Shown here piece after piece: positions 1-59,389 of a stretch of DNA of 59,389 nt. Source of the stretch: Pseudomonadota bacterium (GTDB lineage: Bacteria > Pseudomonadota > Alphaproteobacteria > Rhizobiales > JAKPQE01); contig JAKPQE010000181.1 in assembly GCA_029572955.1 (NCBI GenBank), positions 1-59,389 on the forward strand, read 5' to 3'. A model generated the notes under the pieces. The model saw only the letters and a program-made list of their open reading frames with translations, ran no database searches and was not told the origin of the DNA. The stretch's first letter is position 1; every line of letters starts with the position of its first letter. A program made the position numbers and the translations under genes.

Positions 1-178
1 CGCTCACCGGCTCCGCGAGGGCGGCCTCATCGGCCGGCACGCAGTCGCGCTTCTCGAACCCTTTCGGGGTCGAATGGTCGCCAGCATCCTTGCGCCGTGT
101 CGGCGTCGCTCGGGGCAGTGGCGCAGGCGCCCGACAGTCCCTAGTCTCGCGAGTCGTAGACCGGACGAGGGCGCCGAG

Positions 179-889
179 GTGGACCGGCTGATCGAGATCA
201 TTCTGGCCGAGGAACATCTCTATCTCCTCGGCTGCGCGCTGTTCGTGCCGGCGATCGTCGCCGGCTACCTCGCCGTGCCCGGATCGCGGCGGCTCGCCAC
301 GCTCGCCGGGCTCGGGGTCATTCCGGCCGCGCCCTTCGCCAGCTTCCTGCAGGAGACCTACTGGTCGCCGGTGCGCATCGGCGGCGGGACGTGGGGCGTC
401 GAGGACGTGCTCTTTTCCTTTGCCTCCGGCGTCACCGTCTGGTGGGCGGCGATCCTGCCGATCGCCCGGCGCCTGCGGGTCGATCTACGCCTCGCGTCGT
501 TCCTGAAGCGCTACCTCGCGATCATCTCGGCGATCATCGTCGTCTTTCTCGCCCTCGTCGCCGCCGGGATCGATGCGATGACGGCGCTGCTGGCCATCCA
601 GCTCGTCATCGCGATCGCCTTTTTCGCGCTCGTGCCGGACTATCGGGCGATGCAGATCTCCGGCCTGATCCTCTTTCCAGCCTTCTATGCGGTCTATTTC
701 GCGGTCCTCGTCGTCCTCACCTCGGGCGCCGTCTATGCGACCTGGCAGACCGGCGCGCTGCTTGCCGTCGACATCTTCGGCCTGCCGATCGGCGAGGCGC
801 TCTACGCGCTGACCTTCGCGGCGTCCTACCCGACCATCGTGGCGTTCTCGGCGGGCGTGCGGGTGGCGGGGAGGGGGGATCGATCCTGA
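179..889 (+). CDS. Polytopic membrane protein, lycopene cyclase-domain-like
   Basis: About 236 residues, almost entirely hydrophobic with six to seven likely membrane helices. Two similar halves can be seen: the first has GVEDVLFSFASG near residue 75-90, the second has GLPIGEALYALTF near residue 200. This duplicated 'G-x-P/W-x-E/D-x-x-(F/L)-(F/Y)' pattern is typical of the CrtYcd/CarR-type lycopene cyclase domain, but no other carotenoid gene is in the window, so the activity is uncertain. The GTG at 179 is chosen because a purine-rich stretch (GACGAGGGCG) lies just upstream and the hydrophobic protein begins there; the frame is open further upstream to 74 but that stretch is Arg/Ser-rich and does not look coding. 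Alternative: an uncharacterised integral membrane protein of related fold. Confidence 0.6.
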   Translation: MDRLIEIILAEEHLYLLGCALFVPAIVAGYLAVPGSRRLATLAGLGVIPAAPFASFLQETYWSPVRIGGGTWGVEDVLFSFASGVTVWWAAILPIARRLRVDLRLASFLKRYLAIISAIIVVFLALVAAGIDAMTALLAIQLVIAIAFFALVPDYRAMQISGLILFPAFYAVYFAVLVVLTSGAVYATWQTGALLAVDIFGLPIGEALYALTFAASYPTIVAFSAGVRVAGRGDRS

Positions 890-1210
890 CCGGCGGGGCC
901 GCGCCCGGTCCCCAGATTCCCGCAAGCGATCCACTGTTGATCTGGACTCATTCGTTTCTCGCCGGCAAATAATTACGACAAGCGTTTTAAGATGGCCGGC
1001 GAGCCGGTGTCGCCCGGGGAGGGCGATCGGGTCGGCCGGAAACGTGGCTGGGGCCGGAGCCGTTCATCTCTTGGCGGAATCGTTGAACGGTTCGCGGTCT
1101 TCGTCTTGTCGCGTTTCCGGACGGCGAACCGGTGTCCACGTCGCCTGGAAACGCTGCCGGGGTTTGCATGGTGCGCCGAGGGGCTTGTCGGCGCTGGAGC
1201 AAAGGGGCGG
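890..1210. other. Gene-free stretch, probable promoter region
   Basis: This 321-base gap separates the membrane protein from the first ClpP-fold gene. The part around 950-990 is locally AT-richer (AATAATTACG, GCGTTTTAAG) and is the likely promoter of the three-gene module that follows. I see no convincing hairpin terminator, RNA gene or repeat. Open frames through it are Arg-rich and lack a coding signature. Confidence 0.4.
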
Positions 1211-2740
1211 ATGATGGCGATTTTCGACTGGCATACAGCCTTCCGGCGACCGGGGCTTTGCAGTCCGGCGGCGGCATGTGCCGTGATTCTCCTCGGCGGC
1301 CTGTCGGTCGCGACGATGTCCGGCGCGGCGCGGGCGGCGACCATCGCCCCGTCCTCGGACAAGACCTACAACTGCGTCGTTGCGCTTTCCGGCGTCATCG
1401 AGAAGGGCGATGCGGCGCGCCTCGAGGCGGCGCTCGAACGGGTGCCGCCGGCCAATCCCTACGGCGACATGGTCGCCCGGCGCATCTGCCTCGACAGCCC
1501 CGGCGGCTCCTTCGCCGAGGCGATCCGCATGGCCAATGTCGTCTATTCGAAGTTCGGCACGGCGGTGCCGCGCGGCGCGACCTGCGAATCGGCCTGCTCG
1601 GTGGTCTTTCTCGCCGGCTCGATGTCGCCGGAGGACGATCGCGGCGTCATCGCCGATCGCATCATGCACCCGCTGGCGCGGCTCGGCTTCCACGCCCCCT
1701 CGCTGGTCGTGCCGGAGGGTCAGTACGACCAGACGGCGGTCAACAAGGCCTATACGGTGGCGGTCGGCGGCATCGGCCAGCTGATCGGCGTCTCGGGCTT
1801 CATCAAGCTGCCGACCACGCTCATTGCGGCGATGCTGGAGACGCCGCCGAACCAGATGATGCACATCGAGACGGTCGGTCAGGCGGCGCGCTGGCAGATC
1901 GCCGTGGCGCCGACGGTGGCGCCCGACAAGCTCTCCGATCTCGGCGTCATCAATGCCTGCAACAACTGGTACCAGTTCCAGACCGATACGATCAGCGCCA
2001 ACGGCTTCTTCGAGCCGAACAAGTCGTTCATCTCGGCGATGGAGCTGCCGAAGATCGAGCGCCAGGACGGCGAATTGCGCGCGACGCTGCCCGGCTTCGG
2101 CCAGGAGGCGGCCTACGCGTGCAATCTCTCCATGGCCATGGGGCCGGGCGGCAACGGGCCGAACTACTCCACCGGTTTCGTCTCGATCGGCGACGAGGTC
2201 GGCACCGAGCTCTTCGCCTACATGCTGTTCTCGCGCGATACGGCGATCGCGAGCCTTGCCCGGGCCGACGACGGCAAGCCGGAGACCGTCGCCTTCGAGG
2301 AGCGCAACAGCCCGTGGGTCGACGGCTCGCGCGGCGAGTGCTTCGTCTTTGCCGGCGCGGCGATGGCCGACCACGATCCTTGCGTGCTCGTCGGCAGTCG
2401 CAAGGTCACGGGCAAGAGCTTCAAGACGGTGAAGAGCTTCATCTGGCCGTCCGGCGGCAAGACGGTGGTGGTCGAGGAGGGCGCCTTCCCCGGCGATTAT
2501 GTCGACAAGCACACCGTCAACGGCGTGGCGACCGAGATGGAATATGGCGAGGCGACGTCGAGCGGCGAGCCGGTCGCCGAGGTGGCCGGGCCGCTCTGCG
2601 ATGCCGCCAGGGTAAAGCCTGGATATCGCTGCGATTTCTCCTGCTGGCCGAACAAGGAGACGGGAAAGCGCTTCTGCTTCCTCGACTATGCGATGTACGA
2701 TACGGCTCTCGAGAGGTGGGATCCGGCCAAGGCGGACTGA
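1211..2740 (+). CDS. Exported ClpP-fold protein (COG3904-like), first of module
   Basis: About 509 residues. An N-terminal signal peptide (hydrophobic stretch ending in GAARAA) sends it to the periplasm. Residues about 70-200 look like the ClpP/crotonase-fold domain of COG3904 'predicted periplasmic protein': LDSPGGSFAEA at 94, then CESAC with the candidate nucleophile Ser127 flanked by two cysteines, then LGFHAP with candidate His161. The remaining roughly 300 residues are not recognised and contain several further cysteines, including CDFSCW near the end. Start 1211 (ATGATG) follows AAAGGGGCGG and gives a clean signal peptide; an upstream in-frame ATG at 992 would add an implausible Arg-rich leader. 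The gene is followed at 2760 by an OmpA-domain gene and then by a second ClpP-fold gene, so the three probably form one operon. Protease activity is inferred from the Ser/His pair only. Confidence 0.75.
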   Translation: MMAIFDWHTAFRRPGLCSPAAACAVILLGGLSVATMSGAARAATIAPSSDKTYNCVVALSGVIEKGDAARLEAALERVPPANPYGDMVARRICLDSPGGSFAEAIRMANVVYSKFGTAVPRGATCESACSVVFLAGSMSPEDDRGVIADRIMHPLARLGFHAPSLVVPEGQYDQTAVNKAYTVAVGGIGQLIGVSGFIKLPTTLIAAMLETPPNQMMHIETVGQAARWQIAVAPTVAPDKLSDLGVINACNNWYQFQTDTISANGFFEPNKSFISAMELPKIERQDGELRATLPGFGQEAAYACNLSMAMGPGGNGPNYSTGFVSIGDEVGTELFAYMLFSRDTAIASLARADDGKPETVAFEERNSPWVDGSRGECFVFAGAAMADHDPCVLVGSRKVTGKSFKTVKSFIWPSGGKTVVVEEGAFPGDYVDKHTVNGVATEMEYGEATSSGEPVAEVAGPLCDAARVKPGYRCDFSCWPNKETGKRFCFLDYAMYDTALERWDPAKAD

Positions 2741-2759
2741 AGGCGCAAAGGGCATTCCG

Positions 2760-3425
2760 ATGAAACGTCTCCTGCTCGGCGCGGCGCTGGCGGCGATGGC
2801 CGTCCCGGCGCTCGCCCAGTCGACCATGACGCTCGACGATCTCGACCTGAAACCGAAGGCGCCGGTGGCGGCCAAGCCCGCCGGCAGCTCGAGCGAAATG
2901 GAGAAGTGCCTGCTCGACCAGGCCTCCTGCCAGAACGCCGAGTTCAAGTCTTCGGCGAGCTTCAGCGTCGACGACGTGGTCAATCTCGGCATCATCGACC
3001 GCGAGGAGGTGAAGCCGGCGGCGCTCGGCGAGGCCGGAATGGCCGGCGCCTCGGGCGGCGCGAGCGCAGCGATGACGCTGCCCTCGATCGATATGGAAAT
3101 CCTCTTCGACTACGATTCGGCGACGCTGAGGCCCGACCAGTACGCCAAGCTGGTGCAGCTCTCCGAGATCCTCAAAGGCGACAAGTTCTCCGCCTTCCGC
3201 TTCCTCTTCCTCGGCCATTCCGACGCCAAGGGCGATCCGGACTACAACCGCAACCTTTCACAGAAGCGGGCCGAGGCGGTCTCGGCCTTCGTCGAGGGGA
3301 TTTCCGGCCTTTCCGGCGGACGCCTCGCGGCAACCGGCCTCGGCGCGACCAAGCTGAAGGATGCCGGCGACCCCTTCGGCGCCCAGAACCGGCGGGTCCA
3401 GCTCGTCCTCATTCCGGTGAAGTGA
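2760..3425 (+). CDS. OmpA-domain periplasmic/outer-membrane protein
   Basis: About 221 residues. The signal peptide (MKRLLLGAALAAMAVPALAQ) is followed by about 90 residues of low-complexity linker with a KCLLDQASC cysteine pair, then an OmpA/MotB C-terminal peptidoglycan-binding domain from about residue 110: EILFDYDSATLRPDQ, GHSDAKGDPDYN and, at the end, NRRVQLVL. The Asp and Arg that bind diaminopimelate in this family are present (SDAKG and NRR). There is no N-terminal beta-barrel, so this is a peptidoglycan anchor rather than a porin. It lies 19 bp after the first ClpP-fold gene and 4 bp before the second, which suggests it tethers or organises them in the periplasm (inference). Confidence 0.85.
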   Translation: MKRLLLGAALAAMAVPALAQSTMTLDDLDLKPKAPVAAKPAGSSSEMEKCLLDQASCQNAEFKSSASFSVDDVVNLGIIDREEVKPAALGEAGMAGASGGASAAMTLPSIDMEILFDYDSATLRPDQYAKLVQLSEILKGDKFSAFRFLFLGHSDAKGDPDYNRNLSQKRAEAVSAFVEGISGLSGGRLAATGLGATKLKDAGDPFGAQNRRVQLVLIPVK

Positions 3426-3429
3426 TCCG

Positions 3430-4875
3430 ATGGCGTTTCTCGATCGACTTTCGCGCGTCGCGGTCCTCGCCGGCGCGGCGTTCCTCGCTTTCGCCCCGGC
3501 CGCCTCGGGCGCCGACATCACGTTCCGACCCGATCTCGTCGACCGGCTTTCGGCGCTGAAGCCGATCTATCCGGTGCAGGGGCCGGTCTCGGTGCTCGGC
3601 GACGATGCGCCCTTCACCAGCGATCCGGGCGACGGGCCGGGCTGGGTGTCGACCGACAGTCGCCGCCAGCAGCCGACGACGATCGTCGTCTCGGGTCAGA
3701 TCGCGAAGGGCGACGCCGACAAGCTGCGCCAGATGATCGAGACGGCGACCGGCTATATCGACGGCATCGTCTTCGACAGCCCCGGCGGCAACTTCCTCGA
3801 GGGCTTCCGCATCGCCGAGGCGGTGCGCTATTCGCTCGAGAGCCAGGATCCGAATGTCGGCGGCGTCTACGTGCTCGACGGCGAGGCCTGCCTTTCGGCC
3901 TGCGCCATCGCCTTTGCCCTGTCGGTCGATCTCGCCCATCCGGGCGTGCCGGACACGCGCTACATCGAGAACGGCGCGAGGGTCGGCTTCCACATGGGCC
4001 TGCTGCCGGCGGAAAAGGCCGACGAGGTCGGCCGCGTCGGCGACGTGCTCAATCTCTCCTACGACATCACCGGCGCCTTCAACCGGCTGCTCGTCGGCGG
4101 CGCCAACCCGCCGCGGCTGCTCGCGCGGGCGCTCGAACACCGCACGCCCGACAGCTTCTACATTCTCACCGGCGACGTCGTCGCCTGGTACATGGGCTTC
4201 ACGCCGGTGTCGGCCGGAATGCTCGCCAAGCCGGCACTGCTCTACGGCTTCGACCTCGACATCGCCGGCCGGCTCTGCCGCGCCTATTTGCAGGCCGGGC
4301 GGGCCTGGCGGGCCAGCGCCGAGGAAGAGTTCAGCTTCTTCTACACGCCGCCGGAGCGGTCCGGCAGCCTGCTGGCCGATTTCGCCGCGGCGGCGGGCAG
4401 CGAGCATGTCGCGCAGGCGAGCCATGGCGGCTTTTCCTGCCAGTACCGCCTCGGCGATGCCGACAAGGTGCGGATTTCGCTGTGGCGCGGCGACCGGCGC
4501 TGCACGAGCGGCCCGAACGACGACCCGGAAGCCTGGTGCGCGGCGGAAAAGCGCGGCACCAGCGTCGCCTCGCTCGGCTTCCTCGCCGACGCCCTCGGCT
4601 GCAGCGGCGGCAAGCTGACGCCGGGCAGCGACCCGGCCGATCCGAAGCGCACGGGAACGATCAAGCGCGAGGTCAACATGCGCGCCGAGCCATCGCTCCA
4701 GGGCGCGGTGCTGACCAGCCTGCCGGTCGGCACAGCGGCCGAGATCGCGGACTGCACCCTCGTCGATGGCGTGCAGGGCGTCTGGTACAAGGTCGCGGCC
4801 GGGTCGAAGACCGGCTGGGTCAGCGCCCGTTTCGTCCAGGAGCCGTACCCGCCGCTGCTGCCGCTCGGCGAGTGA
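3430..4875 (+). CDS. Exported ClpP-fold protein with C-terminal SH3b domain
   Basis: About 481 residues with a signal peptide ending near SGAD. The ClpP-like region parallels the first gene of the module: FDSPGGNFLEGFRIAEAV, then CLSAC with candidate Ser156, then VGFHMG with candidate His188. The Ser-to-His distance (32 residues) is close to that of the first paralogue (34), so the two are ancient duplicates or share a fold-specific spacing. A bacterial SH3 (SH3b) domain occupies about residues 408-476 (VNMRAEPS ... GWVSARFVQ), a fold that commonly binds cell-wall peptides. Only 4 bp separate it from the OmpA gene, so co-expression is near certain. Catalysis is unproven. Confidence 0.78.
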   Translation: MAFLDRLSRVAVLAGAAFLAFAPAASGADITFRPDLVDRLSALKPIYPVQGPVSVLGDDAPFTSDPGDGPGWVSTDSRRQQPTTIVVSGQIAKGDADKLRQMIETATGYIDGIVFDSPGGNFLEGFRIAEAVRYSLESQDPNVGGVYVLDGEACLSACAIAFALSVDLAHPGVPDTRYIENGARVGFHMGLLPAEKADEVGRVGDVLNLSYDITGAFNRLLVGGANPPRLLARALEHRTPDSFYILTGDVVAWYMGFTPVSAGMLAKPALLYGFDLDIAGRLCRAYLQAGRAWRASAEEEFSFFYTPPERSGSLLADFAAAAGSEHVAQASHGGFSCQYRLGDADKVRISLWRGDRRCTSGPNDDPEAWCAAEKRGTSVASLGFLADALGCSGGKLTPGSDPADPKRTGTIKREVNMRAEPSLQGAVLTSLPVGTAAEIADCTLVDGVQGVWYKVAAGSKTGWVSARFVQEPYPPLLPLGE

Positions 4876-4979
4876 AGCCGCCGGCGGTATCGTCGGCGTC
4901 CGGTGCACATGAAACGCATTGACCTTGCCGGCGCTGGAAGGCGTATCTTGGCGCTCGTCCGACAATCGGGAGTGACACG

Positions 4980-5411
4980 ATGAAACACCTGCTGCTCGCC
5001 TTCGCCCTTCTCTGGCCGGCCGCCGCGATGGCCGAAACCCTGCCGGCGATGACCGTCTGGAAGAGCCCGACCTGCGGCTGCTGCGGCAACTGGGTGGCGC
5101 ATATGCGGGCCGCCGGGTTCAAGGTCGAGACGCGGGACGTCGAGGACATGGACATGGTGAAGACGCAGCTCGGCATGCCCGAGAAGTTGCAGTCCTGCCA
5201 CACCGCGACGATCGCCGGCTATCTCGTCGAGGGCCATGTGCCGGCGGCGGACGTCAAGCGGCTCTTGGCCGAAAAGCCGGCCGTGACGGGCCTTGCCGTG
5301 CCCGGCATGCCGAGCGGTTCGCCGGGCATGGAGAACGGCTACAAGGACCCCTATTCGGTCCTGTCGTTCGATCGCGACGGCGGCACGAAGGTGTTCAGCG
5401 ACCACCGCTGA
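4980..5411 (+). CDS. DUF411 periplasmic metal-binding protein
   Basis: About 143 residues: signal peptide (cleavage near AMAE) followed by a full DUF411 domain. The hallmark SPTCGCC motif gives Cys32, Cys34 and Cys35 in a thioredoxin-like strand-loop, and SCHTA gives Cys73-His74, with a further His86. Family members are found beside copper resistance and copper oxidase genes and bind metal; function is otherwise unsettled. The next copper-type genes in this window start about 4 kb away (TonB receptor and DUF2946), so a shared copper theme is possible but not direct operon linkage. The protein converges on the caspase-fold gene, with 38 bp between stops. Confidence 0.85.
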   Translation: MKHLLLAFALLWPAAAMAETLPAMTVWKSPTCGCCGNWVAHMRAAGFKVETRDVEDMDMVKTQLGMPEKLQSCHTATIAGYLVEGHVPAADVKRLLAEKPAVTGLAVPGMPSGSPGMENGYKDPYSVLSFDRDGGTKVFSDHR

Positions 5412-5428
5412 GGCGGGCCGGCGACCGC

Positions 5429-5449
5429 GGGCGAACCGGCGGCTCGCCC
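5429..5449. terminator. Weak stem-loop between convergent genes
   Basis: GGGCGA and TCGCCC form a 6-bp stem around a 9-base loop in the short gap between the DUF411 gene and the convergent caspase-fold gene. There is no T-tract on either side, so termination is only inferred from position. Confidence 0.25.
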
Positions 5450-6694
5450 TCACTCGATGACGAAATCGGCGAAGCGGTAGGCGACGTCGCCGAAGCGCGG
5501 GGCCGAGAGGGTGCCGGCGAGTTCGCCGGCCGCGAGCTTGTCGGAAAGGGCGCGCAGCAGCTCGATCTTATCCTCCCTCTCGGCAAGACCGGCCGGCTCG
5601 CAGAAGAAGCCGATGCGGTTCTGCCCGCGCTCGTCCTGATCCTGGACGACGAGGCCGTAGCGCGAGCCCGGCGAGATCTCGTAGCGGTACTGGCCGTTGC
5701 CGAGGTCGACGGTCTTGAAGAACTGGGTCGGGATCGGCGTCGCCTTCGATGAGGGCGTCAGGTTGAGGAAGCTCGGGCTGCAGGAATGCGGCACGTCGGC
5801 GAGCACCGAGATTTCCTCGCCGGTCTTCACCTTGCCGGGATAGACGGCGAGCAGGGTCTTTGCCTCGGTGTCGACGGTCGGGGCCGCCGAGGTCTTCTTG
5901 AAATAGAACTCGGTCTGCATCTGCGAGAGCTGCTGCGGGCGCTGCTCGCCACGGGTCTCGTCCATGACGTCGCGGGTGACGCGCTTCATCAGCACCGAGA
6001 CCTCGGTGTCCGGCGTCTTGATGTGGCGGGCGAGGGCGCGGGCGAAGGGCGAGTTGCCCTCGGCGCCGTCCGAGGCGACGGAATTCGGCAACGTCGCGAA
6101 GGTGACCAGCATGTCGCCCTTGGTGCGCACGACGGCGAGGCCGCGCTTGACGTTGGCGGTGCGGCCGCCGGCGCTGGTGTCCTCCATCAGCGCCTCGGCG
6201 AACGGATTGTTGCGGCAGGCATCGAGGAAGACGAGGCTGATCGGCACCTGCTCGAGGGCCTCCATCAGGCTGTCGAGGGCGATCGTCTCGCGCTCGACGG
6301 CGGTCGGCGAGCGAAGGCTGGCGTCGACCGGGATGAGGAAATTGCGGCCGTCCTTCTGGATGCCGTGGCCGGCGAAATAGACCGCGGCGACGTCGAGGGT
6401 GCCGGCCTTTTTGGCGAGGTCGTCGAGCGCCTTGCCCATCGCCGCCTCGTCGAGGTCGTAGAGCGCGGCGACCTCGAAGCCCATCGCCTCGAAGGCGGCG
6501 GCGACGAGGCGGGCGTCGTTGCCGGCATTCGGCAACCGCCCGGCGGTCGCATAGGCCGAGTTGCCGACGACGAGAGCGAATCGCGTCTCGGCGGCGGCGG
6601 CCGGGGCGAGGCCGAGGACGAGGAACGCGAGAGCGGCGAGGAAGCGGATCGCGAGCGGCATCGGAGAGGGCCTCTTCATCGAAGTCGTTGGCAT
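5450..6694 (-). CDS. Exported caspase-fold (peptidase C14) protein
   Basis: About 414 residues. A Lys/Arg-containing signal peptide ends near PAAAAE, followed by a caspase p20-type domain: RFALVVGNSAY, LPNAGNDA, YFAGHGIQ with catalytic His110 and FLDACRNNPF with catalytic Cys160. Both residues of the dyad are intact, as is the downstream LVTFATLPNSVASDG region that forms the S1 pocket strand in orthocaspases. The C-terminal 150 residues are not recognised. An alternative start at 6679 (MKRPS) gives an equally good signal peptide and neither start has a clear ribosome site. Family knowledge: secreted bacterial caspase homologues cleave after Arg/Lys or Asp; substrate here unknown. It is divergent from the desaturase gene. 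Confidence 0.88.
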   Translation of the reverse strand: MPTTSMKRPSPMPLAIRFLAALAFLVLGLAPAAAAETRFALVVGNSAYATAGRLPNAGNDARLVAAAFEAMGFEVAALYDLDEAAMGKALDDLAKKAGTLDVAAVYFAGHGIQKDGRNFLIPVDASLRSPTAVERETIALDSLMEALEQVPISLVFLDACRNNPFAEALMEDTSAGGRTANVKRGLAVVRTKGDMLVTFATLPNSVASDGAEGNSPFARALARHIKTPDTEVSVLMKRVTRDVMDETRGEQRPQQLSQMQTEFYFKKTSAAPTVDTEAKTLLAVYPGKVKTGEEISVLADVPHSCSPSFLNLTPSSKATPIPTQFFKTVDLGNGQYRYEISPGSRYGLVVQDQDERGQNRIGFFCEPAGLAEREDKIELLRALSDKLAAGELAGTLSAPRFGDVAYRFADFVIE

Positions 6695-6943
6695 TCGCGA
6701 CTTTGACCGATGATCGGCGCGCGCTCAACCGTCGCATCCCGACTTGCTCACTTGCCTTCGGCGACCGTTCACCCCAATTGTCGGACACACGGGACTTGGC
6801 TGCGGTTCATGGCTCCAGGAAGGGGCGGGGCAGCGGCGTTTCACACAAAAAAACTGCGAAAAGCGAGATGGCGGCGCGGTTTGGATGCTGCGGCGCGCGC
6901 TCCTTCCTTTTACGATGTCCCGATAGCGACAAGGACGACGGGG

Positions 6944-7975
6944 ATGGCAATGCAGGACCAGATGGCTGCCGACGAGACGAAACCGACCGCTGCGGAGTGG
7001 TCCAAGACGCTGATGCGCTACCGCAGTCCGAGCGACGGCCGGGCGGTGCTGGAACTGGCGCTGACGCTGCTGCCGCTCGCCGGCCTCGTCGTTGCCATGT
7101 ATTTCGCGCTGCAGGTCAGCGCCTGGCTCGCGCTCCTGCTCGCCGTACCGACGGCGGTGTTCCTGGTGCGCCTGTTCATGATCCAGCACGACTGCGGCCA
7201 CGGGTCGTTCTTCCGCACCGGCGCCCTCAACGACTGGATCGGCCGCATCGCCGGCGTCTTCACGATGACGCCCTACAGCTACTGGAAGCGCACCCATGCG
7301 ACCCATCATGCCAGCTCGGGGTGCCTGGAAAAGCGCGGCCAGGGTGACATCGACACGCTGACCGTTGCCGAATACCAGGCCAAGGGGGTCTGGGGCCGCC
7401 TGCGCTACCGGCTCTATCGCCATCCGATCGTGATCTTCGGCGTCGGCCCGATCTATCTCTTCCTCCTGCAGCATCGCCTGCCGGTCGGCCTGATGCGGGA
7501 GGGCCTCAAGCCCTGGCTCAGCGTCATGGGCACCAATCTCGGCATCGCCGGTGTCGTCACGGCCCTCGTCCTTTTCCTCGGGGTCGAGACGGTGCTGTTC
7601 ATCTACCTGCCGGTCATCGCGATCGCCGGGGCGATCGGCGTCTGGCTGTTCTTCATCCAGCATCAGTTCCGCGGCACGGTCTGGGCGCACGAGGGCGAAT
7701 GGAACTGGCACGAGGCGGCGCTCAACGGTTCGTCCTTCTACGACCTGCCGGCGGGCCTGCGCTGGCTGACCGCCAATATCGGCATCCACCACGTCCATCA
7801 CCTGGCGAGCCGCATCCCGTTCTATCGGCTGAACACGGTGCTGAAGGACTTCCCGCAGCTGCGCAGCTACGGCCGGCTGACGATCAAGGACAGCCTGTCC
7901 TGCGTCCGCCTCGCCCTGTGGGACGAGACGAAGCATCGCATGGTGACGTTCCGCGAGGCCGCCGCGGCGGCCTGA
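6944..7975 (+). CDS. Membrane fatty acid desaturase
   Basis: About 343 residues with all three histidine boxes of the di-iron acyl-lipid desaturases: HDCGH at 82-86, HATHH at 118-122 and HHVHH at 282-286, in the usual order among four likely membrane helices. The overall pattern (box one in MIQHDCGHGSFF, box three after GLRWLTANIGI) matches the omega-6/delta-12-type bacterial family that introduces cis double bonds into membrane phospholipid acyl chains using oxygen. The ATG at 6944 follows AAGGACGACGGGG; the frame is open upstream to 6710 but that part is not hydrophobic or conserved-looking. Regioselectivity cannot be read from the sequence. Confidence 0.88.
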   Translation: MAMQDQMAADETKPTAAEWSKTLMRYRSPSDGRAVLELALTLLPLAGLVVAMYFALQVSAWLALLLAVPTAVFLVRLFMIQHDCGHGSFFRTGALNDWIGRIAGVFTMTPYSYWKRTHATHHASSGCLEKRGQGDIDTLTVAEYQAKGVWGRLRYRLYRHPIVIFGVGPIYLFLLQHRLPVGLMREGLKPWLSVMGTNLGIAGVVTALVLFLGVETVLFIYLPVIAIAGAIGVWLFFIQHQFRGTVWAHEGEWNWHEAALNGSSFYDLPAGLRWLTANIGIHHVHHLASRIPFYRLNTVLKDFPQLRSYGRLTIKDSLSCVRLALWDETKHRMVTFREAAAAA

Positions 7976-7981
7976 CCGGGC

Positions 7982-8953
7982 TTACCGGTTGCCCTTCAGG
8001 ATGTCGTTGATGGCGCCGGTATCGGCGCCGCCGGAGCCGCCGCTGCCGGGCACGCTGCTCGGGCCGGCGATATTGCCGGAAAAGCCGCCGGAGCCGTTGC
8101 CGCTCCAGCCGCCACCGCCGCTCGTGCCGGCGGGGCCGCTCACCGCGCCGATGTTGCCACCGCTTGATGCCCCGTCCGTCGCGGCGCCGGCGGTCGGCGG
8201 CGCGCTCGCGGCGAGCGCGACATCGGGGAAGGTCATCGCGGCATCGCCGACGATCTCCATGCTGTCGGCGACGAAGGCGTCGGCCATGGTGAAGCTCATC
8301 ATCTTGCCCTTGTTCGGGTTGCCGAAGCCCTGGTCGATGATGTGGGCGATGAAGGCCCTGGCGTCGTCGCGCGCCTCGGCGAGGCTGCGGTAGCCGCCGT
8401 CGTTCTTCGGCTTCATCCAGTGGGCGAGGAAGACGCGGAAATAGTGGTCGGCGATCTTGCCGACGACGAGGGTGTCGAAGCCGATATAGGCGCGCTTTTC
8501 GGCGGTCGTCTCGATGCCGATGGCACGCGGGAAGCTGACCTTGCCCTCCACCCGCAGCGTCTTGCAGCCGGTGACGATGACGAGCGCCGGCGCGCGGCCC
8601 TTGTCCTTCCAGGCGCGGATCATGTCGACGATGTAGATCTCGTCGCCATTGCCGACGACGAACTTGCCGGGATTGGCGTGGACGTTGAGATAGACGATGT
8701 CGGCCTCGAAGAAATTGCCGAGGAAGGACGCCGCGCCGCCGCCGGTGTCGATGGTCAGCGACTGGTCGGCAAAGATCGAGCCGAAGACCCGCACATAGTC
8801 TGGGTCGTTGAGCACGGTGACGGTCTCGCGGCCGGCATGCATGAAGACCTTGCGGCCGGTCGGACGGGTGGCCGCAACGGCGAAATCGAAGGGCAGGGCG
8901 AGGCCCAGCGCGACGAGCGCGCTCGACATCAGGAATTGGCGGCGGCTCGGCAT
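7982..8953 (-). CDS. Tat-exported protein, possible caspase/CHAT-like fold
   Basis: About 323 residues. The N-terminus (MPSRRQFLMSSALVALGLAL) is a twin-arginine signal with an SRRQFL box. The mature part contains ADIVYLNVHANPGKF with His92 and, 38 residues later, LVIVTGCKTL with Cys130. This 'hydrophobic strand-H ... hydrophobic strand-C' order resembles the His/Cys dyad of caspase, gingipain and CHAT proteases, where the paired motifs read roughly HG and SACET. The match is by pattern only. The last roughly 85 residues are a Gly/Ser/Ala-rich low-complexity tail ending in a short GAINDILKGNR. It lies downstream of the TonB-receptor gene on the same strand but beyond that gene's terminator, so it is probably separately transcribed. 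Confidence 0.6.
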   Translation of the reverse strand: MPSRRQFLMSSALVALGLALPFDFAVAATRPTGRKVFMHAGRETVTVLNDPDYVRVFGSIFADQSLTIDTGGGAASFLGNFFEADIVYLNVHANPGKFVVGNGDEIYIVDMIRAWKDKGRAPALVIVTGCKTLRVEGKVSFPRAIGIETTAEKRAYIGFDTLVVGKIADHYFRVFLAHWMKPKNDGGYRSLAEARDDARAFIAHIIDQGFGNPNKGKMMSFTMADAFVADSMEIVGDAAMTFPDVALAASAPPTAGAATDGASSGGNIGAVSGPAGTSGGGGWSGNGSGGFSGNIAGPSSVPGSGGSGGADTGAINDILKGNR

Positions 8954-9048
8954 GGCGGTCCCTCCCGGCTCTCGGCGTTGTCGAAAGGGTGGAACCGGCG
9001 CGGCGGTTTCCGCCGCTCGCGAGCGCGGTCGCGGGGACCTCGGGCGAC

Positions 9049-9080
9049 AAAAAAGCCCGCCCCGGCGTACCGGGGCGGGC
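9049..9080 (-). terminator. Rho-independent terminator of the copper TonB operon
   Basis: A perfect 11-bp stem, GCCCGCCCCGG paired with CCGGGGCGGGC (9055-9065 and 9070-9080), closes a CGTA loop and is followed on the minus strand by six Ts (A6 at 9049-9054). It lies 40 bp after the stop of the TonB-dependent receptor gene. Confidence 0.92.
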
Positions 9081-9119
9081 GTTGCGGCAGGAAGGCCGGC
9101 GCGGGGCGCGCCGAGGAGG

Positions 9120-11216
9120 TCAGAACCTCGCCGTGCCGCGGACGTAGAACGAGCGACCGGGCTCGTTGACGCGCACCCCGACCGGATCGGTGATGCTCTG
9201 CCGGTTCTGGTTGAGCGCGTAGGTCTCGTCGAACAGGTTGGTGACGCCCGCCGAGATCTGGAAGTTGTCGGTCGCATTGAGGCCGCCGAAGAGGTCGACG
9301 GTGGTCCAGGCGTCGGTCGGACCGGCGTCGACGCCGCTGCCGGTCGTCCGGTTGTCGTCGACACGGGTCTGCTCGGCCGCCGCATTGAGGCGCACGCCGG
9401 CGAACCACTTCAGCGTCTCGTAGGCGAGTTCGACCTTGCCGGTCAGCGGCGAGATCTGGGCGAGCGGAATGTTGTCCGTCTCGTTCTCGCCGTGGACGTA
9501 GGCGGCGCCGACGGTCAGCTTCCAGGCGTCGGTGATGCGGAACTTCGCTTCGGTCTCGAAGCCCATCAGGGTCGCGTCGATGTTGCGATAGATGGTGGCG
9601 TTGGGCTTGCCGAGGAGGCGGCCGGAGTCGCGCTGGATGTAGTCGGTCACCGAGTTGTAGTAGGCGGTGAAGGAGTAGTCGAACCGCTCCCTGGTGACCG
9701 AGAAGCCGACATCGACCTGGTGATGGGCTTCCGGATCGAGGTCCGGATTGCCGACCCAGCTCGCATCGCCGTCCGGGGCGCCGCCGAGATCGCTGTACAT
9801 GGCGATCCAGCGCTCGGTGGCATCGGCCGTGCGCATGGCGCGGCTGGCGCCGGCAAAGACCGAGACGCCGTCGAAGAGCTCGTGCTCGAGCCGGATGAGA
9901 CCGCTGATGTTGTTCTCGTCGGTGTCGTCGGCGACGGCACCGCCGTTGAACGCGGCGTACATCTTGTCCGGCGTGTTGAAGGCGAGCGGCACGGCCATGA
10001 GCGTGCCGGTGGCGTCCGGCGTGGCGTGCACGAAGGCGTAGCGCAGGCCGGCGACGAGCTTCGTCGTCTCGGCGAGCGGGATCGTCGCCTCACCGAAGAC
10101 CGAGGTCTCGGAGATCTGCGCGTCCGGCCAGATCACGCCCTGCAGGTTGCCGGCGGTGCGGTTGAAGCGATAGCCGTCCTTGTCGATCAGGCGGTGATCG
10201 ACGCCGAAGCGGATGTCGGCGCCCTTGACCTCGGCGTCGAAGGAGACCTTGCCGCCATAGGTGGTCGACTCGGTGATCGCCTCCATGCGGCGCGGGCCGG
10301 GGGTGCGCAGGGAGTAGTTGTCCATGATGTGGTCGGCGCGCGAGCCGTAGATGTTGTACTCGACGGCTTTCAGGGCACCCCAGGCGAGATCGGTGCGACC
10401 CTGCAGGCGCAGCGTCACGTTCTCGGTCGAGGGGGCGTCCATGTTGGCGCCGGCAAAGAGCGCGTCGTAGATGTTGTTGATCTCGCCGGTGAACGAGACG
10501 TAGCTGTCGATGTCGAAGGTGCGGGTCACCGACAGGCCGCCGCCATACTGCTTGAAGGACGAGCGCACGTCGTTGCCGTCGCCGTCCTCGTAGTTCTCGA
10601 CCGCGGTCGCCGAGGTGAAGCCACGCACGTTGCCCCACTCGTTGCCGACGGTCGCGTCGGCGAAGCCGTCCTTGCGGTAGCCGTTCGATTCGAAGCCGCC
10701 GCCGGTGCGCAGCGTGGCGTGCAGGCCGGGCTCGAAGGTCTGCGGCTCGCGCTTGAACTCGATGGTGCCGCCCGGGGCCGGCGGGCCCTGCATGACCGAC
10801 TGGTAGCCGCGGGTCACGATGACCGTGTCGTAGGTGTAGAGCTGCGTCGAGGAGCTCGGCGGGTCCATCCGGTTCGGGCAGCCGCCGAAGTGGAAGGCGC
10901 CGTCGTTGATGACGCTGATCTGGTTCTGGTCGAGGCCGCGGATCGCCGGCTCCATGCCGTGGCCGCCCATGCGGCCGACGGAGATGCCGGTGACGCTCTT
11001 GAGGAAGGTGCCGACGTCGCCCGAGCTCGGCGGCACGGTCGAGGCGAACGGGTCCTCGCTGCCGGCGGCCGGCGGCAGCGGCACGAGGCCGTAGATGTCG
11101 ATGCTCGGCAGCGTGACGCGGGCGTCGTCTTCGGCAAGGGCCGGGGTGGCGGCGATGAGAAGCGTGGTCAGCGAGATGGTGCCGAGCAGCGCGGTGCGGG
11201 TATGTCTGGCGGTCAT
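9120..11216 (-). CDS. TonB-dependent outer-membrane receptor, copper type
   Basis: About 698 residues: signal peptide, a possible TonB box near TLPSIDIYG (residues 35-43), plug domain and a 22-strand-type barrel ending in an aromatic residue (GTARF). In the plug, GMEPAIRGLDQNQISVINDG is followed by GGCPNRMDPP at 111-120, closely resembling the G-A-C-P-x-R-M-D-P-P segment of the OprC/NosA family of copper receptors (TIGR01778-type). That is the basis for calling copper rather than iron. The start at 11216 follows GGGGGGATC; a longer in-frame start at 11261 is less likely. A DUF2946 gene, often a copper-locus companion, lies 99 bp upstream, and exbB-exbD-exbD-tonB just before that, so the receptor and its energy source are encoded together. 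Confidence 0.88.
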   Translation of the reverse strand: MTARHTRTALLGTISLTTLLIAATPALAEDDARVTLPSIDIYGLVPLPPAAGSEDPFASTVPPSSGDVGTFLKSVTGISVGRMGGHGMEPAIRGLDQNQISVINDGAFHFGGCPNRMDPPSSSTQLYTYDTVIVTRGYQSVMQGPPAPGGTIEFKREPQTFEPGLHATLRTGGGFESNGYRKDGFADATVGNEWGNVRGFTSATAVENYEDGDGNDVRSSFKQYGGGLSVTRTFDIDSYVSFTGEINNIYDALFAGANMDAPSTENVTLRLQGRTDLAWGALKAVEYNIYGSRADHIMDNYSLRTPGPRRMEAITESTTYGGKVSFDAEVKGADIRFGVDHRLIDKDGYRFNRTAGNLQGVIWPDAQISETSVFGEATIPLAETTKLVAGLRYAFVHATPDATGTLMAVPLAFNTPDKMYAAFNGGAVADDTDENNISGLIRLEHELFDGVSVFAGASRAMRTADATERWIAMYSDLGGAPDGDASWVGNPDLDPEAHHQVDVGFSVTRERFDYSFTAYYNSVTDYIQRDSGRLLGKPNATIYRNIDATLMGFETEAKFRITDAWKLTVGAAYVHGENETDNIPLAQISPLTGKVELAYETLKWFAGVRLNAAAEQTRVDDNRTTGSGVDAGPTDAWTTVDLFGGLNATDNFQISAGVTNLFDETYALNQNRQSITDPVGVRVNEPGRSFYVRGTARF

Positions 11217-11315
11217 GGATCCCCCCAATGAACCGATCGTCGGGAAAGCTGGTGACGGCAAGCCGGCATCGGCGACCCGGGGGACGCGATGGCAGCCTGC
11301 GCGGTGACGGATGGT

Positions 11316-11780
11316 TCAGAGGGTCGGGGGCGCCCGTACGCCGGGCGTTCTGACGTATGGCGCGGCAAGGATCGCGACCACCGGCTCGACTAGCGGCTGG
11401 CGGTCGACAGGGCGGTCGAAGAGACCGTCCGGCAGGCCGCCGACATCGGCGACGACCTTGCCCGTGGCAACGACGCAAAGCAGACAACCCGCCGCATTCT
11501 GTGCGGCACGGGTTTCGGCATCGGGCGTTGCCGGGCTCCCTTCCTCGGCATTGGCGAGGGCGACGTAGCGGATACCGTCGACCGTGCACAGGGGCACGCG
11601 CAACATGTCGGTCGAGGCCGCTTCGGCGCTGCCGCTCGGCAGGCTCATGCCGAGCACCACGGCAAGCAGGAAGTGAGCGTAGATCTGGGCGGTGAAGAGC
11701 GTGAAGAGCGCCACGCGCAGACGCCTTGCCTGCGCGAGCCGGTAAAACACCGATCTCTGGAGCATGCGGCGGTTCAGCAC
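11316..11780 (-). CDS. DUF2946-type membrane-anchored Cys protein
   Basis: About 154 residues with one N-terminal membrane segment (about residues 22-48) and a hydrophilic part carrying LCTVDG (Cys65) and GCLLC (Cys99 and Cys102). The C-T-x-D-G plus later C-x-x-C layout fits DUF2946 proteins, which are usually short and sit beside TonB-dependent receptors or copper genes; their role is unknown, and metal binding by the three cysteines is an inference. The GTG at 11780 has a GGGAGTGAGGG stretch upstream; the ATG at 11766 has none, so GTG is preferred. It is first in a probable DUF2946-receptor transcription unit preceded by a structured 181-bp gap. Confidence 0.7.
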   Translation of the reverse strand: MLNRRMLQRSVFYRLAQARRLRVALFTLFTAQIYAHFLLAVVLGMSLPSGSAEAASTDMLRVPLCTVDGIRYVALANAEEGSPATPDAETRAAQNAAGCLLCVVATGKVVADVGGLPDGLFDRPVDRQPLVEPVVAILAAPYVRTPGVRAPPTL

Positions 11781-11852
11781 GCCCTCACTCCCACTCCGTC
11801 ACACGAACCCGAAAAGCTTGTTAACAACTCGGTAACATTTGAGAAAGAGGCG

Positions 11853-11919
11853 GCGACCAAGCATTCGGTCGCAGTCCCCATGGGGGCATTCCGGCTCGGC
11901 TTTCCCGTATGCGGGGAAA
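11853..11919 (-). promoter_or_regulatory. Structured leader/operator region of copper receptor unit
   Basis: Three inverted repeats are packed in 67 bases, in the order read on the minus strand: TTTCCC/GGGAAA (arms 11914-11919 and 11901-11906), CCCCATGGGG (a 10-bp perfect palindrome at 11876-11885) and GCGACC/GGTCGC (arms 11867-11872 and 11853-11858, 8-base loop). They lie about 75-140 bases before the DUF2946 start. They could be a folded 5' leader or protein-binding sites. A faint likeness to the cobalamin-riboswitch core exists, but its signature downstream box is missing. Confidence 0.4.
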
Positions 11920-11961
11920 ACTGATCGTGTGATCCGTAATATTTGGCGGCACACGCGGACA

Positions 11962-12783
11962 TCAGCGGAACCTGATCGGCAGGGTGAAGGTGATCTGCCG
12001 CGGCAGGCCCGGCGGGATCGGCGGGAAGCCGCGCTTGACGGCGACGATGGCGGCGCGATCGAGATTGCGCGATCCGGAACTCTGGACGACGCTCGCCGAC
12101 GAGACGCTGCCCGAGGCGGTGACGGTGAAGCGCACGGTGACGGTGCCGCGGCCGCCGGGCGAGCGGGCCCGGCCGGCGATGCGCGAGCGCACCTTGCCGG
12201 AATAGTTCGACATCGCCGCCTTGCCGCCGGCCTCTCGGCTCGTGCCGCCACCGCCGGCGCCGGCCGAAGCGGCCGCCTTGCCGCCGCCGGCCCGCTTCTC
12301 GACCTTGCCGGACTTGGCGCGCGGTTCGGCCTTCGCCGCCTTCTTCTCCGGCTTCGGCTCCACCTTCTTCGGCGGTGCGGGTGGTTCGGGTTGCTCGATC
12401 GCGGCGTCCTTCGGCGTCTCGAGGGCGATGTCGGCGGGTTCCGGCGCCGGCGCCGGCGGGGCGGCGAGGTCCGGCGGCGGGGTCGTCGGGACGGTCGGCG
12501 GCGGTGGCACCGAGACGACCGGCTGCGGTTCCGGTTCGGGTTCGGGCTCGGGCTCCTGGGCCGGCGGCGGCGGCTCTTCGGCGGTGACGTCTTCCTCGGC
12601 GTCGCCCGGGCGGTCCTCGTCGGCGCCGGTCAGCTCGGAGAGCGAGCCGCCGACGGAGACGGAGACGCCGGCGGCGCGCTCCAGCATCGCTTCCTCGGCG
12701 GTGTCGACCCCGGCGAAGATCGCGGCGTGGGCGGCGACGGCGAAGCCGCCGGCAAAGAGCCATTCGCGAAGGGAGAAGGTCAT
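11962..12783 (-). CDS. tonB: TonB energy-transducing protein
   Basis: About 273 residues in the classical TonB layout: one N-terminal membrane helix (residues about 7-25), a long Pro/Glu then Lys/Ala-rich periplasmic spacer (repeated EPEPEP, PPPP, KKVEPKPEKK) and a C-terminal TonB domain from about residue 185 (YSGKVRSRI ... GTVTVRFTVTASGSVSSASV ... FPPIPPGLP). It transmits proton-motive force from ExbB/ExbD to outer-membrane receptors. The start overlaps the stop of the adjacent exbD by 4 bp (ATGA). The receptor encoded downstream is the likely partner. Confidence 0.93.
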   Translation of the reverse strand: MTFSLREWLFAGGFAVAAHAAIFAGVDTAEEAMLERAAGVSVSVGGSLSELTGADEDRPGDAEEDVTAEEPPPPAQEPEPEPEPEPQPVVSVPPPPTVPTTPPPDLAAPPAPAPEPADIALETPKDAAIEQPEPPAPPKKVEPKPEKKAAKAEPRAKSGKVEKRAGGGKAAASAGAGGGGTSREAGGKAAMSNYSGKVRSRIAGRARSPGGRGTVTVRFTVTASGSVSSASVVQSSGSRNLDRAAIVAVKRGFPPIPPGLPRQITFTLPIRFR

Positions 12784-13184
12784 TCCGTTCTCCGTCGCGT
12801 GACGAGGCGGGTCTTCTCGATGCCGGCCGCCTTGGAGGCTTCGAGAAAGTCGAGGAGCACGGTCGCGGGGAGGGTGCGGTCGGCGATGACGAACAGCGGC
12901 TGGTCGCCGAGGTGCGGCGCGCGGGCCTTCAGCAGGGCCGGCAGGTCCTGGGCGGCGATGGGCTCGCCGCCGGCGCTGATCGCCCCCTCGGCGTCGATGG
13001 CGATCGGTCCCTGCGGCCGCTCGCCGGGCTCGGCGGTCTCGGTTTCGGCCGGCGAGACGCCCCGCACCATGAACGGGCGCAGCGAGCCGGCGATGAGGAA
13101 GAACACCAGCATCAGGAAGACGACGTTGATGAGCGGGACGAGGTTGGCCTCGCGCGGCACCGGGTCCTGATGGTCGAGACGCAT
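12780..13184 (-). CDS. exbD: ExbD-like protein with Asn in place of the key Asp
   Basis: About 134 residues, one membrane helix near the N-terminus and a periplasmic domain typical of ExbD/TolR. The helix reads VPLINVVFLMLVFF, so residue 20 is Asn (codon AAC on the minus strand), whereas ExbD/TolR normally have an essential Asp here that carries protons. The second ExbD of this operon has Asp at the identical position. The protein may therefore be a structural or regulatory subunit in a mixed ExbD dimer (inference). It overlaps tonB by 4 bp and starts 13 bp after the other exbD. Confidence 0.85.
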   Translation of the reverse strand: MRLDHQDPVPREANLVPLINVVFLMLVFFLIAGSLRPFMVRGVSPAETETAEPGERPQGPIAIDAEGAISAGGEPIAAQDLPALLKARAPHLGDQPLFVIADRTLPATVLLDFLEASKAAGIEKTRLVTRRRTE

Positions 13185-13197
13185 GGTCCTCCCCCCC

Positions 13198-13587
13198 TCA
13201 GCGCACGACCACGACCGAGGCGACCGGCGCGCGGCGGGCCGTCTCGACGGCGGTGGCGATGTCCTGAACGGTCGCCGCCTCGCCGGGCTGGATGGCGACG
13301 GTGGCGTCGTCGGCGCCGGTCGCGGCGGCGGCGAGGGCGGCCTCGAGGCCGTCGGCCGGCGTTTCGGCGCCGTCGAGCTCGAGCCGGCCCTCGCCGAGCA
13401 CCTTGAGGACGATGACGGTGCCGTGGGCGGTCGCGGTCGCGCCGGTCTTGGCCGCGGCGAGGTCGAGGCCGGAATATTTCAGGAAGGTCGAGGCCAGCAT
13501 GAAGAAGACGAGCAGCAGGAAGACGACGTCGATGAGCGGCGTCAGGCTGATGCTGCGCGATCTCTTGCGACCCGGATCAATCCGCAT
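13198..13587 (-). CDS. exbD: ExbD biopolymer transport protein
   Basis: About 129 residues with the canonical TPLIDVVFLLLVFFML helix; Asp20 is the proton-translocating residue. The periplasmic domain (VIVLKVLGEGRLELDG ... ATVQDIATAVETARR) is of normal ExbD length and pattern. It works with ExbB as the inner-membrane motor for TonB. Its start overlaps the end of exbB by 11 bp, and a second exbD follows, making a tandem pair. Confidence 0.93.
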   Translation of the reverse strand: MRIDPGRKRSRSISLTPLIDVVFLLLVFFMLASTFLKYSGLDLAAAKTGATATAHGTVIVLKVLGEGRLELDGAETPADGLEAALAAAATGADDATVAIQPGEAATVQDIATAVETARRAPVASVVVVR

Positions 13588-14320
13588 TGCCGACCGCCGT
13601 CAGGGTAGGCCGGCGCGCAGCTGGCTGGGGCTCGATGGTCCGCTCGCTGATGCGGCCGGTGAAGATGCCGGTCAGCTTGGTTTCCATGGCGAGGCGCTGG
13701 CGCTCGACGAGGCCCTCGAACCAGTAGAGGACGAGGGCGGCGGGAATGGCGATCGAAAGGCCGACGGCGGTGGTCAGGAGGGCGACCCAGATGCCGCCGG
13801 CGAGGATCGCCGGATCGGCCTCGGCGCCGGCCGACTGCAGCGAGCGGAAGGCGTCGATCATGCCGAGCACGGTGCCGAAAAGGCCGAGCAGCGGGGCGAC
13901 CTGCACGGTTGCCTCGATGCCGCGCAGATAGGCGCGCAGGCTGGCGAGTTCGCCAAGGGCGATGCGCTCGACGTCCTCGCGCACCCGGCCCTCGTCTTCC
14001 GGGGCGGCGGTGAGGCCGCGCATGGCATGGGCAAGAACCTTCAGCACCGGATTGCGGCGGCCCTCGACGAGGGCGAGGGCGGCGGCCTTGTCGCCGGCGA
14101 TCCAGAGCGCGCTCGCCCGTTCCGCCCGGCGGTTCGCGCCGAGGCCGAGGCGGGCATATTGCCAGAGCTTCAGGACGATGATGGTGAGGACGAAGACCGA
14201 AAGGACGAGCAGGGCCGCGACGATCGGGCCGCCCGCCGAAACGAGGCCGAGAAGATTGCCGATCGTCGCCTCCAGCCAGCCGCCGACCGGGTCGATGGCA
14301 TTGGCGCCGGTGTCTTCCAT
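13577..14320 (-). CDS. exbB: ExbB/MotA-TolQ family proton channel
   Basis: About 247 residues with three membrane helices: one near residues 20-45 and two in the C-terminal half (APLLGLFGTVLGMIDAF and GGIWVALLTTAVGLSIAIPA), which are the signature of the ExbB/TolQ channel. It forms the stator ring around ExbD and powers TonB. The ATG at 14320 follows GGGAGAGACGAC, whereas the frame runs further upstream as Arg-rich noncoding sequence. First gene of the exbB-exbD-exbD-tonB set; its upstream region (14321-14785) is gene-free apart from the next operon's end. Confidence 0.93.
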   Translation of the reverse strand: MEDTGANAIDPVGGWLEATIGNLLGLVSAGGPIVAALLVLSVFVLTIIVLKLWQYARLGLGANRRAERASALWIAGDKAAALALVEGRRNPVLKVLAHAMRGLTAAPEDEGRVREDVERIALGELASLRAYLRGIEATVQVAPLLGLFGTVLGMIDAFRSLQSAGAEADPAILAGGIWVALLTTAVGLSIAIPAALVLYWFEGLVERQRLAMETKLTGIFTGRISERTIEPQPAARRPTLTAVGNAD

Positions 14321-14785
14321 GTCGTCTCTCCCATCCGGCCGCGCCGCCGGGGCGCGGGGGTCAAAGCATGTCCGAGCGGAGCGTGGCAATACCGCGCGGG
14401 TGGCCCGATGCCACCATGCCGTCGAACGACCGTCGATGTCGATGAAGGGCGGCAAGACAAACCGCCGCGACGTCGCCGCGGCGAAGGAGGACCCGCCGGT
14501 CCGTCGCCCGAGGCCGCGATTTCCGGCCGGCGAGCGATGCCGACAGACAATCGCGGGCGCCGTGCGATGCGCCGCGTTCTGCCTGTCCTGGCGGGTCGGT
14601 CTTTGTCCTCGTCGTGTCTTGCCGGTCTCTCGTCGCCTCTCTCGTTCGCGTCGCGACGATCCGCCGTTTCCGGCCGGTCGAAGCGCGACGCCGAAGCGTG
14701 CCCGACACTTCACATGGCCGATCCGGGAGCGGCGGTCCTTGACCGTGATCAAAGACGAGTCGGTGCCGGCTGTCGGTTCGGGCGA
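14321..14785. other. Gene-free stretch upstream of exbB
   Basis: This 465-base gap lies between the exbB start and the end of the ABC exporter operon, both read on the minus strand. It must hold the exbB promoter and the exporter's transcription end. GC content is as high as in genes and open frames through it are Arg-rich shadows. I could not identify a T-tracted hairpin, a Fur-like box or an RNA gene. Confidence 0.4.
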
Positions 14786-15488
<703 letters not shown>

Positions 15489-15496
<8 letters not shown>

Positions 15497-16691
15497 CGAT
15501 CGCCTCCGCCGGATCGACCTTCAGCGCGGCGCGGATGGCGACGCTGCTGGCGAGGATGCAGATGACGACGACGATGACGAAGCCGCGCACCGAATCGGCG
15601 GGCTCGAGCAGGACGTATTTCGGAAAGACCGGAGCCCAGAAGGTGGCGGCGATCTTGCCGACGGCAAAGCCGATGAGGCCGAGGCCGACGGCCTGCTGCA
15701 TGATCATGCCGGCGATGGTGCGGTTGCGGGTGCCGATCAGCTTCAGCACCGCGATCTCGCGGATCTTGCCGAGGGTCAGCGTGTAGATGATGAAGGCGAT
15801 GATCGCGGCGCTGACGATGGCGAGGATGACGAGGAACATGCCGATCTGCTTCGACGAGGTGGCGATCAGCTTGCCGATCAGGATCTCCTCCATCTGGGCG
15901 CGGGTATAGACCTGCAGGCGCTTCCAGCGGCGGATCGGCTCGGCGACTTCCTCGGGCAGGGCGCCCGCGCGGATCCGCACGAGGACGGCGTTGACGTAAG
16001 GATTGGTGCTTTGCGAGGCGATCACCGCGTCGAGCAGGTCGGGCACGCCGGGCCGGGCGAAGGCCGGATTGGCGCCGGTGCGGCGGCGCTGCTCGACGAT
16101 GGCGTCGTTGTCCTTGAGGAACTGGGCCTCCTGGGCATCGCGCAGCGGCACGAAGACCATCGGGTCGCCGCTCGAGGAGACCATGCGGCGGGTGAGCCCG
16201 ACGACGGTGTAGAGATTGCGGCGGATGCGGATGCTGTCGCCGAGGCGGAAGCCGGTGGCGACGTCGGCGACGGCCTCGTAGTGGCTGCGGGTGATCTGGC
16301 GGCCGGCGACGAGGCGAGCCGGCCGACCCGGCGTGCCGGCGCCGCCGGGCGCGATGCCGACCACCATGGCGCGGACGTCGCGATTGCCCTGGCGGATCTG
16401 CATCGTCAGATAGGTGACGTTGGCGGCCGCGGCGACGCCGGGCATGGCGAGCACGGCGCGATAGGTGTCGTCGTTGATACTCGACGATTCGGCGTAGGGC
16501 CCGAGGGTGCCCTGCTGCACGACCCAGAGATCGGCGCCGCTGTTGTCGAGCAGCACGCGGGCGTCGTCGACCATGCCGCGATAGACGCCGGCCATGGTCA
16601 GGGTGACGCCGATGAGGAGGCCGAGCCCCATGCCGGTGAAGACGAACTTGCCCCAGGAGTGAAGGATGTCGCGGCCGGCGAGACTGATCAT
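15489..16691 (-). CDS. FtsX-fold ABC permease, DevC-like
   Basis: About 400 residues: one N-terminal membrane helix, a large periplasmic domain of about 230 residues, then three C-terminal helices with the FtsX-domain signature (KIREIAVLKLIGTRNRTI ... VDPAEAIGG). This is the four-helix mechanotransmission architecture of MacB/DevC. It overlaps the HlyD-like gene by 4 bp at its start and the ATPase gene by 8 bp at its end, so the three products are surely made together. Substrate is unknown; DevBCA systems export glycolipids and MacAB systems export toxins or antibiotics. Confidence 0.88.
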
Positions 16692-17863
16692 CGCGGCACT
16701 CCGGGCAGGTTCTCGACGACGGTCACGCGGGACCGGGCGGCGATGGCGCGCTGGCTGTAGAGAACGACGCGATCGTCGGCGGCAAGGCCGGACAGGATCT
16801 GGATGTGGCCGTCGAGGTCGGTCGCCCCGGTGCGCACCGGGGCAAAGCGCACGCCGTCGTCGGCGACGACCCAGACGCCGAGGGCGCCGTCGACGCGGCG
16901 GATGGCGGCTTCGGGCAGCACCGGCGTCGCGGCGAGGGCGGGGAGCGCAACGGTGATTTCGGCGAGCTCGCCGATCGGCGGCAGCGGGTCGGGGATCACA
17001 TCGAAGACGACCTTGGCGAGAAGCTCCTCGGTCACCTCGTCGGCGAGCGGCTCGATGCGCAGGACCTTGCCGGCAAGCGTCGTGCCGGCGCGCGAGCGCA
17101 GGACGATCGCGGCGCCGAGCCCGGGCACGAGGCCGGCCGAGCGCAACTGGTCGAAGCGGACGTCGAGCCAGAGGCTCGTCGGGTCGACGAGCTGCAGCAC
17201 CGCCTGGCCGGCGACGACGGTGGTGCCGGGGTCGGCTTCGCGGGCGACCACGAGGCCATCGACCGGGGCAACGAGGCGCATGTTGGCGCGCTGGCGCTGC
17301 AGGCCGTCGCGTTCGGCGACGGCGCGGGCGAGTTCCTTCTCGGCGCCTTCGAGATTGGCACGGGCGAGGGCAAGGCTCGCGCCGGCGACCTGGAAGTCCT
17401 GGCGGCGCGCCTCGGTGCCGGCGTCGCTGACGACGCCGCTCTTCGACAGGGCGTCGTAGCGGCGCGCCTGGGCTTCGGCGTATTCGGCGCGGGCGGTCGA
17501 GTCGGTGACCTGCGCCCGGGCGGCGGCGACGGCCGATTCAGCGCGGCCGAGGGCGGCGTTCGCCGCCTCGATGCGATCGTCGAGATCGACCGGGTCCATT
17601 TCGCCGAGCAGCGTGCCGGCGGCGACGCGGTCGCCGACATTGACGTCGACGCTGGCGACACGGCCGGCGACTGTCGGGCCGATGCGGTAGACGTAGCGCG
17701 CCTCGACGGTGCCGATACCGAAAAGCGCCGGCGACAGGGCGGCTTCGTTGACCGAGACGACGGTCACCGGGATCGGCGCCAGCGGGCCGGAGCGCAGCGC
17801 GACGAAGGCGAGAAGGCCGGCGAGCGGCACGAGGATCGCAAAGAGGGCAAGCTTGCGGGTCAT
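16688..17863 (-). CDS. HlyD/RND-type periplasmic adaptor
   Basis: About 391 residues with one N-terminal membrane anchor (LFAILVPLAGLLAFVAL) and a complete adaptor layout: lipoyl half (VAGRVASVDVNVGDRVAAGTLLGEMD), an alpha-helical coiled-coil hairpin rich in Ala/Arg/Glu (about residues 90-190), second lipoyl half (RLVAPVDGLVVAREADPG) and beta-barrel plus membrane-proximal domains. It bridges the FtsX-type permease to an outer-membrane duct. It starts 10 bp after the TetR stop. Confidence 0.9.
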   Translation of the reverse strand: MTRKLALFAILVPLAGLLAFVALRSGPLAPIPVTVVSVNEAALSPALFGIGTVEARYVYRIGPTVAGRVASVDVNVGDRVAAGTLLGEMDPVDLDDRIEAANAALGRAESAVAAARAQVTDSTARAEYAEAQARRYDALSKSGVVSDAGTEARRQDFQVAGASLALARANLEGAEKELARAVAERDGLQRQRANMRLVAPVDGLVVAREADPGTTVVAGQAVLQLVDPTSLWLDVRFDQLRSAGLVPGLGAAIVLRSRAGTTLAGKVLRIEPLADEVTEELLAKVVFDVIPDPLPPIGELAEITVALPALAATPVLPEAAIRRVDGALGVWVVADDGVRFAPVRTGATDLDGHIQILSGLAADDRVVLYSQRAIAARSRVTVVENLPGVPR

Positions 17864-17873
17864 GGGCGGCGGC

Positions 17874-18482
17874 TCACGAGGTTGCGGCGATCGCGCGGCG
17901 ATAAAGGGCGAAGGCGCCGGGGGCGGCGGTGCGGATCGAGCGGGCGTCGCCGGAGAGCAGCGATTGCATGACGAGGCCCTGGATGGTGCCGACGAAGAGC
18001 GCCGCGGCGGCGGCGGCATCGACCGCGGCGGCGATCTCGCCGTTCGTCTTGCCGGCATCGATCAGCAGGGTCAGGCGCTCGCCGTAGCGGGCAAGGAGCG
18101 TGCGGGCCATGCGCTTGCCGGCGGTGTCCTCGGCGCGCTGCAGTTCGCCGAACATCATGCGCGGCACGCCGGGATGGGCGGCGACGAACTCGATGTGGGT
18201 GGCGAACATCGCCTCGAGGGCGGCGAGGGGGGAGGCGGCGTCGGCGGCGGCGCGATCGATTCGGGCGAGCAGGCGCTCGGCGACCCATTCCATCACCGCC
18301 TGCCAGATCGCATCCTTCGACGGAAAGTGGCGGAAGATCGCGGCCTGCGACAGGTTCATGCGCTCGGCGATGGCCGCCGTGGTGATGTCGCCGGGGTTCT
18401 GCTCGGCGGCAAGCGCGACGACCGTCTCGACGGTCGCGGCGCGGCGCTCCTCGGCGGGAAGATGGCGGGCGGTGGTCTGCAC
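17874..18482 (-). CDS. TetR/AcrR family repressor of the exporter operon
   Basis: About 202 residues. An N-terminal helix-turn-helix (TTAAIAERMNLSQAAIFRHF, about residues 34-53) is followed by the all-helical ligand-binding domain of TetR proteins. It is the first gene of a TetR-HlyD-permease-ATPase unit and a 24-bp perfect palindrome lies just 12 bp before its start codon, so it almost certainly represses itself and the exporter and is released by a ligand related to the exported compound. Confidence 0.92.
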   Translation of the reverse strand: MQTTARHLPAEERRAATVETVVALAAEQNPGDITTAAIAERMNLSQAAIFRHFPSKDAIWQAVMEWVAERLLARIDRAAADAASPLAALEAMFATHIEFVAAHPGVPRMMFGELQRAEDTAGKRMARTLLARYGERLTLLIDAGKTNGEIAAAVDAAAAAALFVGTIQGLVMQSLLSGDARSIRTAAPGAFALYRRAIAATS

Positions 18483-18493
18483 GGCGGTACCGG

Positions 18494-18517
18494 AAGTAAG
18501 TGATTAATCACTTACTT
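18494..18517. promoter_or_regulatory. TetR operator, perfect 24-bp palindrome
   Basis: Arms AAGTAAGTGATT and AATCACTTACTT are exact reverse complements with no spacer. Its position 12 bp before the TetR start codon and its TAAGTGA core, typical of AcrR-type sites, make it the autoregulatory operator. Confidence 0.88.
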
Positions 18518-18753
18518 TTCCGACGATCCCGGCCCGAAGTCAAGCCGGGCAGGTGAAAAGGCGCGAAAGGCGGGCCCGGCAGGGCGTGAAGATCGGGTCG
18601 AGCCGGGAGAGAAGGCCCGGCGCGAGGGCGTGCGGGCGCGACGGATTGGCCGGGCGCGGCGGGGTGATCCGGCGCGAAGGAGCTGCCGCCGCAGGCGGTG
18701 GCGGCGGTGTGTCGCGAGGCGGGGTGTGGCGTCGATGCCAAACGGGCAGCGGG

Positions 18754-19461
18754 CTATTCCGGTTCGCCGATGGTGAGCGTGATCTCGCCGACGCCGTCGA
18801 TGCGACCTTCGAGGCGGTCGCCGGGGACGACCGGGCCGACGCCGGAGGGCGTGCCGGTATAGACGAGGTCGCCGGGGGCGAGGTGGTAGAAGCGCGACAG
18901 GTGGACGATGGTCTCGGCGACCGAGTTGATCATCTCGGCAAGGTCGCCCGACTGGCGCGTCTCGCCGTTGACCGAGAGCTCGATGCGGCCGGCGGTCGGG
19001 TGGCCGATCGCGGCGGCGGGCACGATTTCGGAGAGCACGGCGGCGTTCTCGAAGTCCTTGCCGAGGTCCCAGGGCCGGCGCTTGTCCTTGGCCTCGCCCT
19101 GCAGGTCGCGGCGGGTGAGGTCGAGGCCGCAGGCATAGCCGAAGACGAGATCGAGGGCTTTTTCGAGCGGCAGGCGGAAGCCGGCCGCGCCGATGGCGGC
19201 GACGAGCTCCATTTCGTGGTGGCAGTCGGCGGTTCCGGGCGGATAGGGGATGGTCGCGCCGGAGGCGACATAGGAAAAGGGCGACTTGGTGAAGTAGAAC
19301 GGGTCTTCCTTGACCGCAGTCGCGCCCATTTCGGCGGCGTGGGCGGCGTAGTTGCGGCCGACGCAGAAGATGCGATGGATGGGAAAGCCGCGCGAGCTGT
19401 CGCGCACGGGCACGAGCGGCAGCGGTCGTGGCGGAAAGAGTGGGTCGTCGGTGGCGCTCAT
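18754..19461 (-). CDS. Fumarylacetoacetate hydrolase family protein
   Basis: About 235 residues covering a full FAH catalytic domain. The motifs are IFCVGRNYAAHAAEMG at the start, metal-ligand Glu residues in HHEMELVAAIG, YACGLDLTRRDLQ and GDLVYTGTPSGVGPV. These are typical of single-domain FAHs such as fumarylpyruvate hydrolase or acylpyruvase, which cleave C-C bonds of 2,4-diketo acids with Mg2+. The ATG at 19461 is preferred; the open frame upstream to 19587 crosses a region with promoter-like AT-rich sequence. No aromatic catabolic neighbours are present to fix the substrate. Confidence 0.9.
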   Translation of the reverse strand: MSATDDPLFPPRPLPLVPVRDSSRGFPIHRIFCVGRNYAAHAAEMGATAVKEDPFYFTKSPFSYVASGATIPYPPGTADCHHEMELVAAIGAAGFRLPLEKALDLVFGYACGLDLTRRDLQGEAKDKRRPWDLGKDFENAAVLSEIVPAAAIGHPTAGRIELSVNGETRQSGDLAEMINSVAETIVHLSRFYHLAPGDLVYTGTPSGVGPVVPGDRLEGRIDGVGEITLTIGEPE

Positions 19462-19573
19462 CGGGGCCGTGCTCGTCGGTGACACTGGGCGTGCGGGACG
19501 GCGAGCCAAGCACGCCGCGGGCCGGCGGGCAACAGCGGAGTTGGCGACGGCTTTTCCGAAACCTTTCACGATA

Positions 19574-19607
19574 CGGAATAAATCCATTCTAGTTTTGACA
19601 TATTCCG
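19574..19607. promoter_or_regulatory. Inverted repeat in divergent promoter region
   Basis: CGGAATA (19574-19580) and TATTCCG (19601-19607) are exact inverted repeats 20 bp apart, with TTGACA at 19595-19600 between them. They lie in the 240-bp gap between the FAH-family gene and lrgA, which are divergent. The spacing of two helical turns fits a site for paired dimers, but no regulator gene is adjacent. Confidence 0.35.
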
Positions 19608-19701
19608 CTTAAACACCGGAGCGGCTAGCTGTTGCGTCGGATATGGCGGCGGGTCGCGCCATCCGGCAAAATGACCTGAAACGGCGGGAGAGGCGCAGAT
19701 C

Positions 19702-20082
19702 ATGTTGCGCGCGTTCGGATTGCTGCTTGCATGTCAGTTGCTCGGCGAGGTGCTGGTGCGGCTCGCCGGCTGGCCCGTGCCGGGACCGGTGATGGGCCTC
19801 ATCCTGCTCGTTGCCGGCCTCGGGCTCGCGGCGCGCCTCGGCAAGGTCGCGCCGGAGACGGTGACGGCGAGCGAACTCGGGCGCACCTCGTCGGCGCTGA
19901 TCGCGGCGCTCGGCATCCTGTTCGTTCCGGCCGGTGCCGGCGTCGTCCAGCATTTCGGTCAGATCGCGGCGCATGGCGCGGCGATCGCGGTCGCGCTCGT
20001 CGTCTCGACGATCCTGACGCTCACGGTCACGGCGGCGGTCTTCGTCGCCGTCCGCCGGGCAATGGACCGGGGGGAGGAGTGA
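19702..20082 (+). CDS. lrgA: LrgA/CidA family membrane protein
   Basis: About 126 residues with four predicted membrane helices and the CidA/LrgA family pattern (LACQLLGEVLVRLAGWPVPG, ALGILFVPAGAGVVQH). LrgA is holin-like; in Staphylococcus it opposes murein hydrolase activity and in other bacteria the pair transports pyruvate or glycolate-like acids. The stop is 1 bp before the lrgB start, so the two are one unit. Confidence 0.9.
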   Translation: MLRAFGLLLACQLLGEVLVRLAGWPVPGPVMGLILLVAGLGLAARLGKVAPETVTASELGRTSSALIAALGILFVPAGAGVVQHFGQIAAHGAAIAVALVVSTILTLTVTAAVFVAVRRAMDRGEE

Positions 20083-20083
20083 G

Positions 20084-20803
20084 ATGGACAATCCGTTCCA
20101 GCTCTGGGTCTATCTCTCGGCGACGCCGCTGCTGTGGCTGACCATCACGGTCGTTGCCTGGCTCGGCGCCGACGCCATCGCCAAGGCGAGCGGGCGCCAT
20201 CCGCTGGTCAATCCGGTGCTGATCGCGATCCTCACGGTCGCCGGGCTCCTGGCGGTGACCGGCACGCCCTATGCCCGCTATTTCGAGGGCGCGCAGTTCG
20301 TCCATTTCCTGCTCGGCCCGGCGACGGTGGCGCTCGCCATTCCGATGTTCGCCAATATCCGCACGGTGCGGCGCAATCTCGTGCCGATGGTCGCGGCGCT
20401 CATTGCCGGCGCGGTCACGGCGATCGTCTCGACGATCGCCATCGCGGCGGCGTCCGGGGCACCGCAGAAGGTGCTCGTCGCGCTCGCCCCGAAGTCGGTG
20501 ACGGCGGCGATCGCCATGGGCATCAGCGAGGGGCTCGGCGGCGAGCCGGCGCTGACGGCGGTGCTGGTCATCACCACCGGCATCCTCGGCGCGGTGATGA
20601 TGACGCCGCTGATGAACCTGCTGCGTATCCGCGATCAGGCAGCGCGCGGCTTCGCGGTCGGCCTTGCCTCGCACGGCATCGGCACGGCGCAGGCCTTCAC
20701 GGTCGATCCGGTCGCGGGTACCTTCGCCGGTATCGCCATGGGGCTCAACGCGGTCGCGAGCGCCTTTCTCGTTCCGGCCGTCTTCAGGCTGATGGCCGGC
20801 TAG
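20084..20803 (+). CDS. lrgB: LrgB/CidB family membrane protein
   Basis: About 239 residues, very hydrophobic with seven or more helices. LrgB-family landmarks are present: FLLGPATVALAIPMFAN, APKSVTAAIAMGISEGLGG and FAVGLASHGIGTAQAF. It works with LrgA. Its stop codon lies at the outer edge of the palindromic element at 20803-20915, which may end transcription or stabilise the transcript. Confidence 0.93.
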   Translation: MDNPFQLWVYLSATPLLWLTITVVAWLGADAIAKASGRHPLVNPVLIAILTVAGLLAVTGTPYARYFEGAQFVHFLLGPATVALAIPMFANIRTVRRNLVPMVAALIAGAVTAIVSTIAIAAASGAPQKVLVALAPKSVTAAIAMGISEGLGGEPALTAVLVITTGILGAVMMTPLMNLLRIRDQAARGFAVGLASHGIGTAQAFTVDPVAGTFAGIAMGLNAVASAFLVPAVFRLMAG

Positions 20804-20915
20804 AGCAAAATCAGAAAAAGTCGATCGACTTTTTCGACCAGATTTTGCTCCAGCTATTCGAATCTGGAGCGATTTCTCGCCAACCGAACGATTCGGTTCG
20901 GTCGGGAATCGCTCC
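20803..20915. repeat. Compound intergenic palindrome (two nested hairpins)
   Basis: First unit 20803-20850: outer arms GAGCAAAATC and GATTTTGCTC enclose a perfect 22-bp palindrome at 20814-20835 (arms GAAAAAGTCGA and TCGACTTTTTC). Second unit 20866-20915: arms GGAGCGATT and AATCGCTCC enclose AACCGAA/TTCGGTT at 20882-20898. It fills the gap between lrgB and the DUF202 gene and its AT-rich composition contrasts with the surroundings. It looks like a dispersed repetitive palindrome of the kind common in Rhizobiales, though no second copy is in this window. Confidence 0.8.
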
Positions 20916-20939
20916 GGAAAACGCCCGTCACAGCCGGGA

Positions 20940-21296
20940 ATGTCGAAGATGATCAAGAACTTCGCCGATCATGCCGCGAACGAGCGGACGTTCCTGTCCT
21001 GGGTCCGCACGGCGATCGCCATCATCGGCTTCGGTATCGTCGTGGAGCGGATGGACCTGTTCGGCGGTCCGTCGTTGGTCGGCTCGACGACGACGGGGCT
21101 GCTGCTCGTCGGCGTCGGGATCGTGCTCCTGGCGGTCTCGGGCTATCGCTTCCTGGTGCTGCGCCGGCAGATCTCGGACGAGGCCGAGCGTCCGGCACCG
21201 CCGATCGAGGCGGACCTGCTGCTCGCCGTCGTGCTCGGCGTCCTCGCGCTGGCGGTCGCGATCTTCGCGCTGCACGTCGTCGGTCCGCGCGGCTGA
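20940..21296 (+). CDS. DUF202 small membrane protein
   Basis: About 118 residues with three membrane helices. The N-terminal FADHAANERTFLSWVRTAIA motif is the DUF202 (YidH-like) signature, in which the N-E-R-T-x-L-A/S-W-x-R-T block is highly conserved. Function is unknown. It follows lrgB at 136 bp with the palindromic element between them, so joint transcription is uncertain. Confidence 0.9.
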   Translation: MSKMIKNFADHAANERTFLSWVRTAIAIIGFGIVVERMDLFGGPSLVGSTTTGLLLVGVGIVLLAVSGYRFLVLRRQISDEAERPAPPIEADLLLAVVLGVLALAVAIFALHVVGPRG

Positions 21297-21333
21297 AGCC
21301 ACCGCGCGGCGGAAGGGCTCGGCTCCCGGCGGG

Positions 21334-24078
21334 TCAGGCGACCGCCGACTTCGGATCGGCCCGGCGATCGGCGATGGCCACCTTGTCGGCGGCTTCGGCG
21401 ACGTCGAGGCTGACCCGCACCACCGAGGCATCGCCCTCGTAGCGCTCGACCTTGAAGCCGAGATCGCGGCACATCGCCAGCATCGAGCGATTGCCGGCGA
21501 GCACGTCGCCGTAGATCGTGGTGACGCCTTCGTCGGCGGCGAAGTCGATCAGCTTGCGCATCAAGAGCCAGCCGAGGCCGCGGCCCTTGAGGTCGGAGCG
21601 CACGATGACCGCGTATTCGCCGGTCTCGCGGTCCGCATCGAGGGCGAGCCGGGAGACGCCGAGCATGGTCTTGCCGTCCGGCGAGAAGGCGATGAAGGCC
21701 ATCGAGCGCTCGTAGTCGAGCTGGGTCAGGCGGGCGATGAACTTGTGCGACAGCTCCTTGACCGGCGCGAAGAAGCGCAGGCGGATGTCCTCCGGCGTCA
21801 GGTTGTCGAAGAACTCCTCGTAGAACTCCTCGTCCTCCGGCTTCACCGGGCGGATCAGCACGTCGAGATCGCCACTTGTCGTCTCGTCGGCGATCCACTT
21901 GGAGGGATAGGGACGGATGGCGAAGCGTTCCTCGGCGCGCCGGCCCGGCGCGACGGCGGCGACGCGGACGCGGGCGTCGAGGGCGACGGCACCGCTTTCG
22001 TCGGCGAGCAGCGGGTTGATGTCGAGTTCGACGATCTCGGGCACCTCGACGAGCATGCGCGACAGGCCGAGCAGCACCCGCACGATGGCGTCGTGGTCGG
22101 CGCGCGGATGGTCGCGATAGCCGGCGAGCAGCTTGGCGACGCGCGTCTCGGCGATCATGTCGCGGGCGAGCAGCGCATCGAGCGGCGGCAGGCCGATCGA
22201 GCGGTCGGCGAGGACTTCCACCGCCGTGCCGCCGGCACCGAAGAGGATGATCGGGCCGAACAGCGGGTCGGTGGCGACGCCGGCGATGAGTTCGACGCCG
22301 TAGGGGCGCACGATCATCGGCTCGACGGTGAAGCCGTCGATCCGGGCGTCGGGCATCACGCGGCGGGCGGTCTCGAGCATGGTGACCGCGCTCGCTTCGG
22401 CTTCGCGGGCGCTCCTGAGGCCGAGGCGGACGCCGCCGACATCGGATTTGTGGGTGATGTCGGCCGAGCGGATCTTCAGCGCCACGGCCTTCTCGTGGGC
22501 GAGGATGCCGGCGGCGACGCGGCCGACATCGGCCGGGTCCCTGGCGACTTCGGCGAGCGCCACCGGGATGTGGTAGGCGGCGAGCATGGCCTTGGCCTCG
22601 TCCGAGGTCAGAAGGCCGTTGCCGCCGGCGGCAAGGCCGCGCCTGACGATGGCGCGCACGCGCTGGCGATCGGGCTCGGCGCCTTCCGGCAGGGCCGGCG
22701 GCATGCGGGTCAGGAGTTCCTGGCGGTTGCGGTAGCGGATGACGTGGCGGATGCCGGCGATCGCGGTCGAGGGCGTCTCGTAGTTCGGCACGCCGTTCGA
22801 CGAGAGGATCTGGCGGGCGTCGCGGGCGGCGGCGTCGCCGAGCCAGCAGGCGAACAGCGGCTTGACCCGGCGGGTCGCGTCCCAGGCGGCGATCGTCGCC
22901 TCGGCGGCGGCGCTCGGCGAGGTCAGCGCCGTCGGGCAGTTGATGACGAGCACGGCGTCGGTGTCGGCGTCGCGCAGGGTCGCCTCGATGGCGGCGCGAT
23001 AGCGCTCCGGCGGGGCGTCGCCGATGATGTCAACCGGATTGCCGCGCGACCAGATCGGCGGCAGCGCCGCGTCGAGGGCGGCGACGGTCTCGGGCGTCAG
23101 CTGCGAGAGCTGGGCGTCGCGGCCTTCCAGAGCGTCGGCGGCAAGCACGCCGGCGCCGCCGCCATTGGTGACGATACCGAGGCGATGGCCGGGGAACGGC
23201 TTGATGCGGCTGACGGTTTCGGCGGCGGTGAAGAGCTCGTCGAGGGAGAAGACGCGCAGCACGCCGGCGCGGCGCAGGGCGGCGTCGAAGACGGCGTCGG
23301 AGGCGGCGAGGGCGCCGGTGTGGGACGCCGCGGCGCGGGCAGCGGCCTCGTTGCGGCCGCCCTTGATGGCGATGACCGGCTTGACGCGAGCGGCGAGACG
23401 GGCGGCCGACAGGAAGCGGCGGGCGTCGGTGATCGCCTCGAGATAGAGCAGGATCGAGCGGGTGTTCACGTCGGCGGCGAAATAGTCGAGCAGGTCCGAG
23501 ACGTCGACGTCGAGGACGTCGCCGAGCGAGACCACCGAGCGGAAGCCGATGCCGCGGGAATGGGCCCAGTCGACGACGGTGGTGACGAGCGCGCCGGACT
23601 GCGACAGGAAGGCGACGTCGCCCTTCATCGGATTGATGTGGGCAAAGCTCGCATTGAGGCCGACCTCGGGAACGAGCAGGCCGATGCAGTTGGGGCCGAG
23701 CAGGCGCATGTCGTGGCGCCGGGCGTTGGCGAGGGTTTCGGCGCCGAGGCTGCCGGGGCCCTTGCCGAGGCCGGCGGTGATGATCACCGCGTTGCGGGTG
23801 CCGCGCCCGCCGAGTTCGTCGATGATGCCCGGCACCGTCGCGGCCGGCGCGGCGATGACGGCCAGGTCCGGCGCTTCCGGCAGATCGGAGATCGAGTTGC
23901 GGCACGGATAGGGGCCGATATGGTCGCGCTTCGGATTGACGATCCGGACCGGACCGTCGAAGCCGGCTCCCATCAGATTGGTCAGGACGGTGTTGCCGAC
24001 GGTGCCCGGGGTGCCGCTGGCACCGATGAGGGCGATCGAACGGGGGCGGAAGAAGGCGCTGAGATTGCGGGTCGGCAT
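21334..24078 (-). CDS. PatZ-type acyl-CoA synthetase (NDP-forming)/GNAT fusion
   Basis: About 914 residues in the order of Pat/PatZ protein lysine acetyltransferases: CoA-binding Rossmann domain (residues 1-130, SIALIGASGTPGTVGN), ligase-CoA part (about 150-450, with FLSQSGALVTTVVDWA), ATP-grasp domain (about 480-700, VALKIRSADITHKSDVGGV) and a C-terminal GNAT domain (about 735-895) with VIVRSDLKGRGLGWLLM as the acetyl-CoA binding loop. These proteins acetylate acetyl-CoA synthetase and other lysines in response to acyl-CoA or cAMP. Length and domain order are normal. No Acs or sirtuin gene is close. The ATG at 24078 starts directly at the conserved N-terminus. Confidence 0.92.
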   Translation of the reverse strand: MPTRNLSAFFRPRSIALIGASGTPGTVGNTVLTNLMGAGFDGPVRIVNPKRDHIGPYPCRNSISDLPEAPDLAVIAAPAATVPGIIDELGGRGTRNAVIITAGLGKGPGSLGAETLANARRHDMRLLGPNCIGLLVPEVGLNASFAHINPMKGDVAFLSQSGALVTTVVDWAHSRGIGFRSVVSLGDVLDVDVSDLLDYFAADVNTRSILLYLEAITDARRFLSAARLAARVKPVIAIKGGRNEAAARAAASHTGALAASDAVFDAALRRAGVLRVFSLDELFTAAETVSRIKPFPGHRLGIVTNGGGAGVLAADALEGRDAQLSQLTPETVAALDAALPPIWSRGNPVDIIGDAPPERYRAAIEATLRDADTDAVLVINCPTALTSPSAAAEATIAAWDATRRVKPLFACWLGDAAARDARQILSSNGVPNYETPSTAIAGIRHVIRYRNRQELLTRMPPALPEGAEPDRQRVRAIVRRGLAAGGNGLLTSDEAKAMLAAYHIPVALAEVARDPADVGRVAAGILAHEKAVALKIRSADITHKSDVGGVRLGLRSAREAEASAVTMLETARRVMPDARIDGFTVEPMIVRPYGVELIAGVATDPLFGPIILFGAGGTAVEVLADRSIGLPPLDALLARDMIAETRVAKLLAGYRDHPRADHDAIVRVLLGLSRMLVEVPEIVELDINPLLADESGAVALDARVRVAAVAPGRRAEERFAIRPYPSKWIADETTSGDLDVLIRPVKPEDEEFYEEFFDNLTPEDIRLRFFAPVKELSHKFIARLTQLDYERSMAFIAFSPDGKTMLGVSRLALDADRETGEYAVIVRSDLKGRGLGWLLMRKLIDFAADEGVTTIYGDVLAGNRSMLAMCRDLGFKVERYEGDASVVRVSLDVAEAADKVAIADRRADPKSAVA

Positions 24079-24271
24079 AACGTTCCTGTTTCACTGATGC
24101 ATCGGCGCATGCTGCAGCGCAATATAAGGCGAGGTTATGACGATTCCGTCAATGGCCGTAAATTAGAAAAACCGAATTCGTCGGTATCCCTTGGTATCGG
24201 TCGACCGCAAAGCAAAGCCGCCGCACGCGGTCGGCGTGCGGCGGCTCGATTTTCGCGTCGAAAAAGGGGCG

Positions 24272-24952
24272 TCAGCGGATCATGTCCGGCTGCGTCTCTT
24301 CCAGGTACTTCTCCTCGATCTCGGAGAGTTCGACCGTCTCGTAGCCCGTGATCATGGTCTTGATGTAGTGGGTCAGCGTCTTGCCGGTGGTGGTCATGTA
24401 GACGTGGATCACGACGAAGGTGACCATCAGGAAGGCGGCCGCGGTGTGGACGAACACCACGAGGACGAAGAACCACTGACCGGTGACGAGGTCCGACCAC
24501 AGCGGATAGGCGAGATAGACGATGCCCGTCGACCACAGCGCCGGGCCGATGATCACCATGAAGGTGAGATAGGCGAGCGACTGCAGCGCGTTCTGCTTGC
24601 GCCTCAGGGTCTTGTGGTAGGGATGGGGCGAGCCCATCAGGATCCCGTAGGCGTAGAAGCGGATGACGTCGAAGAGGCCGGCGCGCTGCGGCAGGTATTG
24701 CCGCCACTGGCCGGTGGTGAAGTGCCAGAAGGTGGTGAAGATCCACAGCACGATGAGAACGATCGCGGCGATGGTGTGGACGCCGACGGCGGTCTCGAAC
24801 GACATCAGGCTGTGGGTGCCGTGCAGGCCGAAGCCCGAGAAGGCGAGGATGGCGATCAGGAGGGCCTGCGACCAGTGCCAGAAGCGCTCGTAGCGGGAGT
24901 AGATCCTGACGGCCCGCTTGTAGGGCCCGGAATGGGTGCGTTCGGTTGCCAT
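24272..24952 (-). CDS. Membrane cytochrome b partner of octaheme cytochrome
   Basis: About 226 residues with four membrane helices and the histidines of the FdnI/HydC cytochrome b561 family (RFWHWSQALL in helix one, later HTIAA, WHFTTG and VIHVYMTTTGKTLTHYIKTM). Such subunits carry two b haems and pass electrons between quinol and a periplasmic enzyme. Its start is 2 bp after the stop of the octaheme cytochrome gene, so the two are a pair: the b subunit probably oxidises ubiquinol and feeds the octaheme protein. Confidence 0.88.
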   Translation of the reverse strand: MATERTHSGPYKRAVRIYSRYERFWHWSQALLIAILAFSGFGLHGTHSLMSFETAVGVHTIAAIVLIVLWIFTTFWHFTTGQWRQYLPQRAGLFDVIRFYAYGILMGSPHPYHKTLRRKQNALQSLAYLTFMVIIGPALWSTGIVYLAYPLWSDLVTGQWFFVLVVFVHTAAAFLMVTFVVIHVYMTTTGKTLTHYIKTMITGYETVELSEIEEKYLEETQPDMIR

Positions 24953-24954
24953 GA

Positions 24955-26640
24955 TCAGTTGCTCCCCTTGCGGCGCTTCATGACGAAACGCAGGAACCCG
25001 TGGAGGGCGACGCCGCCGAAAGTGAGGGCGAAGGCGGCATAGCCGAGCATGTCGAGCCAGCCGAAGCTGTCACGACCCGGCATGTAGAAGCCGGTGAGAC
25101 CGGCGAGCCGTCCGTCCCTGGCATGGCAGTCCTGGCACCCGAGGGCGCCTTCCTTGGGGGCGACCATGTGGGTGATCGGCCACCAGGAAAGGGTTTCGAC
25201 GAAGCCGTGCTCGCCGCTGTAGGGCAGCTCGTTCTTCTGCATGCCCTCGGCGATCGCCTTGTCGAAGTCGTAGTTGCCCCAGAAGGCTTTGTCGTCGTCA
25301 CCCCAGAGGTGCATGTAGACGAGGGTGTTGTTGCCTTTGTCGTAGGGCTGGGTGGTGTGCATCTTCTTGAACGGCCAGATGCGCGACTTGGGATCGTCGT
25401 AGGCACCCTTGAAGCCGTTGATGTCGATCGGCTGCGCGGCCGGATCGAACTTCCTGTCGATGGTGGTGTACTCCATCTGGCCGTCGAACCAGCGATAGGT
25501 CGGCACGACGTTCTCGCCATATTCGAAGCTGCCCTTGATCGACTTGTAGGTCGGGCGTTCGTGGCCGTTGGCCTGGATGTAACCCTCGATCTTGTAGCCG
25601 AGACCCTTGTCGTCGACCTTGCCGGCGGTGGTCCAGTCCCAGTTGACGATCGTGGCGACGCCGCCGCGCGCGAAGGTCGGGATGTGGCAGGTCTGGCAGG
25701 CGACCTTGTCGGTGTGCGAGTTGAGATAGAAGGCCTTCAGCGCCGGGTGCTCGTGCGGCTCGACGCCGTGGCAGGATTCGCAGCTGGCGACATCGCGGCG
25801 CATGCCGGGCTTGCCGGTGCCGAGCGTGTCCCTGGCGTTGATGTGGTAGCGGCTGCCGGCCCACTGATGCTTGTCGGAGACGTGGCAGGCGTTGCACGAG
25901 AAGTTGCCGCCGTCCGGCGACATGTGGACGTCGAGCTCGTGCGGCGGGGCCTTCAGCGAGGAATCGAGGTCACCGTGCTTGACGCCGTCGCCGCCGCCGC
26001 CGTTGAAGTGGCAGGTGCCGCAATTGGCGCGTGACGGCATGCCGACGCTCTGGGCGACCTTGGTGAGGTCGATCGGCTTCTTGCCCTCGAACATCACCGT
26101 ACAGGCGGAATTGCCCTTGGAATTCGGCATCTTGTAGTAGGTGCCGGTGCCGTCGTGGCAGACCACGCAGTCGATGTTTTCCTGGTTGGTGAAGTCGAAG
26201 GTCTCGTCCTTCCAGCCGTAGCCGGCGTGGCACTGGGCGCACATGCCCTCGTTGCCGCGGGCGTTGGTGCAGAAGTTGTTGACGAGGCGCTTCTTGCCGA
26301 GCTTCTGGCCGGTGTCGGGATTGTCGTATTCCCAGGTCCAGTGGATCGACTTCATGAACTGGTGACCGGCCTCGTTGTGGCAGGTCAGGCAGGCCTTGGT
26401 GACCTCGGAGCCGTTCTCGAAGGGCTTTTGCAGCGCCTCGAACTTGCTGTGGTCGGCGGTGGCGCCGGGCTTCTTGTCGGAGACTTGCGGCACCTTCGTC
26501 TGGCCGGAGATCATGGTCTCGAACGGCGAGATGTCGGTTGCTTCGGCGAGGGACGGGGGCAGACACAAGACAGCGCACGCCGCGGCAATCCATGCGGCGG
26601 TTCGCAGGCCGTTGGTCACCCAGTTGACTGGGTTCTTCAT
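24955..26640 (-). CDS. Octaheme c-type cytochrome, tetrathionate-reductase family
   Basis: About 561 residues. After a signal peptide (to about SLAEA) there are eight CXXCH haem sites, in order CLTCH, CAQCH, CVVCH, CGTCH, CNACH, CESCH, CQTCH and CQDCH. Length, spacing and the wide gaps in the last third fit the octaheme tetrathionate reductase (OTR) family, whose Shewanella member reduces tetrathionate and, in vitro, nitrite and hydroxylamine. Unlike a soluble enzyme it ends in a membrane helix (MLGYAAFALTFGGVALHGF) and a basic tail, so it is anchored on the periplasmic face. The ATG at 26640 follows GGAGGAATA. The adjacent cytochrome b gene supplies quinol linkage; true substrate is not deducible. 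Confidence 0.9.
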   Translation of the reverse strand: MKNPVNWVTNGLRTAAWIAAACAVLCLPPSLAEATDISPFETMISGQTKVPQVSDKKPGATADHSKFEALQKPFENGSEVTKACLTCHNEAGHQFMKSIHWTWEYDNPDTGQKLGKKRLVNNFCTNARGNEGMCAQCHAGYGWKDETFDFTNQENIDCVVCHDGTGTYYKMPNSKGNSACTVMFEGKKPIDLTKVAQSVGMPSRANCGTCHFNGGGGDGVKHGDLDSSLKAPPHELDVHMSPDGGNFSCNACHVSDKHQWAGSRYHINARDTLGTGKPGMRRDVASCESCHGVEPHEHPALKAFYLNSHTDKVACQTCHIPTFARGGVATIVNWDWTTAGKVDDKGLGYKIEGYIQANGHERPTYKSIKGSFEYGENVVPTYRWFDGQMEYTTIDRKFDPAAQPIDINGFKGAYDDPKSRIWPFKKMHTTQPYDKGNNTLVYMHLWGDDDKAFWGNYDFDKAIAEGMQKNELPYSGEHGFVETLSWWPITHMVAPKEGALGCQDCHARDGRLAGLTGFYMPGRDSFGWLDMLGYAAFALTFGGVALHGFLRFVMKRRKGSN

Positions 26641-26920
26641 TATTCCTCCAGATCGGTGCCGGCGCGATTGTCGTTGTTTCCATCGCTCGCCCAAACGATG
26701 GCTGCCCGCGCCAGAAAGGTGTCGTCCTCCTCTCCCAGGTTTCTCCGAAGTGCCCAATTCGATGCAATCGTCGCCTCTTGCAGACGCATTTCGGCGACTC
26801 AAAGCACCCTACGATGTTTAGGCGGAGAAGTTGTCGGGGCGATGTGTCGCAGTTCGGGGCAGGCCGGGCGCGGTGCATCAACCGTCTGAATTTGCGGGGA
26901 TTCTTCCGATTCCGGAGGCG

Positions 26921-27496
26921 TCAGTCGCCGGCCCATTCGGCGACCGCCGCGCCGAAGTCCGGGAGCGCGGTGGCGAGCGCCCGGCGGGCGATGTCGTCGA
27001 CGAGATCGGCGACGGTCTCGGGCCGGTTGTAGAAGCTCGGCACCGGCGGCAGCACGATCGCGCCATACTCGGTGACGGCGGTCATCGCCCGCAGGTGGCC
27101 GAGGTGGAGCGGCGCCTCGCGCACGAGGAGGACGAGGCGGCGGCGCTCTTTCAGGTGCACGTCGGCGGCGCGCGCGACGAGGTCGGTGGCGTTCGAGGTG
27201 GCGATGGCGGAAAGGGCGCGGATCGAACAGGGCGCGACGATCATCGCCTCGGTGCGGAACGAGCCGCTGGCGAGCGCGGCGCCGATGTCGTCGACGGCGT
27301 GGCGGCGGGCGACGGCCCGCTCGAGGGCCGCGAGCGCGCCGGGGTCGGCTTCGTGGGCAAGGGTGCGTTCGCCGGCCTTGGTGACGACGAGGTGGGTCTC
27401 GAAACCGCCATGGGCGGCGAGCAACCCGACGACGCGCATGCCGATGGCGGCGCCCGAGGCGCCGGTGACGGCGACGACGATACGGCGCGGGCTCAT
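26921..27496 (-). CDS. ubiX: UbiX flavin prenyltransferase
   Basis: About 191 residues of the UbiX/Pad1 flavoprotein fold: IVVAVTGASGAAIGMRV at the FMN-binding start, IVAPCSIRALSAIATSNATDLV in the middle and VPSFYNRPETVADLVDDIARR near the end. It attaches a dimethylallyl group to FMN to make the prenylated cofactor that UbiD needs. Its start overlaps the ubiD stop by 4 bp. Confidence 0.95.
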   Translation of the reverse strand: MSPRRIVVAVTGASGAAIGMRVVGLLAAHGGFETHLVVTKAGERTLAHEADPGALAALERAVARRHAVDDIGAALASGSFRTEAMIVAPCSIRALSAIATSNATDLVARAADVHLKERRRLVLLVREAPLHLGHLRAMTAVTEYGAIVLPPVPSFYNRPETVADLVDDIARRALATALPDFGAAVAEWAGD

Positions 27497-29013
27497 CGCG
27501 TCTTCTCCGGATTGTCGCCGAGGCCGAGCTTTGCCCAGATCCCGTCGATGCGGGCAACGGTCGCCGCGTCCATGCGCATGACCTCGCCGAACGGCCGGTC
27601 GGTCTCGGGCGCGACCTTCATCGTCGCGTCGATGCCGAGCTTGCCGCCGAGGCCGGCCTTGGGCGACGCAAAATCGAGGTAGTCGATCGGCGTCTGGTCG
27701 AGGACGAGGAGGTCGCGGGAGGGATCGGAGCGGGTGGCGACGGCCCACATCACGTCCTTCCAGTCGCGCGGGTCGACGTCCGGGTCGACGGCGACGATCA
27801 TCTTGGTCAGCGAGAATTGCGGCAGCATCGACCACAGGCCGAGCATCAGCCGGCGGGCATGGCCCGGATAGGACTTCCTGAAGGCGACGACGGCGACCCG
27901 GTAGGAGGCGGTTTCCGGCGGCAGCCAGAAGTCGGTGATCTCGGGGAACTGGCGCTTGACCAGCGGCACGAAGATCTCGTTGAAGGCCTCGCCGATGACC
28001 GCCGGCTCGTCCGGCGCCCGGCCGGTGAAGGTCGAGACGTAGAGGGGATCGCGGCGGCGGGTGATCGCGGTGACCCGCATCACCGGGAAGGGCTCGACCG
28101 AGTTGTAGTAGCCGGTGTGGTCGCCATAGGGTCCCTCGGGGGCGGTCTCGCTCGCCGAGACGTAGCCCTCGATGACGAATTCGGCCTCGGCGGGGACCGG
28201 CAGCGGCACGGTCACGGCCCTCGCGAGGCGCGGCCGCTCGCCGGACATGAGGCCGGCGAAGGTCAGCTCGCCGACCGTCTCGGGCAGCGGCATGGCGGCG
28301 GTCAGCATGGTCGTCGGGTCGGTGCCGACGGCGATCGCGACCGGCATGTCCTCGCCCTTCGCCTTCCACTGCTCGTGATGGCGGGCGCCGCCGCGCGGCG
28401 CGAGCCAGCGCATGATGGCGCGGTCGCGGCCGAGAACCTGCATGCGGTAGACGCCGGCATTGGTGGCCGCGGCGCGATCGGTCTCCGGCGGCCGGGTGAT
28501 GACGACGGGCCAGGTGATGAGCGGCGCCGGCTCGCCGGGCCAGCAGGTCTGGACGGGCAGGCTGGCGAGGTCGACCTCGGCGCCGGTCGCCACGACCTCC
28601 TGGCAGGGCGGTGCGCTGTCGCTCTTCGGGCGCATATTGAGCACGGCCCGGGCGAGCGGCAGCCGGTCGGTGATGTCGGACAGGCCGCTCGGCGGCGAGG
28701 GGTTGCGCAGCTCGACGAGGGCCTCGCCGAGAACGCCGAGGCGTTCGGGCTCGATGCCGAGGCCCCAGGCGACGCGGCGCACCGTGCCGAAGAGATTCGT
28801 CAGGAGCGGCGTGTCGGCGATGCGGCCATCGGCGAGCACCGGCTTTTCGAAGACGAGAGCCGGGCCGCCGGCGGCGATCACCCGGCGGTGGATCTCGGTC
28901 GCCTCGAGCGCGACGGCGACCGGCTCGGCGATGCGCACGAGGTCGCCGCGCTCCTCGAGGAAGGCGAGGAAGGCGCGCAGATTCCTGAATTTCGGCAGGG
29001 TACGGACGGGCAA
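27493..29013 (-). CDS. ubiD: UbiD prenylated-FMN decarboxylase
   Basis: About 506 residues, normal for UbiD, which decarboxylates 3-polyprenyl-4-hydroxybenzoate in ubiquinone synthesis. Diagnostic segments include FLEERGDLVRI at the start, PEGPYGDHTGYYN and the ITRRRDPLY strand in the middle and KMIVAVDPDVDPRDWKDV towards the end. Start is an unusual TTG at 29013, preceded by AAAGGAAG at a normal spacing. It forms one unit with ubiX and is divergent from ubiT-ubiU-ubiV, so the whole quinone set sits around one 129-bp control region. Confidence 0.94.
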   Translation of the reverse strand: MPVRTLPKFRNLRAFLAFLEERGDLVRIAEPVAVALEATEIHRRVIAAGGPALVFEKPVLADGRIADTPLLTNLFGTVRRVAWGLGIEPERLGVLGEALVELRNPSPPSGLSDITDRLPLARAVLNMRPKSDSAPPCQEVVATGAEVDLASLPVQTCWPGEPAPLITWPVVITRPPETDRAAATNAGVYRMQVLGRDRAIMRWLAPRGGARHHEQWKAKGEDMPVAIAVGTDPTTMLTAAMPLPETVGELTFAGLMSGERPRLARAVTVPLPVPAEAEFVIEGYVSASETAPEGPYGDHTGYYNSVEPFPVMRVTAITRRRDPLYVSTFTGRAPDEPAVIGEAFNEIFVPLVKRQFPEITDFWLPPETASYRVAVVAFRKSYPGHARRLMLGLWSMLPQFSLTKMIVAVDPDVDPRDWKDVMWAVATRSDPSRDLLVLDQTPIDYLDFASPKAGLGGKLGIDATMKVAPETDRPFGEVMRMDAATVARIDGIWAKLGLGDNPEKTR

Positions 29014-29142
29014 GACGGCTTCCTTTGCGATCCACCGCGACGAAATGACCGCCCGGTGGAGGGCATTACCTTAACCGAAGTCAAAGTCAGCGGTTAGGAT
29101 GCGCGTCAATCTGCCTTCCTGTCATCAACGGTCGAGAAAAAC

Positions 29143-29694
29143 GTGACGGAAACCAACGCGCTTCACCCGCTCGTCGGCGCCCTGATGCGGCCGCTACCGC
29201 TCTTTCCGCTGCGCGACGCCCTGGCGCGCGCGGGGCGCACGATCGTCTGGCGCCATCGCCGGCTGATCGAGCGGCTCGGACCGGAATCCAGGAAGACTTT
29301 CGTCATCGAGCCGACGGACCTGCCGTTCGCCTTCGTCATTTCGCCGGAGCGCTCGGGCATGCGGGTCGAGGTGGTGCGCGGTCTTGCCGGACGCGCCTTC
29401 GACGCGCGGATCGCCGGGCCGTTCCTCACCCTCGTCGACATGAGCCGCGGCCGGCTCGACGGCGACGCGCTGTTCTTCTCGCGCGACATCCAGGTCGAGG
29501 GCGACGTCTCGGCGGTGGTGGCGCTGCGGAACGCCATCGACGCGGAGGGCATCGACATCGTCGCCGAGTTCGCGGCGCTGTTCGGACCGGCCGAGAGCCT
29601 CGTTCTCGGCCTCGTCGAGCGGGCCGACGGCTTTGCCCGGCGCCATCTCGTCGGCACCGGCGCCGACGCTCCGGCCAAGGATGCCGGCGCATGA
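29143..29694 (+). CDS. ubiT: UbiT, SCP2-domain factor for anaerobic ubiquinone synthesis
   Basis: About 183 residues with a sterol-carrier-protein-2-like lipid-binding domain (IAGPFLTLVDMSRGRLDGDALFF and RDIQVEGD). UbiT in Escherichia coli is the SCP2 accessory protein that replaces UbiJ when oxygen is absent. Identification rests on this domain plus its place right before ubiU and ubiV. Start is a GTG at 29143; its stop overlaps the ubiU start by 4 bp. Confidence 0.88.
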   Translation: MTETNALHPLVGALMRPLPLFPLRDALARAGRTIVWRHRRLIERLGPESRKTFVIEPTDLPFAFVISPERSGMRVEVVRGLAGRAFDARIAGPFLTLVDMSRGRLDGDALFFSRDIQVEGDVSAVVALRNAIDAEGIDIVAEFAALFGPAESLVLGLVERADGFARRHLVGTGADAPAKDAGA

Positions 29695-30689
29695 GGCCGG
29701 CCAAGGGATCACTCGAGCTCGTCTGCCCGGCGGGGACGCCCTCGGCGCTCGTCACCGCCGTCGAGGCGGGCACGGACGCGGTCTATTGCGGCTTTGCCGA
29801 CGAGACCAACGCGCGCAACTTCCCGGGCCTCAATTTTTCCCGCAAGGAAATGCGCGAGGGCATCAGGCTCGCCCACAAGAACGGCGTCAACGTGCTCGTC
29901 GCGATCAACACCTTTCCGCGCGCCGGCCAGCTCGATCTCTGGCACCGGGCGGTCGACGACGCGGTCAATGCCGGCGCCGACGCGCTGATCCTCGCCGATC
30001 TCGGGCTTCTCGCCTATGCCGCCGAGAAGCAGCCGCGGGCGCGGCTCCATCTCTCGGTGCAGGCGGCGGCCTCCAATCCCGACGCGATCAACTTCTACGT
30101 CCGCCGCTTCGGCGTGAAGCGCGTGGTGCTGCCGCGCGTGCTCACCGTCGACGAGATCGCCGCGATCAATCGCGAGATCGACTGCGAGACCGAGGTCTTC
30201 GCCTTCGGCGGGCTTTGCGTCATGGCCGAGGGGCGCTGCTCGCTGTCGTCCTATGCGACGGGCGAGTCGCCGAACATGCACGGCGTCTGCTCGCCGGCGA
30301 GCCATGTCGACTACCACGAGGACGGCGAGGAATTCGTCTCGCGCCTCGGCGGCTACACCATCAACCGGGTCGGCAAGGACGAGCCGCGGGCCTATCCGAC
30401 GCTGTGCAAGGGCCGCTTCGCCTGCGGCGGCACGACCGGCCACGTGTTCGAGGACCCGGTCAGCCTCGACGCCTCGGCGCTGATGCCGGCGCTGAAAAAG
30501 GCCGGGGTCACGGCGCTGAAGATCGAAGGCCGCCAGCGCAGCCGCGCCTATACGCTCGCCGTCGTCCAGGCGTTCCGCCGGGCGGTCGAGGACCTCGATC
30601 GCGACGGCGACGTGCGGCCGCTCGACCTTGCCGCCTTCACCGAGGGCGGCCAGGCGACCGGCGGCGCCTATCGGAAGGTCTGGCGATGA
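29691..30689 (+). CDS. ubiU: UbiU, O2-independent hydroxylation subunit
   Basis: About 332 residues of the peptidase U32 family, beginning ELVCPAGTPSALVTAVEAG. It carries Cys176, Cys183, Cys200 and Cys239, whose spacing (7, 17, 39) is exactly that of the four 4Fe-4S ligands in E. coli UbiU (169, 176, 193, 232). UbiU and UbiV form a heterodimer that hydroxylates the ubiquinone ring using prephenate instead of oxygen. The start overlaps ubiT and the stop overlaps ubiV, each by 4 bp. Confidence 0.95.
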   Translation: MRPAKGSLELVCPAGTPSALVTAVEAGTDAVYCGFADETNARNFPGLNFSRKEMREGIRLAHKNGVNVLVAINTFPRAGQLDLWHRAVDDAVNAGADALILADLGLLAYAAEKQPRARLHLSVQAAASNPDAINFYVRRFGVKRVVLPRVLTVDEIAAINREIDCETEVFAFGGLCVMAEGRCSLSSYATGESPNMHGVCSPASHVDYHEDGEEFVSRLGGYTINRVGKDEPRAYPTLCKGRFACGGTTGHVFEDPVSLDASALMPALKKAGVTALKIEGRQRSRAYTLAVVQAFRRAVEDLDRDGDVRPLDLAAFTEGGQATGGAYRKVWR

Positions 30690-31618
30690 CGGAGACGACA
30701 GGAACGATGGCCGCGGCGAAGCTGTCGCTCGGGCCGATCCTCTTCAATTGGCCGGCCGAGCGCTATCGCGACTTCTATGCCCGGATCGCGGCGGAAGCGC
30801 CGGTCGAGCGGGTCCATATCGGCGAGGTCGTCTGCTCCAAGCGCGAGCCGTTCCAGACCGAAGTGTTGGTCGAGGCGATCGAACGGCTCGAAGCGGCCGG
30901 CAAGGAGGTCGTCGTCTCGACGCTGGCGCTCGTCACGCTGAAGCGCGAGCGCAAGCGCCTCACCGAGACCGCCCGCGACGTCGAGGGTCTCGTCGAGGCG
31001 AACGACGTCGCCGCGATCGGCGCGCTCTCCGGCCGCCCGCACGTCGCCGGTCCGTTCCTCAACGTCTACAACGAGGCGACGGTCGCGATGCTCGCCGGCA
31101 ACGGCGCGACGACGATCTGCCTGCCGCCGGAGCTGCCGCTGGCCTCGATCGCGACGATCGCCGGGGCGGCGCAGGGTCTCGGCGTCGGTATCGAGGTGTT
31201 CGCCTTCGGGCGCATGCCGCTGGCCGTCTCGGCGCGCTGCTACCATGCGCGGGTGCATCACCTCTCCAAGGATTCCTGCCAATACGTCTGCGACAAGGAC
31301 CCGGACGGGCTCGACGTCGATACGCTCGACGGGCAGAAGTTCCTCGCCATCAACGGCATCCAGACCATGTCGCAGACCTGGTCGGGGCTCGCCGCCGATC
31401 TGCCGCGGCTCGCCGCCGCCGGCGTCTCGATGTTCCGACTGTCGCCGCAGACGGTCGACATGGTGGCGGTCGCGCGGGTCCATCGCGACGTGCTCGACGG
31501 GCGGCTCGAGCCCGGCGCGGCGATGGAACGGCTGGCGACGATCGCGCCCGAGGCGCAGTTCTCGAACGGCTTCCTCGACGCCGTCGCCGGTGCCGAATAC
31601 GTCCGTCACGCGAGCTGA
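30686..31618 (+). CDS. ubiV: UbiV, O2-independent hydroxylation partner
   Basis: About 310 residues, U32-like. The cluster ligands are visible: Cys50 (EVVCSKRE), Cys185 (SARCYHAR), Cys198 and Cys202 (SCQYVC). The last three keep the 13 and 4 residue spacing of E. coli UbiV (180, 193, 197). Start overlaps the ubiU stop by 4 bp. Together with ubiT, ubiU, ubiD and ubiX nearby this marks the cell as able to make ubiquinone without oxygen. Confidence 0.95.
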   Translation: MTETTGTMAAAKLSLGPILFNWPAERYRDFYARIAAEAPVERVHIGEVVCSKREPFQTEVLVEAIERLEAAGKEVVVSTLALVTLKRERKRLTETARDVEGLVEANDVAAIGALSGRPHVAGPFLNVYNEATVAMLAGNGATTICLPPELPLASIATIAGAAQGLGVGIEVFAFGRMPLAVSARCYHARVHHLSKDSCQYVCDKDPDGLDVDTLDGQKFLAINGIQTMSQTWSGLAADLPRLAAAGVSMFRLSPQTVDMVAVARVHRDVLDGRLEPGAAMERLATIAPEAQFSNGFLDAVAGAEYVRHAS

Positions 31619-31912
31619 ACGGAGCCCTTTCCGGGGGCCTCGTCGGGGCCCTCTCGGCCGGCGTTTGTTGCTGATCTTTTCCGATAATTGTCAATGCTTT
31701 GCCGGGCCGGGTGCAGTCTTTTGCGGCAGCCGGCTGCACATGCCTTGATTACCGGAAATTAATTTGCGACCCGGGCATCGCAGCGCCACATTCAAGGGTG
31801 AGGTTCCGGGCACGCGAGCGGCTTGCACGCACCGGAGGGGTATCGACGATCGCCAGATGACGCCGCAAAACCGCGGGCGCCCGGCGGGTCGGACAAAGGC
31901 AGGGGTATCGAA

Positions 31913-33199
31913 ATGGAGGCTTCCAACCAGCGGGCGATTCAGGCCGAGATCGAATCGAAGCTGGAGCTCGACAAGGGTGGGCGCAGGCGGGCTGCCCGGC
32001 GCACGCTGATCGGGCGGGCGACGCTCGTCGTCCTCGCCGCCGCAGCGATCGGTGGCGGCTATCTGTGGTGGACGTCGGGCTCCAAGGAGACGGTTCGCTA
32101 CACGACGACCGACGCCAGGCGCGGCGCACTCACGGTGATCGTGACGGCGACCGGCTCGATCGAGCCGACCAACAAGGTCGAGATCTCGAGCGAACTCTCC
32201 GGCATGATCCGCACCGTCAATGTCGACTACAACGACAATGTCACGTCCGGCCAGGTGCTCGCCGAGCTCGACACCGACAAGCTCGTCGCGACGGCCGCCT
32301 CGAGCCGGGCCAAGCTGATCGCGGCGCAGGCCAAGGAGGCCGAGGCCAAGGCGACCTCGCTGCAGAAGGCGCGTGACTACGAGCGCAAGAGCGACCTCGC
32401 CGAGCGCCGGGTGGTCTCGGCGCTCGATCTCGACACCGCCAAGGCCGACTACGATCGTGCGCTCGCCTCCGAGCAGAGCGCGGCGGCCGATATCGCCGTG
32501 GCCGAGGCCGACCTGAAGCTCGCCGAGACCAATCTTGCCAAGGCGAGCATCGTCTCGCCGATTTCCGGCGTCGTGCTGTCGCGCGCGGTCGATCCCGGCC
32601 AGACGGTCGCCGCCTCGCTGCAGGCGCCGGTGCTCTTCACCATCGCCGAGGATCTGCGGCAGATGGAGGCCCAGGTCGACGTCGACGAAGCCGATGTCGG
32701 CAAGGTCGCGGAGGGCCAGAAGGCGACGTTCTCGGTCGATGCCTATCCGGATCGCGAATTCCCGGCCGAAATCAAGCAGGTGCGCTACGGCTCGGAGACC
32801 CTGCAGGGCGTCGTCACCTACAAGGCGATCCTCGTTGCCGACAATTCCGACCTCAGGCTGCGGCCTGGCATGACGGCGACGGCCGACATCGTCGTCGAGG
32901 AAGTCGAGGACGCGCTGCTCGTGCCGAATGCGGCGCTGCGCTTCAGCCCGCCGTCGACGGCCGCGGCCCAGAAGACCAGCCTCCTGCAGAAGCTCCTGCC
33001 GTTCCGCATGCCTTTCCGCCAGCCGGGGGTGCAGGAGGATCTCGGCAAGGACGCGCGCGTCTACGTGCTGAAGGACGGCGCGCCCGAACGTATCTCGGTG
33101 ACCATCGGCTCGAGCGACGGACGCAACACGGTCATTGCCGGCGGCGAGCTCGCGGCGGGCCAGGCGGTCATCGTCGACGCCACCACCACCTCGAAGTGA
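31913..33199 (+). CDS. MacA-like periplasmic adaptor (HlyD family)
   Basis: About 428 residues: an inner-membrane anchor near residues 36-55, lipoyl halves (VEISSELSGMIRTVNVDYND and ASIVSPISGVVLSRAVDPGQ), an alpha-helical hairpin of about 80 residues rich in Ala/Lys/Glu, and beta-barrel and membrane-proximal domains ending in DATTTSK. This is the MacA layout, which joins MacB to TolC. The ATG at 31913 follows GGCAGGGGT. The ATPase and permease genes follow immediately. Confidence 0.9.
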   Translation: MEASNQRAIQAEIESKLELDKGGRRRAARRTLIGRATLVVLAAAAIGGGYLWWTSGSKETVRYTTTDARRGALTVIVTATGSIEPTNKVEISSELSGMIRTVNVDYNDNVTSGQVLAELDTDKLVATAASSRAKLIAAQAKEAEAKATSLQKARDYERKSDLAERRVVSALDLDTAKADYDRALASEQSAAADIAVAEADLKLAETNLAKASIVSPISGVVLSRAVDPGQTVAASLQAPVLFTIAEDLRQMEAQVDVDEADVGKVAEGQKATFSVDAYPDREFPAEIKQVRYGSETLQGVVTYKAILVADNSDLRLRPGMTATADIVVEEVEDALLVPNAALRFSPPSTAAAQKTSLLQKLLPFRMPFRQPGVQEDLGKDARVYVLKDGAPERISVTIGSSDGRNTVIAGGELAAGQAVIVDATTTSK

Positions 33200-33210
33200 C
33201 GGAGCGTTCG

Positions 33211-33954
33211 ATGGAAACGCAATCCGGCCCGTCGATGGAAGCGCAAGCCGGACCGTCGATGCCGATGATCCGGCTCCGCGGGGTCACCAAGATCTATGGC
33301 GAGGGCGATGCCACCGTGCATGCGCTCGCCGGGGTCGATCTCGACATCGACGAGGGCGAGTTCGTCGCCATCATGGGTCCGTCCGGCTCGGGCAAGTCGA
33401 CGGCGATGAACATCATCGGCTGCCTCGACACACCGACCGGCGGCGACTACCACTTCGCCGGCATCGAGGTCGGCAGCCTCGACCGCCGGCGCAAGACGCT
33501 GCTCCGGCGCAATTTCCTCGGCTTCGTGTTCCAGGGCTTCAATCTCCTGACGCGCACGGCGGCGGTGGAGAATGTCGAGCTTCCGCTCGTCTATCGCGGC
33601 GTGTCGCAGAGCGAGCGGCGCCAGCGCGCGGCCGAGGCGCTCGGCAAGGTCGGTCTCGGCGACCGGCTGCGCCACACCTCGTCGGAGCTTTCCGGCGGCC
33701 AGCAGCAGCGCGTCGCGATCGCCCGGGCGATCGTCACCGATCCGCGGGTGCTGCTCGCCGACGAGCCGACCGGCAATCTCGACAGCCACACCAGCCGCGA
33801 GATCATGGAGCTCCTGACCGAGCTCAACCGCGAGCGCGGCATCACCGTCGTCATGGTGACGCACGAGACCGACATCGCCGCCTATGCCGACCGCACCGTG
33901 CGGTTCGTCGACGGCAAGATCGAAAGCGATACCGCAAGGGGGGAGGCGGCCTGA
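33211..33954 (+). CDS. MacB-type ABC ATPase (separate subunit)
   Basis: About 247 residues with Walker [11 protein letters not shown]-loop [12 protein letters not shown], signature [15 protein letters not shown], Walker [13 protein letters not shown] and H-loop VMVTHE. In canonical MacB the ATPase and permease are fused; here they are separate genes, as in LolD or YknY types. The ATG at 33211 has GGAG at proper distance; a GTG at 33196 overlapping the adaptor stop is possible and would add five residues. The N-terminus has a curious near-repeat ([13 protein letters not shown]). Confidence 0.92.
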
Positions 33955-35159
33955 TGTTCTGGGAAACGCTGAAACTCGCCCTGATGGCGATCCGCCGCAA
34001 TCCGACGCGCTCGATCCTCACCGTGCTCGGCGTCGTGATCGGCGTCGCCGCGGTCATCGCCATGGTGACCATCGGCAAGGGCACCACCGAGAAGGTGACG
34101 GCCGACATGTCGAAGCTCGGCACCAACCTGCTCTTCATGCGGCCGGGCCAGTTCGGGCCGGGCCGCTCCAGCGCCGAGGCCAAGGCCTTCTCCATCCGCG
34201 ACGTCGAGGCGCTGCGCAACCAGATCAGCGGCGTCGTCGCGGTGGCGCCGCAGGTCTCGAAGTCGGCGACGGTGGTCTACGGCACGGAAAGCCGGACCTC
34301 GACGGTGTTCGGCTCGGACAACAGCTTCTTCATCACCGGCGGCTGGACGATCGTCGACGGGCGCGAATTCCTCGAGGGCGAGCTGCGCTCGGGTCGGGCG
34401 GCCTGCGTCATCGGCCAGACGGTGAAGAAGGAGATCTTCGGCAATATCGAGCCGCTCGGACGCAGCATGCGCATCGCCAACGTCTCGTGCGAGGTCATCG
34501 GCGTCCTGGAGGCCAAGGGCCGTTCGAGCTTCGGCTCGGACCAGGACGATACGGTGATCATGCCGCTCCGAACCTTCCAGCGCCGCATCGCCGGCGACAC
34601 CGATATCGGCGTCGTCCATATCGGGGCGGCGGAGGGCGTCGATACCCAGAAGGTGCAGGCCGACGTGGAGCGGCTGATGCGCGAGCGGCGCGGCATCCGG
34701 CCGGGCAAGGAAGACGATTTCTCGGTCGGCGACATGAGCCAGCTCGTCGCCATGCAGACGGCGACGACCTCGGTGATGACCGGGCTGCTCGGCGCGGTCG
34801 CCGGCGTCAGCCTGCTCGTCGGCGGCATCGGCATCATGAACATCATGCTCGTCTCGGTGACCGAACGGACCCGCGAGATCGGCATCCGCCTCGCCATCGG
34901 CGCGCTCGAGAGCCAGGTGTTGACCCAGTTCCTCGTCGAGGCGGTGGTGATCTCGCTGTTCGGCGGGCTGACCGGCATCCTCATCGGGCTCGGCCTCGCG
35001 CTCGTCGCCGCGCAGTCGATGTCGATCCCCTTCGTCTTCGATCCGACGACGATCCTCATCGCCTTCGTCTTCTCGGCCCTCGTCGGCGTCGTCTTCGGGT
35101 TTTTCCCGGCACGGCGGGCGGCGCAGCTTGATCCGATCGAGGCGCTGCGGCACGAATAG
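33954..35159 (+). CDS. MacB-type ABC permease
   Basis: About 401 residues: an N-terminal helix (SILTVLGVVIGVAAVIAMVTIG), a periplasmic domain of about 230 residues, and three C-terminal helices with the FtsX signature (VSVTERTREIGIRLAIGALESQVLTQF ... LDPIEALRHE). Its start overlaps the ATPase stop. With the adaptor upstream this makes a full tripartite efflux unit for an unknown substrate. It is a different subfamily from the exporter at 14.8-17.9 kb: its permease is of MacB type, with ATP-binding and permease order reversed in transcription. Confidence 0.92.
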   Translation: MFWETLKLALMAIRRNPTRSILTVLGVVIGVAAVIAMVTIGKGTTEKVTADMSKLGTNLLFMRPGQFGPGRSSAEAKAFSIRDVEALRNQISGVVAVAPQVSKSATVVYGTESRTSTVFGSDNSFFITGGWTIVDGREFLEGELRSGRAACVIGQTVKKEIFGNIEPLGRSMRIANVSCEVIGVLEAKGRSSFGSDQDDTVIMPLRTFQRRIAGDTDIGVVHIGAAEGVDTQKVQADVERLMRERRGIRPGKEDDFSVGDMSQLVAMQTATTSVMTGLLGAVAGVSLLVGGIGIMNIMLVSVTERTREIGIRLAIGALESQVLTQFLVEAVVISLFGGLTGILIGLGLALVAAQSMSIPFVFDPTTILIAFVFSALVGVVFGFFPARRAAQLDPIEALRHE

Positions 35160-35207
35160 GGGCGCCGGCGGCCCGCCCGGCTTCACACGAAACCCGGGAG
35201 AGCCGCC

Positions 35208-35999
35208 ATGACCGCCCTCGACGCCCTGTCGCCCGATCTCTTCGAGGACCGCAAGGTGCTGGTCACCGGCGCCGGACGCGGCATCGGCCGGGCCGTCGCC
35301 GCGGCCTTCGCGACGCTCGGCGCGCATGTCCTCGCCCATCTCGGCACGACCGAGCGTGGCGGCGCCGCCGACGTCTTTCCCGAGCTTTCCGACGGCGCCC
35401 GCGGCCGCATTTCGATGATGACGGCCGATCTTGCGACGATCGCCGGGGCCGAGGCCGTGATCGCGGCGATCGTGGCCGAACTCGGCGGCCTCGACATCCT
35501 CGTCAACAATGCCGGCACGATGCACGGCCGGGTCATGGCGAGCGACATGACGGCGGAGCACTACGCCAGGGTCGTCGATCTCAACGCGCGCTCGGTCGCG
35601 CTCATCACCTCCGGCGCGATCCAGCATCTGGCGCGTTCCGACGCCGCCGCGATCGTCAACACCTCGTCGATCTCGGCGACGACGGGCGGCAGCCCGGGCT
35701 CCTCGCTCTACAGCGCCGCCAAGGCCTTCGTTTCCACCTATACCCGCTCGATGGCGCGCGAACTCGCGCCGCTCGGCATCCGCGTCAACGCCGTCTCGCC
35801 GGGCACCATCATGACCGATTTCCACCGGCGCTACTCGACGCCGGAGAAGCTCGAGGGGGCGGTGAAGACGATCCCGCTCGGCCGTCTCGGGGCGCCCGAG
35901 GATTGCGTCGGACCAACCCTGTTCCTCGCCTGCGGCGCGCTCTCGGGCTACGTCACGGGCCAGGTGCTCGAGATCAATGGCGGGCAATTGATGGGCTGA
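35208..35999 (+). CDS. Short-chain dehydrogenase/reductase
   Basis: About 263 residues, a classical SDR: cofactor loop VTGAGRGIG, structural LVNNAG, catalytic Ser near residue 154, Tyr168 and Lys172 (YSAAK), and the C-terminal ING motif in VLEINGGQLMG. Substrate is unknown; FabG-like reductases and sugar or secondary-alcohol dehydrogenases share this pattern. The gene starts 49 bp after the exporter permease and may be read with it. Confidence 0.9.
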   Translation: MTALDALSPDLFEDRKVLVTGAGRGIGRAVAAAFATLGAHVLAHLGTTERGGAADVFPELSDGARGRISMMTADLATIAGAEAVIAAIVAELGGLDILVNNAGTMHGRVMASDMTAEHYARVVDLNARSVALITSGAIQHLARSDAAAIVNTSSISATTGGSPGSSLYSAAKAFVSTYTRSMARELAPLGIRVNAVSPGTIMTDFHRRYSTPEKLEGAVKTIPLGRLGAPEDCVGPTLFLACGALSGYVTGQVLEINGGQLMG

Positions 36000-37407
<1,408 letters not shown>

Positions 37408-37456
37408 GCTCCAACGCGCCGTCCGCTCCGCGAGCGGACGCCGAGACGACATGACG

Positions 37457-37488
37457 ACCGGCCCGGGAGCGATCCCGGGCCGGTTTTT
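37457..37488 (+). terminator. Rho-independent terminator of dctP
   Basis: A 12-bp perfect stem, ACCGGCCCGGGA paired with TCCCGGGCCGGT (37457-37468 and 37473-37484), closes a GCGA loop and is followed by four more Ts to 37488. Confidence 0.93.
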
Positions 37489-37650
37489 CGTGGCGCCGCC
37501 GGCGTCGGTGGCGGTGACGCGACTGGCGCGAGGCGTCCCGGACTTGCCCGGCGCAATCGCGGGGCGACCACCGCGCACCGGCAGAAGCCCGGCATTCCGC
37601 CGCGCGCATCGCGGTCCGCCATCCCGGACGATTGGCGTGCGGGCACAAGA

Positions 37651-37678
37651 AAACGGCCCCGAAAAACCGGGGCCGTTT
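37651..37678 (-). terminator. Terminator after dctM, minus strand
   Basis: AAACGGCCCCG and CGGGGCCGTTT form an 11-bp stem around a 6-base loop. It lies 17 bp past the dctM stop on the minus strand and continues into a T-rich stretch (TTTTCTTG). The T-rich loop and end make it usable mainly on that strand. Confidence 0.85.
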
Positions 37679-37694
37679 CGATGTCGTGTCGGCT

Positions 37695-39578
37695 CTACTG
37701 CTGCGGCGCCGGGGCCGGGCCGCCGAGGCCGGGCGGCGGGGCGGTGAGACCGGGGATCGCCGGGGCGGCGGGTGCCGCGGGCGCAGCCGGGGCAAGGCCC
37801 GGAGGCGGCGCGGTGAGGCCCGGAATGCCCTGCGGCGCGGCCGGTGCCGGCGCGGGTGCGCCACCGCCGAGGCCCGGGGGCGGACCGCCGAGACCGGGCG
37901 GGGGACCGCCGAGGCCCGGGGGCGGGCCGCCGAAGTTCGGACCGCCGAAGTTCGGACCGGCGGGGGCGCCGCCGAGGCCCGGAATGCCACCGACCGGCGG
38001 AACGACGATGTTGATCGTCGAGGGATCGATCTTCGGTCCGCTGCCCTTGTAGTGCATGACCATCTGCGGGAAGCCGAGGGCAAGGCAGACCATGATGATC
38101 TGGATGAAGACGAACGGCACGGCGCCCCAGTAGATCTGGCCGGTCGTCACCGGTGCCAGTGTCTGCCCGGTTATCTTGTCGACATAGGGCATCCGTGGCG
38201 CCACCGATCTCAAGTAGAAGAGGGCGAAGCCGAACGGCGGATGCATGAAGCTCGTCTGCATGTTGATGCCGAGCAGCACGCCGAACCAGATCAGGTCGAT
38301 GCCGAGCTTCTCGGCGGCCGGCGCCAGCAGCGGCACGATGATGAAGGCGAGTTCGAAGAAGTCGAGGAAGAAGGCGAGGATGAAGACCAGCAGGTTGACG
38401 ACGATCAGGAAGCCGAGCTGACCGCCGGGCAGGCTGGTCAGGAGATGCTCGACCCACTTGTGGCCGTCGACGCCGTAGAAGGTCAGCGAGAAGACGCGGG
38501 CGCCGATCAGGATGAACAGCACGAAGGACGACAGCTTGGTCGTCGCGTCGAGCGCCTGCTTGGTGATCTCGAAGTTGAGCTTGCGTTTGGAGGCGGCGAG
38601 CGCCAGCGCGCCGACCGCGCCCATGGCGCCGCCCTCGGTCGGCGTCGCGACGCCGAGGAAGATGGTGCCGAGCACGAGGAAGATCAGGGCCATCGGCGGG
38701 ATCAGCACGATGACGACCTGCTGGGCGAGCCTGGAGAGCAGCTTGAGGCCGAGCGCCTTGTTGGCGACGGCGACCACGTAGGCGAAGAGCACGGCGATGG
38801 CGGCGGCCCAGATCTCGGCGCCGTGGGTGTTGCCGAGCCACCAGTCGGCAAGGAAGCCGACGGCGACGGCGGCCGCGAGCGTCACCAGCAGCGAGGTGAC
38901 GCCCGAGCCGAGCGTGCGGACCTCCTTCGGCAGGGCGGGGGCCCAGTTCGGCTTCAGGAACGCGGCGAGCGCGACATAGCCGAGATAGATGCTGGTCAGG
39001 ATGAGGCCCGGAACGAGGGCGCCTTTGTACATGTCGCCGACCGAACGGCCGAGCTGGTCGGCCATGACGATCAGCACGAGGCTCGGCGGGATGATCTGGG
39101 CAAGGGTGCCAGAGGCCGCGATGACGCCGGTCGCCATGCTCCGGTCGTAGCCGTAGCGCAGCATGATCGGCAGCGAGATGAGGCCCATGGCGATGACCGA
39201 GGCGGCGACGACGCCGGTGGTGGCGGCCAGCAGCGCGCCGACCACGACCACGGCGAAGGCGAGACCGCCGCGCACCGGGCCGAAGAGCTGGCCGATCGTG
39301 TCGAGCAGATCTTCGGCCATGCCCGATCGTTCGAGGATCAGGCCCATGAAGGTGAAGAAGGGAATGGCGAGCAGCGTATCGTTGCCCATGATGCCGAACA
39401 GGCGGTCCGGCAAGGCCTGGAACAGCGTCGGCTGGAACAGGCCGATCTCGATGCCGATGATGCCCCAGGTGAGACCGACGAAGGCGAGGGCGAAGGCTAC
39501 CGGGTAGCCGAGCAGGAGCACGATCACCAGCGAGGCGAACATGATCGGCGCCATGTAGGTGGTCAGGAACTCAATCAT
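37695..39578 (-). CDS. dctM: TRAP transporter large permease with Pro/Gly-rich tail
   Basis: About 627 residues, longer than the roughly 430-520 usual for DctM. The membrane part has a dozen helices and the DctM motifs (GNDTLLAIPFFTFMG, TLAQIIPPSLVLIVMADQ, LGVATPTEGGAMGAVGALA). It also has the extra central helices of the TakM type. The last roughly 100 residues are a low-complexity tail of Pro/Gly/Ala (units GGPPPGLGG repeated three times, then IPGLTAPPPGL twice) that no TRAP transporter needs. The ATG at 39578 is used; it overlaps the end of dctQ by 8 bp. It imports the dctP ligand with Na+ or H+. Confidence 0.92.
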   Translation of the reverse strand: MIEFLTTYMAPIMFASLVIVLLLGYPVAFALAFVGLTWGIIGIEIGLFQPTLFQALPDRLFGIMGNDTLLAIPFFTFMGLILERSGMAEDLLDTIGQLFGPVRGGLAFAVVVVGALLAATTGVVAASVIAMGLISLPIMLRYGYDRSMATGVIAASGTLAQIIPPSLVLIVMADQLGRSVGDMYKGALVPGLILTSIYLGYVALAAFLKPNWAPALPKEVRTLGSGVTSLLVTLAAAVAVGFLADWWLGNTHGAEIWAAAIAVLFAYVVAVANKALGLKLLSRLAQQVVIVLIPPMALIFLVLGTIFLGVATPTEGGAMGAVGALALAASKRKLNFEITKQALDATTKLSSFVLFILIGARVFSLTFYGVDGHKWVEHLLTSLPGGQLGFLIVVNLLVFILAFFLDFFELAFIIVPLLAPAAEKLGIDLIWFGVLLGINMQTSFMHPPFGFALFYLRSVAPRMPYVDKITGQTLAPVTTGQIYWGAVPFVFIQIIMVCLALGFPQMVMHYKGSGPKIDPSTINIVVPPVGGIPGLGGAPAGPNFGGPNFGGPPPGLGGPPPGLGGPPPGLGGGAPAPAPAAPQGIPGLTAPPPGLAPAAPAAPAAPAIPGLTAPPPGLGGPAPAPQQ

Positions 39579-40152
39579 GGCTGGCCTCCGCGGTCTTGTC
39601 CTCGTCGGAGCCGGAAGCATGTCCGTGATGCTGCGGCGTCGTGTCTTCGATGACGCCGGCGACGATGGCGATGCGCTTGACGAGCTCGGAGAACGCCTGC
39701 GCCGTCAGCAGCAAGAAAGCCAGGGGGATGAGGATCTTGGCCGGCCACAGGATCAGTCCGCCGGCATTGCTCGACATTTCCTGGGTGTTCCAGGAAAGGA
39801 GCGCATAGGGCGAGGACTCGACCACCATCAGCAGCACGAAGGGCAGGAGCATGAAGACGTGACCGAAGATGTCGATCCAGTCGCGGGCGCGCTTCGACAG
39901 GCGTCCGGAGACGATGTCGATGCGGATGTGCTCGTTGCGCTGCAGGGTGTAGGCCGACGACAGCATGAAGACCGCGGCGAACAGGTACCACTGCAGTTCG
40001 AGCCAGGCATTGGAGCTGACGTCGAAGGTCTTTCGGATGATGGCGTTGCCGGCGCTGACCAATACGGCGATCAACACGAGCCACGAGACGAACTTGCCGA
40101 TGGACGCGTTGATCGCGTCGATCAGCCCGCTCAAGCGAAGCAAGGCCTTCAC
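39571..40152 (-). CDS. dctQ: TRAP transporter small permease
   Basis: About 193 residues with four membrane helices typical of DctQ (LIAVLVSAGNAIIRKTF, WYLFAAVFMLSSAYTLQRNEHIRID, FMLLPFVLLMVVESS). The charged His/Asp-rich C-terminus (HHGHASGSDEDKTAEASHD) is short and unremarkable. The GTG at 40152 follows AGGGAGAACCCGA. It pairs with dctM in one unit opposite dctP, an arrangement that places the binding protein on the other strand. Confidence 0.9.
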   Translation of the reverse strand: MKALLRLSGLIDAINASIGKFVSWLVLIAVLVSAGNAIIRKTFDVSSNAWLELQWYLFAAVFMLSSAYTLQRNEHIRIDIVSGRLSKRARDWIDIFGHVFMLLPFVLLMVVESSPYALLSWNTQEMSSNAGGLILWPAKILIPLAFLLLTAQAFSELVKRIAIVAGVIEDTTPQHHGHASGSDEDKTAEASHD

Positions 40153-40360
40153 TCGGGTTCTCCCTGGACTGGAACTGTGGGGGCAGGCGCGGATTGCCGC
40201 CCCTTCTTCTTGGTTACGAGCCCTGACGGGGTGAACCGGCAGGGCGGGCGGAGCATAGCACAAAGGTTTTCGAGAGGGAGTCGCGAATGGTGAAAAATCC
40301 AAGTCGCGGCAAGGCCTAAGGTCGGCGCGAACGCGGCGTTCGCGGGCCCCGGCGGAACCC

Positions 40361-41194
40361 TCACCGGTCCTCTCCGCGGCGTTGCATGCGGCTCGAACTC
40401 GCGCGCAGGAGTTCGAGCGACACGAGGAGAAGAACGGCCAGGAGAACGAGGATCGCGGCGACCGCGGCGATGGTCGGATTGAAGCTGTCGCGCAGCCCCG
40501 AGAACATTTCGCGCGGAATGGTGCGCTGGTGCGGCGCGCCGAGGAGGAGCACGGTCACCACCTCGTCGAAGGAGGTGGCGAAGGCGAAGATCGCGCCCGA
40601 GGCGACGCCGGGGGCGACGAGCGGCAGCATCACACGGCGGAACACGGTGACCGGCGGCGCCCCGAGGCTCGCCGCGGCGCGCGAGAGGTTGCGGTCGAAG
40701 GAGGCGAGCGAGGCCGAGACCGTGACGACGACGAAGGGCGCGCCGAGGGCGGCATGGGCGACGATGAGGCCGGTATAGGTCTGGGTCAGGCCGAACGGGG
40801 CGAAGAAGAAGTAGAGGCCGACGGCGACGATGACGATCGGCACGACGAGCGGCGACAGGAGCAGCGCCGAGACGGCGGCCTTGCCGCGGAAGTCGGCGGT
40901 GGCAAGGCCGATCGCGGCGAGCGTGCCGAGCACGGTGGCGACGATCGTCGCCGGGATGCCGATGAGGAACGAGTTCATCACGGCGAGCCGCCACTTGTCG
41001 CTCGAGAACACGGTCTCGTACCAGCGCCAGGTGAAGCCGCGGAACGGATAGGTGAGGAACTCCGAATCGTTCACCGAGAGCGGCAGGATCGCGAGGATCG
41101 GGGCGATCAGGAAGAACAGCACGGAGAGCGCCGAGACGACGAGGACGACGCGGGCGATGCGCTCGGTGAGGGTCGCGGGATGGGCGCTCTTCAT
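40361..41194 (-). CDS. ABC transporter permease, PotC-like
   Basis: About 277 residues with six membrane helices and the EAA-type loop (SLGAPPVTVFRRVMLPLVAPG), as in the PotC/PotI spermidine/putrescine permeases. It is the last gene of an ABC import operon whose binding protein and ATPase resemble polyamine/GABA systems. It starts 4 bp after the stop of the PotB-like permease. Confidence 0.92.
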   Translation of the reverse strand: MKSAHPATLTERIARVVLVVSALSVLFFLIAPILAILPLSVNDSEFLTYPFRGFTWRWYETVFSSDKWRLAVMNSFLIGIPATIVATVLGTLAAIGLATADFRGKAAVSALLLSPLVVPIVIVAVGLYFFFAPFGLTQTYTGLIVAHAALGAPFVVVTVSASLASFDRNLSRAAASLGAPPVTVFRRVMLPLVAPGVASGAIFAFATSFDEVVTVLLLGAPHQRTIPREMFSGLRDSFNPTIAAVAAILVLLAVLLLVSLELLRASSSRMQRRGEDR

Positions 41195-41198
41195 CGTC

Positions 41199-42440
41199 TC
41201 ACCCGAGCTTGACGCGGCCCATGCCGACGATGCGCGCATAGACGACATAGAGCAGCATGGTGGCCGAGAGCAGGATCACGCCGAGCGCCGCGGCAAGGCC
41301 CCAATTGGCGCTCGAGGTGGTGAAGAAGGCGATGAAGTAGGCGAGCATCTGGTCGTCGGCGCCGCCGACGAGGGCCGGCGTCACGTAGTAGCCGAGCGCC
41401 ATGATGAAGACGAGGAGGGCGCCGGCGGCGACGCCGGGCACGGTCTGGGGCAGGTAGACGCGCACGAAGGCGACGGCCGGATGGGCGCCGAGCGAGATCG
41501 CGGCGCGCAGATAGGTCGGCGGGATCGACTTCATCGTGGCGATCATCGGCATGATGACGAAGGGCAGCAGCACATGGGTCATCGCGACGACGACGCCGGT
41601 GCGGTTGAAGATGAGGCGGATCGGCTCGGACGTGACGTGCAGGGCCTGGAGGATGTCGTTGACGATGCCCTGGTCCTGGAGCAGCACGATCCAGGCGGCC
41701 GAGCGCACGAGGAGCGAGGTCCAGAACGGCAAGAGCACCAGGATGAGGAGCAAATTGGCGACACGCTCGGGCGCGTTCGAGACGAGATAGGCGACGGGGA
41801 AGCCGAGCAGCACGCAGAGCACCGTCACCGTGAAGGAGACGAGGAAGGTGCGGCCGAGGACCTGGAGATAGAGCGAGCGCTCCGGCGGCCGCGAGACGAT
41901 GTCGTCGTTCGCGTCGCGCATCAGGTCGGTGGCGGTCAGCAGGTAGAAGTCGGTGAGCGGGCCGGCGGCGTCGGCGAGCGCGATCCAGGTCATGCGCTCG
42001 CCCCAGGCCGGATTTTCGGCGAGGAGCGTCGCGCGCCAGCTCGCCGGCTCGCCCTCGAGCTGCTTCAGGGCGCGGCCGGTGCCGAGCACGAGGCTGCGGC
42101 CGTTGTCGAGGGCGTAGTTGAGGCGCCGCGCCGGGGTGGCGATGGTGCGCTCGCCGGCCGAGGTGCGGATGTCGCGCCCGAGCGCCGCGAACAACGCTTC
42201 GCCCGGCTCGGACTTGCGATCCCAGGCGGCAGCCGCGGCGGCGGCGTTCGGCCAGACCTCGGCGACCTCGGTATCGATCACCGAGCGGCGCAGCATGTCG
42301 CCGATCGGCAGCACGAAGGAGACGAGCAGGAAGAGGAACAGCGGCGCGACGAGCATCATCGCCGTCAGACGGCGGCGGCGCTCGGCGCGTTTCAGATCGC
42401 GCGCGAGGTCACCGTCGGGGAGCGTCGTGAGGTCGGCCAT
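41199..42440 (-). CDS. ABC transporter permease, PotB-like, with large insert
   Basis: About 413 residues. The six-helix PotB-type core with EAA loop (SLGAHPAVAFVRVYLPQTVPG) is present, but about 130 extra residues lie between the first helix (LVAPLFLFLLVSFVLPIG) and the second, in a likely periplasmic position. The usual PotB has about 280-310 residues. Similar long forms occur in alphaproteobacterial polyamine-type operons. The start at 42440 is 64 bp after the binding-protein gene. Confidence 0.9.
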   Translation of the reverse strand: MADLTTLPDGDLARDLKRAERRRRLTAMMLVAPLFLFLLVSFVLPIGDMLRRSVIDTEVAEVWPNAAAAAAAWDRKSEPGEALFAALGRDIRTSAGERTIATPARRLNYALDNGRSLVLGTGRALKQLEGEPASWRATLLAENPAWGERMTWIALADAAGPLTDFYLLTATDLMRDANDDIVSRPPERSLYLQVLGRTFLVSFTVTVLCVLLGFPVAYLVSNAPERVANLLLILVLLPFWTSLLVRSAAWIVLLQDQGIVNDILQALHVTSEPIRLIFNRTGVVVAMTHVLLPFVIMPMIATMKSIPPTYLRAAISLGAHPAVAFVRVYLPQTVPGVAAGALLVFIMALGYYVTPALVGGADDQMLAYFIAFFTTSSANWGLAAALGVILLSATMLLYVVYARIVGMGRVKLG

Positions 42441-42504
42441 CGTCTCTTCGAACAAGGAGGCGGCCGGCGCGTCGGGGGGGAAGCGCCGGCCGCGGAAGCA
42501 GCGG

Positions 42505-43554
42505 TCAGTTGGCCGCTGCCCAGGTGTTGAAGCGCTCGGTCAGCTTGTCGATGTTCTCGATCCAGAAGCTGTCCGAGATCTGCACGGCGTTCGCCATGTT
42601 CTCGGGGGCCGTCGGCAGGTCGGGCAGGCGGGCCGGATCGATCAGCGCGGTCGCGCCCTTGTTGGTGACGCCGTAGGCGATCGCGTCGGGAAGCTTGGCC
42701 TGGTTCTCGGCCTTGCCGGCGAAATCGAGGAAGGCATAGGCCTGATCGAGGTTCGGCGTGGTCTTCAGGATCACCCAGCTGTCGAGGGTGAACAGCGAGC
42801 CGTTCCACTGGATGCCGAAATTGCGCTTGTCGGTGCGGTTGGCGGCATCGATGCGGCCGTTATAGACCGAGGTCAGCACCACTTCGCCCGAGGCGAGGAA
42901 CTGCGGCGGCTGGGCGCCGGACTTCCACCAGACGAGGTCCTTCTTGATGGTGTCGAGCTTCTTGAAGGCACGGTCGACGCCGGCGTCGGTCGCCAGTTCC
43001 TTGTAGACGTCGGCCGGGGCGACGCCGTCGGCGATGAGGGCGATCTCGAGATTGGTCTTGGGTCCCTGGCGCAGGGCGCGCTTGCCCGGATATTTCGCCG
43101 TGTCGAAGAAGTCGGCCCAGCCGGCCGGCGCGTCCTTGATCTTGTCCTTGTCGTAGCCGAGGACGAAGTTGTAGACGATCGAGCCGACGCCGCAGTCGCT
43201 GACGGCGGCCGGGAGATAGGCGTCCTTGCCGCCGATCTTGTCCCAGTCGAGCTCGACATACATGCCCTCTTCGCAGCCGATCTGCAGCTCCTCGCTCTCG
43301 ACCTGGACGACGTCCCAGCCGGAATCCGTGCCGCCCTGCACCTTGGAGCGCAGCACGCCGACGCCGCCGTCCCAGCTCTCGTCGATCATGTTGGCGCCGG
43401 TCGCCTTGAAGGGCTCGAAATAGACGGCCTTCTGGGCGTCCTGATAGGCGCCGCCCCAGGAGACGACGGTGAGCGGACGTTCGGCGAGCACCGCGCCGGC
43501 GAACAGCCCGGCACCGGCCAGGACGCTCGCGGCAAACAGCATCTTCCTTTTCAT
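42505..43554 (-). CDS. Periplasmic spermidine/putrescine-type binding protein
   Basis: About 349 residues with a signal peptide (cleaved near AVLAE) and PotD/PotF-fold features: LTVVSWGGAYQDAQKAVYFE at the start, WDVVQVESEEL, and VVLTSVYNGRIDAANR. Such proteins bind putrescine, spermidine or related cationic amines, sometimes GABA-like compounds. The neighbouring aminotransferase, XRE-cupin regulator and glutaryl-CoA genes suggest an amine or omega-amino acid ligand. Confidence 0.9.
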   Translation of the reverse strand: MKRKMLFAASVLAGAGLFAGAVLAERPLTVVSWGGAYQDAQKAVYFEPFKATGANMIDESWDGGVGVLRSKVQGGTDSGWDVVQVESEELQIGCEEGMYVELDWDKIGGKDAYLPAAVSDCGVGSIVYNFVLGYDKDKIKDAPAGWADFFDTAKYPGKRALRQGPKTNLEIALIADGVAPADVYKELATDAGVDRAFKKLDTIKKDLVWWKSGAQPPQFLASGEVVLTSVYNGRIDAANRTDKRNFGIQWNGSLFTLDSWVILKTTPNLDQAYAFLDFAGKAENQAKLPDAIAYGVTNKGATALIDPARLPDLPTAPENMANAVQISDSFWIENIDKLTERFNTWAAAN

Positions 43555-43618
43555 GTCATCTTCCTCCTTGTTCGGCGGGCAGGCTCGGCCGCGCCGCGTT
43601 TCCGTGAGGCGTGCCGGC

Positions 43619-44743
43619 TCAGCCGTCGAGGGGCAGGGCACGTCCGTCGTTGGGGCGCCAGCCGAGCGGCACGGTCGCCCCGGGTCTCAGATGCTCGGCG
43701 CCGACCACCGGCGCCTTGACGACGAAGTCGTCGCGGCCGAGGGCGGCGATGCGCAGGCGCAGATGGTCGCCGTGATAGATCACTTCCGAAATGGTGCCCT
43801 CGTGACGGTTGCGGGCGCTGCCGGCCGCCTCGCCGACGGCGATCCGCTCGGGCCGCAGCGAGACGAGGGCGTCGGCGCCGGTCTCGAGGCCCGGCCCGGC
43901 CTCGGCGACGACACGCGCGCCATCGGCGAGGACCACCTCGGCGAGGCCCTCCGAGATCATCGCGACCTTGCCCTCGATGCGGTTGTTCTCGCCGATGAAC
44001 TGGGCGACGAAGGCGGTGTCGGGGTGCTCGTAGATGGTGCGCGGCGCGTCGATCTGCTGGATGCGGCCGTCATTGAAGACGGCGACGCGGTCCGACATCG
44101 TCAGCGCCTCGCCCTGGTCGTGGGTGACGTAGACGACGGTGACGCCGAGCCGCTCGTGGATGTGCTTGATCTCGTACTGCATGTGCTCGCGCAGCTGCTT
44201 GTCGAGGGCGCCGAGCGGCTCGTCCATCAGCACCAGCTTGGGCTCGAAGACGAGGGCGCGGGCGAGCGCGACGCGCTGCTGCTGGCCGCCGGAGAGCTGG
44301 ATCGGGCGGCGCTCGCCGTAGCCGGTAAGGCGCACCATGTCGAGGGCGCGGGCGACGGCGGCCTCGGTCTCGGCCCGGCCGACGCGGCGCACCTCGAGCG
44401 GGAAGGCGAGGTTTTCGGCGACCGTCATGTGCGGGAAGAGGGCGTAGTTCTGAAACACCATGCCGAGGCCGCGGCGATGCGGCGGCGTGCGGGTGATGTC
44501 GGCGCCTTCGAGCAGGATGCTGCCGCGGGTCGGCGCCTCGAAGCCGGCGAGCATCATCAGCGTCGTCGTCTTGCCGGAGCCGGAGGGGCCGAGCAGGGTC
44601 AGGAATTCGCCGCGCAGAATGTCGAGGTCGAGGCCCTGCACGACGAGCAGGCGTCCGTCGTAGCTCTTGTCGACCTTGTCGAAGCGGACGATGCACTCCG
44701 GCCCGCCGCTGCTTACTGGACTATCCGTCGGGGCTTCCCTCAT
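43619..44743 (-). CDS. ABC import ATPase, PotA-like
   Basis: About 374 residues: the N-terminal ATPase half with Walker A GPSGSGKT, signature [15 protein letters not shown] and Walker [15 protein letters not shown]; the C-terminal 130 residues are the TOBE regulatory barrel ([13 protein letters not shown] ... [16 protein letters not shown]) of PotA/MalK-type ATPases. First gene of the operon and preceded by a probable operator at 44814. It energises the two permeases downstream. Confidence 0.93.
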
Positions 44744-44810
44744 CCGGCCCTCTTCTCGTCGTTGACGCCTTCGGCGCTCGTCAGATTGCCCCGGTTTGGC
44801 GCTGCGGAAA

Positions 44811-44828
44811 AGGCAAAATATTGAGCGT
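44811..44828. promoter_or_regulatory. Probable repressor site before the ABC import operon
   Basis: The 13-mer CAAAATATTGAGC at 44814-44826 is identical to the core of the palindrome at 45522-45539. One arm is degenerate here. It lies about 70 bp upstream of the PotA-like start codon, so the XRE-cupin protein encoded between the two sites may control both. Confidence 0.55.
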
Positions 44829-44866
44829 CTGCATATTAGAATTCTGCGAAATTGGCCGGGCGGGGA

Positions 44867-45448
44867 TCAGAGATAGGGCGGCGTGCAGGCGCTCACGACC
44901 TCGCAGGGCCGGTCGCCGGTATTGCGGAAACGGTGCGGCACGCGGCTGTCGAAGAGATAGGCGTCGCCGGCCTTCAGCAGGCGGACCTGATCGCCGACGG
45001 TCAGCTCGATCTCGCCGAGGATGACGACGCCGCCCTCGTGCGACATGTGCTCGAGCATCGTCGGTCCGGTGTCGGCGCCCGGCTCGTAGCGCTCGTGCAG
45101 GATCTGCAGGTTGTGGCTCCGCGCGTTGCCGACCTGGCGGAACGAGATGTCGCCGGCATCGAGGTCGGAGCCGTGGATTTTCGACAGCCGCGAGGTGAGG
45201 TCGACGAGCTCGCCCGGGGTGAAGAACACCTTGTCGCCGGCATCCTCCTCGGGCCCGAAAAAATCGGCCATGGTCATGGGGATGCCGCCCAGAATCTTGC
45301 GCAGGGAGGCGACCGACGGGCTCGAGCGGTTCTGCTCGACCATGGAAATCATGCCATGGGTGACGCCGGCGCGCTCGGCCAGCTGGCGCTGGGTCAGGGC
45401 CGCTGCCATGCGGACTTCGCGCAGTCTTTTGCCGACATCGAAATCCAT
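44867..45448 (-). CDS. XRE-cupin transcriptional regulator, PuuR-like
   Basis: About 193 residues: an N-terminal XRE helix-turn-helix (about residues 6-62, TQRQLAERAGVTHGMISMVEQ) and a C-terminal cupin (about 110-190, HMSHEGGVVILGEIELTVGD ... DSRVPHRFRN). PuuR in E. coli has this form and represses putrescine utilisation, released by putrescine. The start at 45448 follows GGGGGAGGATG; the frame is open upstream to 45556 but crosses the operators. It sits between the importer operon and the divergent aminotransferase gene and is the obvious controller of both. Confidence 0.92.
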   Translation of the reverse strand: MDFDVGKRLREVRMAAALTQRQLAERAGVTHGMISMVEQNRSSPSVASLRKILGGIPMTMADFFGPEEDAGDKVFFTPGELVDLTSRLSKIHGSDLDAGDISFRQVGNARSHNLQILHERYEPGADTGPTMLEHMSHEGGVVILGEIELTVGDQVRLLKAGDAYLFDSRVPHRFRNTGDRPCEVVSACTPPYL

Positions 45449-45469
45449 GTCATCCTCCCCCTTGTTGAC

Positions 45470-45494
45470 ATTCGATCGCAAAATTCGGTCGAAT
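45470..45494. promoter_or_regulatory. Second inverted repeat in regulator/aminotransferase gap
   Basis: ATTCGATCG and CGGTCGAAT form 9-bp arms with one mismatch around a 7-base centre (CAAAATT). It sits 22 bp before the regulator start and may be a second site or part of its promoter. Confidence 0.4.
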
Positions 45495-45521
45495 GCAATG
45501 GTCGGAAAAACCTGACCGTAT

Positions 45522-45539
45522 TGCTCAAAATATTGAGCA
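45522..45539. promoter_or_regulatory. Operator palindrome of the XRE-cupin regulator
   Basis: TGCTCAA and TTGAGCA are exact inverted repeats around AATA. The site lies between the divergent regulator and aminotransferase genes, 46 bp before the latter. Its core recurs before the ABC import operon. Confidence 0.7.
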
Positions 45540-45585
45540 GTGATACTGGATTCCATCCGTCGTTTTTCGGAAAAGGACCGCTCCG

Positions 45586-46875
45586 ATGACCGAAATTGCC
45601 AAGGAACTGAGGGCCGCCCAGGACAAGGCCGTGCCGCGCGGCGTCGCCACCAAGTCGATCTACGTCGCCAGGGCCGAGAATGCCGAGCTGTGGGATGCCG
45701 ACGGCAAGCGCTACATCGATTTCGCGGCCGGCATCGCGGTCGTCAACACCGGCCATCGCCATCCGGCGGTGACGGCGGCGGTCACCGAGCAGATCGGCGC
45801 CTTCACCCACACCTGCTTCCACGTCGCCCCCTACGAGGGCTACATCCGCCTCGCCGAGCGGCTGAACGAAGTGACGCCCGGCGCGCACCCGAAGAAGACG
45901 ATGTTCGTGACGACCGGCGCCGAAGCCGTCGAGAACGCCATCAAGGTCGCCCGCAACGCCACCGGCCGCACGGCGATCGTCGCCTTCAACGGCGCCTTCC
46001 ACGGCCGCACCATGATGGGCATGGCGCTGACCGGCAAGGTGGTGCCCTACAAGAAGGGCTTCGGTCCGTTCCCGGCCGAGATCTACCACGCGCCGTTCCC
46101 CAAGGCGTTCTACGGCATCTCCGTCGAGGAAGCGGTCGCCGGCCTCGAGCAGCTTTTCGCCTCGGACGTCGATCCGGGCCGCGTTGCGGCGGTGATCGTC
46201 GAGCCGGTGCAGGGCGAGGGCGGCTTCTATCCGGCGCCGGCCGAGTTCCTGAGGGCGCTCCGGGCGCTCTGCGACCGCCACGGCATGCTGCTGATCGCCG
46301 ACGAGATCCAGACCGGCATCGCGCGGACCGGCAAGATGTTCGCGGTCGAGCATGCCGGCGTCGTGCCCGACATCATCACCATGGCCAAGGGCCTCGGCGG
46401 CGGCTTCCCCTTCGCGGCGGTGACCGGCCGGGCCGAGATCATGGACGCGGCCGAGCCCGGCGGCCTCGGCGGCACCTATGGCGGCAGCCCGATCGGCATC
46501 GCGGCGGCCCATGCGGTGCTCGACGTCGTCGAGGCGGAGAACCTTTGCGGCCGTTCGGTCGATCTCGGCCTGATGTTCCGCGAGAGGCTCGAGGCGCTGG
46601 CCCAGCGCAACGAGTTCTCGGCGATCGGCGAGGTGCGCGGCCTCGGCGCGATGGTCGCCTTCGAGCTCGTCAAGGACCGGGTCAGCAAGACGCCGGATGC
46701 GGCGCTCACCGCCGCGGTGGTCGCCAAGGCGCAGGAGAAGGGCCTCATCCTCCTGTCCTGCGGCACCGGCGCCAACGTCATCCGCCTGCTGCCGCCGCTG
46801 ACCATTCCGATGGAGCAGGCGCGCGAGGGGCTCGATATCCTCGAAAGTGCACTTGCCGAGGCGGTCGGCGTCTGA
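45586..46875 (+). CDS. gabT: 4-aminobutyrate/5-aminovalerate aminotransferase
   Basis: About 429 residues, class-III PLP aminotransferase of the GABA-T group. The PLP lysine is Lys268 (DIITMAKGLGGGFP); other motifs are FVTTGAEAVENAIKVARNATGR, FNGAFHGRTMMGMALTGK and LIADEIQTGIARTGK. It moves the amino group of GABA or 5-aminovalerate to 2-oxoglutarate. Which of the two cannot be told from the sequence, but glutaryl-CoA dehydrogenase encoded next favours 5-aminovalerate. AAGGA precedes the ATG. Confidence 0.92.
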   Translation: MTEIAKELRAAQDKAVPRGVATKSIYVARAENAELWDADGKRYIDFAAGIAVVNTGHRHPAVTAAVTEQIGAFTHTCFHVAPYEGYIRLAERLNEVTPGAHPKKTMFVTTGAEAVENAIKVARNATGRTAIVAFNGAFHGRTMMGMALTGKVVPYKKGFGPFPAEIYHAPFPKAFYGISVEEAVAGLEQLFASDVDPGRVAAVIVEPVQGEGGFYPAPAEFLRALRALCDRHGMLLIADEIQTGIARTGKMFAVEHAGVVPDIITMAKGLGGGFPFAAVTGRAEIMDAAEPGGLGGTYGGSPIGIAAAHAVLDVVEAENLCGRSVDLGLMFRERLEALAQRNEFSAIGEVRGLGAMVAFELVKDRVSKTPDAALTAAVVAKAQEKGLILLSCGTGANVIRLLPPLTIPMEQAREGLDILESALAEAVGV

Positions 46876-46992
46876 CCACCATAGGGCAGTTCCAACAGGA
46901 GGGGTCGGCCGCCGCCGAGCGGCCGCCCCGATCGCATCGAATGCCGGCGATACGCCCGGACAGGCGCGCCCGGCAGCAAGCGGAGTGACGAG

Positions 46993-48198
46993 ATGGCCGA
47001 GGGCAGTTCCGGCAAGCCGATGGCGGCGTTCAAGTGGGAGGATCCGTTCCTCTTCGAGGACCAGCTCGAGGAGGACGAGCGGCTGGTGCGCGACGCCGCG
47101 CGCGACTATGCCGAGGACAAGCTGAAGCCGCGCGTCATCGAGGCCTACCGGACGGAAAAGACCGATCCGGCGATCTTTGCCGAGATGGGCGGGCTCGGCC
47201 TGCTCGGCCCGACCATTCCGGAGACTTACGGCGGCGCCGGCGCGAGCTATGTCGTCTACGGCCTCATCGCGCGCGAGATCGAGCGGGTCGATTCCGGCTA
47301 TCGCTCGATGATGAGCGTGCAATCGTCGCTCGTCATGTATCCGATCCATGCCTATGGCAGCGAAGCGCAGCGCATGAAGTATCTGCCCAAGCTCGCCAGC
47401 GGCGAGTGGATCGGCTGCTTCGGCCTCACCGAGCCCGATGTCGGCTCCGATCCCGGCGGCATGCGCACCCGGGCCGAGAAGGTCGCCGACGGCTATCGGC
47501 TGACCGGCTCGAAGATGTGGATCTCGAACGCGCCGATCGCCGACGTCTTCGTCGTGTGGGCGAAGTCGGCGGCCCATGACGGCCAGATCCGCGGCTTCAT
47601 CCTCGAAAAGGGCATGGCCGGGCTCACCGCGCCGAAGATCGAGGGCAAGCTCTCCCTGCGCGCCTCGATCACCGGCGAGATCGTGATGGACGGCGTCGTC
47701 GTGCCGGAGGAAAACCTCCTGCCGAACGTTTCCGGCCTCAAGGGTCCGTTCGGCTGCCTCAACCGGGCGCGCTACGGCATTTCCTGGGGCGTGCTCGGCG
47801 CGGCGGAATTCTGCTGGCATGCGGCGCGGCAGTACACGCTAGACCGCAAGCAGTTCGGCCGGCCGCTCGCCCAGAACCAGCTCATCCAGAAGAAGCTCGC
47901 CGACATGCAGACCGAGATCACCCTCGGCCTGCAGGCCTCGCTCCGGGTCGGGCGCATGCTCGACAACGGCACGGCGGCGCCCGAGGCGATCAGCCTCGTC
48001 AAGCGCAACAATTGCGGCAAGGCCCTCGACATCGCCCGCATGGCCCGCGACATGCACGGCGGCAACGGCATCTCCGAGGAATTCCAGGTGATGCGCCACA
48101 TGGCGAACCTCGAGACGGTCAACACCTACGAGGGTACGCACGACGTCCATGCGCTGATCCTCGGGCGGGCGCAGACCGGGCTGCAGGCCTTCTTCTGA
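46993..48198 (+). CDS. gcdH: Glutaryl-CoA dehydrogenase
   Basis: About 401 residues of the acyl-CoA dehydrogenase family. GCDH-specific features are [38 protein letters not shown] and the C-terminal [20 protein letters not shown] containing catalytic Glu380. The flavoenzyme oxidises and decarboxylates glutaryl-CoA to crotonyl-CoA in lysine, tryptophan and glutarate breakdown. It is followed by a small membrane protein and a CoA-transferase that could supply its substrate. Confidence 0.95.
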
Positions 48199-48220
48199 TC
48201 GGCAGGCGGCGGAGGCGGCG

Positions 48221-48622
48221 ATGTCGGCGGCGGTACGAGCAGGCATCGCCTATTTCGCGGCGGCCTTCGCAGCCGGTTTCGCGCTCGGCACGGTGCGGGT
48301 GCTCCTCGTCGAGCCGGTGTTCGGCGAACTCCCGGCCGTCGTTGCCGAAACGCCGCTGATGCTGGCGGTCTCGTTCGTCCTCGCCCGGTGGCTGGTGCTG
48401 CGCTACGCCGTGGCGGCGACCATCGGTGCCCGGCTGGCGATGGGCGGCCTTGCCCTGGCGCTGCTGCTCCTTGCCGAGGCGGGCGTCGGCATCGGCCTCC
48501 TCGGCCAGACCCTGCTGGAGCATCTTTCCGGCTATCTTGGGACGCGCGGCGCGGTTACGCTTTGCGGCCAGGGCCTCTTCGGGCTGATGCCGCTCCTCCT
48601 TCTCCTGCGGACACGGACATGA
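48221..48622 (+). CDS. Small four-helix membrane protein, unrecognised
   Basis: About 133 residues with four likely membrane helices and a pattern [27 protein letters not shown] between helices one and two. I recognise no named family with certainty. It has a ribosome site (GGAGGCGGCG) and overlaps the next gene by 4 bp, so it is a real co-transcribed gene in the gcdH-CoA-transferase unit. A role in glutarate metabolism is not implied by the sequence. Confidence 0.75.
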
Positions 48623-49827
48623 CGAAACCGCTCGCCGGCCTCAAGGTCGTGGAACTCGCCCGCATTCTCGCCGGCCCCTGGGCCGGCCAGGCGCTCGCCG
48701 ATCTCGGCGCCGAGGTCGTCAAGGTCGAGCGACCGGGCGCCGGCGACGACACGCGCGGCTGGGGCCCGCCCTTCGTCGCCGCCCCGGAAGGGGCGCGGGC
48801 GGACGCCGCCTATTTCCATTCCTGCAATCGCGGCAAGCGCTCGATCGCCGTCGACTTCGAGACCGAGGCCGGCCGCGCGGTGGTGCTGCGGCTCGTCGCG
48901 GAGGCCGACGTCGTCATCGAGAACTTCAAGACCGGCGGCCTTGCCAAATACGGCCTCGACTACGACAGCCTCGCCACGCTCAACCCGCGCCTCGTCTATT
49001 GCTCGATCACCGGGTTCGGCCAGACCGGTCCCTATGCCGCGCGCCCCGGCTACGACTTCATGATCCAGGGCATGGGCGGCATCATGGACCTCACCGGCGA
49101 GCCGGGCGGGGCGCCGATGAAGGTCGGCGTCGCCTTCGCCGACATCTTCACCGGGCTCTACGCGGTGATCGGCATCGAGGCGGCGCTGATGCGCCGGGCC
49201 GTCACCGGCCGGGGCGGCCAGGTCGACATGGCGCTTCTCGACGTCCAGGTCGGCGTGCTCGCCAACCAGGCGCTCAACTATCTCGTCTCGGGCACGGCGC
49301 CGAAGCGCATGGGCAATTCGCACCCGAACATCGTGCCCTACAAGGTCTATCCGGCCGCCGACGGCCATCTCATCATCGCGTCGGGCAACGAGCGGCAGTG
49401 GCGCGACATCTGCGCGATCCTCGGCCTTGCCGGGCTCGCCGACGACGCGCGCTTTTCGACCAACGCGCTCCGGGTGAAGAACCGCGATGCGCTGGAGCCG
49501 CTTCTCGACGAGAAGACGCGGACCTTCACGCGCGACGACCTCCTTGCCCGGCTCGAGGCGGCGAAAGTGCCGGCCGGGCCGATCAACAGCGTCGCCGACG
49601 TCTTCACCGACCCGCAGGTCATCGCCCGGCGGATGCGGATCGACCTTGCCGACGGCGAGGGCGGCGTGGTGCCGACGGTGCGCTCGCCGATCGTCCTCGA
49701 CGGCGAGCCGGCGGTCGCCGGGACCGCCGCGCCGCGCCTCGGCGCCGACACCGACGCGGTGCTCGGCGAACTCGGCTATTCGGCGGCGGAGATCACGGCC
49801 CTGCGGGACGCGGGGGTCGTCGGGTAG
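48619..49827 (+). CDS. CaiB/BaiF family CoA-transferase
   Basis: About 402 residues. Family landmarks: LKVVELARILAGPWAGQALADLGAEVVKVE at the start, VIENFKTGG, and FADIFTGLYAVIG, in which the Asp is the catalytic residue of class III CoA-transferases. The position two genes after gcdH makes a succinyl-CoA:glutarate CoA-transferase (the SUGCT type) the best guess. It would activate glutarate for GcdH. Start overlaps the preceding stop by 4 bp. Confidence 0.92.
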   Translation: MTKPLAGLKVVELARILAGPWAGQALADLGAEVVKVERPGAGDDTRGWGPPFVAAPEGARADAAYFHSCNRGKRSIAVDFETEAGRAVVLRLVAEADVVIENFKTGGLAKYGLDYDSLATLNPRLVYCSITGFGQTGPYAARPGYDFMIQGMGGIMDLTGEPGGAPMKVGVAFADIFTGLYAVIGIEAALMRRAVTGRGGQVDMALLDVQVGVLANQALNYLVSGTAPKRMGNSHPNIVPYKVYPAADGHLIIASGNERQWRDICAILGLAGLADDARFSTNALRVKNRDALEPLLDEKTRTFTRDDLLARLEAAKVPAGPINSVADVFTDPQVIARRMRIDLADGEGGVVPTVRSPIVLDGEPAVAGTAAPRLGADTDAVLGELGYSAAEITALRDAGVVG

Positions 49828-49905
49828 CGGGCGTTCGGCGGCAGTTTCAGGGCGCCTCGGTTTTCGGGTGTGGCGTCTGGTTGGGGGCGGCCTGCCACCC
49901 GCCAT

Positions 49906-50625
49906 CTACAACCCGACCCGCCAGACATGGCCATTCACGGGGTCGCGAACGAGGTCAACGCGGACACCGTCCCAATGGTAGTCCAAGTGCCGGCCCTGCC
50001 GGACGCGGCTCGCGACGTCGGGCCAGAACAGACCGGCGCATTCCCCGTCATCGTGGCGCACGCTCGGATAGACCACGCCGGATGATCCATTTGCGCGCAG
50101 GTCACGACCGAGCGCCTGCGGTGCACGATAGTCGTCTCCGTCCCGCAGGGCGGCGAAACCGCGATCGCTGCCGCGGACATCGTGCAGTGCTGTTTCAACG
50201 TCGAGCAGGAGTTCGCGGAACTGGGAGGTCCAGCCCGCGGCTTCGGCGGTCGCCGACATGAAGCGGGCATGATGGTGGATTGTCTCGAAAACCGCCGTCT
50301 GGAAGCCTCTGGCGGCATAGAGCACGCCGAAAGTGCCGTCGGAAAAGCGACTTGGCCGGTCGGTCGAGACATGGGTGAAGGGCGCCATCAGATAGGATGC
50401 GCCGGGACCGGAAACCCGCCGCTCCGGCGGGACGAGGTCGAGATTGCCGATCGATTCCATCAGTCGCGGGTTGGTCTTCATTTCGGCGGAGATCAGCAGA
50501 GGCCAGTCGGCCGGATCGGCGATATCCTCGAAAAGGTCGATCGGCGGAAAGAGACTGCGGATGATGCGCACCGCCCCCTGCCAGTCGACAGGGTTCGACG
50601 GGATGGAGGCGTGTCCGGTGCTCAC
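49906..50625 (-). CDS. RES-domain toxin
   Basis: About 239 residues with a RES domain in the C-terminal two thirds: SRFSDGTFGVLYAARGFQTAVFET supplies the Arg and Glu and SSGVVYPSVRHD supplies the Ser of the name. RES toxins (ParT/MbcT type) act as ADP-ribosyltransferases or NAD+ phosphorylases that deplete NAD+. It begins inside the end of the antitoxin gene (4-bp overlap), as usual for these pairs. The stop lies 78 bp from the convergent CoA-transferase gene. Confidence 0.92.
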   Translation of the reverse strand: MSTGHASIPSNPVDWQGAVRIIRSLFPPIDLFEDIADPADWPLLISAEMKTNPRLMESIGNLDLVPPERRVSGPGASYLMAPFTHVSTDRPSRFSDGTFGVLYAARGFQTAVFETIHHHARFMSATAEAAGWTSQFRELLLDVETALHDVRGSDRGFAALRDGDDYRAPQALGRDLRANGSSGVVYPSVRHDDGECAGLFWPDVASRVRQGRHLDYHWDGVRVDLVRDPVNGHVWRVGL

Positions 50626-51035
50626 CAGAGGCCGCGCTCGGCATCGAGCGCCCGGCGCGCGCGCATCAGGTCGGACAGCTCGCCGCCCAGCATGATTTCG
50701 AGCGCCGACTTGCCGCCGAACATCGCGTTGGGTTTTCTGACCCAGTCATACGCGCGCTGCGGCTCACGGAATATGATGCGCAGCGCCTTGTGGATGCCCA
50801 TCAGGTTGGACAGTCGCGCCTTGCAGTCGCGCCCCATGCGCTGCGGCGTGCCGGCCTTCCAGCGCGCATAGGTTCGGACCGGCATGTCGAGCAGAATGGC
50901 GGCCTCGCCATCCGTGACGCCCCACAGACGGAACAGGTTGACCACGGCACGAAACATCGCCGCAGCCTCGTCATCCGTGATCGGCTCGGCGACGAAGGCG
51001 TCCGGGGGCGATGTGACAAGGTATAGCTGGGTCAT
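50622..51035 (-). CDS. Xre/MbcA/ParS-like antitoxin
   Basis: About 137 residues: an N-terminal helical DNA-binding part (EAAILLDMPVRTYARWKAG) and a C-terminal Xre-MbcA-ParS toxin-binding domain ending with RKPNAMFGGKSALEIMLGGEL, in which P-N-x-x-F-G-G-K-S-A-L-E is the diagnostic block. It neutralises the RES toxin encoded next and probably represses the pair. Start 51035 follows AAAGGACAACCC. Confidence 0.92.
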   Translation of the reverse strand: MTQLYLVTSPPDAFVAEPITDDEAAAMFRAVVNLFRLWGVTDGEAAILLDMPVRTYARWKAGTPQRMGRDCKARLSNLMGIHKALRIIFREPQRAYDWVRKPNAMFGGKSALEIMLGGELSDLMRARRALDAERGLW

Positions 51036-51336
51036 GGGTTGTCCTTTATGGCGTAATTTATTTTGTTTCAGGCCATATGGCAATATCTGCTCGGAATGCC
51101 CCGAGGGCGGGAAAACGGGCGAAATGCGCCTCTCGCAGGACGCAGGGGCGCTTTTCGGTCGGCCTCGACGGCGTTTTCGAACCGGTGGGCAGGCCATCAG
51201 CGGCGGCGAGTCCGGACCGGTCGGTGTCGCCGGGCGCTGACGGCGACGGCAAGACCGAAAAGCCTGCGCCGGTCACAGTCGCTGCCAAACGCAGTTCTGC
51301 ATGGCTCGCGGCTCAGGCGTTTGGGCCGCCTCGCCC
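51036..51336. other. Gene-free stretch upstream of toxin-antitoxin pair
   Basis: This 301-base gap lies between the antitoxin start and the beta-CASP gene's end. The first 50 bases are AT-rich (GGCGTAATTTATTTTGTTTCAGG) and likely the antitoxin promoter. The rest is GC-rich without a recognisable gene or hairpin. Confidence 0.4.
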
Positions 51337-52923
51337 TTATTCCTCTTCCAGTGCCCGTCGAATGCGCCGGATGACGACGTCGCGGGCGCGGTCGTCGGCG
51401 GCCTCGTCGAGGCGGTCGCTGATGTCGAGGATGAGCTTGGAGAGGTCGTTGTGCCAGTCGAGGCGGGCGACCATTTCCGGCTTGATGCGGCGCTGGGCCT
51501 CGAGGTTGAGCGGTTTCGGCCCGTCCGGCCGCAGCGCGAAGGCGTCGTCGATCACCGGGCGCAGGACCTCCAGGCTTTCCGGCAGCACGCGCGCCAGGCG
51601 CCGCTCGAGGGCGAGCTGGGCGTTCTCCTCGCCGTGGACGAGGAAGACGCCCCTGGCGATCGGCTGGCGCGCGGCGATCCATTCGGCGAGCTCGCGGCCG
51701 TCGGCATGGCCGGAATAGTCGTCGATCTCGCGAATGCGGGCGGCGACCTTGATCTCCTCGCCCTGGATGCGCACGGTCCGCTCGCCCTGGAGCAGCAGGC
51801 GGCCGAGCGTGCCCTCGGCCTGGTAGCCGACCATCAGCACGGTGGCGTCGTGGCGATAGAGCCAGCGCTTCAGGTGATGGCGGATGCGGCCGGCCTCGCA
51901 CATGCCGCTCGCCGACAGGATGATCTTGAAGCCGTCGACCCCGGCGATCGCCTTCGATTCCTCGACCGTCTCGGCAAAGCGCAGGTGTTTGGAATGCAGC
52001 GCCTTCATGAAATCGTGGCCGTCCTCGAGATGGGCGGCGTTGGCGGCGAAGACCCGGGTGGCGCGGATGGCGAGCGGCGAATCGACGAAGATCGAGGCCT
52101 CGGGGATCGCGCCGGTCTGCATCAGCTCGACGATGTCGAGGATCAGTTCCTGGGTGCGCTCGACGGCGAAGGCCGGGATGAGCAGCGCGCCCTCGGCGTT
52201 GTAGGCATCGCGGATCTCGGCGGCGAGATGCTCGCGCCGGCCGGCGGCGTCGGTGATCGGCCGGTCGGTGTCGCCATAGGTCGATTCGCAGACGACGTAG
52301 TCGAAGCCGGCCGGTGCGTCGGGGTCGGGATGGAGCAGCTTGTCGTCGGGGCCGATATCGCCGGAAAAGAGCAGGCGGAGCGGCGTGCCGTCGTTCTCGG
52401 CGATCTCCATCTCGACCGAGGCCGAGCCGAGGATGTGGCCGGCGTTCCAGAAGCGGGCGCGAATGCCCGGCACCGGCTCGAACCAGGTGTCGTAGTCCAT
52501 CAGGCGGAACTGGTTGAGGGCCGCGATGGCATCGGCGGCGGTGTAGATCGGCACGACCTCGTCGCGGCCGCGCTGGCGATTGCGCCGGTTGAGAAGCTCG
52601 ACCTCGAATTCCTGGATGTGGCCGCTGTCGGGCAGCATGATCGCGCAAAGATCGATGGTGCCGCGCGTCGCGGCGATGCGGCCCTTGAAACCGGCCTTGC
52701 AGAGCTTCGGCAGGAGGCCGGAGTGGTCGATATGGGCGTGGGTCAGGATGACCGCGTCGATCTTGCGCGGATCGAACGGAAAATCGCGATAGTTCAGGGC
52801 TTTCATGGTCTTGGAGCCCTGGTACATGCCGCAATCGACGAGCAGGCGGGCGCCGCCCGCTTCGACGAGGTGGCAGGAGCCGGTCACCGTGCGGGCGGCG
52901 CCGTGGAACTTGAGAACGGTCAT
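51337..52923 (-). CDS. Beta-CASP metallo-beta-lactamase RNA nuclease
   Basis: About 528 residues. The MBL signature THAHIDHSG provides the His/Asp zinc ligands, followed by FWNAGHILGSASVEM, LFSGDIG and the beta-CASP insertion with VVCESTYGD; SASGMCEAGRI, DDYSGHAD and FLVHGE complete the motifs. This is the CPSF/YSH1-like family present in bacteria, acting as an endo- or exonuclease on RNA. The product may be involved in RNA turnover. It is separate from its neighbours in transcription. Confidence 0.92.
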   Translation of the reverse strand: MTVLKFHGAARTVTGSCHLVEAGGARLLVDCGMYQGSKTMKALNYRDFPFDPRKIDAVILTHAHIDHSGLLPKLCKAGFKGRIAATRGTIDLCAIMLPDSGHIQEFEVELLNRRNRQRGRDEVVPIYTAADAIAALNQFRLMDYDTWFEPVPGIRARFWNAGHILGSASVEMEIAENDGTPLRLLFSGDIGPDDKLLHPDPDAPAGFDYVVCESTYGDTDRPITDAAGRREHLAAEIRDAYNAEGALLIPAFAVERTQELILDIVELMQTGAIPEASIFVDSPLAIRATRVFAANAAHLEDGHDFMKALHSKHLRFAETVEESKAIAGVDGFKIILSASGMCEAGRIRHHLKRWLYRHDATVLMVGYQAEGTLGRLLLQGERTVRIQGEEIKVAARIREIDDYSGHADGRELAEWIAARQPIARGVFLVHGEENAQLALERRLARVLPESLEVLRPVIDDAFALRPDGPKPLNLEAQRRIKPEMVARLDWHNDLSKLILDISDRLDEAADDRARDVVIRRIRRALEEE

Positions 52924-53118
52924 CTCGGCCTCGCTTTGTCGTCGTTGCTTCCAGTGAAGCGCCGATCGTCCCGGCGGGTCAAGGCGACAACGCGTGCCGG
53001 CGGGGTGCGGGTTTCGACCCGTTTCGCGCTTGATCGGGGCGGCGGGGCCAAGTACCCATGAACGGTTGCGCGCGGCGGCCGAATCCGGTTGCCGGCAAGT
53101 CAGCCAGGTGGGGGCCGC

Positions 53119-54033
53119 ATGCCGCTCGATTTCGTCGTTCTCGATGTCTTCACCGACCAGCCGCTGGCCGGCAATCCGCTGGCGGTCGTGCTCGGCGCCG
53201 ACGATCTCGATGGCGGGCGCATGCTGGCGATCGCCCGCGAGTTCAATCTCTCCGAGACGGTGTTCGTCCTGAAGCCGCGCAACCCGGCCCATTCGGCGCG
53301 GATCCGCATCTTCACGCCGGCCGGCGAGGTGCCGTTCGCCGGCCATCCGACCGTCGGCACGGCGATCCTGCTCGCCCAGCACCGCGTCGGCACCAGCCCC
53401 GAGCAGGAGCAGGACGTCATCGTCGTCATGGAGGAGGAGATCGGCATCGTGCGCTGCGGCGTCGTCCTCTCGCCGGGCGGCAAGGCCTTCGCCGAGTTCG
53501 ACGTGCCCAAGGTCGCGACCTCGGCCGGGCCGGCCGGCGACAAGGACATGATCGCGGCCGCCCTCGGACTGACGCGGGCCGAACTCGGCTTCGAGAACCA
53601 CAAGCCGTGCCGGTTCGATGCCGGCCTCGCCTTCACCTTCGTGCCGGTGCACGACCTCGAGGCGATGGCCAAGATCCGCCTCGAGCGTTCGATCTGGCAC
53701 GATGCCTTCCCCGGCGACGAACGGGCGCTGGTGCTCGCCTATTGCCGCGAGACGCTGCATCACGACACGCATTTCCACGCCCGCATGTTCGGCCCGCTCG
53801 TCGGCATCGACGAGGACCCGGCGACGGGCTCGGCGGCGGCGGCCTTCGCCGGGGTCGTCCGCAAGTTCGACGAGCCGCGCGACGGCACGCATCGGGTGCG
53901 CCTCGAGCAGGGCATCGAGATGGGCCGGCCGAGCATCATCGACCTCGAATTCGACATCGAGGGTGCCAAGCTGCGCTCGGTGCGGATCGGCGGCGGCGCC
54001 GTCCGCGTCTCGGAAGGCGTGCTGACGGTCTGA
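53119..54033 (+). CDS. PhzF-family isomerase-like protein
   Basis: About 304 residues with the diaminopimelate-epimerase-like double fold of the PhzF/YddE family: FVVLDVFTDQPLAGNPLAVV at the start, catalytic Glu46 in NLSETVFV, FTPAGEVPFAGHPTVGTA, and IDEDPATGSAAAAF near the end. No other phenazine genes are present, so it is a PhzF-like protein of unknown substrate. The ATG at 53119 has GTGGGGG upstream. Confidence 0.9.
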   Translation: MPLDFVVLDVFTDQPLAGNPLAVVLGADDLDGGRMLAIAREFNLSETVFVLKPRNPAHSARIRIFTPAGEVPFAGHPTVGTAILLAQHRVGTSPEQEQDVIVVMEEEIGIVRCGVVLSPGGKAFAEFDVPKVATSAGPAGDKDMIAAALGLTRAELGFENHKPCRFDAGLAFTFVPVHDLEAMAKIRLERSIWHDAFPGDERALVLAYCRETLHHDTHFHARMFGPLVGIDEDPATGSAAAAFAGVVRKFDEPRDGTHRVRLEQGIEMGRPSIIDLEFDIEGAKLRSVRIGGGAVRVSEGVLTV

Positions 54034-54182
54034 GGGGCGGCGATGGCGCCGTGCCATTGCCGACTTGCCATCAGGCCCTAGATGCGGCTATGAAAGGCGC
54101 CGGTCCGCCACGTTAACCTTTCCTTAAGGGCGGCAGCGGACCTTCGAGCAGACAGACGAGCCAAAGGGCAAAGAGCCGAACG

Positions 54183-54293
54183 ATGATCACGTCCGCGACC
54201 ATGGACGGCAAGATCTCGACCGACGCGCAGGGCGCGGCGGCGGCCAGCTGCATGCTCCTTTCCGGCCTGATCCTTCTCCTTAGGTGCCCCTGA
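54183..54293 (+). CDS. leuL: leu leader peptide (attenuator)
   Basis: A 36-codon reading frame begins ATG ATC ACG and ends CTC CTT TCC GGC CTG ATC CTT CTC CTT AGG TGC CCC TGA, with six Leu codons and an Ile in ten codons just before the stop. It lies 114 bp upstream of leuA. Leucine-rich leader peptides of this kind control leuA by ribosome stalling in alphaproteobacteria. The leader's own stop overlaps the first arm of a hairpin. Confidence 0.85.
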   Translation: MITSATMDGKISTDAQGAAAASCMLLSGLILLLRCP

Positions 54294-54331
54294 GCGCCGA
54301 CAGTCCGGTTCGTCGGGCGGGTCCTCAGGGG
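54287..54331 (+). promoter_or_regulatory. Attenuator hairpin of leuA leader
   Basis: CCCCTGAG at 54287-54294 and CTCAGGGG at 54324-54331 form an 8-bp perfect stem starting in the last codons of the leader peptide. A stalled ribosome at the Leu codons would mask the first arm. No T-tract follows directly, so whether this is the terminator or its competitor is unclear. Confidence 0.6.
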
Positions 54332-54407
54332 ATGATGTATCGACAAGAACATCGGCACTGACGGCAAGAGCGCTGGGCGCCGGCCGGGACTGAAGGACAA
54401 GAACTCC

Positions 54408-55970
54408 ATGAGCAACGACACCGCAACGGTAGCCGACGGCAACCGCGTCATCATCTTCGACACCACCTTGCGCGACGGCGAGCAGTGCCCGGGCGCGACC
54501 ATGACCCTGGAAGAGAAGCTGCAGGTCGCCGAGATGCTCGACGAGATGGGCGTCGACGTGATCGAGGCCGGCTTCCCGATCGCCTCGAACGGCGACTTCG
54601 AGTCGGTCAACGAGGTGGCCAAGCGCGTCAGGAACGCGACCGTGTGCGGTCTCGCCCGGGCCGGCATGAAGGACATCGACCGGGCCGGCGAGGCGATCAA
54701 GCCGGCGCGGCGCGGCCGCATCCACACCTTCATCTCCACCAGCCCGGTGCACATGAAGTACAAGCTGCAGAAGTCGCCGGACGAGGTCTACGAGGCGGTG
54801 ATCGCCTCGGTGACGCGGGCCCGCAACTGGACCGACGACGTCGAGTGGAGCGCCGAGGACGCGACGCGCACCGAGCACGACTTCCTGTGCCGCTGCGTCG
54901 AGGCGGCGATCAAGGCCGGCGCCGGCACGATCAACATTCCCGACACGGTCGGCTACACCGTGCCGGACGAGTATTTCGCGCTCTACCGGATGCTGCTGGA
55001 GCGGGTGCCCGGCGCCGACAAGGTGATCTTCTCGACCCATTGCCACAACGACCTCGGCATGGCGGTCGCCAATTCGCTGGCGGGCGTGCGCGCCGGCGCG
55101 CGGCAGGTCGAGTGCACCGTCAACGGTCTCGGCGAGCGGGCGGGCAACGCCTCGCTGGAAGAGATCGTGATGGCGCTCCGGACCCGCGCCGACGTCATGC
55201 CCTATACGACCGGCATCGACGCGACCTATCTGACGCGGGCCTCCAAGCTGGTCTCGGCGGTGACCTCGTTCCCGGTGCAGTACAACAAGGCGATCGTCGG
55301 GCGGAACGCCTTCGCGCACGAGTCCGGCATTCACCAGGACGGCATGCTGAAGCACACCCAGACCTACGAGATCATGACGCCGGAATCGGTCGGCGTGTCG
55401 AAGACCTCGCTGGTGATGGGCAAGCATTCCGGCCGCAACGCCTTCCGGGACAAGCTGAAGCAACTCGGCTACCAGATCTCGGACAACCAGTTCGAGGACG
55501 CCTTCGCGCGCTTCAAGGACCTCGCCGACCGCAAGAAGCACGTCTACGACGAGGATATCGAGGCGCTGGTCGACGAGAAGCTGGCGACGGCCGAAGACCG
55601 CATGAAGGTGCTGTCGCTGCTGGTCGTCGCCGGCACGATGGGCCCGCAGGTGGCGACGCTGACGCTCGACATCGACGGCGAGCACCGCACCGTGCAGGCG
55701 CAGGGCAACGGTCCGGTCGATGCGACCTTCAACGCCATCAAGGCGCTGGTGCCGCACGAGGCGACCCTGGAGCTCTACCAGGTGCATGCCGTGACCGAGG
55801 GCACCGACGCGCAGGCCGAGGTGACGGTGCGGCTCAGCGACGGCGCGACGAGCTACAGCGGCCGCGCCGCCCATCCCGACACGCTGGTGTCGTCGGCGAA
55901 GGCCTATCTGACGGCATTGAACAAGCTGATGATGAAGAGCGACCGGCTGCACGCCAGCGCCGCGGAATAA
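54408..55970 (+). CDS. leuA: 2-isopropylmalate synthase
   Basis: About 520 residues, a full-length LeuA type 1. The catalytic barrel has [16 protein letters not shown] near residue 18, the metal-binding HCHNDLG and the later [14 protein letters not shown]. The C-terminal regulatory domain (about 390-515) mediates leucine feedback. It makes 2-isopropylmalate from acetyl-CoA and 2-oxoisovalerate, the first step to leucine. A leucine leader peptide lies upstream; no other leu genes are in the window. Confidence 0.96.
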
Positions 55971-55978
55971 CCGGAAAC

Positions 55979-56467
55979 TCAGAGATCGGTGGGGGCGTCG
56001 GAGCGATCCGGCGCCCCTTGCCATTCGAGGAGGTGGCTCGGACAGGTGCGGCAGTCCGAGCTGCCGAAGCCGGGGATCGGATGGCCGAAGCGACCGCTCG
56101 CCGCGAGCCTCGCGGCGAGGGCGCATTCGGTGGTCTCGTCCGCGAAGGCGATGGCGAGACGGCGCCGCGCCACCATGGTCAACCGGTCGACATGCCAGCG
56201 CCGGCGCTTGTCGGCGGCGAGATGCCGGGCGAGGCGGGCCCTGAGCCCGCCGGGACCGCGGGCGCTGCCGCAATAGGCGTACCAGCCGGGCGCAAGGACG
56301 GCTTCCGGGCGTCCGGGGAGGGCGACCGCGAGCGGCTCGGCGAGTTCGATCAGCAGCACATAGGCCCCCGGCGCGGGCGGCATCGGTTCGGCCGTCGCGG
56401 CGGGACCATGGCCGGGCGGCAGCACGCGGCGCAGCTGATCGGCGAGGAGAGATGGCAGCTCCGGCAT
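55979..56467 (-). CDS. DUF123/GIY-YIG-like protein
   Basis: About 162 residues. The segment PGAYVLLIELAEPL ... LAPGWYAYCGSARGPGGLRARLARH resembles DUF123, a GIY-YIG-related nuclease fold, followed by RRWHVDRLT and a Cys pair (SSDCRTCP) near the end. Members are predicted nucleases of unknown role, often encoded beside endonuclease III. The start at 56467 is the first in a good position. Confidence 0.82.
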   Translation of the reverse strand: MPELPSLLADQLRRVLPPGHGPAATAEPMPPAPGAYVLLIELAEPLAVALPGRPEAVLAPGWYAYCGSARGPGGLRARLARHLAADKRRRWHVDRLTMVARRRLAIAFADETTECALAARLAASGRFGHPIPGFGSSDCRTCPSHLLEWQGAPDRSDAPTDL

Positions 56468-56581
56468 GTCGTGATCGTTCGAACAGTTTTTCCGCAAGAA
56501 GAGGTCGACGGGGATTGTAAGAACCTTCCAGTTGTGGAACGTTTCGCCCACCAAAAGAATACCACTAGAGGGAGGAATGCT

Positions 56582-57157
56582 ATGAAACGGGGACTCTTTC
56601 TTGCCGCGGCTCTCGGACTTGCGCTCGCGACGCCGGCGTTCGGCGCCGATGTCGAGGCGCTGAAGGCGGGCGGCAAAGACGTCATGATGAAGTTCGGCGG
56701 CGCCCTCAAGGGCGAGCTCGAGGCGGCGATGAAAGCGGGCGGCCCGCTCGAGGCCATCCCGGTGTGCAACGAGAAAGCGCCGGCGATCGCCCACGACATC
56801 TCGGCCGCCGAGGGCTGGAACGTCGGCCGCTCGAGCCACAAGCTGCGCAATCCGCACAACGCGCCGGATGCCTTCACCAAGGCGGCGATCGAGGATTTCC
56901 TCGCCCGTCAGGAGAAGGGCGAGAGCGCCGACACGATGGTCAAGGCGGGCATCGTCGAGGAGGACGGCAAGAAGCTGTTCCGCCTCGTCAAGGCGATCCC
57001 GACCGGCGAAGTCTGCCTCAACTGCCATGGCGGCGCGGAAGTGAAGGCCGAGACCGCCGAGATGCTCGCCAAGTACTATCCGGAGGATCAGGCGCGCGGC
57101 TTCACTCTCGGCCAGATGCGCGGCGTCTTCACGCTCTCCAGGGAGGTGACGGACTGA
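56582..57157 (+). CDS. DUF3365 periplasmic haem protein (monohaem c-type)
   Basis: About 191 residues with a signal peptide (cleaved near FGAD) and one CXXCH site, CLNCH at 144-148, in the context GEVCLNCHGG. The pattern EAIPVCNEKAPAIAHDIS ... GRSSHKLRNPHNAPD belongs to DUF3365/Tll0287-like proteins, which bind one c-type haem in a PAS-like fold and may sense redox or gas. GAGGGAGGA precedes the ATG. The gene is divergent from the DUF123 gene. Confidence 0.88.
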   Translation: MKRGLFLAAALGLALATPAFGADVEALKAGGKDVMMKFGGALKGELEAAMKAGGPLEAIPVCNEKAPAIAHDISAAEGWNVGRSSHKLRNPHNAPDAFTKAAIEDFLARQEKGESADTMVKAGIVEEDGKKLFRLVKAIPTGEVCLNCHGGAEVKAETAEMLAKYYPEDQARGFTLGQMRGVFTLSREVTD

Positions 57158-57200
57158 CGATCGCCTGTCGGCGGACGATCCCTGTCGTCGGTCCGGCGGC

Positions 57201-57950
57201 TCAGCCGATCGCGCCGATCCGCTCGCGGATCGCTTCGGCGATCAGCGGCGCGATGTCGGGGTCGGTGCCGATCGGGCCGATGACGGGAATATCCTCGCGG
57301 CCGGCAGCGGCCGCCAGTCCCGGCAGGTCTTCGGCGGCGTGCAGGCCGCGCCCGGAAAACAGCGAGACGACCACGGCCTCATCCGGCAGGCGGGCGATGG
57401 CGTCGCGCAGATAGGGCGGCTCGTCGAGGAAGCCGAAGCCGACCGGCGCACCGCGGCGGTGGCGGGCGAGACGCTCGGCAAGCAGCATCGCGGCATCGCG
57501 CGGCTGTGTCGCCCTGGTCGAGCCATGGGCGGCGATGAGGACGAAGGTCGCGGCGGGATCGAAGCCGCGCGCCGTCGCCGTCGCCTCGATGCGCTCGGCG
57601 AGCCAGACGGCGAGGCGCGGGTCGAGGCCGAGCGGTGGCAGGTGTGCGAAGCGGCTGCCGTCGGGCAGGGCCGCGAGGCGTTCGGGAATCATCTCGGAAA
57701 CGAAGCGGCCGCCGGAGAAGAACAGCGGGTAGACGAGCGTCGTCCCGCCGCCGAGGCTTGCCGCGGCATGCTCGATCGAGGGGGCGCCGTAGAGGACGCC
57801 ATGGGCGACCGCATGGCCGGGCAGCCGCATGGCGACGGCCTCGGCAAGCCCGGCGAGGGCTTCGTTGTCGCCGTCGCCGCCGCGCTCGCCATGCGCGGCC
57901 ATCAGGATGGACGTCTGCACGAATGCACGACCGCCAGCGTCGAACGCCAT
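57201..57950 (-). CDS. CbiX/SirB-like chelatase
   Basis: About 249 residues with two CbiX-type half domains: MAAHGERGGD near residue 18 and LIAAHGSTRATQP in the second half, each containing the His that binds metal in sirohydrochlorin cobalt/iron chelatases. The first half also has the HGVLYGAPSIEHAAASL pattern. The likely job is metal insertion into sirohydrochlorin for sirohaem or cobalamin. No other cobalamin gene is close. An upstream in-frame start at 58034 is less likely than 57950. Confidence 0.82.
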   Translation of the reverse strand: MAFDAGGRAFVQTSILMAAHGERGGDGDNEALAGLAEAVAMRLPGHAVAHGVLYGAPSIEHAAASLGGGTTLVYPLFFSGGRFVSEMIPERLAALPDGSRFAHLPPLGLDPRLAVWLAERIEATATARGFDPAATFVLIAAHGSTRATQPRDAAMLLAERLARHRRGAPVGFGFLDEPPYLRDAIARLPDEAVVVSLFSGRGLHAAEDLPGLAAAAGREDIPVIGPIGTDPDIAPLIAEAIRERIGAIG

Positions 57951-58141
57951 GGGGAGCCTCCCGCTCGTGGCTGATTCGGTCTGATTCGCAAATATGGACT
58001 CTCTGGCGATCATGTCGAGGGCAGGCCGGCGCATTCGTTCGTCGGTGTCGAGGATTGACGCCGGTTCCCATCGCCCCAGATGACGGAAAGCGACGGTATG
58101 CTATGGATGAAGGTCGGTGAGGCCCGGGCGAGAAGGAAGAG

Positions 58142-58678
58142 ATGGTCGCGAGGTCTTCGAAAGAGCTTCTGCGTGAGATCAGGGCCGTCGTCGAGGCCGA
58201 GCAGGACATGGAGTTCGCCGCGTTCGACGATGTCGCGCGCTGCGAGCACGAACTGCACAAGTGGCAGCTCATCCACAAATACATCCATGACCGGCCGTTC
58301 CGCACGCGCATGACGATCGCGCGCAGCGAGCAGTGGCGCGAGGCGCTGACCGAGGTGCGCGAGGTCGGCGACCCGGAGCTCATCGACTGGATGCTCCTGC
58401 AGGTCGCCGTCGCCGGCAATCTGGAACGCGGCATCCAGGACCTCAGGCCGCGCAAGAACGGGCCCTGCCACGAGCTGATCCTCGAATATGTCGGCAACCG
58501 CAAGCGCAAGGCGCTGGCGGTCTTGCATTTCGCCCAGAAGGCGGAAACCGAGGGCTGTTACCGGGTCGACGGGGCGTTCCACAGCCGCACGGCCGAGATC
58601 CTCAATCGTCATCGGCTGCTCGATACGGACGAAGAGGGCAAGCCCGTGCCGACCACGGAGCCGATGGCCCGCAGCTGA
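58142..58678 (+). CDS. Unrecognised soluble protein
   Basis: About 178 residues, mostly helical and charged, without signal peptide or membrane segment. I recognise no family. Visible features are CEHELHKWQLIHKYIHDRPFRTRM near residue 35-57 and a repeated charged helix pattern. A ribosome site (GAAGGAAG) precedes the ATG. It is divergent from the chelatase gene. Confidence 0.7.
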   Translation: MVARSSKELLREIRAVVEAEQDMEFAAFDDVARCEHELHKWQLIHKYIHDRPFRTRMTIARSEQWREALTEVREVGDPELIDWMLLQVAVAGNLERGIQDLRPRKNGPCHELILEYVGNRKRKALAVLHFAQKAETEGCYRVDGAFHSRTAEILNRHRLLDTDEEGKPVPTTEPMARS

Positions 58679-58810
58679 TCGGCCGGGCGCGGCAGCGCCA
58701 GCGGCGGGCCGACGCCGGTTTTCCAAAAAAGACGACGTGATGCCGCCCGGGAGGCTTCCCGGCGGACGGCAGGTTCTGTCGGTTTTTCCGGGACGATCTC
58801 TTTGGTCGTT

Positions 58811-58838
58811 GAGTGTTTTCACTGTCTCTGAAACACTC
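58811..58838. promoter_or_regulatory. Inverted repeat GAGTGTTT/AAACACTC
   Basis: Exact 8-bp arms (58811-58818 and 58831-58838) with a 12-base centre. It lies about 185 bp before the Gly-rich gene start. A regulator-binding site or a hairpin ending the preceding transcript are both possible. Confidence 0.45.
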
Positions 58839-58934
58839 TATTCGAAGCAAATTGATTCAAATTTTATGAAAATTTTCGTCGAATTTTATGTATTAACCTG
58901 AACAACCCCATAAATTTTATAGTTGACAAAAGGT

Positions 58935-58962
58935 TTTGATTCTGAGTTCGCATAGTTATATT
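58935..58962 (+). promoter_or_regulatory. Candidate promoter of the Gly-rich repeat gene
   Basis: TTTGAT at 58935-58940 and TATATT at 58957-58962 are 16 bp apart and fit a sigma-70-like -35/-10 pair roughly 60 bp before the start codon. A TTGACA at 58923-58928 lacks a matching -10 at normal spacing. Confidence 0.4.
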
Positions 58963-59021
58963 GTGGATGTGGATGCGCTCAACCATTGGATACCTCGTAT
59001 CCGCGTAGGGAGGGCTAGAAG

Positions 59022-59389
59022 ATGAAGAAAGAAGCCCGAATCCATCATTCCAAAATCGAAACTGAAGAGCGGCTTTCGAGGCTTGCTTCGCGTCGATCCG
59101 TCCTGTTGACGGTCGGCCTCGCCGCCTCCGGCCTGTTGCTGGCACCCATTGCCATGTCCACGCAAAGCTGGGCCGACGGGTCGGGAGGCCCCGGCGGCGG
59201 CGGTCGCGGTGGCGAAGGCCCCGGTGGCGGCGGTCGCGGTGGTGAAGGCCCCGGTGGCGGCGGTCGCGGTGGCGAAGGCCCCGGCGGCGGCGGTCGCGGT
59301 GGTGAAGGCCCCGCTGGCGGCGGTCGCGGTGGCGAAGGCCCCGGTGGCGGCGGTCGCGGTGGCGAAGGCCCCGGTGGCGGCGGTCGCGG
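59022..59389 (+). CDS. Gly-rich exported repeat protein (cut by window end)
   Basis: The frame opens at ATG 59022 after GTAGGGAGGGCTAGAAG and runs off the window. Residues 1-22 are charged; then SRRSVLLTVGLAASGLLLAP is a twin-arginine-like export signal ending near SWAD. The mature part seen is nothing but copies of a decapeptide (PGGGGRGGEG), one with Ala for Gly. Full length and function are unknown. Repetition this regular suggests a structural or adhesive surface protein, or a low-complexity protein undergoing length variation. Confidence 0.75.
   Translation, partial: MKKEARIHHSKIETEERLSRLASRRSVLLTVGLAASGLLLAPIAMSTQSWADGSGGPGGGGRGGEGPGGGGRGGEGPGGGGRGGEGPGGGGRGGEGPAGGGRGGEGPGGGGRGGEGPGGGGR
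59191..59389 (+). repeat. 30-bp tandem repeat, 6 full units and part of a seventh
   Basis: Units start at 59191, 59221, 59251, 59281, 59311 and 59341, with a 19-base part from 59371. They differ only in third bases (GGC/GGT) and one Gly-to-Ala change at 59311, so they arose by recent duplication. The array continues past the window. Confidence 0.95.

Follow-up and report, generated by a model that had tools for sequence, protein, structure and literature searches.

A set of genes that recurs in Alphaproteobacteria suggests a module for cutting proteins in the cell envelope that has not been described so far. In the window, by which we mean the whole stretch of 59,389 nucleotides that was analysed, positions 1211-6694 would be one member of this module, which appears to be rare and to have become patchy through transfer or repeated loss. 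Its parts would be a caspase-fold protein (casp1), an OmpA-domain protein (OmpA1) and two or three ClpP-fold Ser-His proteins, with signal-like N-termini wherever these can be read. The reading we prefer, to which we give roughly an even chance, is a periplasmic, wall-tethered module whose putative caspase-fold and ClpP-fold hydrolases would serve controlled proteolysis. The features of the locus are as follows.

1211..2740, + strand: A, 509 aa, ClpP-fold protein with a signal-like N-terminus (by eye); Ser127, His161, Cys125/Cys129; beta-rich C-terminal region without Pfam match
1340..1918, + strand: predicted ClpP-fold domain of A, about residues 44-236 (VIA-align range 46-236, and hhalign)
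2760..3425, + strand: OmpA1, 221 aa, peptidoglycan-binding type with a signal-like N-terminus (by eye); OmpA domain at residues 115-205
3430..4875, + strand: B, 481 aa, ClpP-fold protein with a signal-like N-terminus (by eye); Ser156, His188, Cys154/Cys158; SH3_3 at residues 415-470
4980..5411, + strand: DUF411 protein, probable passenger
5450..6694, - strand: casp1, 414 aa, caspase-fold protein (Peptidase_C14) with a signal-like N-terminus (by eye); His110/Cys160 dyad

A, OmpA1 and B are intact open reading frames, and for A a start at position 1214 is as possible as one at 1211. They look coding, since their third-position GC (0.89-0.91) is well above the 0.60-0.69 of three overlapping antisense ORFs tested. 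An earlier note on this DNA had described an OmpA gene set between two other genes at distances of 4-19 bp, and the ORF coordinates agree, with 19 bp between A and OmpA1 and 4 bp between OmpA1 and B. The note had closed the module at 1211-4875; the three genes in this interval are real, but the boundaries are too narrow, as casp1 downstream (5450-6694) belongs to the set. A tRNA search of four module loci found none.

The ClpP fold that the note had proposed for A and B, which we take to belong to COG3904, is borne out at the level of predicted structure. When models of both were searched with Foldseek, all 50 listed matches of each were ClpP, and the best VIA Z values were 15.1 and 13.7; the VIA-align rows were likewise all ClpP, which says nothing about the parts of the two proteins outside the ClpP-fold region. 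Beyond residues 80-190 or so, the model of B is of low quality (mean pLDDT 50.4). In one comparison with ClpP, hhalign gave a probability of 95.6 and an E-value of 1.2e-8, and placed Ser127 and His161 of A on the catalytic Ser and His. These residues lie in C-E-S-A-C and G-F-H in A, and their counterparts Ser156 and His188 in C-L-S-A-C and G-F-H in B, at exactly the positions given before. A and B are homologous (E 1.1e-7), and although shuffled sequences contain C-x-S-x-C at times (52/2000 for A, 17/2000 for B), its presence at aligned places in both proteins makes chance unlikely. A Pfam scan of A gave no match at E<=1 and that of B gave SH3 matches alone, among them SH3_3 at residues 415-470 (E 1.1e-10), which confirms the SH3b domain that had been reported for one of the two proteins. 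Compared with ClpP (PF00574), A and B share the predicted fold, the GG of the SPGG turn and the positions of the catalytic Ser and His. They differ in their signal-like N-termini, by which, judged by eye, both are probably exported, in their extra C-terminal domains and in the cysteine pair around the nucleophile.

How far these proteins may be called proteases depends on residues that are not all conserved. In 48 relatives, gathered with profiles that contain the motif, Ser is present in 46 and His in 46, both being missing in the same two, while at least 45 of the 48 have no acid in the column of the ClpP catalytic Asp (a count that depends on the alignment, an acid at another position being possible). 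The earlier description as serine-protease-like thus holds for Ser and His, which fall on the ClpP catalytic positions, but the Asp has no conserved counterpart, and for this reason a serine protease activity is putative. The unconserved Asp, the two relatives devoid of Ser and His, and the fact that neither the Pfam scan of A and B nor a scan of the window's own whole genome reported a PF00574 match at the window genes all fit a different reading, in which the module is real and casp1 its sole protease, the ClpP-fold proteins binding, scaffolding or hydrolysing another bond. We regard this as possible but on the unlikely side, given that Ser and His are kept together or lost together, that neither is missing from any of the 12 ClpP-fold genes which profiles found in five modules (including a distant B copy in the genome G196), and that 48 of 49 aligned sequences retain the GG of the SPGG turn.

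The cysteines tell a somewhat different story from the nucleophile they surround. The earlier note had proposed that they form a disulfide acting as a redox switch, that is, a bond across the nucleophile whose making and breaking would control activity. Such a switch would agree with the cysteines that flank the Ser at -2 and +2 wherever it is present (46 relatives), and with the c-type cytochromes (haem motifs and a C-terminal DUF4384 region) encoded beside the modules of G196 and Zongyanglinia huanghaiensis. However, none of the 48 relatives has lost either cysteine, not even the two without Ser and His, where nothing is left to control, so the switch is unsupported and we consider it very improbable. 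Retention of the pair suggests instead a structural disulfide, which, in the oxidising environment of the periplasm, would most likely give the turn at the nucleophile its shape.

In the case of OmpA1, the domain reported between A and B is recovered by PF00691 at residues 115-205 (E 3.9e-14, 53.2 bits against a cut-off of 27.2). The protein contains GHSD and LSQKRA, which presumably supply the Asp and Arg of a predicted diaminopimelate-binding site, and GH[ST]D is retained in 7/7 module OmpA proteins. An OmpA domain with GH[ST]D is shared with Pal, YiaD, YfiB and others, as is LSQKRA in the window protein, but five module OmpA copies differ from these by a common N-terminal segment with QST[MI]TL and DVVN[LI]. 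The OmpA1 relative in G196 (50% identity) pairs with OmpA1 in the tree with support of 99/99. A single OmpA clade for all clusters was considered and dropped: in G034 and G049 an OmpA gene also accompanies ClpP-fold genes, but the tree keeps the OmpA proteins of both genomes apart from the window-G196 pair, with no resolved position.

The caspase-fold protein has a Peptidase_C14 match at E 6e-39 (134.5 bits against a curated cut-off of 21.4). Its dyad lies in GHG and DAC, and GHG and D[AS]C are kept in 11/11 module caspases. The relative in G196 has 54% identity over residues 18-413 of 414, while the next-best match in the same search, in G086 (E 7.4e-57), covers residues 10-274 only. In three loci found by the OmpA1 query, casp1 relatives show 52-63% identity over 403-413 columns.

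Beyond the window, full-length relatives of casp1 and OmpA1 have ClpP-fold genes no more than 10 kb away in 4/4 loci among the matches listed: G196, found by a ClpP-fold query, and Roseibium aggregatum, Zongyanglinia huanghaiensis and a Rhodobacteraceae MAG, found by the OmpA1 query alone. The gene orders differ, so the linkage has been kept through rearrangement. The conserved clustering expected earlier therefore exists as casp1, OmpA1 and ClpP-fold genes found together; the order A-OmpA-B, on the other hand, was met only in the window, and a simple operon of this order was rejected as the conserved unit. In G196, the casp1 and OmpA1 relatives share an island and the B relative is unlinked, elsewhere on the chromosome. 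SH3_3 is found in the B protein of R. aggregatum as well as in that of the window, and three C-type proteins have sub-threshold peptidoglycan-binding matches. The R. aggregatum copy is surrounded by sugar-acid and transport genes, an observation made partly by eye. Across 13 genomes of the order, OmpA occurs within 5 kb in 4 of 14 ClpP-fold clusters where 0.26 are expected (without the window, 3 of 13 against 0.23, P 0.0013). Most ClpP-fold relatives nevertheless stand alone, which, like the unlinked B relative of G196, counts against the preferred reading.

A linkage of this kind could also be incidental, an island having gathered exported genes that have no joint function. The set is patchy: of 397 genomes of the order, 3 have a casp1 relative, the window's own included, and of 20 genomes of G196's family 1 does, namely G196 itself (the survey being a sample of 397 order and 385 class genomes, with at most 4 candidates scored in genomes listed). 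An apparently unrelated DUF411 gene lies between the window members, and no counterpart of it turned up in those other module loci that were scanned for DUF411. Against mere proximity stand the four loci with differing orders, the overlapping or near-touching module genes of R. aggregatum and the Rhodobacteraceae MAG, and the several paralogues of the same families within one island, and we think incidental linkage rather improbable. Further modules are likely to exist, as the casp1 survey was a sample and the loci of the OmpA1 query are those among the matches listed; with the query P0001 by itself, scanning genomes turned up no relative. A phage origin was set aside, as no viral-contig relative of casp1 was confirmed and no phage record with casp1 was met, and so was a plasmid-borne set: the caspases met in 28 plasmid records are distant, and in no record did a single place span 80% of the query. 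Relatives of A are found in 10 plasmid records; four regions were viewed, and the three with gene tables, which are incomplete, name no caspase or OmpA nearby.

Caspase-like proteins and patchy genes also bring to mind an envelope system for programmed death or phage defence that would respond to wall damage or infection. A PADLOC caspase model matches casp1 (E 3.8e-10), and ZorB models match OmpA1 (E 1.6e-7), which shares with ZorB of Zorya an OmpA/MotB-type domain. These are, however, generic domain matches; the ZorB models cover only part of the OmpA domain, and PADLOC models of the other Zorya components had no match among 8 module proteins. Among the Pfam matches of those module genes that were scanned there is no nuclease, NTPase switch or toxin, and the sugar-acid and transport genes around the R. 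aggregatum copy are not the neighbours such a system would suggest. We therefore doubt this reading about as strongly as that of incidental linkage.

Under the preferred reading of a wall-tethered proteolytic module, OmpA1 and the SH3b or peptidoglycan-binding domains would most likely hold the set on the wall, some ClpP-fold proteins bearing their own wall-binding or PAN C-terminal parts. The two classes of hydrolase would then probably cut envelope proteins in a limited way and on a trigger; casp1 is the likely protease to start this, and the ClpP-fold proteins would be either its partners or its targets. A bolder version, which we hold to be very unlikely, is a wall-fixed periplasmic protease platform in which caspase-fold and ClpP-fold proteins form one cascade, fed in some members by the linked c-type cytochrome, which would make it the envelope's equivalent of a signalling unit of cytochrome and caspase.

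For many bacterial caspase homologues, we know of neither partner nor substrate. Such homologues are described as especially abundant in Alphaproteobacteria, and the pairing of a Peptidase_C14 protein with an OmpA gene is already published, OmpA being counted in 14 of 217 caspase homologue operons (Asplund-Samuelsson et al. 2012, PMC3501461). The main text of that paper names no ClpP-fold partner ('Clp' occurs 0 times at the start of a word), and the module here adds ClpP-fold genes as a recurring set. A literature search over titles and the starts of abstracts gave no description of the caspase, OmpA and ClpP-fold combination. The recurring set thus names likely partners of the caspase, a wall anchor and ClpP-fold hydrolases, and for the first time sets a ClpP-fold family without a Pfam match here in a context. 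It also allows the function of the caspase to be tested directly in Roseibium aggregatum, a marine bacterium.

The earlier note set an OmpA-domain gene (OmpA1) between two ClpP-fold genes (A and B), and all three are found intact at the coordinates it claimed, with gaps of 19 bp (A to OmpA1) and 4 bp (OmpA1 to B). It overlooked a caspase-fold neighbour, casp1, the second gene downstream of B and on the opposite strand.

1211-2740 (alternative start 1214), + strand: A, intact gene
2760-3425, + strand: OmpA1, intact gene, OmpA domain by Pfam
3430-4875, + strand: B, intact gene, SH3 domain by Pfam
5450-6694, - strand: casp1, Peptidase_C14 protein; N-terminus signal-like, GHG/DAC dyad intact

Third-position GC favours coding on the + strand over three overlapping antisense ORFs. 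Pfam matches in A, OmpA1 and B are limited to an OmpA domain in OmpA1 and an SH3 domain in B; the name COG3904 is the earlier reader's label, which we take over as such. Six long ORFs elsewhere in the window had no Pfam family above cut-off at the E-values used, and ARAGORN places a tRNA-Ala (cgc) at 13285-13381 (+), overlapping the start of the one at 13292.

7982-9385, - strand: putative ORF, sub-threshold Tat signal match only
11774-12763, - strand: putative ORF, no Pfam family above cut-off
13292-15565, + strand: putative ORF, no Pfam family above cut-off
15471-16760, + strand: putative ORF, no Pfam family above cut-off
18512-19513, - strand: putative ORF, no Pfam family above cut-off
20971-24351, + strand: putative ORF, no Pfam family above cut-off

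AlphaFold models, built on alignments of 23 (A) and 20 (B) sequences, reached a mean pLDDT of 74.6 for A and 50.4 for B, the latter being confident just at about residues 80-190 and the N-terminus. ClpP accounted for all 50 Foldseek matches listed for A and all 50 listed for B; the top VIA-align rows had Z 15.1 over 167 residues at 4.3 A (model A) and Z 13.7 over 160 residues at 4.7 A (model B). In one comparison, a family profile of 46 members matched six same-order ClpP sequences (probability 95.6, E 1.2e-8), aligning Ser127 and His161 of A with the catalytic Ser and His of ClpP. The motif C-x-S-x-C was obligatory for profile membership, excluding 3 of 49 sequences. Residue counts were taken on 48 of these 49, the other being a Cys-less ClpP-type sequence. 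Both cysteines occur in 48/48, though relatives were collected with motif-containing profiles and Cys-less ones may be under-counted; Ser and His are each kept in 46/48, and are lost together in the two exceptions. At the position of the ClpP catalytic Asp, no fewer than 45 of the 48 have a non-acidic residue. The evidence thus supports a Ser-His pair within a ClpP fold well, but does not support a complete ClpP triad; the cysteine pair looks structural. The residues named earlier (Ser127/His161 in A, Ser156/His188 in B) are exact.

The same genes occur together in other bacteria. The genome G196, picked up through the ClpP-fold family, has an island in which two ClpP-fold genes are accompanied by casp1 and OmpA1 relatives of full length, a second OmpA and three more caspases. 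All four of its caspases found by Pfam lie inside the island; a full-length B relative (36%) lies outside it on the same contig (3,997,118 vs 581,237-587,360). As an independent test, 84,980 species genomes were scanned with the OmpA1 pair as query, giving at least three further relatives, which are absent from the OmpA tree. The three listed have 48-54% identity to window OmpA1, and share its N-terminal segment; in each case ClpP-fold genes and a relative of casp1 (52-63%) lie no more than 10 kb away.

Roseibium aggregatum IAM 12614 (taken as one genome with G748 and counted once): three ClpP-fold genes, relatives of A and B among them, three caspases, two OmpA
Zongyanglinia huanghaiensis: two ClpP-fold genes, two caspases
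Rhodobacteraceae MAG: one caspase, two ClpP-fold genes by profile and, recognised just by eye, a partial ORF as a third

OmpA1, casp1 and ClpP-fold genes are clustered in 4/4 listed loci besides the window (G196 included), with gene order varying between them. The identities of casp1 and OmpA1 show a rough parallel, at 71% and 65% between Zongyanglinia and the MAG, and at 63% and 54% between the window and R. aggregatum, the last value being near the 53-54% of other pairs.

Cytochromes were also seen near such genes. Those of G196 (L119:309-3587, +; four CxxCH motifs) and Zongyanglinia (L177:17794-20658, -; a cut copy with three) are c-type, adjoin the caspase/ClpP-fold module and share 37% identity over 962 aligned columns; their C-terminal DUF4384 region is above the Pfam cut-off in L119 and below it in L177. 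The window's own genome has a two-haem cytochrome gene between two caspase genes (G000:C153, L149:6640-12105, the cytochrome at 8346-9302 of L149), and G199:C93 (L160:5827-14590) a cytochrome relative with two CxxCH motifs roughly 4 kb away from a caspase gene. G006:C7 (L147:5330-19083) packs an OmpA gene and four caspase genes into 14 kb; the 19.5-kb stretch around them gave no match to the ClpP-fold profile.

Viewed from the ClpP-fold side, the majority of relatives stand alone. Among 13 order genomes with a profile match at E<=1e-20, OmpA lies within 5 kb of 4/14 clusters (expected 0.26), or 3/13 without the window (expected 0.23; P 0.0013), as computed from hand-entered positions and mostly rounded genome sizes. 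Plasmid copies with gene tables, themselves incomplete, have no caspase or OmpA named nearby. ClpP-fold genes are paired with OmpA genes in G034 and G049, whose OmpA proteins are not grouped with OmpA1 by the tree. In G034 the OmpA gene stands in tandem with two ClpP-fold genes (L068:185-8818), and a large TPR/CHAT-like ORF (by eye) lies about 2 kb off on the opposite strand. In G199:C115 (L118:5829-11994) two ClpP-fold genes flank a DUF1353-like gene near an integrase-like ORF (both by eye).

Relatives of A occur in 26/101 related genomes, own included; B has matches in 16, six of them solely in its SH3-bearing C-terminal part. By profile, the ClpP-fold family is found in 94/297 order genomes (E<=1e-8) and 4/385 class genomes (E<=1e-20, own included). 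Relatives of casp1 are rare among the genomes sampled: at E<=1e-75, 3/397 order genomes (own included) and 1/385 class genomes (the own genome), and at E<=1e-60, 1/20 within the G196 family, the one being G196. Such a patchy distribution fits transfer or repeated loss.

Asplund-Samuelsson and colleagues (PMC3501461) report OmpA in 14 of 217 caspase-homologue operons; "Clp" at the start of a word occurs nowhere in the main text. No description of the casp1/OmpA/ClpP-fold combination was found among the matches listed from the open-licence literature, a body with few subscription papers and no bioRxiv preprints.

The OmpA motif of OmpA1, which we take to be wall-binding, the SH3 domain of B and sub-threshold peptidoglycan-binding matches in further ClpP-fold module proteins (C-type) together suggest that the module sits on peptidoglycan. 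The N-terminal segment of OmpA1, conserved beyond the Pfam match, could dock partner proteins. We infer that casp1 and the ClpP-fold proteins, all probably exported, may interact as a periplasmic proteolytic module that would act on envelope proteins.
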